Positions 1 through 64,000 of a DNA stretch of 64,000 bases are shown in pieces. The DNA is taken from positions 56,001 to 120,000 of the forward strand of contig CAMXCT020006334.1 of assembly GCA_947184155.2 (NCBI GenBank), read 5' to 3'. The position numbers and the translations under genes are program-made. Position 1 is the first letter of the stretch, and each line of letters opens with the position of its first letter. Source of the stretch: Cladocopium goreaui (Eukaryota; Sar; Dinophyceae; Suessiales; Symbiodiniaceae). Under the pieces are notes generated by a model. It made no database searches, was not told the origin of the DNA, and saw only the letters and a program-made list of their open reading frames with translations.

Positions 1-1560
1 CAGAACACCATGTATCAAACTATGTTGCCACCATGACATCATTTGACGCTCCTGGTTTGTTGAATTCGGAAAAATGGAACCGGAGCGAAAACTACATCAC
101 ACTTCGCAAACTGGGTGCGTTCTGATGCATGCATTATGGTTCTTACTCGCAGGAATCAATATTTGTGGACATGGACCAAATTCGGCAACGTGTTCCAATG
201 GCAAAATTCTATCACATACCGTGACATTTCCATGCAGCGAAAACACTTAAAAGTGAAAACAGTAAACAGGACATCCACCATTTTCAATTTGCACGCGCTG
301 ACACTGAATCCAATGCGACCATAGCCATGGCAGAGCCAGTTCAGCTGGCTTCGGTTCATGTTTGTACTTTGTGATGATTGGAATGATGTGAAATTGTGTT
401 TTCATTGCTGAACTGTATAAATTTTGATTTAGCAAAAATTTTCTTGATGAAATGTCTCTCAAACAAATGTAAATGATTTGATGAAAAACGCAAAAGTGAT
501 GAAATTGAACTGCACTGTCATGCCAGGGGCCTTACACTGTCCCGAACTACGACCTTTTCGGTCATCATCATCACAGCAAACCCTTCAAGGCAGGTTTTCC
601 ACGATTCTCAAATTCTGTTTGAACGAACTTGTTACGAAATCGTGTGTGAAGTTTCAATGTCAGTTTTGTACATGGGGGGTTTGAAGTCAACGGGATTTGT
701 GGGTTGAAGGCATCATTGCATTGAAAATCAATATTGTTATGAGGCATTTTGCAATTCTTTGTCATTGCAGGACAAATCGCACTTCGTCCAAAAAGATGCA
801 TATGCCTGAGTACTCTGAAAATGGCAAGCAAGGAAACACAACAGACTACAGACCCCTTGTTTTATCCTTTACAATGAAGTCCATGCGATGCCGTAACTAG
901 CACAGTCTTCAAATGTTTGCTTTGACGTCGAACGTGGACATTTGAACCTGAACTTAGATCCGCCATCCCAAGTGGTGCGACTGGCCTGTTTGAAGGATTT
1001 GTCCAATACAAATCATCCTTAGACGCTTAGAGTGGCACCAGGTGTGTTCCTAGAGAACTGCTTCAGCAAATCTCACAGTCTCAAACTTTCTTGTCAAGTG
1101 TAGATTTTGTAGATCTAACATTATCCAAATTGTATATACAAATTGCCACTTGATGAACAGGCTGGATGAACCTCCTGCTATAAGATCCAGGGCAGAGCTG
1201 CAACAGGCTCAAATTATTTTGGATCAGTGCTTGTATCCAAGCATTCCGTAGGTCACCGTAGGTCACCATCTGCAGGATTGTTCCAAAACGATTTTGAAAC
1301 AATGGTCTTGTTGATGTGGTTCACCGGCGCAGGCCCGCAAGCAGGGCAGAATTCCCGAAGTCAAGAGCTACGACTTTGATGGTGGGGAGAGTTTTTTTGT
1401 TGGCAGCCAAACAGTGCAGCTTCGCAAGTTGCAGGTGTTTCAAAATCTGCGAAACACCTTTCTTGAAGAATTCCACAAGATTTCTCCGTCATGCCGACTT
1501 GACCGCATTTTATTCACCACATTTTGGCCAGGTGATGGCGTCGTTGGGCAACTGGACTAT
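1..1560. other. No recognisable gene
   Basis: Only short open frames without repeat support, composition bias or recognisable motifs. The stretch 1416-1540 is open in the same frame as the EF-hand exon that follows and could be an upstream exon, but nothing identifies it. Confidence 0.4.
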
Positions 1561-1567
1561 TTTATAG

Positions 1568-1647
1568 GTAAATGCTTCGACCAAGATGCCGATGGTCGGC
1601 TCACCACCGGTGAACGCCGGCGAGCCGAAAAGGCGATCCGCGATCAG
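1568..1647 (+). CDS. Exon encoding an EF-hand-like calcium-binding loop
   Basis: The exon follows an AG acceptor (tttatag) and ends at a CAG. It reads KCFDQDADGRLTTGER followed by RRAEKAIRDQ. The D-x-D-x-D-G-x-L-x-x-x-E pattern matches the twelve-residue EF-hand loop, followed by a basic helix. EF-hand loops of this form bind calcium. Other exons of the gene were not located with confidence; the upstream open stretch from about 1414 is in the same frame and may belong to it. A single loop gives no specific function, and the partner hand is not visible. Confidence 0.5.
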
Positions 1648-1927
1648 AAGCGATCTTCTGGATAGTGGCAGTTTTTTACATGTAAAAAACCACCCTCATT
1701 TCACCATCAATGGGTATAATAAACCATCAAAAATTGGGATGGTTTATTAAAACCACGGTTTGTTTGGGTTTCTCACACTTCTCAAAAAAAGGCCTCTGAT
1801 CACACTACCTTGCATGAGTCACGCTGAGTCCATTTGAATCATTTGTGGACTTCAGACGTTTGAACTCTCGCTTTTCCTACTGCATTATTTTTTGATATTT
1901 TTTGTGGACACCAAGCAGCTGCATAAT

Positions 1928-1970
1928 GGGTTTAGGGAACGATGTCTTTAAGACATCGTTCCCTAAACCC
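1928..1970. repeat. Perfect 43-bp palindrome with telomere-like ends
   Basis: Two 21-bp arms (1928-1948 and 1950-1970) are perfect reverse complements around a single T. The outer part of each arm is GGGTTTAGGG, which contains the TTTAGGG unit of the Arabidopsis-type telomere repeat, also reported from dinoflagellates. The inner part is AACGATGTCTT. Confidence 0.9.
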
Positions 1971-2630
1971 TTTCTGCTAAGTTAGCAATTCAATGCCAGG
2001 CACTTCAAAATGGTTTCTTGGACAAGTTCGTGAGGGGTTTGGATGCAACTGGTGACGTTTGCCCGGCGAGTTGATTCCAACAACAGTAGAGCAAACTGTT
2101 TGTCAAGAGTTTTCAAGGAAACTAATTGATTCATGCGCTGGAACCTGCCAACTTGCTTGCGAGTGGCCAGGTCCACAAATGCGGCCCGGTCCAGCACTGA
2201 TTTGCAAGAGCTGTCAGAGCTGTCAACAGATGCAATGATTCAATCTGCACCAAAACAAGTGTTGTTGCAGAAGCAGGGTAAGATATGGTAATATGGTATG
2301 GACGAGTCCCAGGACAAACAAATCATCCCTATGCAAAAGTCGTACCATCCACACTGATATCAAAAACGATTCACTCTGAGATCAAGCAGAAGCGTGGGGT
2401 GATTTGCGGCCCCGACAGTGCCAATGAAGCTAGTGTTTCGACGTGCCCTTCGCAATGAAATCACAGGTGGTGTTCATGTCCAAGAGTCAGAGCAGAACTT
2501 GGCAGGTTTGAAGTTTTCAGGTACCCACCTCATTTCAATGCTGACAAAGTGCCGGAACACTACACCAGGACAGAACCATGAATTTTCTGCAATGACTTGC
2601 GGACTTGCGACTCCTTCAATGTCCACAAAC

Positions 2631-2695
2631 TCAGTAACTGTCAGTAACTGTCAGTAACCTGTCAGTAACCTGTTAGTAACCTGTCAGTAACCTGT
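2631..2695. repeat. Short tandem repeat, unit about 10-11 bp (tcagtaacctg)
   Basis: Six adjoining copies of a TCAGTAAC(C)TG unit with small changes between copies. Probably a replication-slippage repeat in non-coding DNA. Confidence 0.85.
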
Positions 2696-2833
2696 GCCTG
2701 TGCAGGACCACCTTGAAAGAGACCAGAAAAGCAGAGCTGAAGGGTGCAGGTCTGGTGCATGGTGAAAACTGGGCTGCTCGTTGTGAGCCAGCAGAGGTCT
2801 CAGATGGTCTCAGCCGTCTCAGCCGTCTCAGCC

Positions 2834-2888
2834 TGGCAAGCTGTGGCAAGCTGTGGCAAGCTGTGGCAAGCTGTGGCAAGCTGTGGCA
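2834..2888. repeat. Tandem 10-bp repeat (ggcaagctgt)
   Basis: Five exact copies of GGCAAGCTGT in a row, directly after three copies of a GTCTCAGCC unit (about 2801-2830). All frames are open across it only because the unit lacks stops. Confidence 0.9.
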
Positions 2889-3490
2889 TGTCTGGCAAGC
2901 TTCAGTCTCTTCATTTCGAGTTGCAGACACTCAGTTTGGAAAGCAATTCAGCAGTCGATTCATATCACAGTTTCTTTTCTGTCTCATTCATCTCAATGTT
3001 TGACAGGGCGTAAAATTTCTATATTAGATGCACAGCGGCCGTATGTCGAGCAAGTGAGGTCAAAGAGCGGCAGCCCCCCAATCACGAGACGCAGCCCAGA
3101 ACTTGCATGGATGCTTAGCTGTTTGGCCCAGCGTTGTGAGGCCTGTCAGATCTTGGGCAATGTTGAGGCAGGAGAAGACTCCGCAGATTAGATTGACCCA
3201 TATCATTTGATGGTCATCAATTCATCACTAGGGATTGATACACTCATAAGGAATCCCTAATGTGGGATGACTCAATGACCATAAATCATCAAACCATACA
3301 CCAAGTACCATGTTTTGAGCATGGCATGGCACTCAGGTCCCATCAGCCATATCCGTGAACGGGCAGAGGGCGACCACCAGGCCGTGATGTCATTGTCCAA
3401 TACGCGTGAGATCTTGAAGATTCTTGAAGTACTTGGTTGTGAGCCCTTAGGTCAAACCCTGATTGTTGGGGTCACCTTTAGGAGCTTGAA

Positions 3491-3597
3491 TCCCCATGGT
3501 GATATTCAGCATAGCTATGGAAAATCACCATTTTTAATGGGAAAATCCACTATAAATGTTGATTTTCCATAGTTATGTTAAATTACCAGAGGGTATA
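3491..3597. mobile_element. Family 1 mini inverted-repeat element (degenerate left end)
   Basis: Inverted-repeat element of about 105 bp. The right end is CCAGAGGGTA. The inner arms (agctatggaaaatca and tgattttccatagtt) are complementary around a centre containing TTTAATGGGAAAATCCACTA. The core matches the copies at 12116 and 45403. No coding capacity, so non-autonomous. The left terminus has diverged. Confidence 0.7.
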
Positions 3598-3599
3598 TA

Positions 3600-5890
3600 G
3601 AGCATATCAAATCCTTGTGTTTCCCGCGGCTGCCAGTTGGCTCGCGTGCGTGGTGGATTGATGCCCATGAGCTACCCGGTGAACCCAGAACGTGAGTACA
3701 AGACAGCGGGTGAAGGGAGGTCCTGATGGCTTTTCCAAGATCTGCCAAGATGTTTCAAGATGCAAAAGTGAGAATCACTCGACCATTCATTTCCATCTTG
3801 TTGTTTTGCCTCCCCTCAGAGATATCTTCGTTCAGCGCAGATATTGATATGATGATATATGATGCTATCGTTTCACGCATCTTCTGTATTCTTTGTCCTG
3901 GGTTTATTTGCGATCCTATGTCTCCTTGGTCAGTATCAAAGCGAATTTTGTTGCGCTAGATTTCTCCTCGATTTTGGTCAGGACTGTGGGAATCGAACGC
4001 ACGGAGGAACCCATCTTTCGGACACGCAGCCAGTCATGCCCTCAGAAGCTGCTCCAATGGAGTCGTGGTTGCTACAACCAGTGTTGAAGTTGAATGAAGC
4101 AGTGATTTCCTCGTGGTTTCAGGATTGAAAGAGGACTCTTCTTGCATTTTTTTCAGAATGGCGTTTCATGGTGTACAACAAACACAGTTTCAAGATACTT
4201 CAAGTTGATGCATCCGAGGCTTCTAGAGACTCGGAAAGAGCTCATGAAACGTGACAACGAGGAGCCTGACTGTTGATGTTTTTGCATGTCAGCGATACTT
4301 TTTTCAGCTGATTGGAAGCCACAAGGAGTTGCGAGCTCAAGGCGATGAGTACTACGTGCCATTGTCTATCCGCAATGGGGAACAGGAGGTGCCACGCTCA
4401 TATGATTCTTTGATTGTTTTTGCATGTCATAACCATGGATTTTTTTAACCAACCACAGAGCGGAATTTGACCCATCACGGCTCTGCACGGTCGTCCTAGG
4501 TGAATCACCATCTCTTCCGTGAGCCAAGGGAAGAGCCGCAGACTTTGACGAAAATGAAGGACAGTGGTCATTAGCTGACCTGTAGAGTAAGCCATAGCAA
4601 TGCAGGTGCATGTAGGTCTGCCAGATGGCTCGATCCGTTGATCGAGCGAGATTTTTTTCGCAGGATCAGAGAAGGAAAGACAAGGCATTTCCAGCCGGGA
4701 TTGTGCTCAGCTCCGTTGAAAGGTGTTTGATTTGGTGGCTTTACACATGAAGCAAGACCCAGAAGCCTGGTTGATTGGTTACTAACATGGGTTACGCTAC
4801 CCAGGGATATTGGGGATCATCGAACTGGGAATCCATATCCTGAATCCATAAACCTAATAATCATCCCCATGATGATCCCTATCCCGGCTATCCCTCAAAT
4901 CTTTTTTCATCATCAACCAGTCTATTGGGATGACCCAAAAAGCCTGGATTTCTTGGATTTCTTCGATCGGCACGAGCCTTGTTCAGATGGAGTACGACAT
5001 GACGCACTTCAGCTTTCCAAAAGCCTTCCCTCGGCAGTGCGCAGCGGAAATTGTTTAATGAACTCATTGGGCTCAATAAGCATCAAAGTGGGATATTTTT
5101 AACCAGCCAAAATGGGATATGATACAATGGGATATCAATGGGATATCATTGGTGAGATGTGATTAATGGGATATATCACCAACAACATTGGAGTGTGCCA
5201 ACTTTCATGGGGCATCGCAAAAAAAAAAAACAGTTTCTGGCAACTTTCCTGGGGAAAATGATGATCAACTATTTTTAAAACCATTGGATTTGGGATACCA
5301 GATTTTCAGACAAATTCAGCCATCTCACTGAATCCATGCGATTCCTCCTGTGTGCTGCGGTTGCAACCGCAGGTACCCCAAATATTCCGACCATCCTGAC
5401 ATCCCGTTCTGGGTAGCGAGCCAAGAAAGGTAGCACGACTGGCACGACATTAAAGCCGACTGGACCGATTATGACAGATAAGAACGTGTTAAACTTGATG
5501 GATCCTTTGAAGTGTTGTCTGAAGTATTCCATGCCGGCAGCTGAGCAGCCCCAAGGTGTCCAATGCTGAGAGTGCTCGTATTGGAGAGGCTCCACCAAGG
5601 GCAATGCCAAGGTACGCCTTTTCTGCAGACCTGCCTGTTGAAGTTAACCAACGCAAATTTATTTACAGAAAGGTATGGCTCCATTGAGAAGAGCACACGG
5701 AAGCATTATCAGCCTACTTTTGGCTTGAGAATCGGATGTGATGATCTCAAGACTCGAAGCTTTTGATCTCAAGTTGCATTGCATATATATATATTATATA
5801 TATATAAAATATCTCGATAATGTCTAATAAATCAAATAGATGCATAGATTAAGTGAATAAGTGAGTATACACATTTTTTCTAAACTCGAA
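3600..5890. other. No confident gene
   Basis: AT-moderate, probably intronic or intergenic sequence. Around 5090-5180 there is a run of GGGATAT repeats. At about 3660-3700 a short open stretch (LMPMSYPVNPE) precedes a GTGAGT donor-like site and could be a small exon. Confidence 0.35.
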
Positions 5891-5892
5891 AT

Positions 5893-5998
5893 CCCAGTTG
5901 CCCGGCGCAGGACCATCAGTGAACCCACCTTCAAGGTCACAGAACTTCCTTATGGCGATGAACCCAGTGTCAGCTATGACAACATCGCAGGCCGAAAG
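5893..5998 (+). CDS. Possible exon, hypothetical protein
   Basis: The open stretch reads VARRRTISEPTFKVTELP then YGDEPSVSYDNIAG before a CAG/GCC junction. The tail resembles the short segment before the first AAA subdomain in proteasomal ATPases (...VSYDDIGG), but no Walker motifs follow within reach, so this link is weak. A second frame is open over the same bases (continuing to a stop near 6048), so frame choice is also uncertain. Confidence 0.3.
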
Positions 5999-6640
5999 CA
6001 GTGCAGTCGTGGATCCCAACAAGCTCCTTGCTTTTAATGATGTCTAGCAAAGAATAGACCTGAGCTTTTAATGACAATGTCTAGCAAGAATGGTTCAAAT
6101 ATTGTCCCAACATTTGTTTGTTTGTTGTTTGTTTTCTTTTTTCTGGCGTTGGAATTATTTGGCTTGTGGACAGGCTGCATTTTTTTGGTGCCTAGCTGCA
6201 TCCTGGCAGATTCTGGAAAAGAGCTGGCTGCGGGAAAGTTCTCCACCAAGCAGGTGGATGTATCATCTTGGGAGGTTTTCTGGGATTCCTGGATGCTTGT
6301 TACGCTAGTCCTTGGACACACTGAAGCGTGTTTCAGTTCCCTTCTTAAAGTCATTCAAGCAGATGTGGAAGGAATAATCTTATTTTGAATTTGGTTTTCT
6401 CTTTAAATCTTGCGACATAAATTGATGAAAGCTGTGGTGCTGTGGTCCTGTGGTCTGTATATAACTTGCAGTACTTGCAGTCAGAGCAAGCGCATTGTGA
6501 CAGATGACTCTGGGAAGTAAGACGGTGAAGCGGTGGTCTACGGATATGCTGGAGCGCGGGCAGGCTGAAGCTGCTGAAGCAGCTGAGGGTTGTAGGGTTG
6601 TGGAGCTTCCATGATGACACCGAGTAGCCGAGTAGCCTTC

Positions 6641-6742
6641 GGTAATCAAACATGGCTAGGTGGAAAACCCCAACAAAATGGAGGTTTTACTGGGAAAATC
6701 ACAAACTAAATCGGATTTTTTCAGCAAACCATGTTTGATTAC
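6641..6742. mobile_element. Family 2 mini inverted-repeat element
   Basis: Terminal inverted repeats GGTAATCAAACATGG and CCATGTTTGATTACC are perfect over 15 bp and enclose about 70 bp without coding potential. The core, with AAATGGAGGTTTTACTGGG and AAACTAAATCGG, matches the copy at 21901-22000, which shows that this is a dispersed family. Confidence 0.8.
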
Positions 6743-6928
6743 CACACGGTAGCTGAAGCTACAGCACCTGAGAGGACAAACCTTTGGCGGTAGGAGCAGG
6801 TTTTGCAGCAGCGAAAGTCCTGTTGAATTTCCCGTCTGAGCCAGGCACGAAATCAGCCGCGGCTTTTTGACAATATCCGACCAGCGGGGATCCTCAATGT
6901 TGGGTTCACTGATCAAGCAAAAGCTGCC

Positions 6929-7026
6929 AATAATACTAATCATCATAGTAACAATATTTAACAATAATACTAATCATCATAGTAACAATATTTAACAATA
7001 ATACTAATCATCATAGTAACAATATG
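6929..7026. repeat. Tandem repeat, 34-bp unit, about 2.9 copies
   Basis: The unit starts AATAATACTAATCATCATAG and repeats at 6929, 6963 and 6997 with almost no change, then dissolves into AT-rich sequence rich in TAATAA up to about 7090. Confidence 0.9.
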
Positions 7027-7435
7027 TAGCAATAAGAATATATAATAATAGTAATAACAATGATCATAACAATATATAATAATAACAAAATTACTTGTTT
7101 TTTTTCCCCAAACAAAGTGACAAAAAACCCATCGCCGGGAGGTACGCATTGGTCCCAGGGATTTGGAACAATTGGACTTGACGTGCGCCAGCTGTGTGCG
7201 TGTGGCATAGAGTTCCATTTTTGCGCTTGGAAAAACATTGGAGTCCCAGAAGGTCATCTTGACTCTGCCAAGATGCGAAGAAATATCTCCACAACAATGC
7301 GTAAGCAGTGTCTGTATGAAATGTGACCAGCTGCAAGAATTGGTCCTACGTGTCCCTTGGTTGTCCCTTGGTTGCTATGATCGGACTGGCTGTTTGGGAA
7401 AGGTTGGCCGAAAGTCCCTGAGTCACAGGTCCTCC

Positions 7436-8035
7436 TTTGAGCCCATCAGATCAGCGGCACTGCGCCGGCAAGCGGAAGAAAGGAAGCGGGTCTGCCTGGC
7501 GCGGTTTGAACCATGTGGGGACCTTTTCCAGGACAGGCATCAAAATCACCAGAATGGTGGTTCTTAAAATGGGGGATCCCCATTTTATCATATTTTATCA
7601 TAGTTTTCAAGACCTAAAATGGTGTAATGACTTGGATGATTTGGGGGATAGCTCCATTTTAGGAACCTCCAAATGATGTCTGTGAAGAAAGGACGTGAAG
7701 GCTTAAGGAGTCCGTTGACGCTTCGAGTGGTGCCAAACATTGAACCGCCAGATGGCTTCCATCCCCAAGCGCAGCCGTCTCTACGTGGATCCTAACGAGG
7801 TGGGTGCCAGAGAGGAGTCCTGGAAAGCGTTCCAAAAATGGGCTCATACCTTTCAAACGTCCACTGGAACTGTTTTTTTTTCCCCATAGATTTTCAGACA
7901 AACCCAGCTGAAAATCTGGTGAAGAAAGACATCTCTCGTTTCGATCTGGTGCAGGAACCGAACCTGAAAACGGTGGCCTCACATGGCAATGGTGGGCGGG
8001 TCATGCCTTCAGACTGGATCAATCCTTTCTGTTGA
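7436..8035 (+). CDS. C-terminal exons of a hypothetical protein
   Basis: Three exons are proposed. About 7432-7490 encodes SFEPIRSAALRRQAEERKR, a charged helix. About 7727-7798 encodes QTLNRQMASIPKRSRLYVDP. 7891-8035 encodes ENLVKKDISRFDLVQEPNLK and ends MPSDWINPFC with a stop at 8033-8035. Each follows a pyrimidine-rich AG acceptor. A family 4 inverted-repeat element lies in the intron between the first and second exons. No known domain is recognised, and whether the first exon belongs to the same gene is an inference from spacing and strand. The C-terminal exon is the best supported of the three. Confidence 0.5.
7559..7667. mobile_element. Family 4 mini inverted-repeat element
   Basis: The ends GGTTCTTAAAATGG and CCATTTTAGGAACC are inverted repeats differing by one base, about 80 bp apart, with no coding capacity. 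It sits between two proposed exons, as expected for an introner-like insertion. Confidence 0.6.
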
Positions 8036-8081
8036 GAGAGTCCATTTGAGTTGCTGGAATCAGAATTTGAGAAAATCTGGT

Positions 8082-8108
8082 TTGTCTGGTTTGTCTGGTT
8101 TGTCTGAA
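8082..8108. repeat. Tandem 10-bp repeat (tctggtttg)
   Basis: Three copies of TGGTTTGTC just downstream of the stop codon at 8035. Confidence 0.8.
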
Positions 8109-8889
8109 AGGCTTAAACGAGATTGTATCTGAAAGAAAATTAAACCAAGAGTTTGTCTTTTGGATACAGGCTTAATTTGCATACTTTGCTTTTCTCCGAG
8201 AAAGAAATGAAACACAATTTGGACTCCTGCATGAACCTCATGAGAAAAAAGGTTTTAAATCGCCGTTCGCGTTTGTCTCCAGCAGCTGCAGCTTGAGTTT
8301 TTATATATTAGGTATTGATTCTGCAGGAACTTATTGCACGCATTTCTTCATCTTGGGAGCCAGATTCTGCTAGGGCTCCTTCATTGACTCCTCAGATCAT
8401 GGCTCTGGGCCTCGTGTGGAGCGATGGGGTTGCGATGTTTCCTCCGCAACGGTTGCGGTGATTGTGGGGTACCATCCATCAAGATTGATTGCGGATTATC
8501 ATGGATCATCCAGCAACATCCAGCAACCCGCCAATTGTTGACCCATGGTGATGGCACCCAAATGGGTCTTGTGGGACTGGAAGTCGGGCTGCAGGAGCCA
8601 CCAATGTCCGCAACTTCAGCTGCGACCAGGATGGAAAGGGTGTTTGGCAATGGGATGCAATGGGCGCAACTTTCAGCATCTTAGAATCTTGAATCGCTTG
8701 GATCCAGAAGCATGCAGGATGCCTTCACGTCGTCCCCTTGGGAATGATATGCGGCCTCCAGTCAGTTTGGGTGCCAAGCTTGCAGTAGCAGTACAGAGCA
8801 TTTTCACGTGGGCAAGGAATTCCCATGGAGAAAGACTTCCCATGGATCCTAAAGTCTAACGGGTCTAGTGTCCAAGTTATATATTTCCT

Positions 8890-9013
8890 TTGCACACACA
8901 CACACATATATATATATATATAGATAGTATACATACATATACATAAATAATAAATATATATATACATACATATATATATAGATATAGATAGATAGATAGA
9001 TAGATCGATAGAT
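8890..9013. repeat. Compound microsatellite (CA)n (TA)n (GATA)n
   Basis: Successive CA, TA, TACA and GATA simple repeats without interrupting unique sequence. Confidence 0.95.
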
Positions 9014-9199
9014 AGAGATCCTTAGATCTTCCGCATTTCGCCTGGTTGTTGTTTTCTGTGCGTTTCCCTCTGCCACCTTAACCCGAACTGAGTTGAGTCG
9101 CCCAAAGAGCCGGGGAGCGACCAGTCTTGGGATGTCTTTGAATCTGTTGAAGCAGCAATTTAGCCCTTAAGAAATGGTGCTTCCACCTTCAGCGCCAGG

Positions 9200-9962
9200 A
9201 TCTTTGGGACTCAAAACATGACCCGGCCACTTCAGGCCGTTGGAACCGTTGGAATGAGGGCCGCGTGAGTTTTTGAGTTTTTTGCATCATATTTTTTTTT
9301 GCTTCGCATCGACGCATCGCTGTCATCAGTTTCACCTTACGAAACCTGACCCCAGATCTCGTTGTGCCAGTCCGGTATTCGCTGTGGTGGTTTCCAGCAT
9401 TTGGACGGCACGTGCAAGACCTCAGAGTGCGAGACTTTGAAGCCTCGAGCCATTGAAAGTCATTCTATTAGAATATATTAATAATATAGATTTATATATA
9501 ATATATTGTATATATATATATTTTTTGTAGCTGGGCAGGGCTCTTACCTTTTCAACTGCTAAGTTTTCTAATTCTACAGCTTGCCCGAGTCCCAAAGCCA
9601 AGGTTAAGTCGTCCAAGCCTTCATGAGAGCAGACATTCAAGTTCCAGGCGCAGCTTGCCGCAGCACTCCAGGCAGTTCTCAAGGTTTTCAACCCAGCATG
9701 TTGGGAATCTTTGGACTATCTGAAACTGTCAACTGCATTGCAGTTTTTGTCATTTCTACATATTTCTACCATTCTCCATGCATGTTTTTATGAACTCAAA
9801 CGGGTTGAAAAGATGCAGCCAATCCAGCCACTTGGCACCGCGCGGTGGCTCTAAGCTTGAAGCCACCAGAGTTGGGGCGTTGCACCATTTGGTCTCCAGC
9901 TTCGCTGCGATTGTCGACTCGACGTCGACGCCATGCGCAGCTCTTGGCTCCTGAGGGCCTTG
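9200..9962 (+). CDS. Exon cluster, hypothetical Cys-containing helical protein
   Basis: Four open segments with AG acceptors lie on one strand. About 9200-9268 encodes IFGTQNMTRPLQAVGTVG. About 9356-9440 encodes CQSGIRCGGFQHLDGTC then KTSECETLKPRA. About 9630-9745 encodes KFQAQLAAALQAVLKVFNPA then CWESLDYLKLSTALQ, an amphipathic helix. About 9862-9960 encodes ATRVGALHHLVSSFAAIVDS and reaches a stop near 9960. The segments read like one gene, but the frame joins were not proved. An AT-rich microsatellite (9470-9520) lies in one intron. No family is recognised. Confidence 0.4.
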
Positions 9963-10429
9963 TGTCCGGGGTCTCAGAGGAAACGATCCAACAAGCAGTT
10001 CTCGATTCATTATTGATGATTGGTGATCAACAAGATGATCAATTCATGATATAGAGTGATTGACGATCATGATAGAGTTCAGTAAAGGTTTCAACAACTT
10101 CTCGATTGATGATTGGTGATCAATCCGTAGGAGTGATCAATCTCCTGTTTGGGGTCTCTGACTTGTGTTCAAGGGTCAGAGAGATAGCAATCTGGACGGG
10201 TGATTTCAATGTTGAGCCACCTAGAGCTGCTGGATGTTGTACAAGCTGTGGGATGATTTGCGCCATGTCAGGCCTGTCCCTCGGTGCATATTTGAGTCTG
10301 AGCTCTTCAGGAGATTCGTTCGTCGATTCCTGTTCGCAAGTTTGCCAACTTTCAGTTTTGGTCAGCCCAAGTCAGCTCCTTAGTTGCACAACTTGGGGTA
10401 AACTTATGAGAATCTTACAGCCACAGACT

Positions 10430-11400
10430 GAGTCCGGACCAAGTTTTTTTTTTTTTTCATTTTTTTCCGTTTTGTTTTTCATGTTTCTTTTTTCCTGTTT
10501 CACATCATTCTCCGATCATGTGAAATTGTCATTTTCATTTTCATTCTCCAATCATGTGCAAGTGTCATTCTCATTTGTTTATCGTGTTTCCCTCATGTGC
10601 AGTTAGTATCATTTAATTATCATGTTCATACTTGTTCCTTTTTTGCATTTTGCCACCATGTACTTGTCATTCAGCATCGAAAATGAATCGAAGCAAAATC
10701 AGAAACGGAAAAGATAATGTATATATAAATATATATATACCAAATGAGAAATTAAATGAACACTAAGAAAGAAACGACAGCAAAATGAAAAACAGGAAAG
10801 CAACCATATACTTAACCCACACAAAAAATGAAAACAAAAACGAAAATGAAAACAAACACGCACAAAAATCACAATGAAAAATGAAATGAAAAAAGGACAC
10901 GGAAAAAAAACAAACGAACATGAAAAAGGAAACGAAAAAAACGGGAAAAAACGAAACAAAAAGAGAAAAAAAAAACACGAAAACAAAACGAAAAGGGTTT
11001 GAGAAAAAGCGCCTTTTGACAATTTCCAAGGTCAATTTTGAATGCAAAGGAGGAAACATAGCCAAACGGAAAAAAACACAACGAAAGAAAACGAAAAGGG
11101 TTCCAGAAAAAGCTCCTTTTGATATCTTTTGATAACTTCCAAGGACAATTTTCAAGGCAAAGGAAGGAAACATAACAAAAACAATACAGAAACGAAACAA
11201 AATGAAAAGAAACGAAAAGGGTTCGAGAAAAAGATCCTGGTAGCAATTCCCAAGGACCAAGGATCATTTTCGAAGCAAAGAAAAGGGAGGAAAAACAGGA
11301 ATGAAAAAACAATGAAAAAACTTAACGGGGATAAAAAGGGAGTGATCATTTTCAATCCAGCAAAGTGATGATCAAAATGAAAAACAATGAACAAATAAAA
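10430..11400. other. Strand-asymmetric low-complexity block
   Basis: A T-rich segment (10440-10660) is followed by about 700 bp that is almost purine-only on the plus strand (AAACGAAA-type words). The long minus-strand open frames here encode only Phe/Ser/Cys-rich low complexity and are not credible genes. The sequence between 9970 and 12115 holds nothing else that looks coding. Confidence 0.7.
10988..11310. repeat. Degenerate tandem repeat, about 103-121-bp unit, three copies
   Basis: Copies begin at 10988, 11091 and 11212 with ACGAAAAGGGTT followed by AGAAAAAG, then (in diverging form) TTCCAAGGWCAATTTT, GCAAAGGA and GGAAACATA. Similarity between copies decays towards the end. Confidence 0.75.
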
Positions 11401-12115
11401 AAGACATGATTTCCAGTCCCTGGCTGGCCGAGATGAACATAAGGGTAAACATCTACTCTCGTGTTTCGCTAGGACTCCTCAACTTCTTGTCCCCAACTGT
11501 TCAGCGTGCAACTGCCAGAGTCCCAGAATGTGCATGAGCATGAACGTTGATGCATATAAATGGATAGGTATTTTTTGCCGATTTTTCATGAGTTCAAAAT
11601 GCAGCTTCTCCAGCATTTTGAAGACCTGAGGTGGTGAGTGCCACCCTGTCTCAGCCTTGGATACTCCAGGGATGATGAACCACCAGCCGAGCCAAGCTGG
11701 GGATTTGAGGTTGGGTGGAGCAGCTCCTGCATTGGCTCAACAAAGCCTGGAGGAGACCCTCAATGATGTGCGGCTGGCATGTTGGCTGTAGCTACAGCAA
11801 TAGGTGTATTGGTGTCTCCATGTGTCTCTTTTTTTGGGCACATATGATGCTTTCATCAACTTGAAGAGACGCGGCCCTGGCCAGAACTCTGGGATATTTC
11901 TTGGGCTTTCAGTGGTTGTGACCATTGGTCTCCTCCTTGTGTCCGGCTGCCAAGCGACCACAGCAATCATCATAGATTGTCCCATGATTGTTCTTATGGC
12001 ATGGTCACCGTGCTTGTCCTGTTTTACAACAACATACAGGAAATCAATGGAAATCAGGATATTTTTTGGAAATCAGTGTGATTGTTGCGATACAAGGTGG
12101 CAGCAACATTGGTTG

Positions 12116-12219
12116 TACCCTCTGGTGAACTAACATAGCAATGGAAAATGGCCATTTATAGTGGATTTTCCCATTAAAAATGGTGATTTTCCATTGCTAT
12201 GTTAGTTCACCAGAGGGTA
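12116..12219. mobile_element. Family 1 mini inverted-repeat element (intact, 104 bp)
   Basis: The terminal inverted repeats are identical over 34 bp. They begin TACCCTCTGGTGAACTAACA on the left and end in the complement (CACCAGAGGGTA) on the right. The unique centre of about 36 bp contains ATAGTGGATTTTCCCATTAA. This is the cleanest copy of the family in the window; the RNA or single strand would form one long hairpin. No coding capacity. Confidence 0.9.
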
Positions 12220-12333
12220 AACACTTGAATTCATCGTAGCTGTCACCAGCGATCTTCAAATCTCCCAAGACTGTTTCGCAGCCTTTTGGCAACAGCCACA
12301 CTGGGCCAACGTTGTGGGTAACCGGGTAACCAC

Positions 12334-12856
12334 ATGGCGCTTCTGCAACGGCGCTGCAACGGTGCCTACGAAGCTTGTGGCGGCACCGGATGGTCTGCCG
12401 TGGATGTCTTTTCCAAACGTCTGCAGAGTTTCGTACCTGGCTGGGCTCTGACCAATGGCCGGCGAAGCTTGGCGGTGTACGTCTTGGATGGCCGGGTGCA
12501 CAAGAAGAGCCTCATTGCAGGTGTGGCATTTAAGTTACATGTTGTTACTGTATGCTTAAGGCATGAATAGGGGTTAGATGGGTGGTGATTGATGTGTTGA
12601 TGTGTCCAAATTCCGAAGGTGCCGGAACTCACTGTTAAAGTATGTTAAAGTTACATATCCACTTAAGTGAAGTCATTGATGACCTGAAGAATGCAAAGTG
12701 TAAGCCACCCTCAGCACAGGCTCGAAACGCTTACGACACCGGAGCTTTCCAATTGAACCAGTCATGGTACCTGACTCCGACGAAGACGACGATTTCTACC
12801 CTTCCTGCTCTGCACCTGACGAGCTGGATGCTTGGCTGACACCTTGGGTTGGCTAG
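12334..12856 (+). CDS. Hypothetical protein, C-terminal exons
   Basis: The open segment ending at a CAG/GTG junction near 12523 reads GWSAVDVFSKRLQSFVPGWA then LTNGRRSLAVYVLDGRVHKK. The last exon begins after an AG acceptor at 12720 and encodes an acidic tail containing PIEPVMVPDSDEDDDFYP and ending DELDAWLTPWVG, with a stop at 12854-12856. A short open segment at about 12652-12708 may be an exon between them. No domain is recognised. The acidic C-terminus is the best-supported part. Confidence 0.45.
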
Positions 12857-13627
12857 GCATAGAGTACTGCAAGATACTGCAAGCACTGAAGTTAAACAAA
12901 TCCTATCTTCCCAGAGCTTGGTCAAACCTGAAGGATCGAGACCAGTCATGAGAGTTGAGTTCAAGTTCAAAATGCAGGACGTGGAGTCCTTGTGTAGATT
13001 CGAGTCCCAGGTGGCCTCGTGAGAACGCAGCAACAGCTGTTGGCCAACAGCCAAAGGGATGAGACCAACAAACATGGCTTTCAAGCCAGCAAACATGGAG
13101 ATAACCACCCCCAAAACCCAGACGTAACTCATCGTAGCCGTAGGCAGACAAGCAAAATCCTACCAAAGCAATGGTCAGTGACTTTGTTTGGGGTTACTGT
13201 ATAGTCTGTATGACTCATGACCAACGAATAACCCAATAACCCTAGGAAAATTTGAGTCTGGAGCTAGAGCAGTGGAGCGGTCAGGAATTGGCGATGGATC
13301 TGAAGATGCACCTGGAGATCGTGGCGCCCTGTGTGAAAATGGCCAAGAAAAGTAGCATGTGCAACTGCCAGCTGCAGGGCACTGCAGCCACCAGGAGCGA
13401 ATTTGGGGGTCCCAAAGTTATGGCCATCTCCAGTGGGAGAATCATATTCCAAACCCACCGGTGCAGTGGGAATGGGAAATAATGGGAAACCAAGCTGGTG
13501 ATGTGAAGATACGCTATTCCGACAGATGGAAACATATGTCAAGAATATTCAAGAATCACCTCAGAAGATGGTTGTTGTTTCAGCTTTGGTGATGTCCCAA
13601 GATCAGCATCCCTCAGCCTTTTCAGAT

Positions 13628-13876
13628 GTCAGGATTATGAACCGACTTTGTGGAGAGGTCCAAGCCTTTCTTCAGCATCATGCCAAAGGAATGTCGGCGC
13701 CGGCCAGACGCATGGAGGAGACGGACATGAATCGTTTCCGTAGAGTTGATCCTGTGAATCCTGTGAATCGAGGTTCATCCACTTCCGACATCCGTTTGAA
13801 ATTTCCACGATTTGGTTCAGGAGAATTGGTGCAAGATCCTGGCGGTTTGGAATCACTTCATTTCCGAACACCTTGA
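13628..13876 (+). CDS. Possible terminal exon, hypothetical helical protein
   Basis: The frame after a TCAG acceptor reads IMNRLCGEVQAFLQHHAKGM then SAPARRMEETDMNRFRRVDP and runs to a stop at 13874-13876. The first part is helical and charged, the end is Ser/Gly/Pro-rich. A reverse-strand frame is open over the same bases but has poorer composition. The product is not recognised. Confidence 0.35.
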   Translation, partial: VRIMNRLCGEVQAFLQHHAKGMSAPARRMEETDMNRFRRVDPVNPVNRGSSTSDIRLKFPRFGSGELVQDPGGLESLHFRTP

Positions 13877-14071
13877 ATTCATGGTGAGGCCTGGCCAAGT
13901 GGCGAGAACTGATATTTGTTTTGGATGGGCTTGCGGTACGATACGCAAGTTGCAGAATGTGGGAGGACATTGTCAGCCACATCTGATGTCTGCAATCTCT
14001 GCAGCCATTTGGCCCTGATTCCACTCTAAGTGATCCCCGCTGACCTTGAACAATTCTAACAGGCAGTTTCC

Positions 14072-15543
14072 ATGGCGGCTGCTGTAGAGGAGCGTATCAG
14101 AATGGAGTGTGACAAATGCGGTTACAAGTGTGTGCCACAGTGGTTGAATGACAGGCAGGTTCCTCCAAAATGTGGATAATTTCCAACCCTGAATCAAGTG
14201 GCATTGATGTTTGAACTATAGAAGGAAGTCGTTGAAGCTGTTGTGGATTGCATCATGAAACTTGCCAAAATTTGCCGAAGTTTGCTCCCAGGGCCCACTG
14301 CCTGAAGTGCCAAGCGGTTTTGCGTACTCGCGGCTCCATCCACGAAGCCAAGCGCGAGATCTTCGGTGCGGAGGCCAACGGCGAAGGCCGCCGGCTCTCA
14401 GGCGAGGTGAGTACCTTCAAATTGGCGCCCAGCAGTGCCATGGAATCCGCCAGTGGAAGTTGTTCCAAGGCACCAGATGGAGTACACCACTGGAAGTATG
14501 GCAAGTGCAACTTCTGCCAGCAGGCAGAAGGGAAGTTGGCCAAAGGTCCTGGGGTGTTGCCGAATCCTGGAGGAGCAGCTGATTGTGAGATGGGCGGGAA
14601 ATGTATGTTCAAGTTTGCAAAGTGTACCAAGTGCGGCCGCGGCGAGTCTGGCATGAAAGTGGAGAAGGAAGAGAGTCGAAGACCTTCAGATGCTTCCACT
14701 GCTTCCTCTGTGACCCACCCGCAGATGGCGGCCTCCAAGTCACCAGTAGTTCGACCTTCCTCTCCACCCCTGGCAGCAGCTGCTGGGCTGTTGGTGGGGG
14801 AGACCATGTCGGACGACATCTCAAAGACCATGAATGATGAGCCAAAGACCTCCCCCAGGGAGGTGCGGAAAGGCTCCAAGGGATCCGGTGATGATCGCAC
14901 ACGTGTGACCTGCCACCTTTGTGGTTACAAATCTGTTCCTCAGTGGTTGAACGATAGAGCACACTGTTTGAAGTGCGACGCCGTTGTAAAGACTCTGGGC
15001 GTTGAAAGCTTCATGAGTCTTTTTGTTTTGCTGTATAAGGATGTATAAGGGTCCTCCAAAAGATAGAACAGTTTTTCCAGGATGTTTCTCAAGTGATGTT
15101 TTCAGCTCATTTTCAGGTTTCCGACTTTTGTATCTACTTGGGGTTGCTACAAACAATCTGGCAATAGCCTATTGTCGATACTGCATGGTCAAAGTTCCTC
15201 AAAGTTGCTAAGGACCCGAGCGAGCATTCATGGCCAAGTGGACCTACCAGGGGAGATCCCGAAGGACTTGTCTGCAAGCCGGGCCCCAGGAGAGACAAGC
15301 ACCTATAAATTGGCGCCCAGCAGTGCCATGGAATCTGCCAGTGGCAGTTGTTCGAAGTCCCCCAATGGCATCCACCATTGGAAGTACGGCAAGTGCAACT
15401 ACTGTCAGCAGGCGGAAGGCAAGTTTGTGAAAGGTGCCGGGGCTTTGGCAAATCCTGGGGGTGCAGCTGGCTGCAGCAAGGATGGTGGCAAGTGTATGTT
15501 CAAGTTCTCCAAGTGCACAAAGTGTGGGCGCAAGGAGTTCTAG
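14072..15543 (+). CDS. Three-exon gene for a duplicated Cys-rich (zinc-binding-like) protein, 370 aa
   Basis: The exons are 14072-14154, 14292-14990 and 15213-15543; their sum is 1113 nt (371 codons with stop). The start ATG is at 14072. The protein contains two copies of a two-part module. Part one has C-x2-C, a GYKxVPQWLNDRAHCLKC core and a conserved TR-x-SIH. Part two has LAPSSAMESASGSC, then HHWKYGKCN(F/Y)CQQAEGK and GKCMFKF(A/S)KCTKCGR. The duplication fixes the splice sites: intron 1 (14155-14291) starts GC and intron 2 (14991-15212) starts GA, both ending AG before G. The paired C-x2-C motifs suggest zinc binding; function and location are unknown. The second module ends the protein (stop 15541-15543). 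Confidence 0.85.
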
Positions 15544-16400
15544 ATTCTAGACCAAGTTTTTCAATCACGTGAGCTGAAATTTCAGCTGACGCGGTTGTTT
15601 TTGGCAGTCGATTGGTTGAGTCTGCTATGAGAAAGTTCATCGTGAAATATAGCAACAAGCCAGGATAGATTTGTGCCAGAATCTTGCCAAATTCGCGATG
15701 CTGAGGCTAGACCAACCAGCCAGAGCTGTAGAGGGAGAGCCAGGATTCACATGAGATCCTGGGAAAGCTCCCTACTTAAAGTGGTGCGAGGGCGCAAAGC
15801 GCCGAATCTGCATCTGAGAAATGCTTGCCGCATTGCAAGACTTCAAACTATATATCCATCCCAAACTTCTGGCTTTCAAACATGTGTAGTATGAGTTTAC
15901 TGCAAACAATCACAAGCTTTCGATTTTGTCCCTTTGCTAGCTGATCATTTAAACAGATTTCACATACCTTACAAGGAATCACGCAAAACAACACAGGCCA
16001 GGTGCTAGGTTTTTAGTCTCTGGATTTGTGTCTGCTGCTTTTAAAGTATTCATTCGAAAGTGGGACACTTTGTCACATTGTCAAATTGTCAAATGTTTCA
16101 ATCTGAGTGATGTAGAGGAGAGCTCAGAAACCAAAGTGCTGCAAACAACTCCAGATCCTCGAAAGTCAGAATGGGGAGAAACACAGATATCGTCAGGTGC
16201 TTTGTCAGAGCTGCAAAGGTACTTGGGATGAAGCACCACAATTCAAACCAGAACACAAGCAAAGGTACCTCACATCAGAACCCTGAAGACAACGAAGACA
16301 ACTGATTGATACTGATTGTATATCTAAATATATCTAAATCATCTAACACTATGGGGAGGGAATATTGGACGCATTTGGCAGCCATCCAAGGGTCAAAACA
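15544..16400. other. No recognisable gene
   Basis: Downstream sequence of the Cys-rich gene. No open stretch with repeat, motif or composition support; nothing structural noticed. Confidence 0.4.
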
Positions 16401-16409
16401 CATGCCAGG

Positions 16410-16526
16410 TGTGGTCTGGATGGTAGTATCGTGGTGGATTTCCTGGCAACTTGCTTGTCTCACGGCATGGGCAAAGAAGCTGAGTTGGAAGACCTCATCG
16501 AGAAAGTCCGCGCGGCTTTCGGCTGA
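16410..16526 (+). CDS. C-terminal exon, hypothetical protein
   Basis: After a CCAG acceptor the frame reads GLDGSIVVDFLATCLSHGMG then KEAELEDLIEKVRAAFG and ends at TGA 16524-16526. The helical, acidic tail and clean acceptor/stop make this a credible last exon. The upstream exons were not identified and no family is recognised. Confidence 0.5.
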   Translation, partial: CGLDGSIVVDFLATCLSHGMGKEAELEDLIEKVRAAFG

Positions 16527-16529
16527 GGG

Positions 16530-19230
16530 CCGCAACCTGGGCCGCAACCTCTGACGGATAAGAGCACTTTGTGAAAACTTTTCCACCTGAACAGGTGAAG
16601 GGCAGACCTGCCCCACTTTTAATTTCGCACGGCGAACCAATGTGAATTCATAGCATCATACCACATCCCATTTCTTGGGGTCTGATGTGGGCGATCGCTG
16701 AAAGGGTCTGTGCCCAAAGGCACCAGGCCCTGATCTAGTCTGACCTCCAAGCGGCAACAGGTCAATCAAGTTGCGCGGAAAAAAAACTGCCACCTCCTGG
16801 GTTTCAACCTTCTCCCAAGGTTGATAGTGATCTACAGTGATCATCAGTAATCTACATGCTTGGTCCTAGCTGGTACTGATAGCGGTAGCTCATGGCTCAA
16901 TATGTTGCACACTGAGGCCCGGAATGTTTGCCGCCATGTCGCAGGGCTCCCCAGAAACACTGACAGCTGGTCTCAAGTCATTGATAGTCATGCGGGCGTG
17001 CAGATGTTCACAGAAAAGCCCGTAGAAACACAATCTTGCAAGAGGTCTGGCACCAAGTTTGATCACCCCAAATAGATCCAAGTAGGACGATTCTTGCGAT
17101 TGGTGCTGCAAGACATGGCTTTGTGGGTGTTGGGACATACCACTTAGCCAAAACTCTTTCAAGACAACCCTGACGGCACGTCCGAGGACCACCTCTGGAA
17201 AATTCCAGGTGGACGTGCCAGAAGACTTTGACAAAAACGTTTGATGCTGTGAAGAAAGACGCCAAGCTGGTGAAAAGGTATTCAGAGCGACTGAAGCCTG
17301 TTTGCCCCTGAGGCAAGTCGGATACATGGATAGTCCTGGATAGTCCTGGATAGTCCTGGATAGTCGTGGATAGTCGGATAGGTAGATGCTTTTCTGGCCT
17401 TGCCCCATCATGAGGCTTCCAGTCCTCACACTGGCAATCATGGCAGACATGGGACCGGCAAGTCTAATGGGTTCAATATGATCATTCCATTCGACACAGG
17501 GGAGCATGGTTTGAATGTCCCACTGAAAATATGCTCGAGTATGATTCGTGAGCTGAAAGCCCTTGGTGGGGCGGGCCGATTTTCACAGGTTCCAACTGGA
17601 TCTTCCTTGCGGTACTGATCTAGAGGTTTAAAGTTGAAACAAACTAGCTGATTATGCAGCAGAAACCAGACATCTTGCTGTTGCTATTTGCTTCACAGAA
17701 AATGACCATGACTCCATGACCATTGTGTCAAAACCGGAAGGAGAGGCACAGAGACTCGCCGCGCGAGTGCCAGGTAAAAAAAAGTTTGGCGAAAGGGATT
17801 GGTTCCCAAGCTCGCAGAGTTGTTCAATGATCGTGGCAAGTCCCACAACTGAGAAATGCAGTTGTTTTATGTTGTTTTGCTCTGGACTCCTCTGGACTGC
17901 TGCCATCAGAGTTCCCGCCTGGATCTACATTTTCACGCGCCACTAGTGTCAGCCTGCAGGCCTGAGCGTCGAGCACAGGACGAGAGCAGCTGAGGAAGTT
18001 TTGCTTGGTTCCCAGATTGCCATACCCAGCCTGGGGCTGCCATTTTTTAAAAGTATTCCGCGCATTTCAAGAGCTAGGCTGTCCAGCCTCTGTAAATAGA
18101 AATCTGATGAACACATCCGGAAACTAGTAGAGTTTGAGGCAGTCTTATAATTTTCATGAACCATGTACAACATAAGGCTTGCCTGACGGAGAGGTTACCA
18201 GAAAGTTGACTGCTTGCATCCGCACTCAGGTCCTCAGGCTCATGACAAAAAGAGGCCAACAATTCAAAGTGTACAGAGGTGTGAATGCATCACTGGTAGA
18301 GGATAGGCGGTGGCTTTGGTCTCCACTTTTGGACACTGGCTTACAATCTTTGAAACTACACTTGTTTTCTAGTGATGCAACTTTTTGCATTTGGGCTATT
18401 TGAGATTTCACTCCAACTACGTGTACCCTTTCAAAGAAAGGGCACAGCCGCAAGTGGACTGCATGGCCTGCTTTGATGGCTAAAAGGATGGCTCTCGTCA
18501 ACGCGAGCTGGCTGATGTGCTGGGGAATGTTCAAGAAGCCAGAGTTCCTTATTCTATGGGCAGGTTTCGAGCAACCCCATTTCTTGGTCAAGCTGAAGTC
18601 AAGCTGGGCTTCATTTCGACATTCAGCTTCCAGTTTTTTTGATTCAGTTGAATTTGTGCCCATCTTTGAAGCCTTTGGTCCATCTACTTCACCCTATGGC
18701 TCTCAGCAAGGGGGGATTTGCTACACCGAAATGGTTGGGGCAAGTTCTTCGGCCAAGGTGCGGCTTGGTGTTTGGGACACGCATGTGCTTAGGCAATTGT
18801 TTTCAAGTGCATAAAGTCCAACGTATTGGATACTCCAAGGCTTCAATCGTCAACCTCTTGATAGAACCTTGGATGTCATTTTCACGCTGGTTGGTTCCGG
18901 AGAGGGGTCATTTCCATTTTTCACAACCAAAAAGGCATATGATCTTTGATTTATATTGATTTATGATGATTTTTTTATACCAGTCACCAGCCCCGTTTGA
19001 TGCCTGGTGCTTCGAGTTTCCATCAGGAGCCCAACCGCCCACCGGCCTGGGACCAGGCTGAGGCAGGAAGTCGGTGACAAAAAGAAAGGTCTCCAGTGTC
19101 TAAAGCCAGTTTTTTTTGACTTCTGCATGAGAACAGCCAGTGACTTTTTTTAAAAGCCCTGTTAGGTGGTTGTGGTACCTTTCTGATGAGGTTCACTTTT
19201 TGATGCATTTTGGGAATCCCCCTAGGGGCC
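16530..19230. other. No confident gene
   Basis: Several open frames on both strands (for example 16890-17507 minus and 18473-18814 plus) lack recognisable domains. Their opposite-strand frames are equally open, so I do not call them. A short tandem repeat lies at 17327-17380. Confidence 0.35.
17327..17380. repeat. Tandem 11-bp repeat (tggatagtcc)
   Basis: Five copies of a TGGATAGTCCT unit in succession, the last two with single changes. Confidence 0.9.
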
Positions 19231-19235
19231 TTCCA

Positions 19236-19812
19236 TTCACTCCATTCCTGTTTCATCTCACACCCGAGGAGCTGGTAGCTTTGGACCGTCTGCGATTCCA
19301 GCATTTACACCGAGTGATTTATGCCCACAGGCGATGGCCACTGGGATGAAGATTTGAGTTGGTGCTATCATTGATCACATCCCGGCCATACCCAGATGAT
19401 CCCAGATGAATATGCCGTAAACCAACGGAATGGAGAAGACCCTTCATCCAAGATCATCCAAGCAAAATCTTTTTTGGGTAACCAACGGAATTCGAGTTTT
19501 TTTTTCAGAAGAGGCAGCGAGTGGAAAATGCGGAGTCCTACTATGACGCTGGGGCCTTGGTCGTCTTGGTCGTGTGGAAAATGCCTTGCGCACCTCGTGG
19601 TAAACTCAATGGTAAAGCATACCGCATTTACCCAATTTGACCAAATTTGACCATGTGGACCATGTGGGGGCTCTTGAGAACCATATTCAAAGAGGGGCTT
19701 TGTTCATCTTTTTTCTATCGAGCGCTTTGGACAGATGTGTTGAGCTCGGGATCTCAGGTCTTGGAGACAGAGCGGCAGGCGGAAGTCATGCACGCGCGTC
19801 GGCAGCTTGGGA
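19236..19812 (+). CDS. Exon cluster, charged helical protein
   Basis: Three candidate exons. About 19255-19329 encodes LTPEELVALDRLRFQHLHRV. From 19510, after a T-rich AG acceptor, KRQRVENAESYYDAG. About 19733-19811 encodes QVLETERQAEVMHARRQLG. All are helix-forming and rich in Arg/Glu. They lie on one strand at spacings typical of this window and may be exons of the same gene as the coiled-coil exons further on. Exon joins are not proved and no family is recognised. Confidence 0.35.
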
Positions 19813-20317
19813 GATGCTCTGCCATTTTTTTTGCGATCAGATCCTGATCAGATCCTGATCAGATGAGATCCTGATGTGTCCTATTTACCTCTTAAATAAT
19901 TTAAAATACTTTAAATACAGGCTTCCAAAGCTTTGACATTCCTTCAAGCCTTTACCTTGGGAGGTTGATGCATTTCATGGTTGGGCATCCGGAAAATCTG
20001 AAAGAGGACCCCCTGTAAGTGGTCTGAAAGCTCTGGTTTCCTTGAAAGGTAGCCTCAAATCAATGCATTTATCTCCACTTATGAGATTTCAAATGCATTT
20101 TTTTCGTAAAACCTATTCAAATGATTTTCAAATGATTCTAATATTCTAATGATATCCATATCCATTTCATATTTGTTTTTAATGGGATTCAGGATTCCAT
20201 TCATATTTATAATAAGTTATCATGGAATTATTGAAATCATGATTATAACCTTGATAGATCTTTATAGTTTATAATCCATTGATATATCAATATCCATTTA
20301 TAGTTCAGGATTCTCCA

Positions 20318-22208
20318 GAAAAATCCAAGGCCCGAATTTCGGCACGGCATCCGTGGCATCCATGATCACCAAGGCACCGAAGCCATGCGCATTTCCAGGG
20401 CCAAGCGAAAAGAGGTGGCCGTGGACACGCTGAAGCGCGACAACCAACGAATGGTGGAGCGCCTCTGCGTGGTGAGAAGCCCAGATGAAGCCCTGTGGAG
20501 ATGGTAGGATTAGACACATCTCATATATACGTACAACATATATCTAGACATAATATAATACGCTATAATATAACATAATATAATATCATATCACATCATA
20601 TCATATATATATATAATACAGTATAACAGAACATAATGTAATATATTGATATACATGTATATATAATATAATACAACACACACACATATATATATACAAC
20701 ACACACACATATATATATAGTATAAAATATAATATAATATAATATAATATAATAATATAATATAGTATAATATAATACATTGGTATACAATAATATAATA
20801 TAATACATTGATATACATGTTACCATGATATGTACCAACGTCAATAACATACAATTATTTACGTTATCATAGATCATGATATATATTATAACACCTACTG
20901 TCATTGTATATCATTGATATATTATATATACATACACATAATATATATATAATATATATATATATATGATATCATTCTTGGATGTATTTGTTCCGACACC
21001 ATACAAAATACTTCTCTTCTTCGTTCTTTGAAGACCATTGTGCAAATGTCGTCTGGAAGGTTCAGCATTGGCATTTTCCAAGCGAGGATACGAACTTGTA
21101 TTCCCAATAATGTGTTAAAACATGTTACTGTAAGCATCATGCCACAAGCTTATTTGATTTGGGGATGGTAGTTTATACCATCCCATTCTCCAGAGGTGGT
21201 CGGAAGTTCAAAAAAACCCTGATCTCTGACGTCGATTTTGCCTTGATTCATTCCGTTCAATGTTTCATAGAATTGGATGATGGGAAAATTTACAGGAAAG
21301 CCCTATATTTGATGGTAAAAACCATGGTTTCCTGTAGATTTTCCCTTAAACCAATCCATTGAATGTTTGATTTTGGGGCTGACTAGCCTCCCCGAACCCT
21401 CAGTCCACTGGTGACTCCTCAGGTGATGCGCGAGTCCGAAAGTCGGCAACATTCCCTGGCCTCAAAGCCTTCGAAGCCGCCCGGCTCTGCGCCGGCAGGT
21501 GCGAAAATATGGGCATTGGATGGGTCGAAATGTTGCCATCGCACCCCTTAAAGGATGATTTCATGATGTTTGAGATGGTCTTTTTGGAAGAATCCCAGTG
21601 GCAATAGATGTCTTGGGATTGATGTGTCAAGACGAATCTGCTATGAAGTTGACGGATGTCAGATTAAGTGGATGTTTCGTTGAATGGTTGTGAACCTTAG
21701 AATGACAAGATGCGAAGGGCATGTCGAGCTGTGCTGTGGCTGCTTGATCTTGATTGGGATAGCAGTTGCTGATGCCAATCTTCGTCGCAGGCTCGTTGAA
21801 CCTGAGCTATCGAAAGAAAGCTGCTAGACAGATAGATCAGGACAACAAGGTCTTGTTGGATCGGCTGATTCGCCGGGGCCTTGGCTTTGCCCTTTGGTTT
21901 TTCAAACATGGCTAGCTGGGAAATCGCTCAACGAAATGGAGGTTTTGATGGGAAACTCATCGAACTAAATCGAAGAGTTTCCAGCAAGACATGTTTGATT
22001 CTCAGAGAGATTGTTATTTATTGTTATTTCTTTAATATTTATTGTTATCTATTGTTATTTATCCCATTAAACCTCCATTTATCCCATGATTCCCATTACA
22101 TAACCATTAAGTCAGCATTGAATTAGCTGTGTTGGATGCAAAGCCAGGTATCCGACCCACAGTGAACACTCGTGAGGAGCTGGAGTCTCGCTACCAGGCC
22201 TTCAGAAA
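20318..22208 (+). CDS. Coiled-coil exons with repeated DN-x2-hydrophobic motif
   Basis: About 20318-20482 encodes a basic helix ending EVAVDTLKRDNQRMVERL. About 21795-21875 encodes LNLSYRKKAARQIDQDNKVL then LDRLI. About 22130-22208 encodes AVLDAKPGIRPTVNTREELE then SRYQAFRK. The two DN-centred helices are alike and recall the IERDN-x-x-LL stretch of CFAP97/hemingway-type ciliary proteins. That resemblance is to one short motif only, so the assignment is tentative. A 450-bp AT microsatellite and a family 2 element lie in the introns. Confidence 0.35.
20525..20985. repeat. AT-rich microsatellite block
   Basis: Runs of TATAA, ATATAT, CACACA and TAATATAA simple repeats over about 450 bp. Minus-strand Tyr/Ile/Cys-rich open frames here are artefacts of the repeat. 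Confidence 0.95.
21901..22000. mobile_element. Family 2 mini inverted-repeat element
   Basis: The ends CAAACATG and CATGTTTG are inverted. The core (AAATGGAGGTTTTGATGGGA, AACTAAATCG) matches the element at 6641-6742. It lies between two coiled-coil exons, so it is probably intronic. Confidence 0.75.
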
Positions 22209-22212
22209 GATA

Positions 22213-22318
22213 TTGGTATGGATCAATACCTATTAATACCATTTTTAGGGGAATGAACATCCATTTACCAGCTATTTTGATGTTCACCAGGGGTACAAGG
22301 TTTTGACACACTGCCATA
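22213..22318. mobile_element. Family 3 mini element
   Basis: It begins GGTATGGATCAATACCTA and contains AATGAACATCCATTTACCAG, then GTACAAGGTTTTGACACA near the right end. Nearly the same sequence occurs at 43883-43998 and a diverged one at 22972-23081. It starts directly after a proposed exon end and carries no ORF. Confidence 0.75.
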
Positions 22319-22971
22319 TGAGTTTGTCTTAGATAATGCAGACGATCCGAAGGAAAGGAAGGAGGGAGCGCTCCGAAAAATTTCTCTTTTTGAGATTTTT
22401 CATAAGGGATTTTTTAGGCGTATTGAAGGAAGGGATAAGGAAGGCAAATTAAGGGCCCCAATAGAAGGGCCCGTGCAACCATTCCCTGAACTGAGCATTG
22501 ACATCGTGGCAGGTCTATTCCTCTCTCGTGCACAGGCCAGTAACACAACTGCTGGTGCTTTCTTGTGGGGACTGTTTGAGGCTGTCGATGGATCAGTGAC
22601 GCGTTTCTTGATGACCACTGCTGGCTACTTGTCATTCTGTGTTCCATGCAGCAATAGCCCGGTCGAAGCTCCTACCGCCCTTTTCAAGGCATTCCAGATT
22701 GCGACGCCCCTTGCACAAGGCAGATGTCTTCAGGACGGCTTTAGATGAGCATTCTCAGAATTTGGTTAGTTTTCATCTTTCGCCTTTCGCCATTGGGTTC
22801 CTTTATGTTCCTTTCTAAGATTTTGCGCTTCTCTCCCAAGTGATGCAGGATCCCCCCACCGCCCATACGGCCGCCACGAAACTCGAAGCGGAAAGCGTTG
22901 GAGGCTGCGCTGAAGTGTGAAGACTGTGAAGACCACTGATGACATCGGAAATTGTTGAAAAGTTTTGGATC

Positions 22972-23081
22972 CAAATGGGTATGGGTCAATACCTATAGAT
23001 ACATTTTTAGTGGGATGAACATCCATTTACCAGCTATTTTGGGGTTCACTAGGTACCAGGGTTTTGACCCATCCCCAAATG
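22972..23081. mobile_element. Family 3 mini element
   Basis: The ends ATGGGTCAATACC and GGTTTTGACCCAT are inverted with one mismatch. The centre contains GATGAACATCCATTTACCAG as in the other copies. Non-coding. Confidence 0.75.
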
Positions 23082-23305
23082 ATTTTCCGATGGTCCAATT
23101 CGAGCAACTCCGAAGGCGAGACCGCGAGGTGCAAAGTGCTCTGGTTCCAAAGAAAAGGCACGGAGGGAGAACAGGGAGTAGACTTGTTCCTGGTATGGAA
23201 TCATTGGGAATGTGCTCAACCAATTTCAATTTACTGGGTCTTTTGATGCTTTGACTTGCTGGCATCCCATTCATTTTGGTCTTGTATGGTCTTGTCCCTT
23301 CTGCC

Positions 23306-26178
23306 AAGGAGCCTTCTGCGAAGACAGCGGAGGCTTCTGGGCGGAAATCAAGCACGCCCGAACCACTGAAGAGCGCCAAGCAGGCGCGATGGGAAGATTG
23401 GGTGGTGAAGGTCCAAAGGTTGGGACCGTTGGGATGTGGAGATTAACAGCTAAAATGATTTGATCCACTGGATTTTGTTGTTGATTTAGGGTAGACTCAC
23501 CCAAACATGTGTCTTAAGTTTGAAATTCACCTGGCGTGTTCCGATCCAAATCCAATTTTTTCGTTATTCAGCAGGCAGCTCGGACAGAGCTGGAAAAGAT
23601 GAATCAAAATGTCTTGCAGAAGATCAAAAGCGAAAGTGAAGGAGCCGCAGAAGGGGTCAGATTTCAGTCATTGGTGGGTGACACTGCTTGGCTTAACAGC
23701 TAAAGAACCTTTCGTTGGAACGTTGTGATTGAGGTAGCCAGAGCAAACTCTTTGGTTTTCTTCATGTCTGACCCCAAATAGGTTATTCTTCGAGTTTGAA
23801 AAGGCTCTGTATGACACTGATCACTGATCACCACAAAGGCATATATGCTGCGCTAAATCGCATTTGCATCAAACAAGTGCTTCCTCAAAGCCACAGACCC
23901 ATGCCCTGAGGACTGCCGGAGGTGTATTCCCAAGAATTTGAGAATGAGGCGAGGCTTTGCAAAATTTGGGGAGAAAAGGGGAATCCTTTGTTTGGTGCTT
24001 CTTACACCCCTACTCAGTTGCGCTCCAAACCGCTAAGACGCAGGATGAGTCCGTGAAGCCGGACAGGACCGAGACCCCGGAGCCGGTGCGGAATGCCAAG
24101 CAGGTGGGCTAAGTCCTGTTTGCAGCGAGTTTCTCTGTCAGATCTGGGATTGACTTTGGCCTATCAGGCCTATTTATCAGGCCTATCACGTCAATTGACA
24201 GATGCTGCAATGATCATTGGCAGGTGGCACATGCAGAACTGGAGAAGCTGGAACAGCATGTGCTCGACAAGATCCACAGCGAAGCAAAGCCTCAACAAGG
24301 CAACGTTGAAGGTGATAAAGCAGAGTTAAGATGCTGATAGATGGATTTTCGATTGGATTTTTGAGGAGGGTTCGGTGCAGTTCCTCTGGTTGACTTGGGG
24401 TTTTGGGGCTGAACCACTCTGAAAGGGCTTTCAACTCCGCAAAGTCTCAATATCTTTCAATGTGTGCATGCCATCAGGCAGCAGCCACTTTTCCAGGCCT
24501 GCAGAGTTTCCGCCAGGTGAAGATGGCGAGTCTGAAAACTACTCAGACTTTGAGAGCGAGGATGATCAGCTCCCAAAGGTGCGGCTGATGGTGGAAAGGT
24601 TGGAAGGCCGTGACACAGCTGGGAGTTCCTGCTCCCAAGCCAAACCAAACAGAGTGTTGTTGATAGTCTAAACTGTCTGAACCCATCTTAACCCTAAGTG
24701 CCACCAGAGATGGGCTTGGGCTGTTCAATACTACTCTGTCTGACAGAGCATCTCACGTAGCTTTTGAGGCAAAGAGCAAAGTTCAGCCTTCGCCTGCTCT
24801 GGAAGAAAGTGAGGACTCCCCCACTTTCTTTTGAGTGCATAGCTCATCCAACCCCCAAATTATCGAAAAAAAACATTCCAGTTGAACCCAACGGACGGAC
24901 TTAGGACTTTATCTGAGAACCTTGGATCCTACACACCCCTTAGATCCGCTTGGCTACACCACTTGAGTCACTTGGCAGGAGTATGAGGATGACTATGAAG
25001 CCGATGATTACAGCGACGCCTTTGAGGCAGACGACGATTCCTCGCATCTGTCGTCCCCCAGGCTCTCTCCCAAGAAGCCGGCCATGGCAAGCACCCGAGA
25101 GGAGGCCAGTGATGAGGAACTGGAGCCGGTGGAGCCAATGAAACCAGAGCCGGTGGAGCCAATCAGGGTGGAGGGAGAAGCAGCTCAGAGTGAGGACTTT
25201 GAAGATGAATTTGAAGCTGAGTCTGACCGACCTGGATCTCAAGGATCACAGGCTTCACCTGATGAGTTTGAGCCCATGGATGCCATGGATGCCATGGATC
25301 GGATCGGATCTGATCCAGTTGATAATGTGCCCTCCATCAGATCTGATGGAACAGGCGGTCCAGCTCACAGTGATGAAGTTGCGATTCAAGCTTTGAATGA
25401 GCATGTTACTGCAGCTGCCAGTGAGAGGAGTACAGCTCAGAGTGATGAAGCCGCAATTCGACCCTTGAACGAGCATGTGACTGCAGCTGCCAGTGAGAGG
25501 AGTATAGCTCAGAGTGATGAGGCTGCGGTTCGGGCTTTGAGTGAGCACGTGACTGCTGTAGCCAGCGAGAGGTCTAGGAACCAAGACTTCAATCCACCTC
25601 CCACGAACCAGAAGACAACTGGGACAAATGAAGCCAACGAGACAAATGAAGCGAATGAAGTAAATGCGGAGGTGAACGAAGTCAATGAGGCGAAGGAGGT
25701 GCATCAGATCAGCAGGGACTACTCTGACTTTGAGGCCAGTGAATCCCAATCTCCTGGAAAGGATGGAGCCCGCGGCACCACTCCCACTGTCGGCACCGTC
25801 GCTAGTGCCACAGGTGCCACAGGTGCCACGAGTGCCACGGCAGCCACTGGGGCCACAGGTGCCACAGGTGCCACAGGTGCCACAGCTGTAGGAATCACTG
25901 GTACCACCTCCAGCTCCATCGGTATCGGCGGTGCCGGTGGTGCGAGTGCTCCTAGTGCTGCTAGTGCTGCTAGTGCTGAGGTGGCACCACCCAAGGCAAT
26001 GCCTGGCAGGGGATGGTCGGAGAATTTCGATGATTTTGAGGAGGATGGCAATGATGGCAATGACAACCTGGGTAATGAACCTGAAGATAGTGGCTGGGAT
26101 CGCGAGCCACGTGGAGGCTCCCATTTGCTTGATGATGGAAGTCCCAGTGGGGCGCTGAGAGATGGAGTCTTCCTATAA
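23306..26178 (+). CDS. Acidic repeat protein with duplicated exon pair
   Basis: Proposed exons: 23308-23386 (ending STPEPLKSAKQ), 23574-23654 (AARTELEKMNQNVLQKIKSE), 24030-24102 (ending ETPEPVRNAKQ), 24224-24310 (VAHAELEKLEQHVLDKIHSE), 24518-24579 (ENYSDFESEDDQLPK) and 24980-26178. Exons 1-2 and 3-4 are paralogous, so an exon pair was duplicated. The last exon is very acidic (EYEDDYEADDYSDAFEADDD), holds a 23-residue repeat and a Thr/Gly/Ala tract, and ends at 26176-26178. It looks largely disordered; function is unknown. Two family 3 elements lie upstream. The reverse-strand open frame over the last exon is a shadow. Confidence 0.6.
25367..25575. repeat. Coding tandem repeat, 69-bp unit, three copies
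   Basis: Each unit encodes SDE-x-A-(I/V)-x-x-L-(N/S)-EHVTA-x-ASERS. The unit length of 23 codons keeps the frame. Differences are mainly single bases, which suggests recent expansion. Confidence 0.9.
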
Positions 26179-28049
26179 ATAGGGAGGAGGCTCATCATGA
26201 TACAGACCATCATATAAATTCCGTTCAGCCAATAGATGAATTCTCAACATTTTTTTGAATTCGTTTGTGCGATTGTGATAATGTATCAACAATGAATTGG
26301 CAGCGATGAAAGCGCGAGGTCGCATGTTCGGCAGCAACGATGATGACAGCATAAGGGAAGATTCGGGAGAGTCGGCACCTCGCTTTCGCAGATGCTTCTT
26401 GTAGTTTGGTCAATGCCATTGGCAAAAAACAAACTCATTGGTTGTCTCCTGCTTTCAGGTCCTTGAACTTCAATGGATGATTCCTGAGGCAGCTGTTGGG
26501 TTTGGACAATGGTGTGGGATGGTGTGGAAGGGGCAGTGGTAGCTATTTTTTGAGTTGGGTAGAGTTTCGATGAGATTTGCTTTTGCCTGTGATTCGCAAG
26601 ACAGGAATCATATCCAGAGTCGTTTTGATTCATTTTGATTCATTTTGTAGTATTGTTGGTATGTCCTTTCTGTGTTTTTCAGGGTCAGAGGGAAGACACC
26701 GAATTCTTCGTGGATGGAGGCGAGTAGGATCGTTCTGGTCCTGGCCATGCTGAGACACTTCAAAAGGTGTGCCCGCAGGGGCGATTGCAACCCCTGGGAA
26801 GCTCGGCTTTCCTTCGCAAATGTCAGAAAATTAAAGACGCCACACATTTCAGTGAAAGTGTCCAGTCTTCACCAGTCTTCCCGGGTCTATTTTTTTTCAG
26901 TCCAATGAGACTTAGACTGCCAACACGGCGGTAGATTCCAATACTTCTTCAGAGGTCTCACCGCATTCCTTCCTGCATATCCCGGGCAACAGGACCACCT
27001 GGGTTCGACGCAAACCGGGGTGTGAAGCCAGGCACTGTACGAAGTGTGTCAGGGCCTTCCACCAAGTGTGAGATGAAGGTCGCTCCTCGGCGCATCATGA
27101 AAACCTGACTAAGACTTGCACCATCATTGCGACATCCGAGTTGTTGATTCTCCCACTCTTGGAACCTAGATATGACTAGCTGTGGCACGGTGTCAGCTGG
27201 CGCTTGTCACGCGGAAAAAAACATCAGCACCAGCACCAGCATTTCAGAATTGCCCTGCAACCGCCCATCCCACAACAAAACCGAAGGGTGGCTGGAAGAT
27301 CCTTTATGAATGGAAGTTTTAATGGAAAATCATTTGTAAATGGGGGATGATAAGTGTTCGGTATAGTCTTAGCAAAAAAATGCCCAGAAATTGGCCGTCG
27401 CTGTCTCCAAACTCTGGAAAACGCATGATACTCTTCATGGCATTTTTCGGCTTCAAAGCTTTCATTAAAGTCATGGCATCGAACCAATTTCAGCACATTG
27501 AGCGCTTGAATCTGTTCAATCATGGGCCTTTTCCTCCGACAACCAGGGACACTTCCTTGAGGGGGCTCTGGCCAAAAGAATCAGCTTAGCATTTCAAGCA
27601 GCTCCAAGCAGTCCACTGGAAAGGATCAAATGAGTTCAAATGAACAGTCGGCCAGCGCGAAAAGGTTATCTTACTTCCGTGCCAAATCAGGGCCTTTTCT
27701 TTCGAATAAAGCTTGGCTGCAATCATCAAAGCAAGAGTAGGTACAGCTCACCCCCGCTATTTATCATCGGAGTACCAGGGTATAGCCCGTCTGTGTTTGT
27801 TACTTAGTCACCCCATGCAGCGTGGGCTGCGCAAATGAGTTGCGATGGCGCGAAGATGGCTCTTGCTGCTCCTGTTGCTGAGATGTGATGCCCAGGAATC
27901 TGACCTCCTGGCAGAGGCTGCACCAGCCTGTGAAACCGAAGAATGATGTTGGTATGGGGATGTATGGGGTCAAAGTTGGGTATACACAGTATGCACCCAA
28001 GTTTTTGGATTCCACCCGGTAGGGTCAACTACTCTCTGCTCGTTCGCAG
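26179..28049. other. No confident gene
   Basis: Sequence between two genes. The minus-strand frame 26958-27188 and the plus-strand frame 26672-26908 are open but have no motif or splice support. Nothing else was recognised. Confidence 0.35.
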
Positions 28050-28108
28050 TGGAGTGCCAGGTAGCTCGACTCAAAGCGGAGGTGGAACGCCTCAAGGCGC
28101 GGCTGGGA
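28050..28108 (+). CDS. Coiled-coil exon
   Basis: After a TCGCAG acceptor the frame reads ECQVARLKAEVERLKARLG, a clean heptad pattern with Leu/Val at a and d positions. This is a short coiled-coil exon of an otherwise unidentified gene; it could belong to a gene ending upstream of the transporter. Confidence 0.45.
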
Positions 28109-28450
28109 TGGGACCTTGAAATCCCGACCTCCTGCGCCGCATCGCATGGGGGTTGGGGACTTCAGACTGCGAGGCACCAAACGAAAGGATTTAATCGCTG
28201 CAATGTGACAGGTGCAGAGCAAGTCATGTTCTTCGACTCTTTTGTATCTTTCTTGGAATCTGCCGAGAGTTTTGCGATGCCAAGATTATAGCAGGGCGCA
28301 TCAGGGCGCCAATTTCCAGGATTTGAGTTCTCATTCCCACCAGCTTTTCAGCAAGCAGTGGCTCAGTGGCTAGTGTAAAATGACCACAGCTCTTTGAACT
28401 TCCTGCAGCCGGGCTCAAAGTTGGAGGTTTCCATTTCTTGGTTTTTCGCC

Positions 28451-31400
28451 ATGGCCAGGAAAGGAAGCACTGACCATTTGCGCTTCGGCGTGCCCGATAC
28501 TGCACCGGTGAAGCCGACCGACCTCTCGGCACGGGAGATTTCCATCACCCTTTCCATGATCTACGCGGTCAGCTTTTTTGAAGGACGCGGAACGGAGGCT
28601 TTCTGGAAGTATTTGTGGAGGCTTTGGAGCTTGTTTGTTGGCTTTTTTAAGCCGCATAAATCAATGAAGTGATGCAAGATTTAGGGGCCAGCCGGGATGT
28701 AAAAGAACGATAAAGGAACTCCAAGACATCTATATAAAGAGATGAAGAGTGAAACTTTGATGGAAGAAAGGCTCAGACCTCCTGCATGAATGGATCTCAT
28801 CCTGTGGGAAGGAGCTGACATGCAGCTTTTGCCTGCATCTTTCCGAGCACTGGAGGGAGACCTGGGTTTGTCTCCAACGACCTTGGCTGCATCCTCCTTG
28901 ATGCAAACGCTTACCTGCACCTCAGCTGTGACTTCTACCTTGAAAAACTGGCCCTTGTTGGAGACGATTTGGGGAGATTTGGGACCACAAAAGATCCATT
29001 ACCGTGATTTTGTTCAGTTTGTTTTTGACTGTGACTCTGTTCTGGAAGCATTGAGGCGCGACATTCTCGGTTTTTTGGGGCGTACTTTTGGACAACGGCA
29101 TCCTGTCTCCTCAGCAAGTGCTTTTTAGTGGCTGCAGCGGATGGGGCGTGCTCACCCTTCTTTTGGCCTCAATCACTGACACTAGCCACCTGGCCCACCT
29201 GGCTCAGAAAAGGAATGGATTGTAGAGAACTGTTGGATTCGGCCCACGACGCATACCTCATTTTGCAGCCCATGCAACATAGGGGGAAGAAAGGTATGAA
29301 TCCTTGGAAGTTTGTAGTATCTTGACCCCTTGACCCAGAGCTTTTTCAGATGAGGCTGGATCTTGGTGCTCCGTTTGTTCAACGGGATTGCCCTAGCTAC
29401 GCTTTCGCCCACGACGCAGACCCTGATAGCAGACCTGACACCTCCACAGGAGCTCAGCTGCTGGGGCACTGTGGGATTCTTCCCGCGCGAATTGTTGCAA
29501 ATCCTGGAAGAGAGAACAGAAATTCCACTGAACTAGCATATACATCCATATTCATATACTACATAGATTATGATATATATATATATAAAATTAATATAAT
29601 AATAATAACAATAATAATAGTAATGATAATAATAAGAATAAGAATAAGAACAGGAATAATAATAAGAAAAAGAATAGTAATGATAAGAATAATAAACATA
29701 AGAAGACTAATAATAATAACATTAACAATAACAATAATAATAATAACAATAATAATAATATTTAAAATAATAATATAATATAGTAATATATATATATATA
29801 TATCTATTTATATACATATTGTGTTTATGATGACTATATCAGCAAGAATTTTTTCCTTCCTGGAAAAGGAGCGAGGACGGGCCTACAGTTGGTCTGGCTT
29901 TTCTATGGCCATGGGCTGCATGAGCACTGCCATGATCACCACCACCATCTCGCAGAGGAGGACTGGGGGATTCGGATCTTTGAGATAAGCTGATGAAAAA
30001 ATTCGCACCGCTCCAGGAAAGCTGATATTGTTTGCCACTACATGGGTAGGGTCAAAATTAGGTACCCCAATAATTGGATGGTGAATACTAAACTAGACTA
30101 ACATCTGTGGTCCCACATCGGTCTTCCATTTTGACCCACATCCACATGAGTACGGCTGTACTTTTCAATGTTTTAAGCTTCCTGTTCGTGCGCAAATGAT
30201 TTTCCAACACTGGTGAAAAGTGGATCAAGTGGTAGGTCTCATCGGGTATTTTTAGACTTTAAGTCACACTTCTGGGATGAAACTTCCTACATGAAGCGTC
30301 AAAATGTTTTAGATCATGGTTTGTGAATCCTGCTGCTTTGGAGAACCATGATGTTTGAGTAAACCTGTTTCCTTTCTCGAGAATCTCGCAAGGGTTTATA
30401 GGAATGGCTCTCTGTATTTATTCCATCAACATTCTTCCCAGCAAAAAAACTGAAAATTCTTCCCGCTGTCTGATATTCTATCTGGCATCTATTCTGACAT
30501 TCTTTCTGAAAAATAATCTGGCATTCTATCTGGCATTCTATCTGACATTCAAGTCTGGCATTCTATTCTTTCTTGCGCGCCGCTGAGGTTTGTGAGTGCC
30601 CACTGACATCTGGCGCTCGCAGTTGAGGTCCAGCAGTGCGGCAGTGCCCACTGAGATCTGGAGCTCGCGGTTGAAGTCTGGCCATGCCACTGTGATCTGG
30701 TGCTTGCAGTTGAGGAGCTGAGGGAAAAGAGTAGGAGAAGAAGGAGAAGAAAAAGGAGGAGAAGGGCGGGATGCACCTCTGATAAAATCTAGAGACCCTC
30801 ACGGGAGGCTGGAATCTCCAATCGCATGAAACTTCATAGTGATACCCCCCTCTCCCACCGGCTGCTCACGACACCAATATCACAGTGTTCATGGAATTCT
30901 CCTCGGGGACACCGTCGGCATGCCGCCACTGGCAGCACATTCGGCAGCATCCACATCCTCAGCATCATTGTGTTTTCATGCAAAGCTCCCTGCCAAGCTA
31001 GCTTTCGTCCTATCCCCTAGGCCTCAAGTTTTTTTTCTCACACCCTGAACATGGTCAAGCCCCAAATCGGAAATGGTTTTGGACAGTCGAACTATTTTGA
31101 CCGAAAGAAAGTGGGAAGCACTTCCCCTATGATCGTGGTCACGGTAATTGATGAAATGGCTCACCTCACAAGATATAATAAACATATTGACTATCTTTGG
31201 TTTTAAGCTGGCCGTTTGACATTTATGTTCTGAGAACTACAGTATTTAGGTCGAATGGTAGATAGACTTTTGAAACCAAATGTCTCAATTTGTCTCAATC
31301 AATTGGATTCAAACAAATTAGAAAACGTAAGAAACTAGACCCTGCCAGTTTTCATTATTCATATTAGCATATATTAACGTACAGCATATTGAATTTTCAT

Positions 31401-34400
31401 ACGTTACATTGGAAATTGCAATTTGTTTTGGTTACACTTGGAAATTTGACTTTCTACACGTGGCAAAACTTGAGATTGCTGGAAGCAAACATTACTTTTG
31501 AATTTGTGCGACGGGATGGGTGCTGAAGTGGTAGAGTTTGTGGGGTGGGAGTGAATGCCCGGCCGTAAATTTGGACACCCACTTGCTATTTGAAAAACAT
31601 CCGCTTCATGAAATAGATAAGCCGCTTAAGCCTCAATATATCTCGAATATCCCTGATGTGCTGTCCTTTTTTTGTCATTGATCAATTATAAACTCAAAAC
31701 TCCATATGTTTTCCACTGATCATCTTTGAGTGCGAGAAAGTTGTGGCAGGGGGATTTCAAGCCATCTGAATCTTGGGACTTATGAATATGACAGATCCAA
31801 CTGATCCAACGTCAGGATTTTTGGCCTGTATGGTTGGCGAGTAGCGTTCGGCATAGCGGCTGGACTGAATGGTCCAGATTCTGAGCGTGACATCTTGGGA
31901 GAATCTTTAGAGTTTTCGGGAAAACTTCACCACAAGTATCAATTTCTCAATTTCAAACACACAGCCTGGCTGAGCCGCTTGCGGCCGAGGTGGGAATTCT
32001 TAGCATTTTCTTGGGCTATGCCGTGAAGAAGTTGGTCAGGCTACCAACCGATTCGCACATTGCCGATGAGACGATGTGGAGCCCTTAGAGACCAAATCAG
32101 CAGTCGCAAAAATGTTCGCGGGTGGCCAAGTTGTGAAAATCGGAAACTCACCTCCAATGCCCTAATCATCCCTAATCAATTTGATGGACTAAGCTTTTTA
32201 ATGCCCTAATCAGATGGTAAATTCTCCGTGGTTTCGTAGCTTTTCCAACCAATCTATTGGACACTGATGACTTCAGGTATGGCTCCATCAGCTTCTCCAA
32301 AGAGTTGCGCACGGTGATGTCTTTCTTCGAGGCCTGGACGACTTGACTTTGGACTGAAACCATAGAGCCACAACCAATGAGTTTAAGGGATTTACTATGG
32401 GATTTACCAAATGGTTGCAGAAAACAAACATGCAAGTGTCAAGCAAGTGTCAAGGCTTTTCTATTTTTCAGTCTTTGGTTTCACATGCTGTTTTTTTGAT
32501 GGTTTCACACTGTTTCAACATGTTGTATTCACGTCTTTTTTCTGCCTTCATCCCCAGGGATTTCTGACCTTTCCGAGGTGTGGACGTTCTCGGTCATCGT
32601 CCTGCAGGGTTGCTTCGCGTGCATCCCATGGACGGCCATGAGCTTCGCCACGATGTCGCTGGATGGCAAGGGGAGGGAGATTGCGGAAAGTGACATGGCA
32701 GGGATCCAAGTGACATGGCAGGGATCCTGGATCGAAGTATTTTGAGAGTGGATGGTGAACCACATGGACTTCCAAGTCTCGGATTTGAATGAGCTGCTGT
32801 TGACACCAAGGTTCTTGCAATACTCAGGAGTACCTGACTTGACGGCAGGACAGCTGGCGGTCAATGATGTGTGTTGTCCGCCAAGCTAGCTGAAGGCGAA
32901 AAAACCTGGAAGTCTTCCAAGTTTCACTGACTTTCACAGGGACATTCGGCACAAACCCGTTGCAGATTGTTGCAGGATGCATTTCTGGACTGATGCTCTT
33001 GTGCGGCTCCTTTGGGGCTTTGCTTGGCGGCTACATTGGTGATGGACTCACAAAGCACCCGTGGCGTTTTTGAGTTGGTCCAAGACTGGGGGATACCAAC
33101 AGATCCAACAGTGGGATATTAAAGGGATAGTGATGGGATATAACTTAGCTGAACAGGAGGACTTGGGTATGCCCAAAAATCGGGGATACCCCCCCAACTT
33201 ATCGCAAAAATCATGGAGGAACATGAGGAAAAGATGAAAACCCATCAGATTCTGAGGGTACATGATTTTCAGACCAGATGACCTCTCCAGCTTATTGCCA
33301 GGTGTTGAAATTGGCCAACTCTTTGTTTTGCATCGCTAGCGATCGCTACCCCAGGGTTCCCAGCTGTGTCTGACACGCAGGTTGAGTCGTTTTCAAGGCC
33401 GGCCCTTCACAGCTCAGTTGTCAGTTTGCATTTCGATCCCTGTGGCCCTGTTGTATTACCACTTCGTTCCTCACAGCCCGGAAGCTTGGCGTCGATCCAG
33501 AAAGATCAAAAGATCGAAATTCACGGAGCTGAAGCTGCGGAATGTGAAGAATTGTAATATCATCATGAGTCTTTTTGGGCTTGCAGGATATACACTGATT
33601 CTTGTAGGGCTTGTCATCCCAAAAGCCATCAGAAATTTGTGGCGATTTCATGTCATTTCTCTTAGGACCCTTTCCCAATTTTCCCAGCAGATCCAGGTGT
33701 GCTTCTGTACTCAGGAGGGCATTCCATATTGGACCGGACTTGTGGTGGTCTTTGGCCTTTGTGCCACCTGGTGTGATTACGGCGTCAATCGGCCCATGCT
33801 CTCTGAAGTCGTCGCGCCCCAACATCGAGCGAGGCAGGGGAACCGCTTAGGGGAGCAAACACAGTTTCTAGGCTTGTGCAGGGGAATAGTATGAATATGA
33901 TGTCAATTGAAAAAACACAACAAGAATATGATATTTGGGGTATGTTTGAAAATGGTATATATCAACAAGCTGAGAATCGAGGGAAAACCTCTGATTGACC
34001 AGTGAAATTAGGAATAAACCTCTGATTGCTAGCACATTTTAAGACAAACCCATCTCGGTGCACTGCTTCGGCCCCAGGATCCTAGGAGTTCTGTGTGCAG
34101 CGGCAGGGACGGCTGCTGCCTTTGGTGGGCCTTTGGTGGCTCTTGTTTCTGAGGCTGGGAGCCGGAGCTTTATGGGGTGGCCATGTCCCTGTCCCTATCC
34201 ATTCTACGTTTTTGTGCTGGGAAGATACATCAAGTCCCCACACTGTCCACACTTTCATCAATGAGATCTTAGCCTCAGTGATTCCTGGAGGGAAAATGAA
34301 GTGCTACATTGGACTCAAGCAATGGTATTGCAGAAAGGGCGTCTCAAAGATGCCCTTGCAAATCTGCAAGGCATTCTTTGGGTACAAGACGCAGCGGATA

Positions 34401-34909
34401 CCCATCAGTCAGGTTCCGGAGGAGTCTGCAGGGACGGTCGCTTCTGTTGCCAATGCTGCCAGTGGGTGAGCTCTGTAAATCTCACCTGAAAAAAGGTACA
34501 CAAGTCAGTCATGTCAGCTGCAGAGGGATTCATTGGAACTGTGGGAGGACATCAGAAAGATTAACGCTGATGCTTTGGGCAATGGTCTGACTTTAGTGCC
34601 CCTTGGCTCTCCAGGCGCTTGCATGGGGTCGAGGTGAGGAATTTTTCTGTCAAGAGGATTTGAAAAGGCTGAGTTTCTGCACCAGGCAGATTTTCTGACC
34701 ACACTTGTGGGACCCCACTGCGGCCGAGGTGTTGCATACCATGGACGATTTGTTTGATCTTCTACACGGCTTTGCATTGGACCTATGAAGCAGATCATGT
34801 TGCCCTCCAAAAGAAACAGGAAATGCATCGACCTCCCTCAACTGACGAGGATGAAGACTTTGAAGGCCTGCGGCCTCCATTTACTTGGACTGGTGGCAGT
34901 CCTTGTTAA
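28451..34909 (+). CDS. Major facilitator superfamily (MFS) transporter, about 17 exons
   Basis: Reading exon after exon gives a 12-helix transporter in order. N-terminal half: 28790-28924 (MDLILWEGADMQLLPASFRA), 29062-29180 (WGVLLDNGILSPQQVLFSGC), 29357-29449 (LFNGIALATLSPTTQTLIAD), 29869-29956 (RAYSWSGFSMAMGCMSTAM), 31816-31858 (IFGLYGWRVAFGIA), 32277-32332 (SFSKELRTVMSFFE). C-terminal half: 32558-32660 (VIVLQGCFACIPWTAMSF), 32812-32866, 32940-33070 (GALLGGYIGDGL, an MFS loop motif), 33381-33500, 33719-33837 (CDYGVNRPMLSEVVAPQHRA), 34056-34190, 34352-34468, 34613-34630 and 34720-34909 (WTICLIFYTALHWTYEADHV, acidic tail, stop 34907-34909). An exon at 28451-28564 (MARKGSTDHLRFGVPDTAPV) probably supplies the N-terminus, but its join to 28790 is unclear because a stop lies just before that ATG. 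Substrate unknown. Confidence 0.75.
29560..29815. repeat. AT-rich microsatellite inside an MFS intron
   Basis: AATAAT, AGAATAAG and TATATA runs between the transporter exons at 29357-29449 and 29869-29956. The frame that stays open through it encodes only Ile/Arg/Lys. Confidence 0.95.
30046..30141. mobile_element. Probable family 3-like mini element in an MFS intron
   Basis: The ends GGGTAGGGTCAAAAT and ATTTTGACCCACATCC are imperfect inverted repeats resembling the family 3 ends. The centre is unrelated, so this may be a diverged copy or a sister family. Confidence 0.5.
30598..30722. repeat. Degenerate tandem repeat in an MFS intron
   Basis: Three copies of a unit of about 40-50 bp with GTGCCCACTGA, ATCTGG, GCTCGC and GTTGAGGTC words. 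It is preceded at 30470-30570 by repeated TCTGGCATTCTA words. Non-coding. Confidence 0.75.
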
Positions 34910-36028
34910 ATACCTTCAGAAAACAGATTTCACTCAGGTCAAACCGGCCGCCCTGGAGGAATGCAACCAGGGGTCTTTGTTGTCTCAAAACTAAGGAGTC
35001 TGAGCAGCCTGTTCACTTGGGTGTTGGCTTGATGAAAAGATTACACTAGTGGACCCATGTATAATATCCTCCGGAGTAGCCCTGGAGCAATATTTTTTTC
35101 TGGCGGATTCTATTGCGGAAACACTGCGGAAAAGTGGCGATGCTTCCAGCTTGTGCAGAAATATCTCGCTTTTTGACGGATTTCACGAACGTGACAGATG
35201 AAGAACATTGAAACACATTCCACTATTCGTCACTATTCACGCAAGCGTTAATCAAGAAGCGATACAGTACTTCAGTCGATTCTCCTTTTTTCGAAGAACT
35301 TTGTGGTAGCTTGGTGTGGGAGTTTGGACGTTTCGAACACAGCTGTTTGCCAGCTTTTGGTGTTTTTCTATCTTTTATTGTAAGCAGCAGTTGATCTGCC
35401 AAATTGCAGATACTTTGGGGAATCAAGTGCTTGTGGCCAAGGAAAACATGCAGTTATGTGATAGCAACCAAGTTAGATTGAGTCTCATCAGGGCCTTCAC
35501 ATGGCCATGACACTTTTTCTCATGATCTAGAGGCAATTCTGATTGAATCAAGCAAAGAGCTTGCGAATTAGTACTGGCATTCAGAAGCACACGCAGCGAG
35601 TATTCCGAGACGGTCTTTGTATCAATCAGGCTCAGACTTCTATCCCAGATCCATAGGGCTGTTGAAGGTCAAAGGCAACCAGACTCTGCAGATTGGGAGC
35701 TGTAAATTTCAATTCAACCGAGCCTTTGTCCCTTTGAACATTTGGTTGCCCCAACTGCTTGTTAAAAAATGTCGAAAACGGTCCCAAAAAAGAAAAAGCC
35801 CTGGAGTTGCCAGGCTCAGCCTGCGCCTCCCCTGAACTTTGGGTGGCTTGGTACATGGAATTCAACACGCGTGAGGCTATGCTCACTAAAGTTGTTTTGA
35901 ACTTCGTGGTTGAGCAGAATCACAGCATGGATTTTGTAGGACCCATCGTTGTAGATGCCATGTGGAGAATTGCAGTTCTTGTATAGTTCTTGTAAAATCA
36001 ATCAAAATCCTTTCCGTTCCAACAATCA
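34910..36028. other. No recognisable gene
   Basis: 3' flank of the transporter and upstream flank of the GYGQ ORF. Open frames are short, overlapping on both strands and without motifs. Confidence 0.4.
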
Positions 36029-36405
36029 TGGCCAACTATAGGCATCCGCAGGTAGAATTAGTCCTCATTCAGCCCTGTTCGCAAAGGTATGGCCAAGCAG
36101 CGCAGCCGCCCTATGGACAGCCAAGCCAAGCCATGGGACAAGCTTATGTCCCACCGCCAGCATATGGCCAGCAGGCCTTTAGCCAACAGGCCTTTGGCCA
36201 ACAGGGCTATGGCCAACAGCAGGCCTTTGGCCAAGCCTATGGCCAGCAGGCCTATGGGCAACAGGCCTATGGCCAACCGGCCTATGGACAACAGGGCCAT
36301 CACCAAGGCTATCAGGCCTTTGGCCAGCCTCCCTTTGGGCAAATGCCGCAGGCTTATCAGCAGCCATATGGTCAAGCTTTTCCTCAGCTGCTTGGCAAGA
36401 TTTGA
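36029..36405 (+). CDS. GYGQ-rich prion-like low-complexity protein or exon
   Basis: The frame from ATG 36029 begins MANYRHPQ and then repeats YGQ/FGQ/GQQ motifs (for example [20 protein letters not shown]), with Pro, Gln, Gly, Tyr and Phe dominating, before the stop at 36403-36405. Such composition is typical of disordered, phase-separating domains of RNA-binding proteins. No RNA-recognition motif was seen next to it, so it may be one exon of a longer gene. Both other strands are also open here because the TATGGCCAGCAG-type repeat lacks stops; the plus-strand choice rests on composition. Confidence 0.5.
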
Positions 36406-37574
36406 AGAGAGCCTGGAGAACGGGGCTGAGCAAATTTTTAGTGCGATGAAATGCAACAAGCCAGTAGATCAAAATGTCTCTTGCAGGTTTGGTGATAGTG
36501 ATTGTTCCTGTTGGCGGAGTTGAAAAATAGGGCTCTCAATGTGCCCTCCAACATTTCCAACCCACAGGCGCTACTCCAGGATTAGCTGCAGACAGAAGGC
36601 TCTCGTGGAACTCAACCCGCCTAGGTCTGATGTTCAGCAGAGTGCCACACAGCAACTGGAAGCCCCTCGACACACTTGGATTTGATGATGCTTTGGTTGT
36701 TGAGTCGGGGGGGTGCCTACCCTTGCACCCTTCATCGCATTGTTCATGCCGGTTCGTAGTTCTAAAGATTGACCTTTCAGCTTTCAGCATGATGCAGATT
36801 TCTAGCGTGATTTTTGACCATTTCAAGTGATATCAGACCAATTTAGACCACATTTTCCAACGCAAAACCGAGGCATTGAGACAATCCCTGGGTGGTATGC
36901 CAGGAGGTCTTGGAGGTCGAGCTGCTAGCTGCTTGGCCTTTTTTTCAGGTTTCCAAGTCTACTCTCCGTATAGGGGGCATTTCAATGGGAAAATCATCGA
37001 TGGGTGGATTTTCCATTGCGATCTTTGATGACCAGAGGATGTTCGATTCCAAAAACTGCCAAGTTTACCTTTGACATCCTTTGACCAGAGGTCCAGCTAG
37101 TCCAGCTCCACCTGCTGATGGCTGTACCTCCAACCCGCTCTTTGCGAAGCTGTGCCCTGGCGCATGTTGGTCTTCCATCCACTCGGCCACGAGGGGGCCA
37201 TGAAATGCCACTGCTTTGAGGCACAGCACCCTGCAGAAGTTGGCTTTGCTTGAGCAAGATCCCGTAGAGGCGTGACATGCCCCGGTTTCCTATGGTTTTT
37301 CTACCTTCAAAGCCAATTTTTGGAGGATTTTTGGGATCCGATATATTTTTTTGGGGGAGACACCTGTTGGTTCTCCGCAATTTGTGTGATCAGTTCGTCA
37401 TTGGATTCGCATCATGCAACGTCCTGCGAGGCGTCGTTCCAAATCCACGAAGCTTGGGAAGAGTTGGGAGCCCCAAAGCCTCCATTTAAAACTTGGGATA
37501 TCTTGGGATGAGGCTGGTGTTGGGCAGAAAAAATCAGATCTTCTGGAATTGGGCACAGCTTCGCGCTCTTGAGG

Positions 37575-38030
37575 GTCCACCGGCACTGGCATCTTTGCTT
37601 CAGGAACCCTGCCATCTTTGACGAATGCCCTGCTGGAGTGGTGACGGCTTTGGTCTACCTGAGCATAGCCCAGGACTGCTGAGATTCCAAGCTATGCCGG
37701 ATTCGAAAGTAATGAACCCTTGAAGCCTTGGCCGTTTGGTGCAGTACATTCCAATACAATGATTGACATGGTAAATGCAAGAATAAACCTACCATTTGGG
37801 CTTGGTTTGTACTGCCCTTTTTTTTCGGTAATGTTGGGGATGGTAGTTGGGTTTAGGGGTTTTCTTGTTGGGTAAACACCACATTCTCCGCCATGGGATC
37901 GGCATAGGATCGGGACTGGAAGTATCGTCTCCTCCACCGAGCAACATACATGCTTTACTCCACGCCTGGGCTGCAGATGAGAATGGTCCGATGCCAAGCA
38001 CAAGGACACGTCGAAGGCAAATAGTTCGGA
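37575..38030 (+). CDS. Two candidate exons, hypothetical protein
   Basis: About 37575-37684 encodes HLCFRNPAIFDECPAGVVTA then LVYLSIAQDC. About 37913-38027 encodes RDWKYRLLHRATYMLYSTPG then LQMRMVRCQAQGHVEG. Both follow AG sites and are better in composition than the competing frames. They may be exons of one gene, but the link is only positional. No family is recognised. Confidence 0.3.
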
Positions 38031-38129
38031 CCAAGAAGCATTGAGCTGAGGCATCAGGCCGTTGGCCGATGTCTGACAGGCTGGGAAGCAGCTGGTTCAA
38101 CCTTTACGTTTGGCATATTATGTGTATCA

Positions 38130-38245
38130 ATATAATATATATATATATATATATGTATATAAGATAGAAACGATGATATTACATAATATACATAGATAAC
38201 TGGATAGGTGGATACACAGATGAATGGATGGATAGATAGATAGGT
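38130..38245. repeat. AT and GATA microsatellite
   Basis: TATATA runs followed by GGATGGATAGATAGATAG-type repeats. Confidence 0.9.
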
Positions 38246-38554
38246 CGCATCAGAGAATTGCATGACTCTCTTTGCCACTCTCAAGATTGAGCCAATACAA
38301 TTTGCATTGGAGCGAGGCTCATTCGAACCATGTGCCATAATTCTGAGGTCTGCGCCTCAGATTGGTTGGGATATATATATATAAGTTTTGACCTGGTGAA
38401 TGGCAAAAGGCAGAAGCATCAACATATATAGTTTCTGCCATAGTTTCAATGGAACCACAGCATGGTTGCCGTCACGAGACAATGCAGTAAATAGATATAT
38501 GCACATGCCATCCGGGGCCTTCTTTACTTTGATATGTTGTGGATGGGACCATAC

Positions 38555-40198
38555 AGAGCTCGACTCAGGTCATGAACAAGCTGCCATTGAAACTGGCAGA
38601 AGTTGAGGCCGATCGTTGCTTGTGGTTTTCTCATGTTTTCTCTGGGCCCCTGCTTTGTTTAGAATTAGAAAAAGAAACAAACTGCACAGCCCTAAATCAA
38701 CGAACATATCATGCAAGTTTGAGTAGGGAAAACCAATGGATGGGACCAGTTTTAGTAGGGAAAACCAACGGATGGGACCCCAGGATGTTTTTTTGTGCCT
38801 AAATTTCTGATGGTCCTGGAAGGTGCATGGAAGCACTGCGGCCTCGCAACAGCTGGGGGTCATCAATAGCGATGAGGCCATGGAGCTGTCGATGAGGCAC
38901 AAAGACACAGTCGCTGTGCACTTCAAAACTGTGCTCTTCTACCACTTCTACCACCAGGACGCGATAGAATGGATAGAATGGATAAGCTCGGGTGGAAGGG
39001 TTTCAGAGCTGATAGTAGATGAGGCAACTGGTGAGGTTTGGGGGCTTGGAAGGCTCCTTCGCTCTGTAATTGAAGGTATTTTCCCTGGGTGATTTCATGT
39101 GATCGCTTCTTTTTGATTTTTCTTCGATGCCCCAAATATTGCATCCTTGCAGGAGCGTTCACCCTGTGCATGCAGAACGCGCTCTTGGTGTCTCCCGTTC
39201 TGGACCAGGCTGCTCTAAGTCCCGGAATGGATATGAAAGATCCTTCCACGGAATATATGGGTTTGTCCGAAAATCGGCTACGCCCCAAAAACTGACGGTT
39301 TATCATGGTTTATCATGGTTTATCATGATTTTCCCTATTGAAATACAGTATCCATGGCTATCCACCACTGGCGCACCCATATGTGCCGGGAATTCTCACA
39401 GGTTCTTGACCAACAGTAGTGTAGATGTGTGGCTCGCTGCACGTGATGAACAGAAGACGTTTGATTCTCAGCGTTCTGTCGGGGGAGCTTGGCGTGGCCC
39501 TGGTTTGTTTGTTACGTACACTTGGAACGCCCATGGTTGCTATGAGAAGAAGACAGTCATCCGGGATCCGAAAATTCGGTTGCTTTCGAATGGTTTTTGA
39601 GACTCGCAGCTTTGAGGCTGTTTCGGATGGACCGAAGTGGCTGTCTTCGCAACACAGGTCACAGGCAGCCTCCCGTATTCATTGTGTTTTTGGCTCTCTG
39701 TCATTCGTTCACCCACATTGTCTTTCTTATCCGTTGTTCATAGGTGTACCACAGTGAGCTAATGGCATATATTTACCACATTGACCTGGTGGCATCTAAC
39801 ACGTTGGATCGACGCCAGTTTGTCATCCAACTTCTTTGCCGAGCCCATTGATTTAATGTTTGTCTTTGAGATCAACGCCTTCATGTCCGGGAACCCGGCA
39901 GTTTCAACGCCGGCATCTGGTTCAGTGGAAACCTCCGAGGCATCCCATTGCGCGTGTGATGCCCGCTAAGCGGGTGCTGCTGTATCCCACGTGCGCCGTT
40001 GAGAAAAGTTGTTGTCGGACTCTGACAGACTCTGACATTGGCAGGGCATGGAGAAAAGAAGCATTCAAGAAACAGCTTCAGTGACGTTGACAGCATTTCC
40101 AAAGCTGTCTATATATGACTAACAGGTACGACCTCTCAGATGACCAGATCTCCAACTTTGAGGAGTGCCAGACGGAATTCGAAATGTATGCGGATTAG
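38555..40198 (+). CDS. Exon cluster, hypothetical protein ending in an acidic exon
   Basis: Candidate exons: about 38555-38615 (STQVMNKLPLKLAEVEADR), 38855-38966 (LGVINSDEAMELSMRHKDTV then AVHFKTVLFYHFYHQDAI), 39155-39250 (GAFTLCMQNALLVSPVLDQA), 39404-39470 (VDVWLAARDEQKTFDSQ), 39830-39955 (PIDLMFVFEINAFMSG, or in the next frame GSFNAGIWFSGNLRGIP) and 40128-40198 (YDLSDDQISNFEECQTEFEM, stop 40196-40198). Each follows an AG acceptor. The last exon is well supported; grouping the rest into one gene is inference. No known domain is recognised. Confidence 0.45.
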
Positions 40199-40578
40199 TC
40201 GAACGATCAGTTGGTTTGGACATTAAGATGAATGTTTGATTGAGATGTTCTGGGTCCACTGCTCATGATGAGATTATCATATCCAATTTTCATCTCCAAA
40301 TTATCCAATCACTGGCTGGCCCATGCGAGCTGCCCGCAACATCAGGATTTGGGTGTATCGGTGCTCCCGGATGATGCGGTCCAAGCCTTAAATTTGTGGT
40401 GCCTTTTGACACCACTGGGAGCACACTTCCAGGATAGGTCTTCAGCCAATGAGTTGGGTTGTCTGAAAATAGATTGCCCCTAAATCCAATGGTTAATATT
40501 AATTACTAATATTGGCTAATCATGGTTAATCATTATTTTCCCTATTAAATTGGCTAAAATAGGGGGCAAAACCCTACA

Positions 40579-41260
40579 CCCTTTTTTCAGACCCACCCTG
40601 TTGGTTGCGGATCTTGTCCCGAGATCCTGAAGCCTCCGAACCCGGCCTTCCGAAAGATTCTGGAGGAGGAAGCGAAGGGAAGGACGTGGGATGTGAAAAA
40701 ATTGAATCAAAAAGTGGGTCAATGATGCCATGCCGGCCATGCCTTTTCGGCCTTGTTATGTTGTTTTTTTGGAGAATGGGATCGTGAATCTGAAGCTCAT
40801 GTGATGGGGGAAGTGGCCAAGAACACCAGATGATTTGGACACCATCCCACTGGAGCTGGGAATCGATCTCTTCGTGAAAGACCTGTGGCAAACCAGGCTG
40901 TTGCAATGCGGCAAGCTCGGCTACAAAGGCCCAAGGACAGTTGGGGCTGAGCATGGAGGTCAGTGGCTCGTGACCCTTGGGCTAAGCTAATTCTGAAGTT
41001 GCTATGCTGACGTTGGTGTTGCGGCCTGCAATGAAAAGACGATTGAATCTTTGTTAAGCTTTGGGTCCTGAGGCTGGGAGTGATTTCACAAATTTTTAAG
41101 GTTGGAAGAAAACCAAAAGTGAGTAGTGCTGGCAGCCTGTAGGACAGACTGCTGCTTCTACCGGCGGACATTCGGTGCGGACCTTGACTTCCAGGTTCCT
41201 CACTACATGGAGCAGTTGGAGCCATGTCCAAACTTGTTCACAGACGAACCGGTTGAATGA
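40579..41260 (+). CDS. Exon cluster, hypothetical protein
   Basis: Exon about 40590-40724 follows a T-rich CAG and encodes CPEILKPPNPAFRKILEEEA then KGRTWDVKKLNQKVG. Exon about 40828-40975 encodes DLDTIPLELGIDLFVKDLWQ then TRLLQCGKLGYKGPRTVG. Exon about 41156-41260 encodes YRRTFGADLDFQVPHYMEQL then EPCPNLFTDEPVE and a stop at 41258-41260. They look like genuine coding sequence (acidic/hydrophobic alternation, no low complexity). The family is unknown. A family 1 element starts 4 bp after the last stop. Confidence 0.45.
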
Positions 41261-41263
41261 ATG

Positions 41264-41351
41264 TACCCGGCCTGGTAAACATACAAGAAACTATGGGAAA
41301 ACTCACTATAAATTGCCATTTTCAATAGCTATGTTAGTTTACCAGAGGGTA
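41264..41351. mobile_element. Family 1 mini inverted-repeat element (internally shortened, 88 bp)
   Basis: The left end is TACCCGGCCTGGTAAACATA and the right end is the complement-type CTATGTTAGTTTACCAGAGGGTA. The centre is shorter than in the 104-bp copies, so it has an internal deletion. Confidence 0.75.
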
Positions 41352-41679
41352 ACCATCACTGAATGACTTAATGTCTACAGGAGATGCAAATCGACAAGCA
41401 GTGTTGTAGCAGCGGGGATGAGGCCCATCAAGGGCCAATTGGACTTCTTGGCCGGTTTAGTCTTTGAAGGGGTTGGGTGCCCAGTCCTCTGCAGTTCCCA
41501 AGTGGAAAGAGCTGGGGGAGCAACCAAATGCTGCTGTGAACTTAGGCACGACGTCCTTCTGCTGTGCAAAGATTGCTGCGTGCTGAGCATTCTGGGCATG
41601 GACTGTTGGCTTGTGGGCTGCTGTGACATTTCTTTCAAGAAAAGCTCTTGGGAATATTAGCAACCATCAATATATCATT

Positions 41680-41825
41680 TGTATTTATACATGTATAATC
41701 ACATGTGTATGTATATATGTATATATTTAGATAATAAATATGTAAACATGAATACATAGATAAATGAACAAACAAGAAAATATGTAAATAAGAAAAAAAA
41801 TATATATATATATAGATGAGATAAA
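41680..41825. repeat. AT-rich microsatellite
   Basis: TATGTATATATG, AATAAATATG and (TA)n runs. The minus-strand Tyr/Ile/Leu frame is an artefact. Confidence 0.9.
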
Positions 41826-41924
41826 TCGTTAACATGTAATAACTGGCCACTATCATCAGTATGTAATTCTAACTACGTAGTTCTGGAACGGCAGGTAATA
41901 GTCAACAGAAAGGGATCCTCACTC

Positions 41925-43571
41925 TGCAAGGCGCGGCCTTACCCTGGTGGTGGCTGGTGGCTGCGATGGCAACCAGACCTACTGTGCCGAGGTGGCCGTG
42001 GGGCAGGGTGGACAGCAGGGACATGGCGGTTTACCCTGTTTAATTCTGGTTAATAGTGGTTCAATGTGGTTCAGAATGGTTTGTAGTGATTGATAATTCC
42101 TTTGATCAGTGGGTTTGGGTTTTTGGGTTTCGTGTATTTGGAATAACATTCCGAACTAAAATTATCTTCCCAGACTATAAACCTGCATTTAGTTGGCGGA
42201 TTTCGCAGCTAGCCATGTTTGATGGCACCGGAGCGTAATCGAAGCCAGTGGCTTCGGCCGTAGGCCCTTGCTATCTCGGGAAGACCAAACCATTTCCTTG
42301 AGGGATGTCCATAGCTACCAAAAGCACAACGACGACCCGATCTCTAAATGATTTTCCCAGCAAACCTCCATGTGTAGGGGATTTCCAGCCAGGCACTTTT
42401 GCGCAAACGGAGGGTACCAGCTGAAAAACCACTGGGGTGAAGTGCCCCAGAACCATCAGGTCGTGGCCATGACACAGAAGATCAATGCGGAAAAGCTGCT
42501 GAACGTCGTCGTAGCGGATCAGCTCAAGGACCGAAAATTAGGACATTCTCTGGTAACTGGGGAGAAGATGTTGCGAGGAGAAAACTTCTAAGTCACTTGA
42601 GAGTCAGAACTTTGGTAGAGATAGTGTTGTTTGATCCATATCGACACTGGTAGCTTAATCATAAATGGTTATAAGTTACGACTTGTGATTTATGCTTATG
42701 CATGCGTACCCTCAACTATGTATGCACGATGGAATAGTTCTCCCGGTATACAATAAGTCAAATATCGTTTTTTTTTGTTTTGTGATTTCGTGATGAATTT
42801 ACAAAAATATTGGTTATTGATATTTATTCCTTTTTCACACACTCTATATGTTTTAATGATGAAGAGATGTTGCTCATTGGCAAAGCAATATTTTTTTGCT
42901 TGTGATCGTGGAGGACGAGGAGTTGGCACAGCTCTTCACAGCATCTTTGGGAGTGGTCGGACACTCACGGAGCACAAAGTGGTGCCTGATGCCATTTGGA
43001 AAGTGTGAGTGTGTCTGAAAATGGAGAATACTCAGCAATTTTTATTGTTGCAGGGAATGATGATAAACTCTGATAAGCCATCATTTTTTTGCATTTTCAA
43101 GAGGCAAATGAAGTATCAATGGGCAATTTTCCATTGCCAACTTACCCTCCCAGAGGGTATTCGACTTGACCCCTGCCACATTTTGACATTGGAGACATTG
43201 GAATCCTAGCAGGACATGCCACGCGGCCAAGGTGCTACACCCTGTCATCGACTGCAATCCTCGGGTCGTCTACGAGGCTGATACTTTTCGGTGTATTTTG
43301 AGGAGCTTTTTAACTTGTTGGCATAAAAATATTTGGTGATGAAATGATGAAACCAAAACTGTGGTTTCCCCTAGTCTTTTTGGTTTCCATTGCTGGAATT
43401 TTGTTGGATGTTGGGGTCTTGGCTCGTCTTGGCCAGGGACTCCTGACTGACACCCCTTTCTTTGCCACAGAGAGTGCACGGCTGCCAGCAGCTGTGCAAC
43501 ACCTAGGACAGCCGTTATGAAGGGAACCAAGCTGTCAGTATTGGAACAGAATCAACGAGCTGAAATTTGAG
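41925..43571 (+). CDS. Exon cluster, hypothetical protein
   Basis: Candidate exons: about 41925-42020 (RGLTLVVAGGCDGNQTYCAE then VAVGQGGQQ), 42395-42530 (CANGGYQLKNHWGEVPQNHQ then VVAMTQKINAEKLLNVVVAD), about 42900-43005 (two frames possible, one with GVGTALHSIFGSGRTLTEHK), 43213-43290 (CHAAKVLHPVIDCNPRVVYE) and 43470-43571 (ECTAASSCATPRTAVMKGTK, stop about 43569-43571). Composition and AG/GT-GC contexts support coding; exon order follows position only. No family is recognised. A degenerate family 1 right end (CCAGAGGGTA) lies near 43150-43159 in an intron. Confidence 0.4.
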
Positions 43572-43882
43572 CACTTGAAAGCTGATCTTTGTTGGCACAT
43601 GAAATTTGAGCAAATGAGCATTGCAAACTCAAGTAACAGTGCAAAAGTAAACAGGTATAAACATCCTAAAGATTCCCAAAGGAGCTTACTCGATTGAATT
43701 TTGGGATGCACCACTGCCAGGGTGTTAGACCGGAGGACATGTGACTGATGGAGATCCCGGCATGGTGGCGGAACGGCGGGGTGAACCCAGGCTGCCGTGC
43801 GCTGCTCCAAAAGATAGCGGGTACATTGACTCAGGTTAGCCGACTTCGTGGATCTCAGTGAGGTGGGGGTTGACTGGTGGCA

Positions 43883-43998
43883 TATGGGTATGGATCAATA
43901 CCTATGAAAATACAATTTTTAGGGGGATGAACATCCATTTACCAGCTATGTTGATGTGAACTACAGGGGTACAAGGTTTTGACACACTGCCATATCAC
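43883..43998. mobile_element. Family 3 mini element
   Basis: It begins CATATGGGTATGGATCAATA and ends TTTTGACACACTGCCATATC; the outermost CATATGG and GCCATATC are inverted. The inner part (GATGAACATCCATTTACCAG) matches the 22213 copy almost base for base. Confidence 0.8.
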
Positions 43999-44599
43999 CA
44001 TCATTGGCATGCCTGATTTTTTTTTTCCTGGCACCGGCTTTTACGGCACCCAATTGATTTCGGGGGAGTCGCAATGGCGATGATCTTGCAATGCATGGGA
44101 GAAGGGTTTTGCTAAAAAAGAAGCAGCACATTTGCTTGTAGGCTTTTCGAAGCCCATTCCAATTGAACTCTAAACATCCGGAGTACAGTACTGTAGTTGA
44201 AACCGTTTCAGGGTGTAGGATCCATCACTGACTTTTTGGCTCCGAAACAAGCCTCGCCTTCCGTTGAAAGGGGCAAGATATGGCAAGATGATTACTTTTG
44301 AGAGATTTTGGGACGATATATGGGCTTGTGAAAAAAGAGGCTACCCCCAAATGCATTGGTTCATCATCATCTTGGAATGTTTTTAATTTTCTTGGGAGTT
44401 TTTCTACGGTATATCGGTATACCCCATTTCAGACGTGCCTAGCAGCCGTGACTCGTTGGCTGCTTAGTTCCCCATCTTGGATGGTTCAAACTTCAAGCCC
44501 AATATCAAACGACACATCCCAAGTGTTGATGGTCAATCTTTTGTTTTTGATGCTTAGATTTCATATTTTTTCCTAGTGAACTATAAGGTATCGTATGTA

Positions 44600-44710
44600 C
44601 ATCATTGTACATCTATATATCTAGATAATTCATAGATGTATATAGATACATGATATACATACGTTGTACCCATATATATATATATATTCTATCTAATGAT
44701 ATCTATTTAT
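44600..44710. repeat. AT-rich microsatellite
   Basis: TATATAGATA, TACATAC and (TA)n runs immediately before the ATG at 44722. Confidence 0.85.
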
Positions 44711-44721
44711 ACAGAATATCC

Positions 44722-46640
44722 ATGTTACGATCATCGGCCGCCCTCTTCCAGGCTGGCGGCTTCACCGGCCGCGCGCGAGACTTTGCCCAGAAGCACCTCA
44801 ACGAGGTCGCGGTTCCTTTCAAGGTGTCCAAAATGATGGGATCCATGGAAGATATGGAACTGGGAAAGTCGTAGGAAATCCCTTGAACTCTGATTTTTAG
44901 GTAGAACAAGATTTTGAGAAATCTGTGAGGTTTTTGGATAGGTATACTGAAAATGAAGAGAAATTAAAGATTTGAGTCCAAATGGTTTGGGGTTGAACAT
45001 GGGTTGAACATGGGTTGAGATATGGAATCCCCTTTTCAGACCATGGTTAGTGTCCAAAGATAGGTTTTCCATATGTTAAGATAAACTGCAGGATAAAACG
45101 GCAGGTTTAATGATCAAGATTTCCATGAACCATCAAATAGTCATAGGATTTTGGGGTACCAATTTTGACGAACTTATGATACCAGTGGATTTTTTTTTTT
45201 GGGTACTCTAGCTTACGAAGCTATAGACTCGGATAGGATTTTGGTCCAATCAAAGAACTATTGGTAGCCCATTTTTGAGACATAGCTTGCATGACGGCAG
45301 CCACCCATGCCTCTGTTGATGGCTCCATTGATCGAGTTTCACAGCATACTTTTTGCTCAGTTCACGTAGCCTTCATTTCAATGCTTTCTCCCGCTTTTTA
45401 ACTACCCTCTGGTAATTTAACATAGCTATTGAAAATGACCATTTATAGTGGACTTTCCCATTGAAAATGGTGATTTTCCATAGCTATGTTAGTTTACCAG
45501 AGGGTATGTGTCTACATTTCGAAATTGCAGGTGGACAATTACCGGAAGGTGCTGGAGTGGATGGACAATAAGTGCCCCAGCTCTTTGAAGAACATTGTAG
45601 AGTCTTCCAAGGATCTCAGGGTGTGAAGGACAGCCCCCTACCACTGGATGTTCTCGTAGATTGCTGTGAAACTCCGTGCCTGCTTGGTTGCAGGAAGGAT
45701 TTGAGTCACGTGACGTGCGGAATTGTCAACTATAAGGATGCTCGAAGCAATCAGGAAACTGCGCAGAAATAGGCGGATGGTGACCAAGTTGCTTTCTCAC
45801 CATATTTGATGGGTAGCCATGACAGGTACATCAGTGGAAAGGTGTCTGAGCCCACCATCAGGGGTGAGGCTGGTGATTCGCCCTGATTTCACACATTTAA
45901 CATTGAACAATTTCTTCCAGTCTGGGAAAACAACTTGAAGAATGTGATGTCCTCAAACATCAACCTGTCATGCAAGAGGCCATAGCCGGTTGTAGATTTT
46001 CTTCTGACTTTTTGTAGCTGCGAAGGAGGCGCTCGATGGCCTTGGGGGTCTTGGTGGCAACTTGGCCAGCATCCTTTCAGGCGCGGTGCGGTGGGAGCTT
46101 GGGGTTGCAGCGAGTTGCCGTGGAGTCCCTGGAGTCGAGAGGTGCTGGTGGCGGCCTTGGTGGTATTGGTGGCCTTGCTGGTCTTGGTGGTCTTGGAGGT
46201 TGGGGTGACCAGCCTCCAGGTGTGTATGCCATAGTAGTTTCTATGTTCAAGAGCATCAGGAGCACAACTAATTAATTACCACTACCACTTGAACAAAAGT
46301 CAGCTGATCACTAGAATGCCAATCACTTTTGAGCCTGGTCTGAGACACTGATAACACTGATAGCTTATGATATCTTGTGTTCCGTGATACTTACAGTGCG
46401 CACGCTTATCGTGGCATTGATCCAGCTGCAATCGACAGCTCCGCGAGGTGGCGTTGCCAGCCCACCACCACAGCGCGCAGCAGGAGGCGATCAGTTTGTG
46501 GTTTCGGCGTCATAAACGCGCCATTTTTTTTCAGCTCACTGATTTAAGCGATGAGCTGACAGACGAACATGAAGATGTGGAACATGTTGAATATTCAGGA
46601 GAGAAGAGTGGACATCCAGAATCTGCGGCTGCCTTTGCTG
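44722..46640 (+). CDS. Multi-exon hypothetical protein with Gly-rich region
   Basis: Exon 1 (44722-44823) starts MLRSSAALFQAGGFTGRARD and continues FAQKHLNEVAVPFK; its basic, hydroxylated start could be an organelle presequence. Exon 2 (45531-45620) joins in phase 0 with VDNYRKVLEWMDNKCPSSLK. Further candidates: about 46021-46082 (AAKEALDGLGGLGGNLASIL), 46140-46220 (Leu-Gly-Gly repeats, GGLGGIGGLAGLGGLGGWGD), 46400-46446 (AYRGIDPAAIDSSAR) and 46533-46640 (LTDLSDELTDEHEDVEHVEY). Exons 1 and 2 are the best supported; the rest may be a neighbouring gene. A full-length family 1 element sits in intron 1, ending 24 bp before the exon 2 acceptor. Function unknown. Confidence 0.45.
45403..45506. mobile_element. 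Family 1 mini inverted-repeat element (104 bp) inside an intron
   Basis: The left end TACCCTCTGGTAATTTAACA and the right end TGTTAGTTTACCAGAGGGTA are imperfect inverted repeats. The element has the same length as the 12116 copy and the same centre (TATAGTGGACTTTCCCATTG). It lies wholly within the intron between exons at 44722-44823 and 45531-45620. Confidence 0.9.
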
Positions 46641-47731
46641 TATCCGGTTTGTTCTTCCAAGATTGGCTCGTCCTATTCAGGGTTGGATCTCTGCAGTTGG
46701 CTCGTCCTTTCTGTGGTACCCTGACGCAGGAGGCAACATGGGTTTCAACATCCGGGAGCGGGGCAGAGGGCTGGGTGCTTGTCACAGGCCAAGACAGGTG
46801 TGATGAAATGCTTCAAGGGTTTTCATTGTCGTAGACTTGCTTAATTGCAAAGCAGCAATGGTTTAGATAGTAAACAGTAGCATAATTGTCATGGCAATCT
46901 ATCCCGTCAACTGCGTCAGGAGCCGGTGCGACGATGAAGTGATGGTGATGACACGGTACTGTGCCCTTTGCGCCGTTCGCGTTGGGACTGACCAACTGGT
47001 TTTGAACTTCACGTTGAAAGGGCTCTTGGAACAACACAAGCTACTTTCACAGCCCACAACAGACAAGAAATTACTTTTGGCGTTGATTTTGCTGCACATG
47101 CATGAAAGAAACATCGCTCAAGATGATTTCTGAATTGTTTAAGCTTATTGGCTGAGATTGACGTTTCAGCTGACCACGTGGTGAAAAAAGGAGACTCCCT
47201 TGCACGGCCGGCTGTTCTTTACTTCCGAGCAGAGAACGGACTGACTAAAACAGCAATCCTGGAGCAGCCACATAGATCCATATGATATCCATTTGGTTTG
47301 TTTTCCCTCCGTGTGAGGAATCGCTCTTCGCAATATCAGTGTCTAAATCTGTCTAAGGGTTGGTTTCTGCCTACCTGGCCTACCTCTTCATGGCCGTCAT
47401 TGATGGATCCCATGATCCCAGGATCCCATGGTCAGAGTGGTCGCTGATAGAACTCTTCGTTGTTTGAGTCTTGGGATAGGTCGGAATGGTCGGATAGCTT
47501 TGAGGTTTGTTTTCCGAAACCGTGTGAGATACAGTGAAGGGGAACTGAATCGCGAAAATCGCAATCTCCATACTGTTAGGACTGGTTTTTGCTCAGGATC
47601 CCTTGATGGCCGTCCAAACCAATTGTTCCCGAGTACGGTGGTTAGATATTTATTCCATTTTGTTCCAACATTTTGTCATTCTTTGGATAGGTCTGAGGTT
47701 GGACGTAGGCATGCTTAGCTTTCCAAGTTTC

Positions 47732-48109
47732 TTTTTCACCGCAGCCTCTCTTGGTGCCACGATCATTGCCAAAAGTGCCGCAGTGAAGCAATGTGGCGCC
47801 CAGATCCAGGACCCTGTGTGGTTGGGCCCCCCAGGCTGCCCAGTTGGAATGATCTGGCTGGCTGGGAAACATCCACTGTTTATAGACTTCGATGATTTTC
47901 CCAAGCCATCCTATGTAAACACCTCCGTTATAGCCATGATGACCAAGGCACAGGTGGCAGATTGGGGTGAACATCCAGATGACGTCGAGTACATGCGACA
48001 GTTGAAGGCCTTGCCAAAGAAGGTCTTGAAGAGGCGGAGGGGTCAGCGACCTGCGATCCGTTTGATTGTTTGGAGCAACTGGATTGTTCTTGGCAGAAAG
48101 CCAACTTGA
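47732..48109 (+). CDS. Candidate exons just upstream of the retroelement
   Basis: A frame open from a T-rich CCGCAG acceptor encodes SLGATIIAKSAAVKQCGAQI then QDPVWLGPPGCPVGMIWLAG. A second part from about 47950 encodes AQVADWGEHPDDVEYMRQLK then ALPKKVLKRRRGQRP, reaching a stop at 48107-48109. The second part looks like real coding sequence (acidic then basic helix). The element inserted about 55 bp after this stop, in an AT microsatellite. No family is recognised. Confidence 0.4.
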   Translation, partial: FFTAASLGATIIAKSAAVKQCGAQIQDPVWLGPPGCPVGMIWLAGKHPLFIDFDDFPKPSYVNTSVIAMMTKAQVADWGEHPDDVEYMRQLKALPKKVLKRRRGQRPAIRLIVWSNWIVLGRKPT

Positions 48110-48163
48110 CGCTGGAATGGTCTGAAATAAGTTGAGAGATATATACATATATCTGTACATATA

Positions 48164-48285
48164 TACCCATGCATTGAGTTTGGCAGGCTTGGGTGTGCAT
48201 GTATCATCTTGAAGTGCCTCAATGAATGCTATCATTTTGGCTCAAGTAAACTCGAACCAAAATAGCATTCATTGCTGTTTCTTTC
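48164..48285 (+). repeat. Split direct repeat A1
   Basis: A 122-bp left terminal repeat, 119/122 identical to A2 (57817-57938) with no indels. It contains a long imperfect hairpin (about 48222-48274) whose left arm includes CATTTTGGCTCAAG, identical to the last 14 nt of the dinoflagellate spliced leader. Confidence 0.95.
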
Positions 48286-48341
48286 TTGGTCTTGGTAAGG
48301 GGTGACCTTCCCTGACCTTGATTGATTGGTTCAGATTCTAC

Positions 48342-48358
48342 ACAAGGGGTGACCTTGT
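48342..48358 (+). promoter_or_regulatory. GGYGA hairpin directly before the first ORF
   Basis: A 6-bp stem (left arm ACAAGG) around loop GGTGA ends on the base before the ATG at 48359. A weaker copy (stem AAGG) lies at 48297-48309. See the list under findings. Confidence 0.7.
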
Positions 48359-49195
48359 ATGCAGCGCAAACTCCCAGGGATCGATATCCCGGCAGCCACC
48401 GAGGCGAAGATCCTCCATGCGGCGGCTTTCTTGGAGTTCAAGGGCCACGTGGAAAGGCTGGCACGGGAGGGCTCTGATCTGGCAGCATACACATGCTGGA
48501 TGCACGGGATTGAAGTGTTGCACTCCCCCTACGTCATCACTACTGGGACGGACTCAGAGCTTTTCCCCCCCCTGCCGAAGCTGCCCTGTTGCCTTGATGA
48601 CTGCCAGCGTTGCGCAGCTCATGTTGGGGGGTTCAAGTTCCCGTGGCTCGGCCTGTGGAATAGCCGCGGAGTTGTGCTGCCAGACGATGTGGCGCCTGCG
48701 GATGCTTGGGCGTACTACTACCAGCACCAGGACCCCATGGACCTTCTGCTGGTTGCCGCCTACACGAAGCTCAAGGTGGCTGCCGACATCGTGCCCCAAG
48801 ATCTCTACGGATTGCAGCTCAGGTGCACAGCGGGTGACGCTGGGCAACTGGGCCTGGGAGAGCTGTTCGATCAATGGAGGAGTTGGCTCAGATGCACGGG
48901 CCCTCACGAGCTCCTGCCGACCTTCCTCGAGCCGCGCCACTTTCCCAGAGCACCCAGGGGGCGACCCTGGCCAGCATGGGGGAGAGAAGGCGCCAGGGCA
49001 CATCGAGCACTATGTGGATGGCTGGAATGCCAGGATGCAGGCGTGCTGCAACTGGGCACGGCCTGCACAGAGTGCGGGGACCCTACAAGGCGCGTGTGCT
49101 GGGCATGCTGCGTCGGGATGTGTAGTGCCTGCTTTACCTGGCGAGAGCCATGCAGCACTTGTGGAGGACGTAAGAAGATGTTTGCTGCAGGTTGA
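48359..49195 (+). CDS. Retroelement ORF a: Cys-rich protein, 278 aa
   Basis: Starts MQRKLPGIDIPAATEAKILH directly after a GGTGA-loop hairpin. Acidic/hydrophobic composition over about 230 residues suggests a folded domain; a Cys cluster follows near residue 238 (CTECGDPTRRVCWACC, then CSACFTWREPCSTCGG), giving five C-x2-C-like pairs expected to bind zinc. The overlapping frame that is open from 48318 has a shadow-like Ser/Arg/Cys-rich composition over this stretch, so I prefer this frame. The stop (49193-49195) lies 4 nt before the ATG of the recombinase ORF, in the +1 relation. Possible role: nucleic-acid binding or Gag-like accessory; no homologue recognised. Confidence 0.75.
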   Translation: MQRKLPGIDIPAATEAKILHAAAFLEFKGHVERLAREGSDLAAYTCWMHGIEVLHSPYVITTGTDSELFPPLPKLPCCLDDCQRCAAHVGGFKFPWLGLWNSRGVVLPDDVAPADAWAYYYQHQDPMDLLLVAAYTKLKVAADIVPQDLYGLQLRCTAGDAGQLGLGELFDQWRSWLRCTGPHELLPTFLEPRHFPRAPRGRPWPAWGREGARAHRALCGWLECQDAGVLQLGTACTECGDPTRRVCWACCVGMCSACFTWREPCSTCGGRKKMFAAG

Positions 49196-49199
49196 TTTT

Positions 49200-51590
49200 A
49201 TGACAGAGGAGGCACCTCTGAAGTCACCGCAGCATCTTTTTGCTCTCCGCACCTTAGCAATTCTATTAGGGTGCAGTGCCATGGCATCAGGCGGCAAAGG
49301 CTACTACGCAGCTCAGGCGGCAGCCTCATCTTCGTCAGGGGGTGACCCTGCACCAGGATGGAGGGCAGCCGACTCTTTGATGATGATAGCTGCACAACGT
49401 GCGCGTCAATGGAGGGAGAATGAAGGCCTCCTGGACGACAACGACTTTGCCTATGCCTACACAGACTACGATCAAGTCGTTGGACTGGCCGGCCATCACG
49501 TAGCGGATGACTGGCTGCAGACGCGAGCAAGGGTGGAAGAACATCTCCTTGCAGCGGGGGCCAAAGTCGTGGAGGACAACCCCAAGGGTTCCGTCACTCT
49601 GCGCCCTGTGCGCAAGACGATTTACAAGAAGAAACCCAAGGCCGTCAACGTCGACAAGAACCTGGATGAAGCCGTCCAGAAGAGAGTGAACGGTTTAGTG
49701 TCGATGTTTGTCGGCATGGGTGCATACAAACCAGCTGGCATCTTGACAGACACCCTCAAGGCCGAATGGAAACAAACGTGCAAGAGGATCGCCGAGAAGA
49801 AGGTGAAGGACGCAGAGAAGGCGACCATTGACCGAGTGGTCAACACATGGTTGGAGCTGAGGGCCTTCTTGGAGAGTCGGGGGCGACCCGCTCCTCCTGG
49901 AATGGTCGACCTGGATCAGTTCCTGAACCATACATCGGCCCCAGCACGAGCACTCCAAGCCTTGAAGTGGATGAACAAGAATGCCGACCAAGATCTAGAG
50001 CTGGGAAACTTGCAAGTGCCCACAACACCCAGGGCGACTGGGCAGCGTGGGCAAGCACCGGTGGTGGAACCGCCGCTAGTGCAAGCCTTGGAGGACCGCA
50101 TCATGGAGTTGCACGCGGTCGGCGACGAGAGGTGGTCAGTTCTCCTGGCCCCTTGGATCATGTCGTTTGGCTGTTTGAGGTATGCGCACATTGCGCGGTC
50201 AGAACCTCGACGTCTCACGGCTGCATTCCTCCATTGCAGGTGCCCCAAAGGAAAACAAAAGCATGCTCGTGAAGGATTCGACTTTGCTGTGCCGGCCACC
50301 TTTGCCAACGGCTTCTTTTGGGCCAAGGAAGTGCTGGAGGCATACAGGACGCTGGCACCAGCGAGGCAGAGACTTGCAGGCCTTTGTTTTTCGGACGAAG
50401 GGCGCCCTTGGACGATCCTTGAAGTGCAAGAAACAATGCAGCAGGAAATGTCCGTGTTCCTCGATAATCCAGAAGACCTGACCACCTACAGCTGGAGGAG
50501 GCTTGCACCAACGGTGGCCCAGTTGTTAGACTGCAGGCCTGAAGAAATGGCAGCCCTGGGCGACTGGCAAGCCAAGAGCGAGCAACCAGAGGTGGGGGCA
50601 ATGGCATTTCACTATTCGTCGGCCAAATACGCCGCGTCGATTAAGGTGAAATCGCTGATCTGGGGTGCTACAGCTAAGCTGACTAGCAACCTGCTGTGGG
50701 AGGCGATCCCGCAGGCAGAGCTAGATGCAGCCCGTGCTCACGGCTTGACGGAGGCCGACAGATTGCTGCGACAAGACCGTCAACCTATGTGGGCCTCCGC
50801 ACACAGCTTTCAGGATGTGAAGAAAAGGCTCAAGCTGTCACAACAGTTTGTTGAAGCGGCGCAGCAAGCCCGACAGGAGGCCGAGGCAGCACCGGCACCT
50901 CAGATGCCTGACCAACTCAAGGGCAAGGTGCTGACAGCCACATTGAAGAATGGCAAGGCTATATGCCCGGACTTCCAGACGGATGAGTGCCCGAACCCGG
51001 CAGACTCTTGTCCATTCGGAGTGCACTTGTGTGCCATCTTACAGAAGTCAGGACGGGCATGTGGTGGCAAGCACGGTGCAGGCATCTGCAACATCAAGCG
51101 AGCAGTGATGGCAGCAACGGCAGTGCCAGCGGCGCCCAAGCCATCGGCCACCTTGGTGCCGGCAGCCGTGGGGGAGAAGGCCACGTTCGGCCGGAAGAGG
51201 ACCGCGGCGAGCGGTGCCACAGACGATGAGATTGCAGATGTGATGCGCACAGCTGTCAAGAAAGCCCGAGGCCAAGCTGCACCCAAGACTCCGCCAAAGG
51301 CACCAGCCATTGCAGCCCCCAAGACGCCTCCGAAGGCCAAAGCCACCACCCCTAAGCCGCTGGCCACAGCTGCAAAGTCCATGGCTGCCGCCACAACGCC
51401 GAAGCGCCTGGCAGCTCCTGGGAAGCCGCAGACCAAGGCCATGCCAAAGAAAGGCCGTGGGAAAGCAGCCGGAGACACCTTGGACCTACACTTGGAGCGT
51501 TGGGTGTGGGCTCAGGGACTGCCCAGGCCCCTACTTGCATCTGGACGTCCCGAAAGGGTGGTGGCATCTACCTGGCAGGACTTCCGATGA
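49200..51590 (+). CDS. Retroelement ORF b: tyrosine recombinase with C-terminal CCCH-like module, 796 aa
   Basis: Predicted to join the reverse-transcribed circular DNA to the genome by strand exchange. Catalytic boxes in order (numbered from ATG 49200): Arg327 in SFGCLRYAHIARSE, basic stretch CPKGKQKHAR, the Arg box TYSWRRLAPTVAQLLDC (Arg433/434), and FHYSSAKYA with Tyr472 as the probable nucleophile. A Cys/His module (C589-x7-C-x6-C-x4-H, then Cys-Gly-Gly-x-x-His) follows, resembling the C-terminus of the Gag-like ORF, then an Ala/Lys/Pro-rich basic tail. The frame is open back to 48318, but the first 294 codons overlap ORF a and look non-coding, so I start at 49200; a start at ATG 49280 or a +1 frameshift from ORF a are alternatives. 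Its TGA overlaps the next ATG. Confidence 0.85.
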   Translation: MTEEAPLKSPQHLFALRTLAILLGCSAMASGGKGYYAAQAAASSSSGGDPAPGWRAADSLMMIAAQRARQWRENEGLLDDNDFAYAYTDYDQVVGLAGHHVADDWLQTRARVEEHLLAAGAKVVEDNPKGSVTLRPVRKTIYKKKPKAVNVDKNLDEAVQKRVNGLVSMFVGMGAYKPAGILTDTLKAEWKQTCKRIAEKKVKDAEKATIDRVVNTWLELRAFLESRGRPAPPGMVDLDQFLNHTSAPARALQALKWMNKNADQDLELGNLQVPTTPRATGQRGQAPVVEPPLVQALEDRIMELHAVGDERWSVLLAPWIMSFGCLRYAHIARSEPRRLTAAFLHCRCPKGKQKHAREGFDFAVPATFANGFFWAKEVLEAYRTLAPARQRLAGLCFSDEGRPWTILEVQETMQQEMSVFLDNPEDLTTYSWRRLAPTVAQLLDCRPEEMAALGDWQAKSEQPEVGAMAFHYSSAKYAASIKVKSLIWGATAKLTSNLLWEAIPQAELDAARAHGLTEADRLLRQDRQPMWASAHSFQDVKKRLKLSQQFVEAAQQARQEAEAAPAPQMPDQLKGKVLTATLKNGKAICPDFQTDECPNPADSCPFGVHLCAILQKSGRACGGKHGAGICNIKRAVMAATAVPAAPKPSATLVPAAVGEKATFGRKRTAASGATDDEIADVMRTAVKKARGQAAPKTPPKAPAIAAPKTPPKAKATTPKPLATAAKSMAAATTPKRLAAPGKPQTKAMPKKGRGKAAGDTLDLHLERWVWAQGLPRPLLASGRPERVVASTWQDFR
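50694..50714 (+). promoter_or_regulatory. GGYGA hairpin inside the recombinase ORF
   Basis: An 8-bp stem (left arm CTGTGGGA, one G-U pair) around loop GGCGA. Confidence 0.6.
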
Positions 51591-52210
51591 GGCAGACTGT
51601 GGACAAGTTCCCCAAGACGGCGTTGCAGATCTGCTGTTTCCCGCATGGTCCTGAGAGCCGGGGGGGGGTGACCCTCCCGGGAGCTCAGTTGATGACCTTT
51701 GCGGCGGCATACAGCCAGGAACGCAACGAGCAGTGGACAGACGTTTGGCCTGCTGTCAAGAATACAGTATGGCATGGCGACAACGTCGTGGTGCACTGCA
51801 TCAAGGGGAGACACCGGGGTGCTTTCTTAGGCATCCTCTGCCGTGCATTGCTGGCCGGTGAGTCCATTGAGGATGCCAACCACTACGTGGAGAGCCGCCG
51901 AGACACAGAGCTGAACAAGGTGATTCGAGACCAAGGCATGCGGAAGTGGCTGCACAAGACCTTCCAGGACACCGCGGTGGGAACACAGCATCCTGAGCCG
52001 CAGGGGTATGCAGCCACGGATCGGTCCAGTACCCATGTCACGGTCGAGGACGGCATCACCCTGTGCCAGCACAAGCAGGCTGACGGGAAGGCGAAACGCC
52101 TGGTGAACCCGTACATGTCCACCGACGTCTTCGAGGCCCTGGCATGGGAGCGCCCCTGGTGTGACCAGTGCCTCCGTCGAGCGCCAGCGTCATGGTGGCC
52201 GCCTGCCTAG
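51587..52210 (+). CDS. Retroelement ORF c: dual-specificity-phosphatase-like protein, 207 aa
   Basis: The centre reads GDNVVVHCIKGRHRGAFLG. Cys followed by five residues and Arg, preceded by a hydrophobic strand and VH, is the active-site signature of protein tyrosine/dual-specificity phosphatases (HCx5R), and the following helix (ILCRALLAGESIEDANHYVE) fits the family as well. The C-terminal part has further Cys/His (LCQHKQADGK ... PWCDQCLRR). The ATG at 51587 overlaps the recombinase TGA (ATGA), which suggests termination-reinitiation; the frame is also open back to ATG 51500. Phosphatases are not a known standard part of tyrosine-recombinase retrotransposons. Substrate (protein, RNA 5' end or other) unknown; a general-acid Asp loop was not identified. 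Confidence 0.7.
   Translation: MRQTVDKFPKTALQICCFPHGPESRGGVTLPGAQLMTFAAAYSQERNEQWTDVWPAVKNTVWHGDNVVVHCIKGRHRGAFLGILCRALLAGESIEDANHYVESRRDTELNKVIRDQGMRKWLHKTFQDTAVGTQHPEPQGYAATDRSSTHVTVEDGITLCQHKQADGKAKRLVNPYMSTDVFEALAWERPWCDQCLRRAPASWWPPA
51658..51680 (+). promoter_or_regulatory. GGYGA hairpin near the start of ORF c
   Basis: A 9-bp stem (left arm CCGGGGGGG, one G-U pair) around loop GGTGA. Confidence 0.6.
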
Positions 52211-52742
52211 GATGCCCAAGCCGAATTTTTGGCCTTTGCGCTGATCAGCAGCACTGGCCCGTTCCGGCCATGGAGAGCCGAATTCATCAGCTCGGGGCTT
52301 GGATAAGAGCTTCAATCCAGCCTGCATGACCGCCCCCAGCAGTGACATCGAGTGCGAGAGGAAAAACAGAAGGGCAGGAAGAGTCACAGTGGGTATCCCA
52401 CTGAGTCGACAGCTGCTGCCCTCACTTCGTTTTGCTGTATTGTCACTTTTCTTTTTACCACATCGCACATGACCATCTGGGAGGGGGACCCCAGAGATTC
52501 AGGTGTACCACAGCTATGTGGCTGCATGAAGGTGATTTCATGTGAGGTCAACACACGGCTGTGAGTTGTACACATGTCCTGCTGCAACAATAGTGATATT
52601 TAGTGAAATTCAGTGTCCATTTCTTTTCATGTCATGCCAGGCCGTCCCAGCGCATCGCACGGGGGAGACCCGAGGCGCAGTTTTCAGTCAAAGGGAGGGG
52701 ATCCCTGGGCCTTAGTTAGAGGGGTGTCCTCGAGAACAGGCC
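52211..52742 (+). other. Spacer between ORF c and gag with a probable trans-splice acceptor
   Basis: 532 bp without a credible ORF. It contains a pyrimidine-rich tract ending CATGTCATGCCAG/G (AG at 52639-52640), a good 3' splice acceptor for spliced-leader addition about 100 nt before the gag ATG. It also contains a hairpin at 52525-52542 (stem CATGAA, loop GGTGAT) and a GGAGA-loop variant with stem CGGG near 52656-52670. A separate promoter cannot be excluded. Confidence 0.5.
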
Positions 52743-53942
52743 ATGGAGACTGATAAAGTCCCACTGGAAAAGGGTTCCCCGGAAGAAATCCTAAAGAAGT
52801 TGGGTGACAACTTCTCGTTGGATGATGGGGTAGTTGAAGCCCTGCTCCGGTTGGGCGTCGAAAGTTTGCAAGAGTTTCGGTTTCTATGGGCATCTGAGCA
52901 AGCCATTGAAACCTGGGTGGCTAAGCTGGGCCTGGGGGATAAGGCACTGCTGATGACAGCTCGAGTCCGCAGAGCGTGGGCCGCGGTGGGACTCTACTAT
53001 CGTCAAGTGGAGCAGGATCGATCCAAGATCGCATTGTCGGACTTGGATACTATGCTTGGGGAGACCGAGCTGCGTGACACCAAGCAGCAGTTTTGGAGGC
53101 GCTACAAGATGCGTTTCCCCCCAGAGATCCACCCTGCAGACACCACCATCTCCAGGGTAGCCAGAGAGATGCAGAAGCGCATGCTTTGCGTTTACAACAT
53201 TTGGCGAGTCAAGACCCTTCAATTCCAGCTCACCACATCGCAGAAGAAGCGCGAACTCAGCGAAGGGCTGTTCTTGGAAGACGGCGACGATGAGGAGGTG
53301 GTGACCCATGATGTTGACAACTATCTGGACCGGCTGTTTACCCTGATGTTAGCTTATGCCATGGCAGGGTGCTCTGGGGCGACCGGAGCACTAGACGCGG
53401 CGCAAGAGCTCAACTTGGGAGCAGACACAGTCAAGTTCGTCAACGTTCCCATGGACGTCGTCTACAAGTACTACTTTCGAGCCAAACGCAGTGTGGCAGG
53501 TTTGCCCACATCACAGCGCATGCAGTGGCTCCAGGCCAAAGATGTGGAGGAACGTAGTGAATGGGTGTCCAAATTCCGTGAATCCACAATGAGCTTGGGC
53601 CAAGTGATCAGCGAGGTCTACACATCCAGGGACGCACATTGGTCTGCACCAGGGCCAGCTACCCCGGACAAGAAGAGTGCAGCCCCCACTGCAGCTTCCA
53701 CTGCAAGTCCATCCAAAGTGCCACCAAGTTCATCACCACTGAAGTTGGGAAAGCCGATCAATGGCAAGCCTGTGGCGACGGCCATGAAGGATGGCACCAA
53801 ACTTTGTGCACAATTTCAACGAGGAGGTTGCAAGGCCAAGCCCTGTCCTCAAGGAGCCCATCGATGCGGAGCAGTTGTCAGGAAAGACCGGGTGTGCGGA
53901 GCCTTCAACCATGGTGCAGCCAACTGCACCGGCAAGCGTTGA
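52743..53942 (+). CDS. Retroelement ORF d: Gag-like protein with CCCH-like module, 399 aa
   Basis: Probable structural/nucleic-acid-binding protein of the element particle. Residues 1-310 are helical and charged (start METDKVPLEKGSPEEILKKL) with no enzyme motif. A Ser/Pro/Ala-rich linker follows, then the C-terminal Cys/His module: C355-x7-C-x4-C-x4-H, then CGAVVRKDRVCGAFNHGAAN and C395. The same module ends the recombinase. The ORF is in the same frame as pol, separated by one TGA (53940-53942) and 24 further sense codons without a stop. The calling as Gag rests on position before pol and the zinc module, not on recognisable capsid homology. Confidence 0.75.
   Translation: METDKVPLEKGSPEEILKKLGDNFSLDDGVVEALLRLGVESLQEFRFLWASEQAIETWVAKLGLGDKALLMTARVRRAWAAVGLYYRQVEQDRSKIALSDLDTMLGETELRDTKQQFWRRYKMRFPPEIHPADTTISRVAREMQKRMLCVYNIWRVKTLQFQLTTSQKKRELSEGLFLEDGDDEEVVTHDVDNYLDRLFTLMLAYAMAGCSGATGALDAAQELNLGADTVKFVNVPMDVVYKYYFRAKRSVAGLPTSQRMQWLQAKDVEERSEWVSKFRESTMSLGQVISEVYTSRDAHWSAPGPATPDKKSAAPTAASTASPSKVPPSSSPLKLGKPINGKPVATAMKDGTKLCAQFQRGGCKAKPCPQGAHRCGAVVRKDRVCGAFNHGAANCTGKR
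52795..52815 (+). promoter_or_regulatory. GGYGA hairpin at the 5' end of gag
   Basis: An 8-bp perfect stem (left arm AGAAGTTG) around loop GGTGA. Confidence 0.65.
53369..53391 (+). promoter_or_regulatory. GGYGA hairpin in gag
   Basis: A 9-bp stem (left arm GTGCTCTGG, one G-U pair) around loop GGCGA. Confidence 0.65.
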
Positions 53943-53997
53943 CACACCCCAGAAGAGGAGGCGGCTGCCTCTTTTGGGTCAGATGGGCTAGAGCCGC

Positions 53998-54014
53998 AAG
54001 AGGGGCGACCTCTT
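53998..54014 (+). promoter_or_regulatory. GGYGA hairpin directly before the pol ATG
   Basis: A 6-bp stem (left arm AAGAGG) around loop GGCGA; it ends on the base before ATG 54015, the same arrangement as at 48342-48358. Confidence 0.7.
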
Positions 54015-57000
54015 ATGGCAGATCTCATGGCAGGTCCCAACGCCCCCCTCACCAAAGCATTCATCAGTTGTGGATGGCGATGCCTAACAGTGGACTGGTT
54101 GTTGGATGACAGCCACGACCTATCTGATGAGCGCCGGCAACACTCCTTGAGCAAGCAGCTTGAAGAGGTGATCTTCATAGCGGCAGCCATCGATTGCTCT
54201 ACGAAGAGCAGGGCCAGGGAGATCCCTAGGAAGTTCGAAGATGGGCGGCCAGCCCCTGGCCCTCTTCGATCGGAGGTATATCCTGATGGCTTGCCCCACC
54301 TCAATAGCCGGGATGCCCAAAGAGTCGACCTGGACAACAAAGCCTGCAACTATGTCTTGGGAGAGATTCAGAAGTTGCGGGACCGGGGGGGAGGCAGCGT
54401 GCGTGAAAACCCTGCCCGCTCCCTGCACTGGTGGACGTCCACTGAAGTGACCATGTGGGAATCGGGACAATGGTTCGACACAGCCTATGCGGCATGTACC
54501 TTAGGCGGGGCGCGTTGCAAACATCAAGTGTTACGACACAATGTGGAGGAGATCCAACGGTGGCCCCCGGCCAATTGCCACCATGTGCATGACCCGCAGG
54601 AATGGACCCCCTACACATCTGGCGGCCAAAGGTTCTATCCTTCCAAAGAAGAGGCGGAGTACACAGCAGTCCTTGCCTTTGCCATTGCAGTGTCGGCTAG
54701 CTGGTGGGCAGTCCGCACAGGGTTAGCCATACTGCATGTCCCACGCATGCCCACTTTCTTGTCAGTGGGACGTCGTGAGCACTGGCTGGATATGGACCCG
54801 CGCGCAATGCGGGAATGGGCCATGGCACCATTGGCAGTGACGCTGGGTCTGGCAGAATCCCTGCGAGCCGAACGGCCGGGGTTACCGGTCAGGAAGCTCG
54901 TCAAGGATGTCATGATCGAGAACAACAGACTGCCACGCAAGACCATCTACGTCGGCCGGGGCAGCTTCCATCATCGCCTGTCGACAACCAAGTGGAAATC
55001 TCCATGGACACCAGGCCACAATTGCGAGGCCGGTGAATGGCCAGCCAGGTACATTGTCCACATCAGGACATCACCTTTGTGGGAGGCCTTGCATGAGCTC
55101 AGCGGCATGGTGCTGGCGTGTGACTGCCCCATGGAGCACTTGTGCGAAGCCGATATGCTCATCGGACTCTTCTTTGACGCCACTGCACCTGGGGGCGACC
55201 CGATGCAGAGGGGTACCGATGGCAGATGGAGCCGGACCGTGGCCTTGCTGCAGGGGATCCAGGCTATTCCCAAAGGTGTAGCCCTACCCATGATGAGCCA
55301 AGAAGCACTGGTGTTAGCCTTCCAGAAGCTTTTCCCCGAGCAATGGTTCAAGAACTACAAGTTCGCGATGGTTGAAGACCTCATCAACAGCCCACCTTTC
55401 TGCTCATATGCTGCTTGGCTAGCAGAGCGAGGAGAAGCTTGGGATGGCCCCCTCGTCCCGCACCTTGCTGCTGGGTCAGTGAGGCAGCTTGCACGGATTG
55501 GGGATGGGTGCCAAGTTGGTGCGATGACACACCGAGCAGCCTTGCCACCGCTGCTGCCATTCAACTTGGATCCCGATGACCACTTCAACCAAGCCGTACA
55601 ACGAGCTCAGCAACCATTGCCCTATGAAGATCTCCCAGTAGTTGACTTGGATCTGGAGTTCGTAGCTGATGCCTATGCAGCACATGGCCAACCATTGCGC
55701 CCGTGGCGACAACATGCAGTAGGGGCCATGCGCGAGCTGAAGAGACGTTGGGAGGGGGTGACGCTCCACTTGCGGTCTTTTCAAGAGCCTGCCATACAGC
55801 AAGTCACACGGCATCGCGATGTGGGGTTCATCGCACTGTTGATGCTGCTGACGTCATGGGCCGACACCAGTTTTCCCTATGGCTTGATCCGTGGGTTACC
55901 AGCAGTGTGGTACGCACCACCATATGGAGTCTTCCCCCAACAACCGGCTGAGGTGATCAGCATGTCCGACGTGTTGGATGGATGGCAAGAACACAACCAG
56001 CACATCTTAAACCAGCTGCGAGCAGGCAAGGATGATGAGTTCCTCCTGCAGCAATCGTTGGAGGATGCAGCGAATGGCTTCTGCACAGCACCCTTGCGGC
56101 GGTCAGATTTCCTGAGGTCCATTGGCAACAAGGCACATAGATTGATCCCACGTTGCGTGATCACGCAAAGCTCCGGCAAGCAGCGAGTGATCGACAATGG
56201 TGACACTGGAGGACAATCAGCCTTATCATCCGATGCCAACAAGCTTACATTGTGCAGCCCCTTGCGCCCTGCACAACACATTCGTTTGGCGATGCATCGT
56301 TGGACAGAGGAAGAGATATCCGACTTCTTTGCACGCGATGCCTGGGAGACAGGACAAGAAGATCTGCCTTCAGCATACAGGTATTGCCCTATGGCATTGC
56401 AGGAAAGCCTGGGATGCGTGGTGGTGTGGTACCATCACGAGTGGCAAACCCCTGCATACCAAGTATACGCTGGGCTGCTCTTCGGGCTGCCGTTAGCAGT
56501 TACCTCCTTTAACAGATTTTCCAGACTGTTGGAGGCGCTAGCCAGGCGCTTTTGCCGAGTTCTGACATCCCTATACTTCGATGACGCAACCATCACAGAC
56601 CTGCGCTCTTCAAAAGGATCTGGCCAATGGGCCATGAATCAATTGTGTGCCTTGATCGGCTCCCCCTTCGCCGAGGACAAGAAGCAAGCAATGCAGAGCA
56701 CAGGAACCTTCTTGGGGCTGACCCACGATCTTAGCTGCATCAACCAAACAGGGCATGTGCGCTTTTGGGCTCGGGAACGTCTCCATGACAAGGTACGTGA
56801 TCTGTTGGCTACTGCCAGGGTGACTGGCCATTTTAGCCGAGGGGCAGCATCGAAGCTGTACGGACTGGCCAATTTCCTGGAGCAGGGCATTTACGGTCGA
56901 GTGGGATATGGTGGTCTTATGGCGATCAAAGCCAGACAAGATGAGCCCACCTCAACCATAACCCCGGAGATTGAAGCATGCTTCGAGGTGATCGAAGCAG

Positions 57001-57584
57001 TCATGCGCTTTCAGCCAAAGCGGGAATTTCCCGTTCTGCACCTGGATCATCTGCGCTTCCTTGCGGCCTCCGACGCGGCTGTCGAAGCAGACAATCCTGG
57101 TTCAGGAGGTTTTCACCTGATCTTTTTCCAGCCAGACGGATCACAAATTCGTCACAGTTTTGTCGCCACCAATTGTGCAGAGCTTCAAGCACTTTGGCAA
57201 CCTGCAGAGACACACATCGCCCAATTAGAACTATCAATGGTGCTCTACGCCCTAGTCGAAAGGCCTGACCTGTTTCGAAACCGACACGGCCTCTGGTTTT
57301 TGGACAACGTGGCAGCCGTCATGACGCTAGTGAGAGGACGTTCTAGCAATGCCGACTTAGCGAAGCTAGGTCATTTGATCCATCTAGCTCTGTTTGCACT
57401 GCGAGCCCAAGGATATTGGGAGTACGTCCAGAGCAAGAGCAACTGGGCTGACGACATCAGCCGACTTGGCGTCGACGATCCATGGTGGCGATGCCATGGT
57501 TTTGACTTTCATTCGTCGTACCTCCCTACAATCTTTTTCCAGCTGCCTTTTGCTGCTGTCATTCTCACCTTCGAATACCTTTAG
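54015..57584 (+). CDS. Retroelement pol: methyltransferase-like, DUF4326-like, reverse transcriptase and RNase H domains, 1189 aa
   Basis: Domains in order (residues from ATG 54015). About 45-140: methyltransferase-like region with AAIDCSTKSRAREIP (Cys61) and ENP (131-133); the usual PPC before Cys is replaced by AID, so activity is doubtful. About 308-390: DUF4326-like, with IYVGRGSFHHRL, a W-x-SPW stretch and LACDCPMEHLCEADML. About 713-900: reverse transcriptase with GKQRVIDN, Asp783 in EDLPSAYR, GLPLAVTSFNRFSRLLEAL and the catalytic YFDD (854-857). About 1015-1150: RNase H with Asp1020, Glu1072, Asp1097 and Asp1146/1147 (NWADDISRLG). No integrase, consistent with the recombinase encoded upstream. 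The same frame as gag; expressed by readthrough of the UGA or by reinitiation. All catalytic RT and RNase H residues are present, so it may be functional. Confidence 0.9.
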   Translation: MADLMAGPNAPLTKAFISCGWRCLTVDWLLDDSHDLSDERRQHSLSKQLEEVIFIAAAIDCSTKSRAREIPRKFEDGRPAPGPLRSEVYPDGLPHLNSRDAQRVDLDNKACNYVLGEIQKLRDRGGGSVRENPARSLHWWTSTEVTMWESGQWFDTAYAACTLGGARCKHQVLRHNVEEIQRWPPANCHHVHDPQEWTPYTSGGQRFYPSKEEAEYTAVLAFAIAVSASWWAVRTGLAILHVPRMPTFLSVGRREHWLDMDPRAMREWAMAPLAVTLGLAESLRAERPGLPVRKLVKDVMIENNRLPRKTIYVGRGSFHHRLSTTKWKSPWTPGHNCEAGEWPARYIVHIRTSPLWEALHELSGMVLACDCPMEHLCEADMLIGLFFDATAPGGDPMQRGTDGRWSRTVALLQGIQAIPKGVALPMMSQEALVLAFQKLFPEQWFKNYKFAMVEDLINSPPFCSYAAWLAERGEAWDGPLVPHLAAGSVRQLARIGDGCQVGAMTHRAALPPLLPFNLDPDDHFNQAVQRAQQPLPYEDLPVVDLDLEFVADAYAAHGQPLRPWRQHAVGAMRELKRRWEGVTLHLRSFQEPAIQQVTRHRDVGFIALLMLLTSWADTSFPYGLIRGLPAVWYAPPYGVFPQQPAEVISMSDVLDGWQEHNQHILNQLRAGKDDEFLLQQSLEDAANGFCTAPLRRSDFLRSIGNKAHRLIPRCVITQSSGKQRVIDNGDTGGQSALSSDANKLTLCSPLRPAQHIRLAMHRWTEEEISDFFARDAWETGQEDLPSAYRYCPMALQESLGCVVVWYHHEWQTPAYQVYAGLLFGLPLAVTSFNRFSRLLEALARRFCRVLTSLYFDDATITDLRSSKGSGQWAMNQLCALIGSPFAEDKKQAMQSTGTFLGLTHDLSCINQTGHVRFWARERLHDKVRDLLATARVTGHFSRGAASKLYGLANFLEQGIYGRVGYGGLMAIKARQDEPTSTITPEIEACFEVIEAVMRFQPKREFPVLHLDHLRFLAASDAAVEADNPGSGGFHLIFFQPDGSQIRHSFVATNCAELQALWQPAETHIAQLELSMVLYALVERPDLFRNRHGLWFLDNVAAVMTLVRGRSSNADLAKLGHLIHLALFALRAQGYWEYVQSKSNWADDISRLGVDDPWWRCHGFDFHSSYLPTIFFQLPFAAVILTFEYL
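56979..56999 (+). promoter_or_regulatory. GGYGA hairpin in the RNase H region
   Basis: An 8-bp perfect stem (left arm TGCTTCGA) around loop GGTGA. Confidence 0.65.
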
Positions 57585-57605
57585 TGCTTTGGGAGTTTAG
57601 TGCAT

Positions 57606-57818
57606 TGGGTGATTCCTGCAGAGCAGGTTCCAGCCTGGGTTGCCAGGCAGCTGACCAGTGGTGAAACTGGTCTGGGGCTATGTACATGTCACACAGTGAC
57701 GACCCAAAGCAAACCTGAGGATTGCAGGTGAAATTGACTGAGCATAGGCATAGCTGTGGAAAAAGAAAGCTGCGGGAGCGCGAGACAGTATCTGTTTCAT
57801 ATGACACTTTGAGATGTA
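57606..57818 (+). repeat. Split direct repeat B1
   Basis: 213 bp, one mismatch to B2 (58086-58298). Begins 21 bp after the pol stop and ends GAGATGTA, sharing TA with the start of A2. Contains a hairpin at 57653-57672 (stem GACCAGT, loop GGTGAA). Confidence 0.95.
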
Positions 57819-57938
57819 CCCATGCATTGAGTTTGGCAGGCTTGGGTGTGCATGTATCATCTTTAAGTGCCTCAATGAATGCTATCATTTTGGCTCAAGT
57901 AAACTTGAACCAAAATAGCATTCATTGCTTTTTCTTTC
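57817..57938 (+). repeat. Split direct repeat A2
   Basis: 122 bp, three mismatches to A1. Its hairpin has a TAAA loop and arms of over 20 bp interrupted by a small bulge. CATTTTGGCTCAAG (57886-57899) matches the 3' end of the dinoflagellate spliced leader. A 147-bp single-copy stretch follows up to B2, with a GCCTGC/GCAGGC hairpin near 57998-58012. Confidence 0.95.
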
Positions 57939-58036
57939 CCCACCCTCCCAACCCCAAGAGCCGACCTCCCGTGGAGATGTCCGCCTAGGTTAGGGGAGCC
58001 TGCAAGGCAGGCGAGTCCATAGCCTCTATCGGGGAT

Positions 58037-58061
58037 CCTCTCTTGGGGCGACCAAGAGAGG
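58037..58061 (+). promoter_or_regulatory. GGYGA hairpin in the 3' non-coding region
   Basis: The longest of the set: a 10-bp perfect stem (left arm CCTCTCTTGG) around loop GGCGA, between A2 and B2. Confidence 0.75.
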
Positions 58062-58085
58062 TTTACCCTCCCTTAGGTTAAGGGA

Positions 58086-58298
58086 TGGGTGATTCCTGCA
58101 GAGCAGGTTCCAGCCCGGGTTGCCAGGCAGCTGACCAGTGGTGAAACTGGTCTGGGGCTATGTACATGTCACACAGTGACGACCCAAAGCAAACCTGAGG
58201 ATTGCAGGTGAAATTGACTGAGCATAGGCATAGCTGTGGAAAAAGAAAGCTGCGGGAGCGCGAGACAGTATCTGTTTCATATGACACTTTGAGATGTA
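58086..58298 (+). repeat. Split direct repeat B2
   Basis: 213 bp, 212 identical to B1, including the GGTGAA-loop hairpin (58133-58152). Its right end (GATGTA) is the right end of the element; AT-rich flanking DNA follows at once. Confidence 0.95.
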
Positions 58299-58640
58299 AT
58301 TATATATTGTATGTAGACAATAGATATATAATATATGATATATAATAACCATATATATTTATAATATATAATATACAAATATACATTCTATAATATTACA
58401 TTACATTACATTATTTTTTTATATTATATTACATTATATTATATTATATTACAGTTTATATCATATTATATTGCAGTTTAGTTTATATTATATTATATTA
58501 TATTATATTATATTATATAATATTATATTATATTATATTATATTATATTACATTATACTATATTACATTATATTATATTATATTATCTGATATGATATTG
58601 TATTATATTATATTATAGTATGTAATAAATATATATATAT
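58299..58640. repeat. AT-rich microsatellite flanking the element
   Basis: Long TATTATAT/TATTACAT runs. Similar simple sequence lies left of the element (48139-48163), so the insertion target was AT-rich simple DNA. Confidence 0.95.
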
Positions 58641-58644
58641 TTCT

Positions 58645-61340
58645 CGAATTATTGCACACTTTTTTCGAAATCCTGAATTTTAGTCTTGAATTGTGATTCT
58701 GTATGTTCTTAGTGCAGTGGATCCTTGCAATGCTATTGAAGGGAACGGGTTCTTTTCCGCCAAGTACGGGCACCAAGGACCCCAATCTTCCGCCTTGTGC
58801 GAATGGGGCTGATGCTCAAAGCAGAGGCAAGGGACTCATCGTCGGGACACAGTTTGTGTCGGTGTGTGGCTCTCGAGCCTCGCGACCTTTTTGTGTGTAT
58901 CACTGTGCTGTTGTTCATCACTGATTCAACAGCATTAAAGACACAATAAAATGTATTAAATTTTGAAATAGAACGCGATTATATAATTTCACGTGAAAAT
59001 TTCTCGAAATGCAAAATCCAGGTTCATCCAGGTCGGAATTTGGTTCCCTGTTGGATCTTTTCCAGAGCTCTTTCGGAAGGTAGAACTTCGGAAGTTGGGC
59101 CGCATGCCAAATGGTCTCAATGTCAACGTTGGAGGGCTCGGTTTGGAGAATGCTGCAGCTTCTGCAGCTTCCAGCTGTAGGAGACAGTAGGTATTAGATA
59201 TATCAGTACAATTCAGTACTTTTCCTGTCAGCAATTGAAAGCTCAGATCTTCAGAATTTCTAGGCCGGTTACGATTGCTTTAGGTCTCTGATTTTCCAAG
59301 GCCTGTGAGGAGAAGTTCGGCTGGGGGCCGGGATCACAGTTTTGCCATGTTTTGCTAGATTCTTCTACAGTTGTTTTTGGTCTTGAGTCTTGTTATGTTA
59401 AATCCGGTGCTTCGTTCCTTTTGAGCCTGACAGTACAAGTGCCATGGATCAAGTCATCAGAAGAGAAAAAGGTCTGAGGTTTGTATTTACAATAGTTGAA
59501 GTCTGTCGAGACTCCTTTTCTTATTCCTTCCTTGGAGCATTTCACCAGAGTCCAACTTGAGCCCTATAAAGCAATTTGCCCAGGTTGCTGCACTTTGCCT
59601 GCCACAAAGGGGAAGCTGGCCTTGCACAGTGGCTCCTCAAGCAGAAAGCCAGGCCTGAAAAAGGAGATGACATCGCAGTACTCACAAGTTATATCAATGT
59701 GTAATTCGATAGAATTTGTATGTGACAAAAGATTGAGATGCTCTGGATGTAGAACAAAAGCAACACATGCCTTACTCAGAGAAGCATCCTTGTTCAATGT
59801 TTTAAGAAAAAACATCAGTGCTTTTCACAAGAAGCAAGGATGTTGGATGTTGCAAACTCGCACTGAGATTCCTGGGCGTTCACTTCCCTTGGCATTTGAG
59901 CCATTTGAGCTTCACCAACTTGCGATGACAGGACTGACGTCACCGATGCTGAGGGCAACACACCCTTAGTTCTTTGTGCCAAGTCCAACCATGTCCAGGC
60001 ACAACAATTGGTCTTTGCATGGCGCAATAGTGCTTTCCGCCAGAACTTTGCAGCCACATCGCGGCGAAGAGTGCAACATTAGTTATGTGCATTTAGTATC
60101 CGACTATACAGGCTCTGTAGAGTCTGCAGGTGAGGCTTTGTGCACATGTGTTGCATTGACTGTCAGGCAATGGAGCTCCTCATGGCCCGTCCAAAGCTTT
60201 GACGCATTGTATTTTGTTTATGTATGTTTGGATCTTTTAGATGTTTGATGGTGGTTTCGTATTCTGCTTAACTCCCAGTCTTCCCTGAGGCCCTTCTTGG
60301 TGGTGTCCATTTGCTCCGCTTCCTGCATGAACGTCTATGAGTCTTTATAGCTATTGTTTTCTGAGGTGGTGCCAGCATTACTCAGAGGACTAAGGCAAAG
60401 TCAGAGAGAAATGGGCAGAGAGTGAGGAAGGGAGGGAGCCCGAGGCATGCGGAGGCAATGATAGGAGAGACAGAGATAAAGAACTCAGATGACCAACAGA
60501 TGACCCACCCCTTATATTAGACAGGACCTGTCTAGGTGATTTTGTTCTGGCTACGCTCTTGCAGTTTTGTTGTCCCTCTTTGAAACAAGATTCATGTCCT
60601 ACTCAGCCAACAGGAACTGCAAAGCAGCACCGTTGTATGCCGGTTGTCCCTTGGCCAGGAGCAAAATTTCACACCACTGCTCTGGGCAGCAGCAGGTGGA
60701 CATTTCCAGGCCACAAAGTCCTTGCTGGAGGCCGTTGGCAGCGGGAGTCACATGAAAAAATCATGAACACGTCTTTTATTTTGTGAAGTAAAAGTTGCAG
60801 CTGGGGATGAATGCTTGGCTTTGCTGCAAACTCCGTTTTGTTTGTTCATCTTTGTTTTTTTTTACAACTGTACTGGTACTGTAGTTCTTTAGTTCTTGGA
60901 TTATCTTGGATTATCCCTTGCCTCTCTTGTAAGTTGATAATAAGTTGATATATGTTTGCATTTAAGATTTAAACGCGTCCTGGGAGACCTCCAGATCCAA
61001 TTTGACCTTGTTACCTTGTCATGTTTCGTCTTTTGTTTTGTGAGCTTGACTCAAGCTTGAGAGCCTATTAGAGAAAAGCAGAGCAAGTATTCATATGATT
61101 TGAAACCCATCAGCCTGGCAAACTACGATGAAATATCTGGAAACACCTTCAAACCTGGAAAGCGTCTTATAGATCACCAAAAGTGAGGCCAGACTGCTTG
61201 GTTCCTGAGGTTGCCAACAAAGACATCAAAGACATGTCATGTGAATTGACCACTTCCGATCAACTTCAGCGCAAGCCAAGTTGCTGGTACCAAGTTGGAA
61301 ACGATCACACAGAACGCTTCCGCTGCTTCTGCTCCCTGGC
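58645..61340. other. No confident gene
   Basis: Open frames such as 59496-59969 (157 codons, several Cys) and 58993-59190 have equally open frames on the other strand and no recognisable motif. I cannot choose between coding and chance. Confidence 0.35.
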
Positions 61341-61341
61341 C

Positions 61342-61458
61342 ATGGCATTCTCTCGGTCGTTACTTCGGTCCGGGAGGCGTGCTGACAAGGCCTTTCTGAG
61401 GCCGCGAAGTGGCATGGCCAGAATAGAGAATGCAAATGACGTCGTGAAGACGACGTGA
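61342..61458 (+). CDS. Possible small ORF or terminal exon
   Basis: From ATG 61342 the frame reads MAFSRSLLRSGRRADKAFLR then PRSGMARIENANDVVKTT and stops at 61456-61458. The Arg/Ser-rich start could be an organelle-targeting sequence. The opposite strand is also open, and there is no domain, so this is tentative. Confidence 0.3.
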   Translation: MAFSRSLLRSGRRADKAFLRPRSGMARIENANDVVKTT

Positions 61459-61992
61459 TTGCGGAAGGAAATGTGTGAAATGTCCGGTTTGCAGATGTGT
61501 TTCCTGATGGAGTTGCATAGCAAAGCGTAAACCATTGCAGTGTTTGTTGTCTCCGCTGTTTATTTATAGAATGTGGTTGCAATGTCCTGCTGGGTCGGTT
61601 TCTTCAATCGACCCGCGCAGCTTGTGTTGATTATTTTGTTCCGTCTTAACCTCGACTATTGCGCGTAACCTGGAGATACGAAGCCCGGGATGTAAAACAA
61701 AGCATTCATTCAGCACGTGTGAAAGACGGTGGGATCGAAATCGATTCAATTTAGGCACGGTGGGACAGACAGCTCTGGACCGTCCTTCAAAAAGCAGCCT
61801 GCGCTCTGGACTTCAATCCGAATGGTCCACGTAGAGGTTTCAAAGAATTTCATGTCTTTCGGATCTTGATCTGTTGAACTGGGAAACATTCATAAACTTT
61901 CTGCTGGCCACTGCTCTGAACATCTCTGAACCTTGCAACATCTTGCAACCACTGGCACCCCACGGCCCCAAGGTGTCTCCTTTATCTCTCGC

Positions 61993-62190
61993 AATCTCGC
62001 AGTGATCTCAGAGTCGCGGCTTGATGAATTTATGCGAGCAGAGCTTAGCATCTTTGAAGCTCGGCAGATGCTGCTACCCGACACTTTTAGGGATCCAGTC
62101 TTGCAAGCTTTGATGATCTTTGATGTACAGGCCAAGTCACTCAAAAACTACTTGTACCTACTTCAAGTGCTTCGCTGGGTTGCTGTATAA
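61993..62190 (+). CDS. Possible exon, helical protein
   Basis: The open stretch reads SRLDEFMRAELSIFEARQML then LPDTFRDPVLQALMIFDVQA before a CAG/GCC junction near 62130; the frame continues to a stop at 62188-62190. Helical and balanced in charge, but unrecognised. Confidence 0.3.
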   Translation, partial: NLAVISESRLDEFMRAELSIFEARQMLLPDTFRDPVLQALMIFDVQAKSLKNYLYLLQVLRWVAV

Positions 62191-62397
62191 TTATGAGTAG
62201 ACTATGTTTCCTTGACAGGAACTTTTTTGTTTATGCAATTTTACTGGTTTTTACTGCAATAGTATTCACCCCGCTTCGCGTGGGGTGGCCGCCCACACCG
62301 CAGGTTTATTTCGGTCCGTGAGAGGGGCTAAGGGTGGTGTGGAATATGAGGAGCAGAGCAGCACAGGAGAATTGACATACATAACTGCTGGGTTCGT

Positions 62398-62703
62398 GAA
62401 TATTTTCACTTTCCCCCCCCGTGGGGGCTCCCCAAGCTAGGGAATTTTCACTTTTCCCCCCCGTGGGGGCTCCCCAAGCTAGGGAATTTTCACTTTTCCC
62501 CCCCCGTGGAGGCTCCCCAAGCTAGGGAATTTTCACTTTTTCCCCGCTGTGGGGGCTCCCCAAGCTAGGGAATTTTCACTTTTCCCCCCGTGGGGGCTTC
62601 CCAAGCTAGGGAATTTTCACTTTTCCCCGCCGTGACAGCTTCCCAAGCTATGGAATTTTCACTTTTCCCTCCCTTGGAGGCTCTCCAAGCTGCGGAATTT
62701 CAA
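62398..62703. repeat. Tandem repeat, about 42-bp unit, seven copies
   Basis: Unit: AATTTTCACTTTTCCCCCC then GTGGGGGCTCCCCAAGCTAGGG. Copies differ by a few bases and by the length of the C run. Each holds a small GGGG/CCCC inverted repeat. Confidence 0.95.
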
Positions 62704-62754
62704 AATAGCTAGACAACGACGCCTAGATAGTCCCCCAAATCCCGTGTTCTTTGA

Positions 62755-63235
62755 ATGTGTTTCCATGTTTTTGCAATGGTTTCCTTCAAAGCACGGTACT
62801 TTACACTTTTGTCGCCATAAACCCGGTCGAAAACATCATGTTCGACAATGCTTCCAATTCCCTTATCTCCCCAACCGTTGAAAATACCGCTATTTACAGT
62901 GTTTTCTTCAATTTTTCCATGTTCCAATGCTGGTAGCCAACTCCAACATATATATAAGAAATCCTTCCAAAACATTGTTTTTGACAGTGTTTTTCCAATG
63001 TTTCCAGTCAAACAGACGGTAATTTACACGTTTTTTGCCATAAAGGCAGTAAATCCTTCCAAAACATTGCTTTTGACAGTGTTTTTGTAATGTTTCCAGT
63101 CAAGCATTTTCCAGTTAAGCATACGGTAATTTACACGTTTTTTGCTATAACGTCAGTCCAAAACACTTGTTTTTGCAGTGTTTTCAATGCTCTGGCATCC
63201 AAAAACCCTGCAAAATCTTGCTATGTACAATGTTT
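62755..63235. repeat. Degenerate tandem repeat region
   Basis: Words such as CCAAAACATTG, TTTTGACAGTGTTTTT, AATGTTTCCAGTCAA and ACGGTAATTTACACGTTTTT recur three to four times at irregular spacing, with decaying similarity. Open frames here reflect the repeat. Confidence 0.75.
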
Positions 63236-63574
63236 TTTTTATTTTTGGCCGTTTTTCCATTGCCGGAAAGCTACCAAAATGACCCAAAATTCCATTTCAA
63301 TACCCTCTTGCGCTCAGACACCCAAAAATCCGCGAAAAATGTCGAAAACACCACCGTATTCTGGTCTCGGTGCGAAACCGTTTTTGGCCCCCCCCAGCTA
63401 AAGCTGATATAGCGACTGCTATATTAACAAATGTGATTGAGCATTTAGTGTAGCTGTTTGCCCCCCAATAAGCACGCCTTCACCGCCAAAGCGGTGTGGG
63501 CGGATTTTAAAGCGGCAAGGTCATCATCAGCAGAATAGTCAGAGTTGCTGGATCCGGCTAGCCAAGTCGCAAAA

Positions 63575-63632
63575 ACTATAACTATATATATATACATATA
63601 TATATACGTACGTATATATATATTATATACAA
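63575..63632. repeat. AT microsatellite
   Basis: (TA)n with TATACGTACGTATATA in the middle. Confidence 0.9.
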
Positions 63633-63949
63633 TGGTCAATTACAATAGAAGAAAAACACTGAAGGTCTCTTTCACGCCAGAAGTGAAAAGACAGCCAAAC
63701 TTGTCTGAGAGCATGCCTACTGTGTTGCAAACCTGCTTTGACCGATCAAACTGGCAAAGAGTCACCATCTCACAAGTGTTTAATCAATGTTTTTTGGAGG
63801 CAATGCAACTGTAGCCCAGGAGATAGACCCAGGACCCAAGTCTAGTATATATACCCTGGAGCCCTGGGGGGGCCAAGCAAAGCCAGAGACGAGGCAAAGC
63901 AGCGGCCACCACAGCCATTGTCGTTCTTGGATGTGATCAAAGCATCATC

Positions 63950-64000
63950 ATGTCTGGAGGGATTGGCGCAGCTCGTTCATCAGGTGCCTTCAGCTCGATA
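63950..64000 (+). CDS. Possible 5' end of a gene, cut by the window end
   Basis: From the ATG at 63950 the frame reads MSGGIGARSSSGAFSS and is open to the end. The Gly/Ser/Ala start and the sharp rise in G+C after the repeats suggest a first exon. Too short to identify. Confidence 0.35.
   Translation, partial: MSGGIGAARSSGAFSSI

Follow-up and report, generated by a model that had tools for sequence, protein, structure and literature searches.

The window analyzed here is a stretch of 64,000 nt from Cladocopium goreaui (GCA_947184155.2, contig CAMXCT020006334.1, positions 56,001-120,000 of the forward strand), to which all coordinates below refer. It contains, on its plus strand, an element with split direct repeats (48161-58309; direct repeats D3 and D4) that has further copies in the genome and is laid out as A1 - coding region - B1A2 - B2. 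The A1 repeat (48161-48285) matches A2 (57814-57938) at 97%, as does the B1 repeat (57606-57829) B2 (58086-58309); the repeat arrangement of copies L070 and L071 is the same. Five plus-strand ORFs lie within the element: (i) an ORF of 278 aa with a Cys-rich C-terminus (48359-49195), which gave tblastn matches in all five other element loci tested and no Pfam match, (ii) a recombinase-like ORF with a C-terminal Cys/His module (49281-51590), also without a Pfam match, whose R/H/R/Y pattern was seen by eye only, (iii) an ORF with an HCx5R phosphatase-like signature (51500-52210), which overlaps the preceding one, has an uncertain start position and has relatives with weak Pfam phosphatase matches, (iv) a Gag-like ORF of 399 aa (52743-53942) with a C-terminal Cys/His module in its sequence, and (v) an ORF of 1189 aa (54015-57584) containing DUF4326, above the Pfam cut-off, and a reverse transcriptase (RVT_1, E 5e-4, below the cut-off).

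No convincing relative of the Gag-like ORF was found in Pfam or PDB, so its name rests on its position and its module. Read by eye, this cysteine module is C-x7-C-x4-C-x4-H-x-C-x9-C-x4-H-x4-C, and the recombinase-like protein carries a diverged copy of it. The initial annotation had spoken of CCCH-like modules; a CCCH-like half is indeed present, but C-x9-C-x4-H-x4-C follows it, which sets the module apart from a simple CCCH finger. Nucleocapsid zinc knuckles of the retroviral type are C-x2-C-x4-H-x4-C, and on account of this spacing such a knuckle was rejected for the Gag-like protein. With regard to class, the A - coding - B A B repeats are a DIRS-like trait; the reverse transcriptase expected of this class is represented by the RVT_1 match and a YFDD motif seen by eye (P0004), and a putative tyrosine recombinase domain shows an R..R..Y arrangement, seen by eye, but gave no Pfam match. 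The repeats, the reverse transcriptase and the recombinase ORF are likewise described for SymbioDIRS of Symbiodinium, in the available part of PMC5890265, from which the window element differs in having no Pfam methyltransferase match and in carrying DUF4326 and the phosphatase-like ORF. The words "hairpin" and "stem-loop" are absent from the main text of that report.

Dispersed along the plus strand of the element are hairpins in which a constant loop closes stems of unrelated sequence. The initial annotation had listed 20 of them with GGYGA loops, and all were found in place. Those with a GGTGA loop have the left arms AAGG (48297-48309), ACAAGG (48342-48358), CAGCG (48828-48842), CAGGG (49336-49350), CCGGGGGGG (51658-51680, one G-U pair), AGAAGTTG (52795-52815), TGAAGA (54161-54177), GGAGGG (55751-55767, correctly labeled as having one mismatch), GCTGA (55947-55961), GCCAG (56814-56828) and TGCTTCGA (56979-56999). 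Those with GGCGA have CCAGGG (48954-48970), CGGG (49878-49890), CCCAG (50028-50042), CTGTGGGA (50694-50714, one G-U pair), ACCGC (51201-51215), GTGCTCTGG (53369-53391, one U-G pair), AAGAGG between the Gag and RT ORFs (53998-54014), TGGG with an outer G-U pair, rightly called weak (55190-55202), and a 10-bp stem between A2 and B2 (58037-58061). Six-base loops were also confirmed, CATGAA with GGTGAT at 52525-52542 and GACCAGT with GGTGAA in both B1 (57653-57672, loop at 57660) and B2 (58133-58152, loop at 58140). Five hairpins are new relative to that list: four with GGAGA, on CGGG (52660-52672, loop at 52664), GCTTGG (53054-53070, loop at 53060, with a U-G pair that is C-G in other copies), TGGA (54544-54556, loop at 54548) and CCTG (56341-56353, loop at 56345), and one with GGGGA, on AGGGA (52692-52706, loop at 52697). 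Because GGAGA and GGGGA also sit in stems, the loop is GGNGA; the GGYGA loops are real but form part of this broader consensus, and GGYGA words number 51 (26 GGTGA and 25 GGCGA) instead of the roughly 45 first counted. Four of the five ORF spans contain hairpins and others lie in the intervals separating ORFs, one of them at the Gag-RT junction (54004); those in coding sequence occupy all reading phases. No Rfam match above the gathering score was obtained in 48161-58309.

Counting loop words flanked by a perfect stem of at least 4 Watson-Crick pairs, 20 of the 84 GGNGA words on the plus strand of the element are loops, as opposed to none of 29 on the minus strand and to 56 of 10061 other 5-nt loops of the element (Fisher 1.5e-25). 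The set is confined to the element, as had been claimed: the rest of the window holds only 2 in 370 (1/210 plus, 1/160 minus), and the single 4-bp case noted outside exists at 1527-1539, one base off from the position first given. Neither kind of shuffling reproduced such counts, dinucleotide shuffles of the element yielding a mean of 0.32 (maximum 3 in 300) and synonymous-codon shuffles of its coding parts a mean of 0.97 (maximum 5 in 1000; observed 14). When 4-6 nt loop patterns were scanned, with AT-only loops masked, GGNGA was the best pattern of the element (log10 p -23.7), and five 10-kb window stretches outside it and six copia loci never fell below log10 p -4.7. The initial observation holds up, and the case for it is stronger than first described.

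Related families of the same genome have loops of their own. Copies of the window family keep GGNGA, and two other families, with Gag about 54% identical, have similar numbers of hairpins with AGNNA loops in one case and AGNNA plus AGNNNA in the other. The top pattern of the scan was GGNGA in the window element and L042, NGNNA/AGNNA in L041, AGNNA in L043 and L040, and AGNNNA in L039; the more distant L072 possibly uses NGNAT. The plus-strand bias recurs for GGNGA in L071 (23/89 in stems, minus strand 0/35), L042 (17/73, 1/50) and the 5-kb L075 (9/39, 0/27), for AGNNA plus AGNNNA in L041 (22/351, 1/246), L043 (25/376, 1/245), L039 (23/347, 0/278) and L040 (26/344, 1/250), and for NGNAT in L072 (5 kb; 7/98, 1/68), although these counts are not all independent, L041 and L043, L039 and L040, and the GG copies being relatives. 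The codes hardly overlap (AGNNA 1/162 in the window element; GGNGA 0/58 in L039 and 2/68 in L041), and six copia loci show no enrichment on their two strands for GGNGA (0/73, 1/68), AGNNA (1/481, 0/330) or AGNNNA (2/533, 0/310). Element loci have 17-26 sites per ~10 kb, with a median spacing of 299-449 nt in five loci and 650 nt in the 5-kb L072. A GNRA-like pentaloop begins with G, ends with A and has a purine before the last base; this label, given to GGYGA in the initial annotation, fits GGNGA only, as the AGNNA and AGNNNA families start with A and leave position 4 free.

Comparison of copies gave a mixed picture. In three pairwise comparisons, 17 of 242 fixed loop bases had changed, against 25 of 155 N positions and 219 of 1486 flanking bases. 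Of 41 changed stem pairs, six were clean two-sided Watson-Crick changes and 20 were broken, mostly through lost hairpins or at stem ends. Pairing is maintained or improved at some sites: the hairpin at 48342 (site 48348) has an A-U to G-C change in L042, that at 55190 is fully Watson-Crick in L071, that at 55751 is fully paired in L070 and L071, and one outer stem pair varies as C-G, U-G or A-U among eight copies. Single copies can, on the other hand, lose one fixed loop base; in L042 eight of 68 fixed loop bases are changed and, of the five hairpins compared at the 5' end, two have been modified or lost; an insertion enlarges the loop at 48954 (also in L006), and the hairpin at 49336 is missing from the aligned stretch.

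The single orientation, the fixed loops on free stems, the loops of sister families and the lack of enrichment in six copia loci support the earlier proposal of a dispersed, plus-oriented recognition code. The best reading, which we hold to be somewhat more likely than not, is that an element-encoded module binds the hairpins so that the element's own RNA is selected and packaged. The plus-strand (genomic) RNA would carry about two dozen recognition hairpins, each with any stem of ~4-10 bp, in most cases with G-C or A-U as the closing pair, and a loop in which G2 and further, family-specific bases are fixed (GGNGA in the window family). The putative reader would most likely be the C-terminal Cys/His module of the Gag-like protein, or its diverged copy in the recombinase-like protein; many Gag molecules could load on one RNA and in this way pick it out, condense it and package it for reverse transcription. 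The families may each have drifted to a loop of their own, and their proteins would therefore prefer own-family RNA. In local folding, 86 of 122 code hairpins had a mean helix probability >0.5, as opposed to 39 of 125 others (stem length unmatched), which favors this reading, and 6 of 23 window hairpins had one of about 0.1 or less, which speaks against it. What the sequences show directly is that the hairpins exist, lie on one strand, have constrained loops and differ between families; their action as RNA, the reader, its binding and the purpose of packaging are deduced from this.

Parallels exist, here drawn from excerpts of the cited papers. In ssRNA viruses (MS2, STNV, picornaviruses), dispersed packaging signals take the form of many stem-loops with a common loop motif in the packaged genome (PMC6281560), and the HBV pregenome has dispersed signals with RGAG loops (PMC7612645); the present case shares this design but concerns a retrotransposon with a strict loop, several families with different loops in one genome and a putative reader. 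In the GGAG and GGUG tetraloops of HIV-1, guanosines 2 and 4 are bound by the NC zinc knuckles (PMC7599994, PMC3759924), and the G2 and G4 spacing of SL2 GGUG and SL3 GGAG, with a free base between, matches GGNGA. This parallel is partial because the AG families leave position 4 free; moreover, the HIV-1 hairpins sit in the leader packaging signal, the Cys/His spacing differs, and replacing the GGAG loop reportedly did not significantly affect packaging (PMC7599994). Lin28, whose zinc knuckles are related to those of HIV NC, also reads GGAG (PMC3759924), but belongs to the host and has microRNA precursors and mRNAs as its targets, unlike the element-encoded reader proposed here. Ty1 and Ty3 Gag is thought to recognize cis-acting sequences of its own RNA, as suggested for the window element, and the Ty3 zinc finger is critical, although the available part of that account describes no repeated loop code (PMC4974528).

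An element protein might instead read the hairpins for control of translation or of RNA fate, as in feedback repression, localization or export. Their location in and between ORFs, including the Gag-RT junction, the three hairpins near the end of Gag in L072 and the MS2 translational repressor hairpin, which doubles as a packaging signal (PMC6281560, in part), speak for this, yet so many scattered sites in all reading phases exceed the need of one switch, and we regard it as unlikely. More doubtful is a reader supplied by the host, either an RNA-binding protein or an RNase III-like factor. Yeast Rnt1p reads AGNN tetraloops, which AGNNA resembles with its G at position 2; the stems, however, are short, copia loci lack enrichment, and loop codes differ within one host, which favors an element-encoded reader since different codes are not what one host reader shared by all families should produce.

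It is equally doubtful that the hairpins work in the element's DNA while this is single-stranded, in replication, strand transfer or recombinase binding; such a role would suit a DIRS-like element, and Watson-Crick hairpins also form in DNA. The nearly exclusive orientation fits any single-stranded molecule, without pointing to DNA. Stem exceptions had been described as mostly G-U; numerically they are, but with no clear excess over background: interior non-Watson-Crick pairs were 11 G-T and 1 A-C in four pooled loci, compared with 45 and 20 in other-loop hairpins of these loci (Fisher p 0.16), and 17 and 1, compared with 62 and 31, in all six loci (p 0.02). The G-U pairs are a weak argument for RNA once background is counted; the single A-C beside 17 G-T pairs in the six loci leans to plus-strand RNA. 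A functionless palindrome-making mutational process could have templated perfect stems of unrelated sequence, but is very improbable given the family-specific loops, the slower change of fixed loop bases, the partial compensation in stems and the unenriched copia loci.

Returning to selective packaging, short and degenerate motifs make dispersed packaging signals of viruses difficult to demonstrate. The window family has a strict motif and a very small chance expectation, and the sister families of its genome amount to natural loop swaps. If this reading is true, recognition of own RNA among many relatives could be tested directly by offering short RNAs to a small protein module, and the loop would be a sequence handle predicting which family mobilizes which defective copies. 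We give even chances to the further idea of an RNA barcode for self versus non-self packaging, in which near-exclusive codes, repeated 17-26 times and each read by the Gag or recombinase module of its own family, would co-evolve with their readers via G2-anchored loops, partly by synonymous change in coding sequence. Two hairpin sites are common to families with the loop switched: at 50694-50714 the homologous hairpin of L041 and L043 has an AGTGA loop, and at 56979-56999 (site 56987) the peptide FEVIEA is identical in the window element, L041 and L043, with GGTGA in the former and AGTCA in the latter two encoded by synonymous codons.

The plus strand of the retroelement at 48161-58309 carries a dispersed set of hairpins in which the stems are free and the loop is fixed. 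The initial annotation had listed 20 of them, all of which are present in the sequence, and had given the loop as GGYGA; the constancy of a five-base loop was borne out, but its true form is GGNGA. On the plus strand of the element, 20 of the 84 GGNGA words are enclosed by stems of at least four Watson-Crick pairs (14 by at least five and seven by at least six), as compared with 56 of 10061 for the other five-base loops of the element (12 and five, respectively). Among these 20 hairpins, the third loop base is T in nine, C in seven, A in three and G in one, and the closing pair is G-C in 13, A-T in six and C-G in one. No GGNGA word lies in such a stem on the minus strand of the element (0/29), and the proposed confinement to the retroelement also holds, as GGNGA stems are almost absent from the rest of the window (2/370). 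Chance, dinucleotide composition and codon composition were ruled out as the origin of the hairpins by shuffling: 300 dinucleotide shuffles gave a mean of 0.32 and a maximum of 3, and 1000 synonymous shuffles of the coding parts a mean of 0.97 and a maximum of 5, against 14 observed. Fourteen of the 20 hairpins lie inside the ORFs used, where the loop starts in codon phase 0 in three, in phase 1 in two and in phase 2 in nine, and six lie outside; the corresponding counts are 4, 9 and 8 in L040 and 8, 8 and 5 in L039, two related loci of the same genome. An Rfam search of the element matched no known RNA family. In local folds, the mean helix probability exceeded 0.5 in 86 of 122 hairpins with family-specific loops versus 39 in a sample of 125 hairpins carrying different loops, stem lengths being unmatched in this comparison.

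Relatives were collected by a search with the Gag protein which, among the best 104 of 658 candidates, yielded copies of 83-100% identity, one of 69% and groups of 54-57%. The loci compared comprised five of 10 kb, 20 short Gag-region loci, two further 10-kb copies and four of 5 kb. When loops of 3-9 nt were scanned for all two- to four-base patterns, with stems of at least 4 bp, the best five- or six-base loop was GGNGA in the window element (log10 p -23.7) and in its copy L042 (-20.2), NGNNA (-15.6) closely followed by AGNNA (-15.3) in L041, AGNNA in L043 (-17.2) and L040 (-11.5), and AGNNNA in L039 (-9.4); patterns extended to the closing pair reached -13.2 for L039 and -11.7 for L040, where the AT-repeat loop TATA scored -11.4. 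With settings made uniform, loops being limited to 4-6 nt and those of A and T only being masked, the values were -23.7 for the window element, -20.2 for L042, -15.6 for L041 and -9.3 for L039. Neither the window's remaining sequence, taken as five stretches of 10 kb, nor six copia RT-region loci (22 kb in mixed orientation, scanned on both strands) gave anything below -4.7. Outside the element, AGNNA and AGNNNA words of the window form such hairpins in 10/1739 cases on the plus strand versus 9/1517 on the minus strand. Of the 5-kb loci, L075 (about 82% identical to the window element) has GGNGA in 9/39, and the L040 relatives L073 (90%) and L074 (95%) gave patterns of the AGNNNA type, namely NGTTNA (5/15, log10 p -8.4) and GNGNNNAC (5/28, -6.4). 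In the more distant L072 (33% Gag identity, 5 kb of sequence) the top patterns were NNNAT (11/267, -5.7) and NGNAT (7/98, -5.4), the best value in 60 shuffles being -5.0; NGNAT was found in 7/98 on the plus versus 1/68 on the minus strand, with 26/4868 for the other plus-strand loops, and is provisionally taken as the loop of a candidate fourth family. No relatives of the element were found in viral contigs or in prokaryote genomes.

Six hairpins of the Gag region were followed through 45 sequences (43 unique, window included) of 77-100% identity. Three of them (53378, 54004 and 54167) have a variable N base, and the remaining loop bases differ at two sites, each time in a single divergent copy; in seven sequences the loop at 52697 has lost one base, the hairpin stretch is missing from some copies, and stems change mainly via G-U, with some pairs broken. 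Among five 5' hairpins in nine sequences, loop size is constant throughout in three, enlarged in one in L006 and L042, and another hairpin is absent from the aligned L042 stretch; at 48348 an A-U pair became G-C together with a change of the N base. That related copies keep the pairing was supported in part by the sets window/L042 (76% identity), L041/L043 (94%) and L039/L040 (81%), where, over 75 ungapped hairpins (seven gapped ones excluded), 384 pairs are the same and 21 altered yet paired (six two-sided and six one-sided Watson-Crick changes, nine to G-U), but 20 are broken. Changed bases in these sets amount to 25/155 at N, 17/242 in the fixed loop and 219/1486 in the flanks. At one site in eight AG-family copies the outer pair is C-G, U-G or A-U, and one copy lacks the loop code. 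The two imperfect hairpins of the window (55190 and 55751) are completely paired in the GGNGA copy L071, the latter also in L070. Most hairpin sites differ between the GG and AG families; two coincide with L041/L043 hairpins, 50702 (loop AGTGA in L041/L043, peptide WEAIP vs WEVIP) and 56987 (loop AGTCA in L041/L043, peptide FEVIEA identical across the window and L041/L043). L070 (C1269:120700-130690) is a 4.9-kb internal-deletion derivative, possibly a non-autonomous form, which keeps both termini and 10 GGNGA hairpins; because what is left of it shares 97-99% identity with the window element, this retention is weak evidence for cis-selection.

At every locus the hairpins lie almost all in one orientation, which points to a plus-strand, single-stranded molecule as their site of action; this is a stronger argument than the G-U pairs, which the initial annotation had read as a sign of RNA. 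The interior non-Watson-Crick pairs include far more G-T than A-C (11 G-T, 1 A-C and 11 other in the window, L042, L041 and L040; 17, 1 and 17 with L039 and L043 added), but hairpins with other loops at the same loci also favour G-T over A-C (45 vs 20 in four loci, 62 vs 31 in six), and the excess has a p of 0.16 in four loci and of 0.02 in six, with related loci counted separately. A function of the hairpins in single-stranded DNA has gained weight from this weakening; we nevertheless consider it improbable, and RNA is the simpler, if not a proven, reading.

Since stems are free and loops fixed, a reader of the loops is implied. A host protein is unlikely in this role because the loops differ among families of one genome and the copia loci are unenriched, and the reader is thus likely element-encoded. 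The Gag-like proteins of the window, L039, L040, L041 and L043 end in a module C-x7-C-x4..6-C-x4-H-x-C-x9-C-x4-H-x4-C, a pattern that did not turn up in the frame-broken L042. A diverged copy of the module is present in the window's recombinase-like protein; the Gag C-terminus also has tblastn matches at the equivalent position of L040 and L041, which suggests that their recombinase-like proteins carry one too. A PDB search with the Gag alignment returned two matches only, at chance level (E 0.34 and 0.84). HIV-1 NC recognises G2 and G4 of GGAG and GGUG loops (PMC7599994), and such a reading would account for two of the four constant bases in GGNGA. From the fixed loops, the module and this likeness we infer multi-site binding, in which Gag would attach to many loop sites along the RNA, possibly for packaging or self-selection. 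The proposed GNRA-like pentaloop fails as a general rule in view of the AGNNA and AGNNNA families. Dispersed packaging signals sharing a loop motif are known from ssRNA viruses and HBV, as outlined in PMC6281560; among titles and abstract openings, our literature search found neither such a hairpin set in a retrotransposon nor loop codes differing between families of one genome. Orthogonal codes, if real, would go beyond these known signals.

The element itself was classed as DIRS-like because of its split repeats, in the order A1-coding-B1A2-B2, and its protein set; the split-repeat layout is common to SymbioDIRS of Symbiodinium, described as A-coding-B-A-B in PMC5890265, a resemblance that suggests a dinoflagellate host. 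Its ORFs encode, in order, a Cys-rich protein, a recombinase-like protein with Cys/His module, a phosphatase-like protein, a Gag-like protein with Cys/His module and DUF4326-RT, and tblastn detected counterparts of all five, in unchanged order, at 5/5 other 10-kb element loci of this 1.17-Gb genome, several of these copies being frame-broken. The small Cys-rich ORF (48359-49195) overlaps a long open frame of another phase and has homologues in 5/5 other loci tested. The ORF at 51500-52210 contains a phosphatase-like loop, HCIKGRHR (HCx5R), within a retroelement, and its relatives give weak tyrosine or dual-specificity phosphatase profile matches (E 0.01-0.03, below curated cut-offs). A single ORF (54015-57584) has DUF4326 (E 1.4e-7) N-terminal to the RT, and the genome holds at least 111 DUF4326 matches, many within long open frames. 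In L041, Gag and RT form one open frame of 1525 codons (4648-9222), which in the window element is divided between the two by a stop. Part of A1 (48220-48274) matches its own other strand at 79% (79-83% in other copies) and is an imperfect palindrome within the terminal repeat. Immediately 3' of B2 lies an AT-rich TATAT array (58331-58633), possibly part of the insertion site, and a minisatellite with units of about 42 bp occupies 62373-62715.
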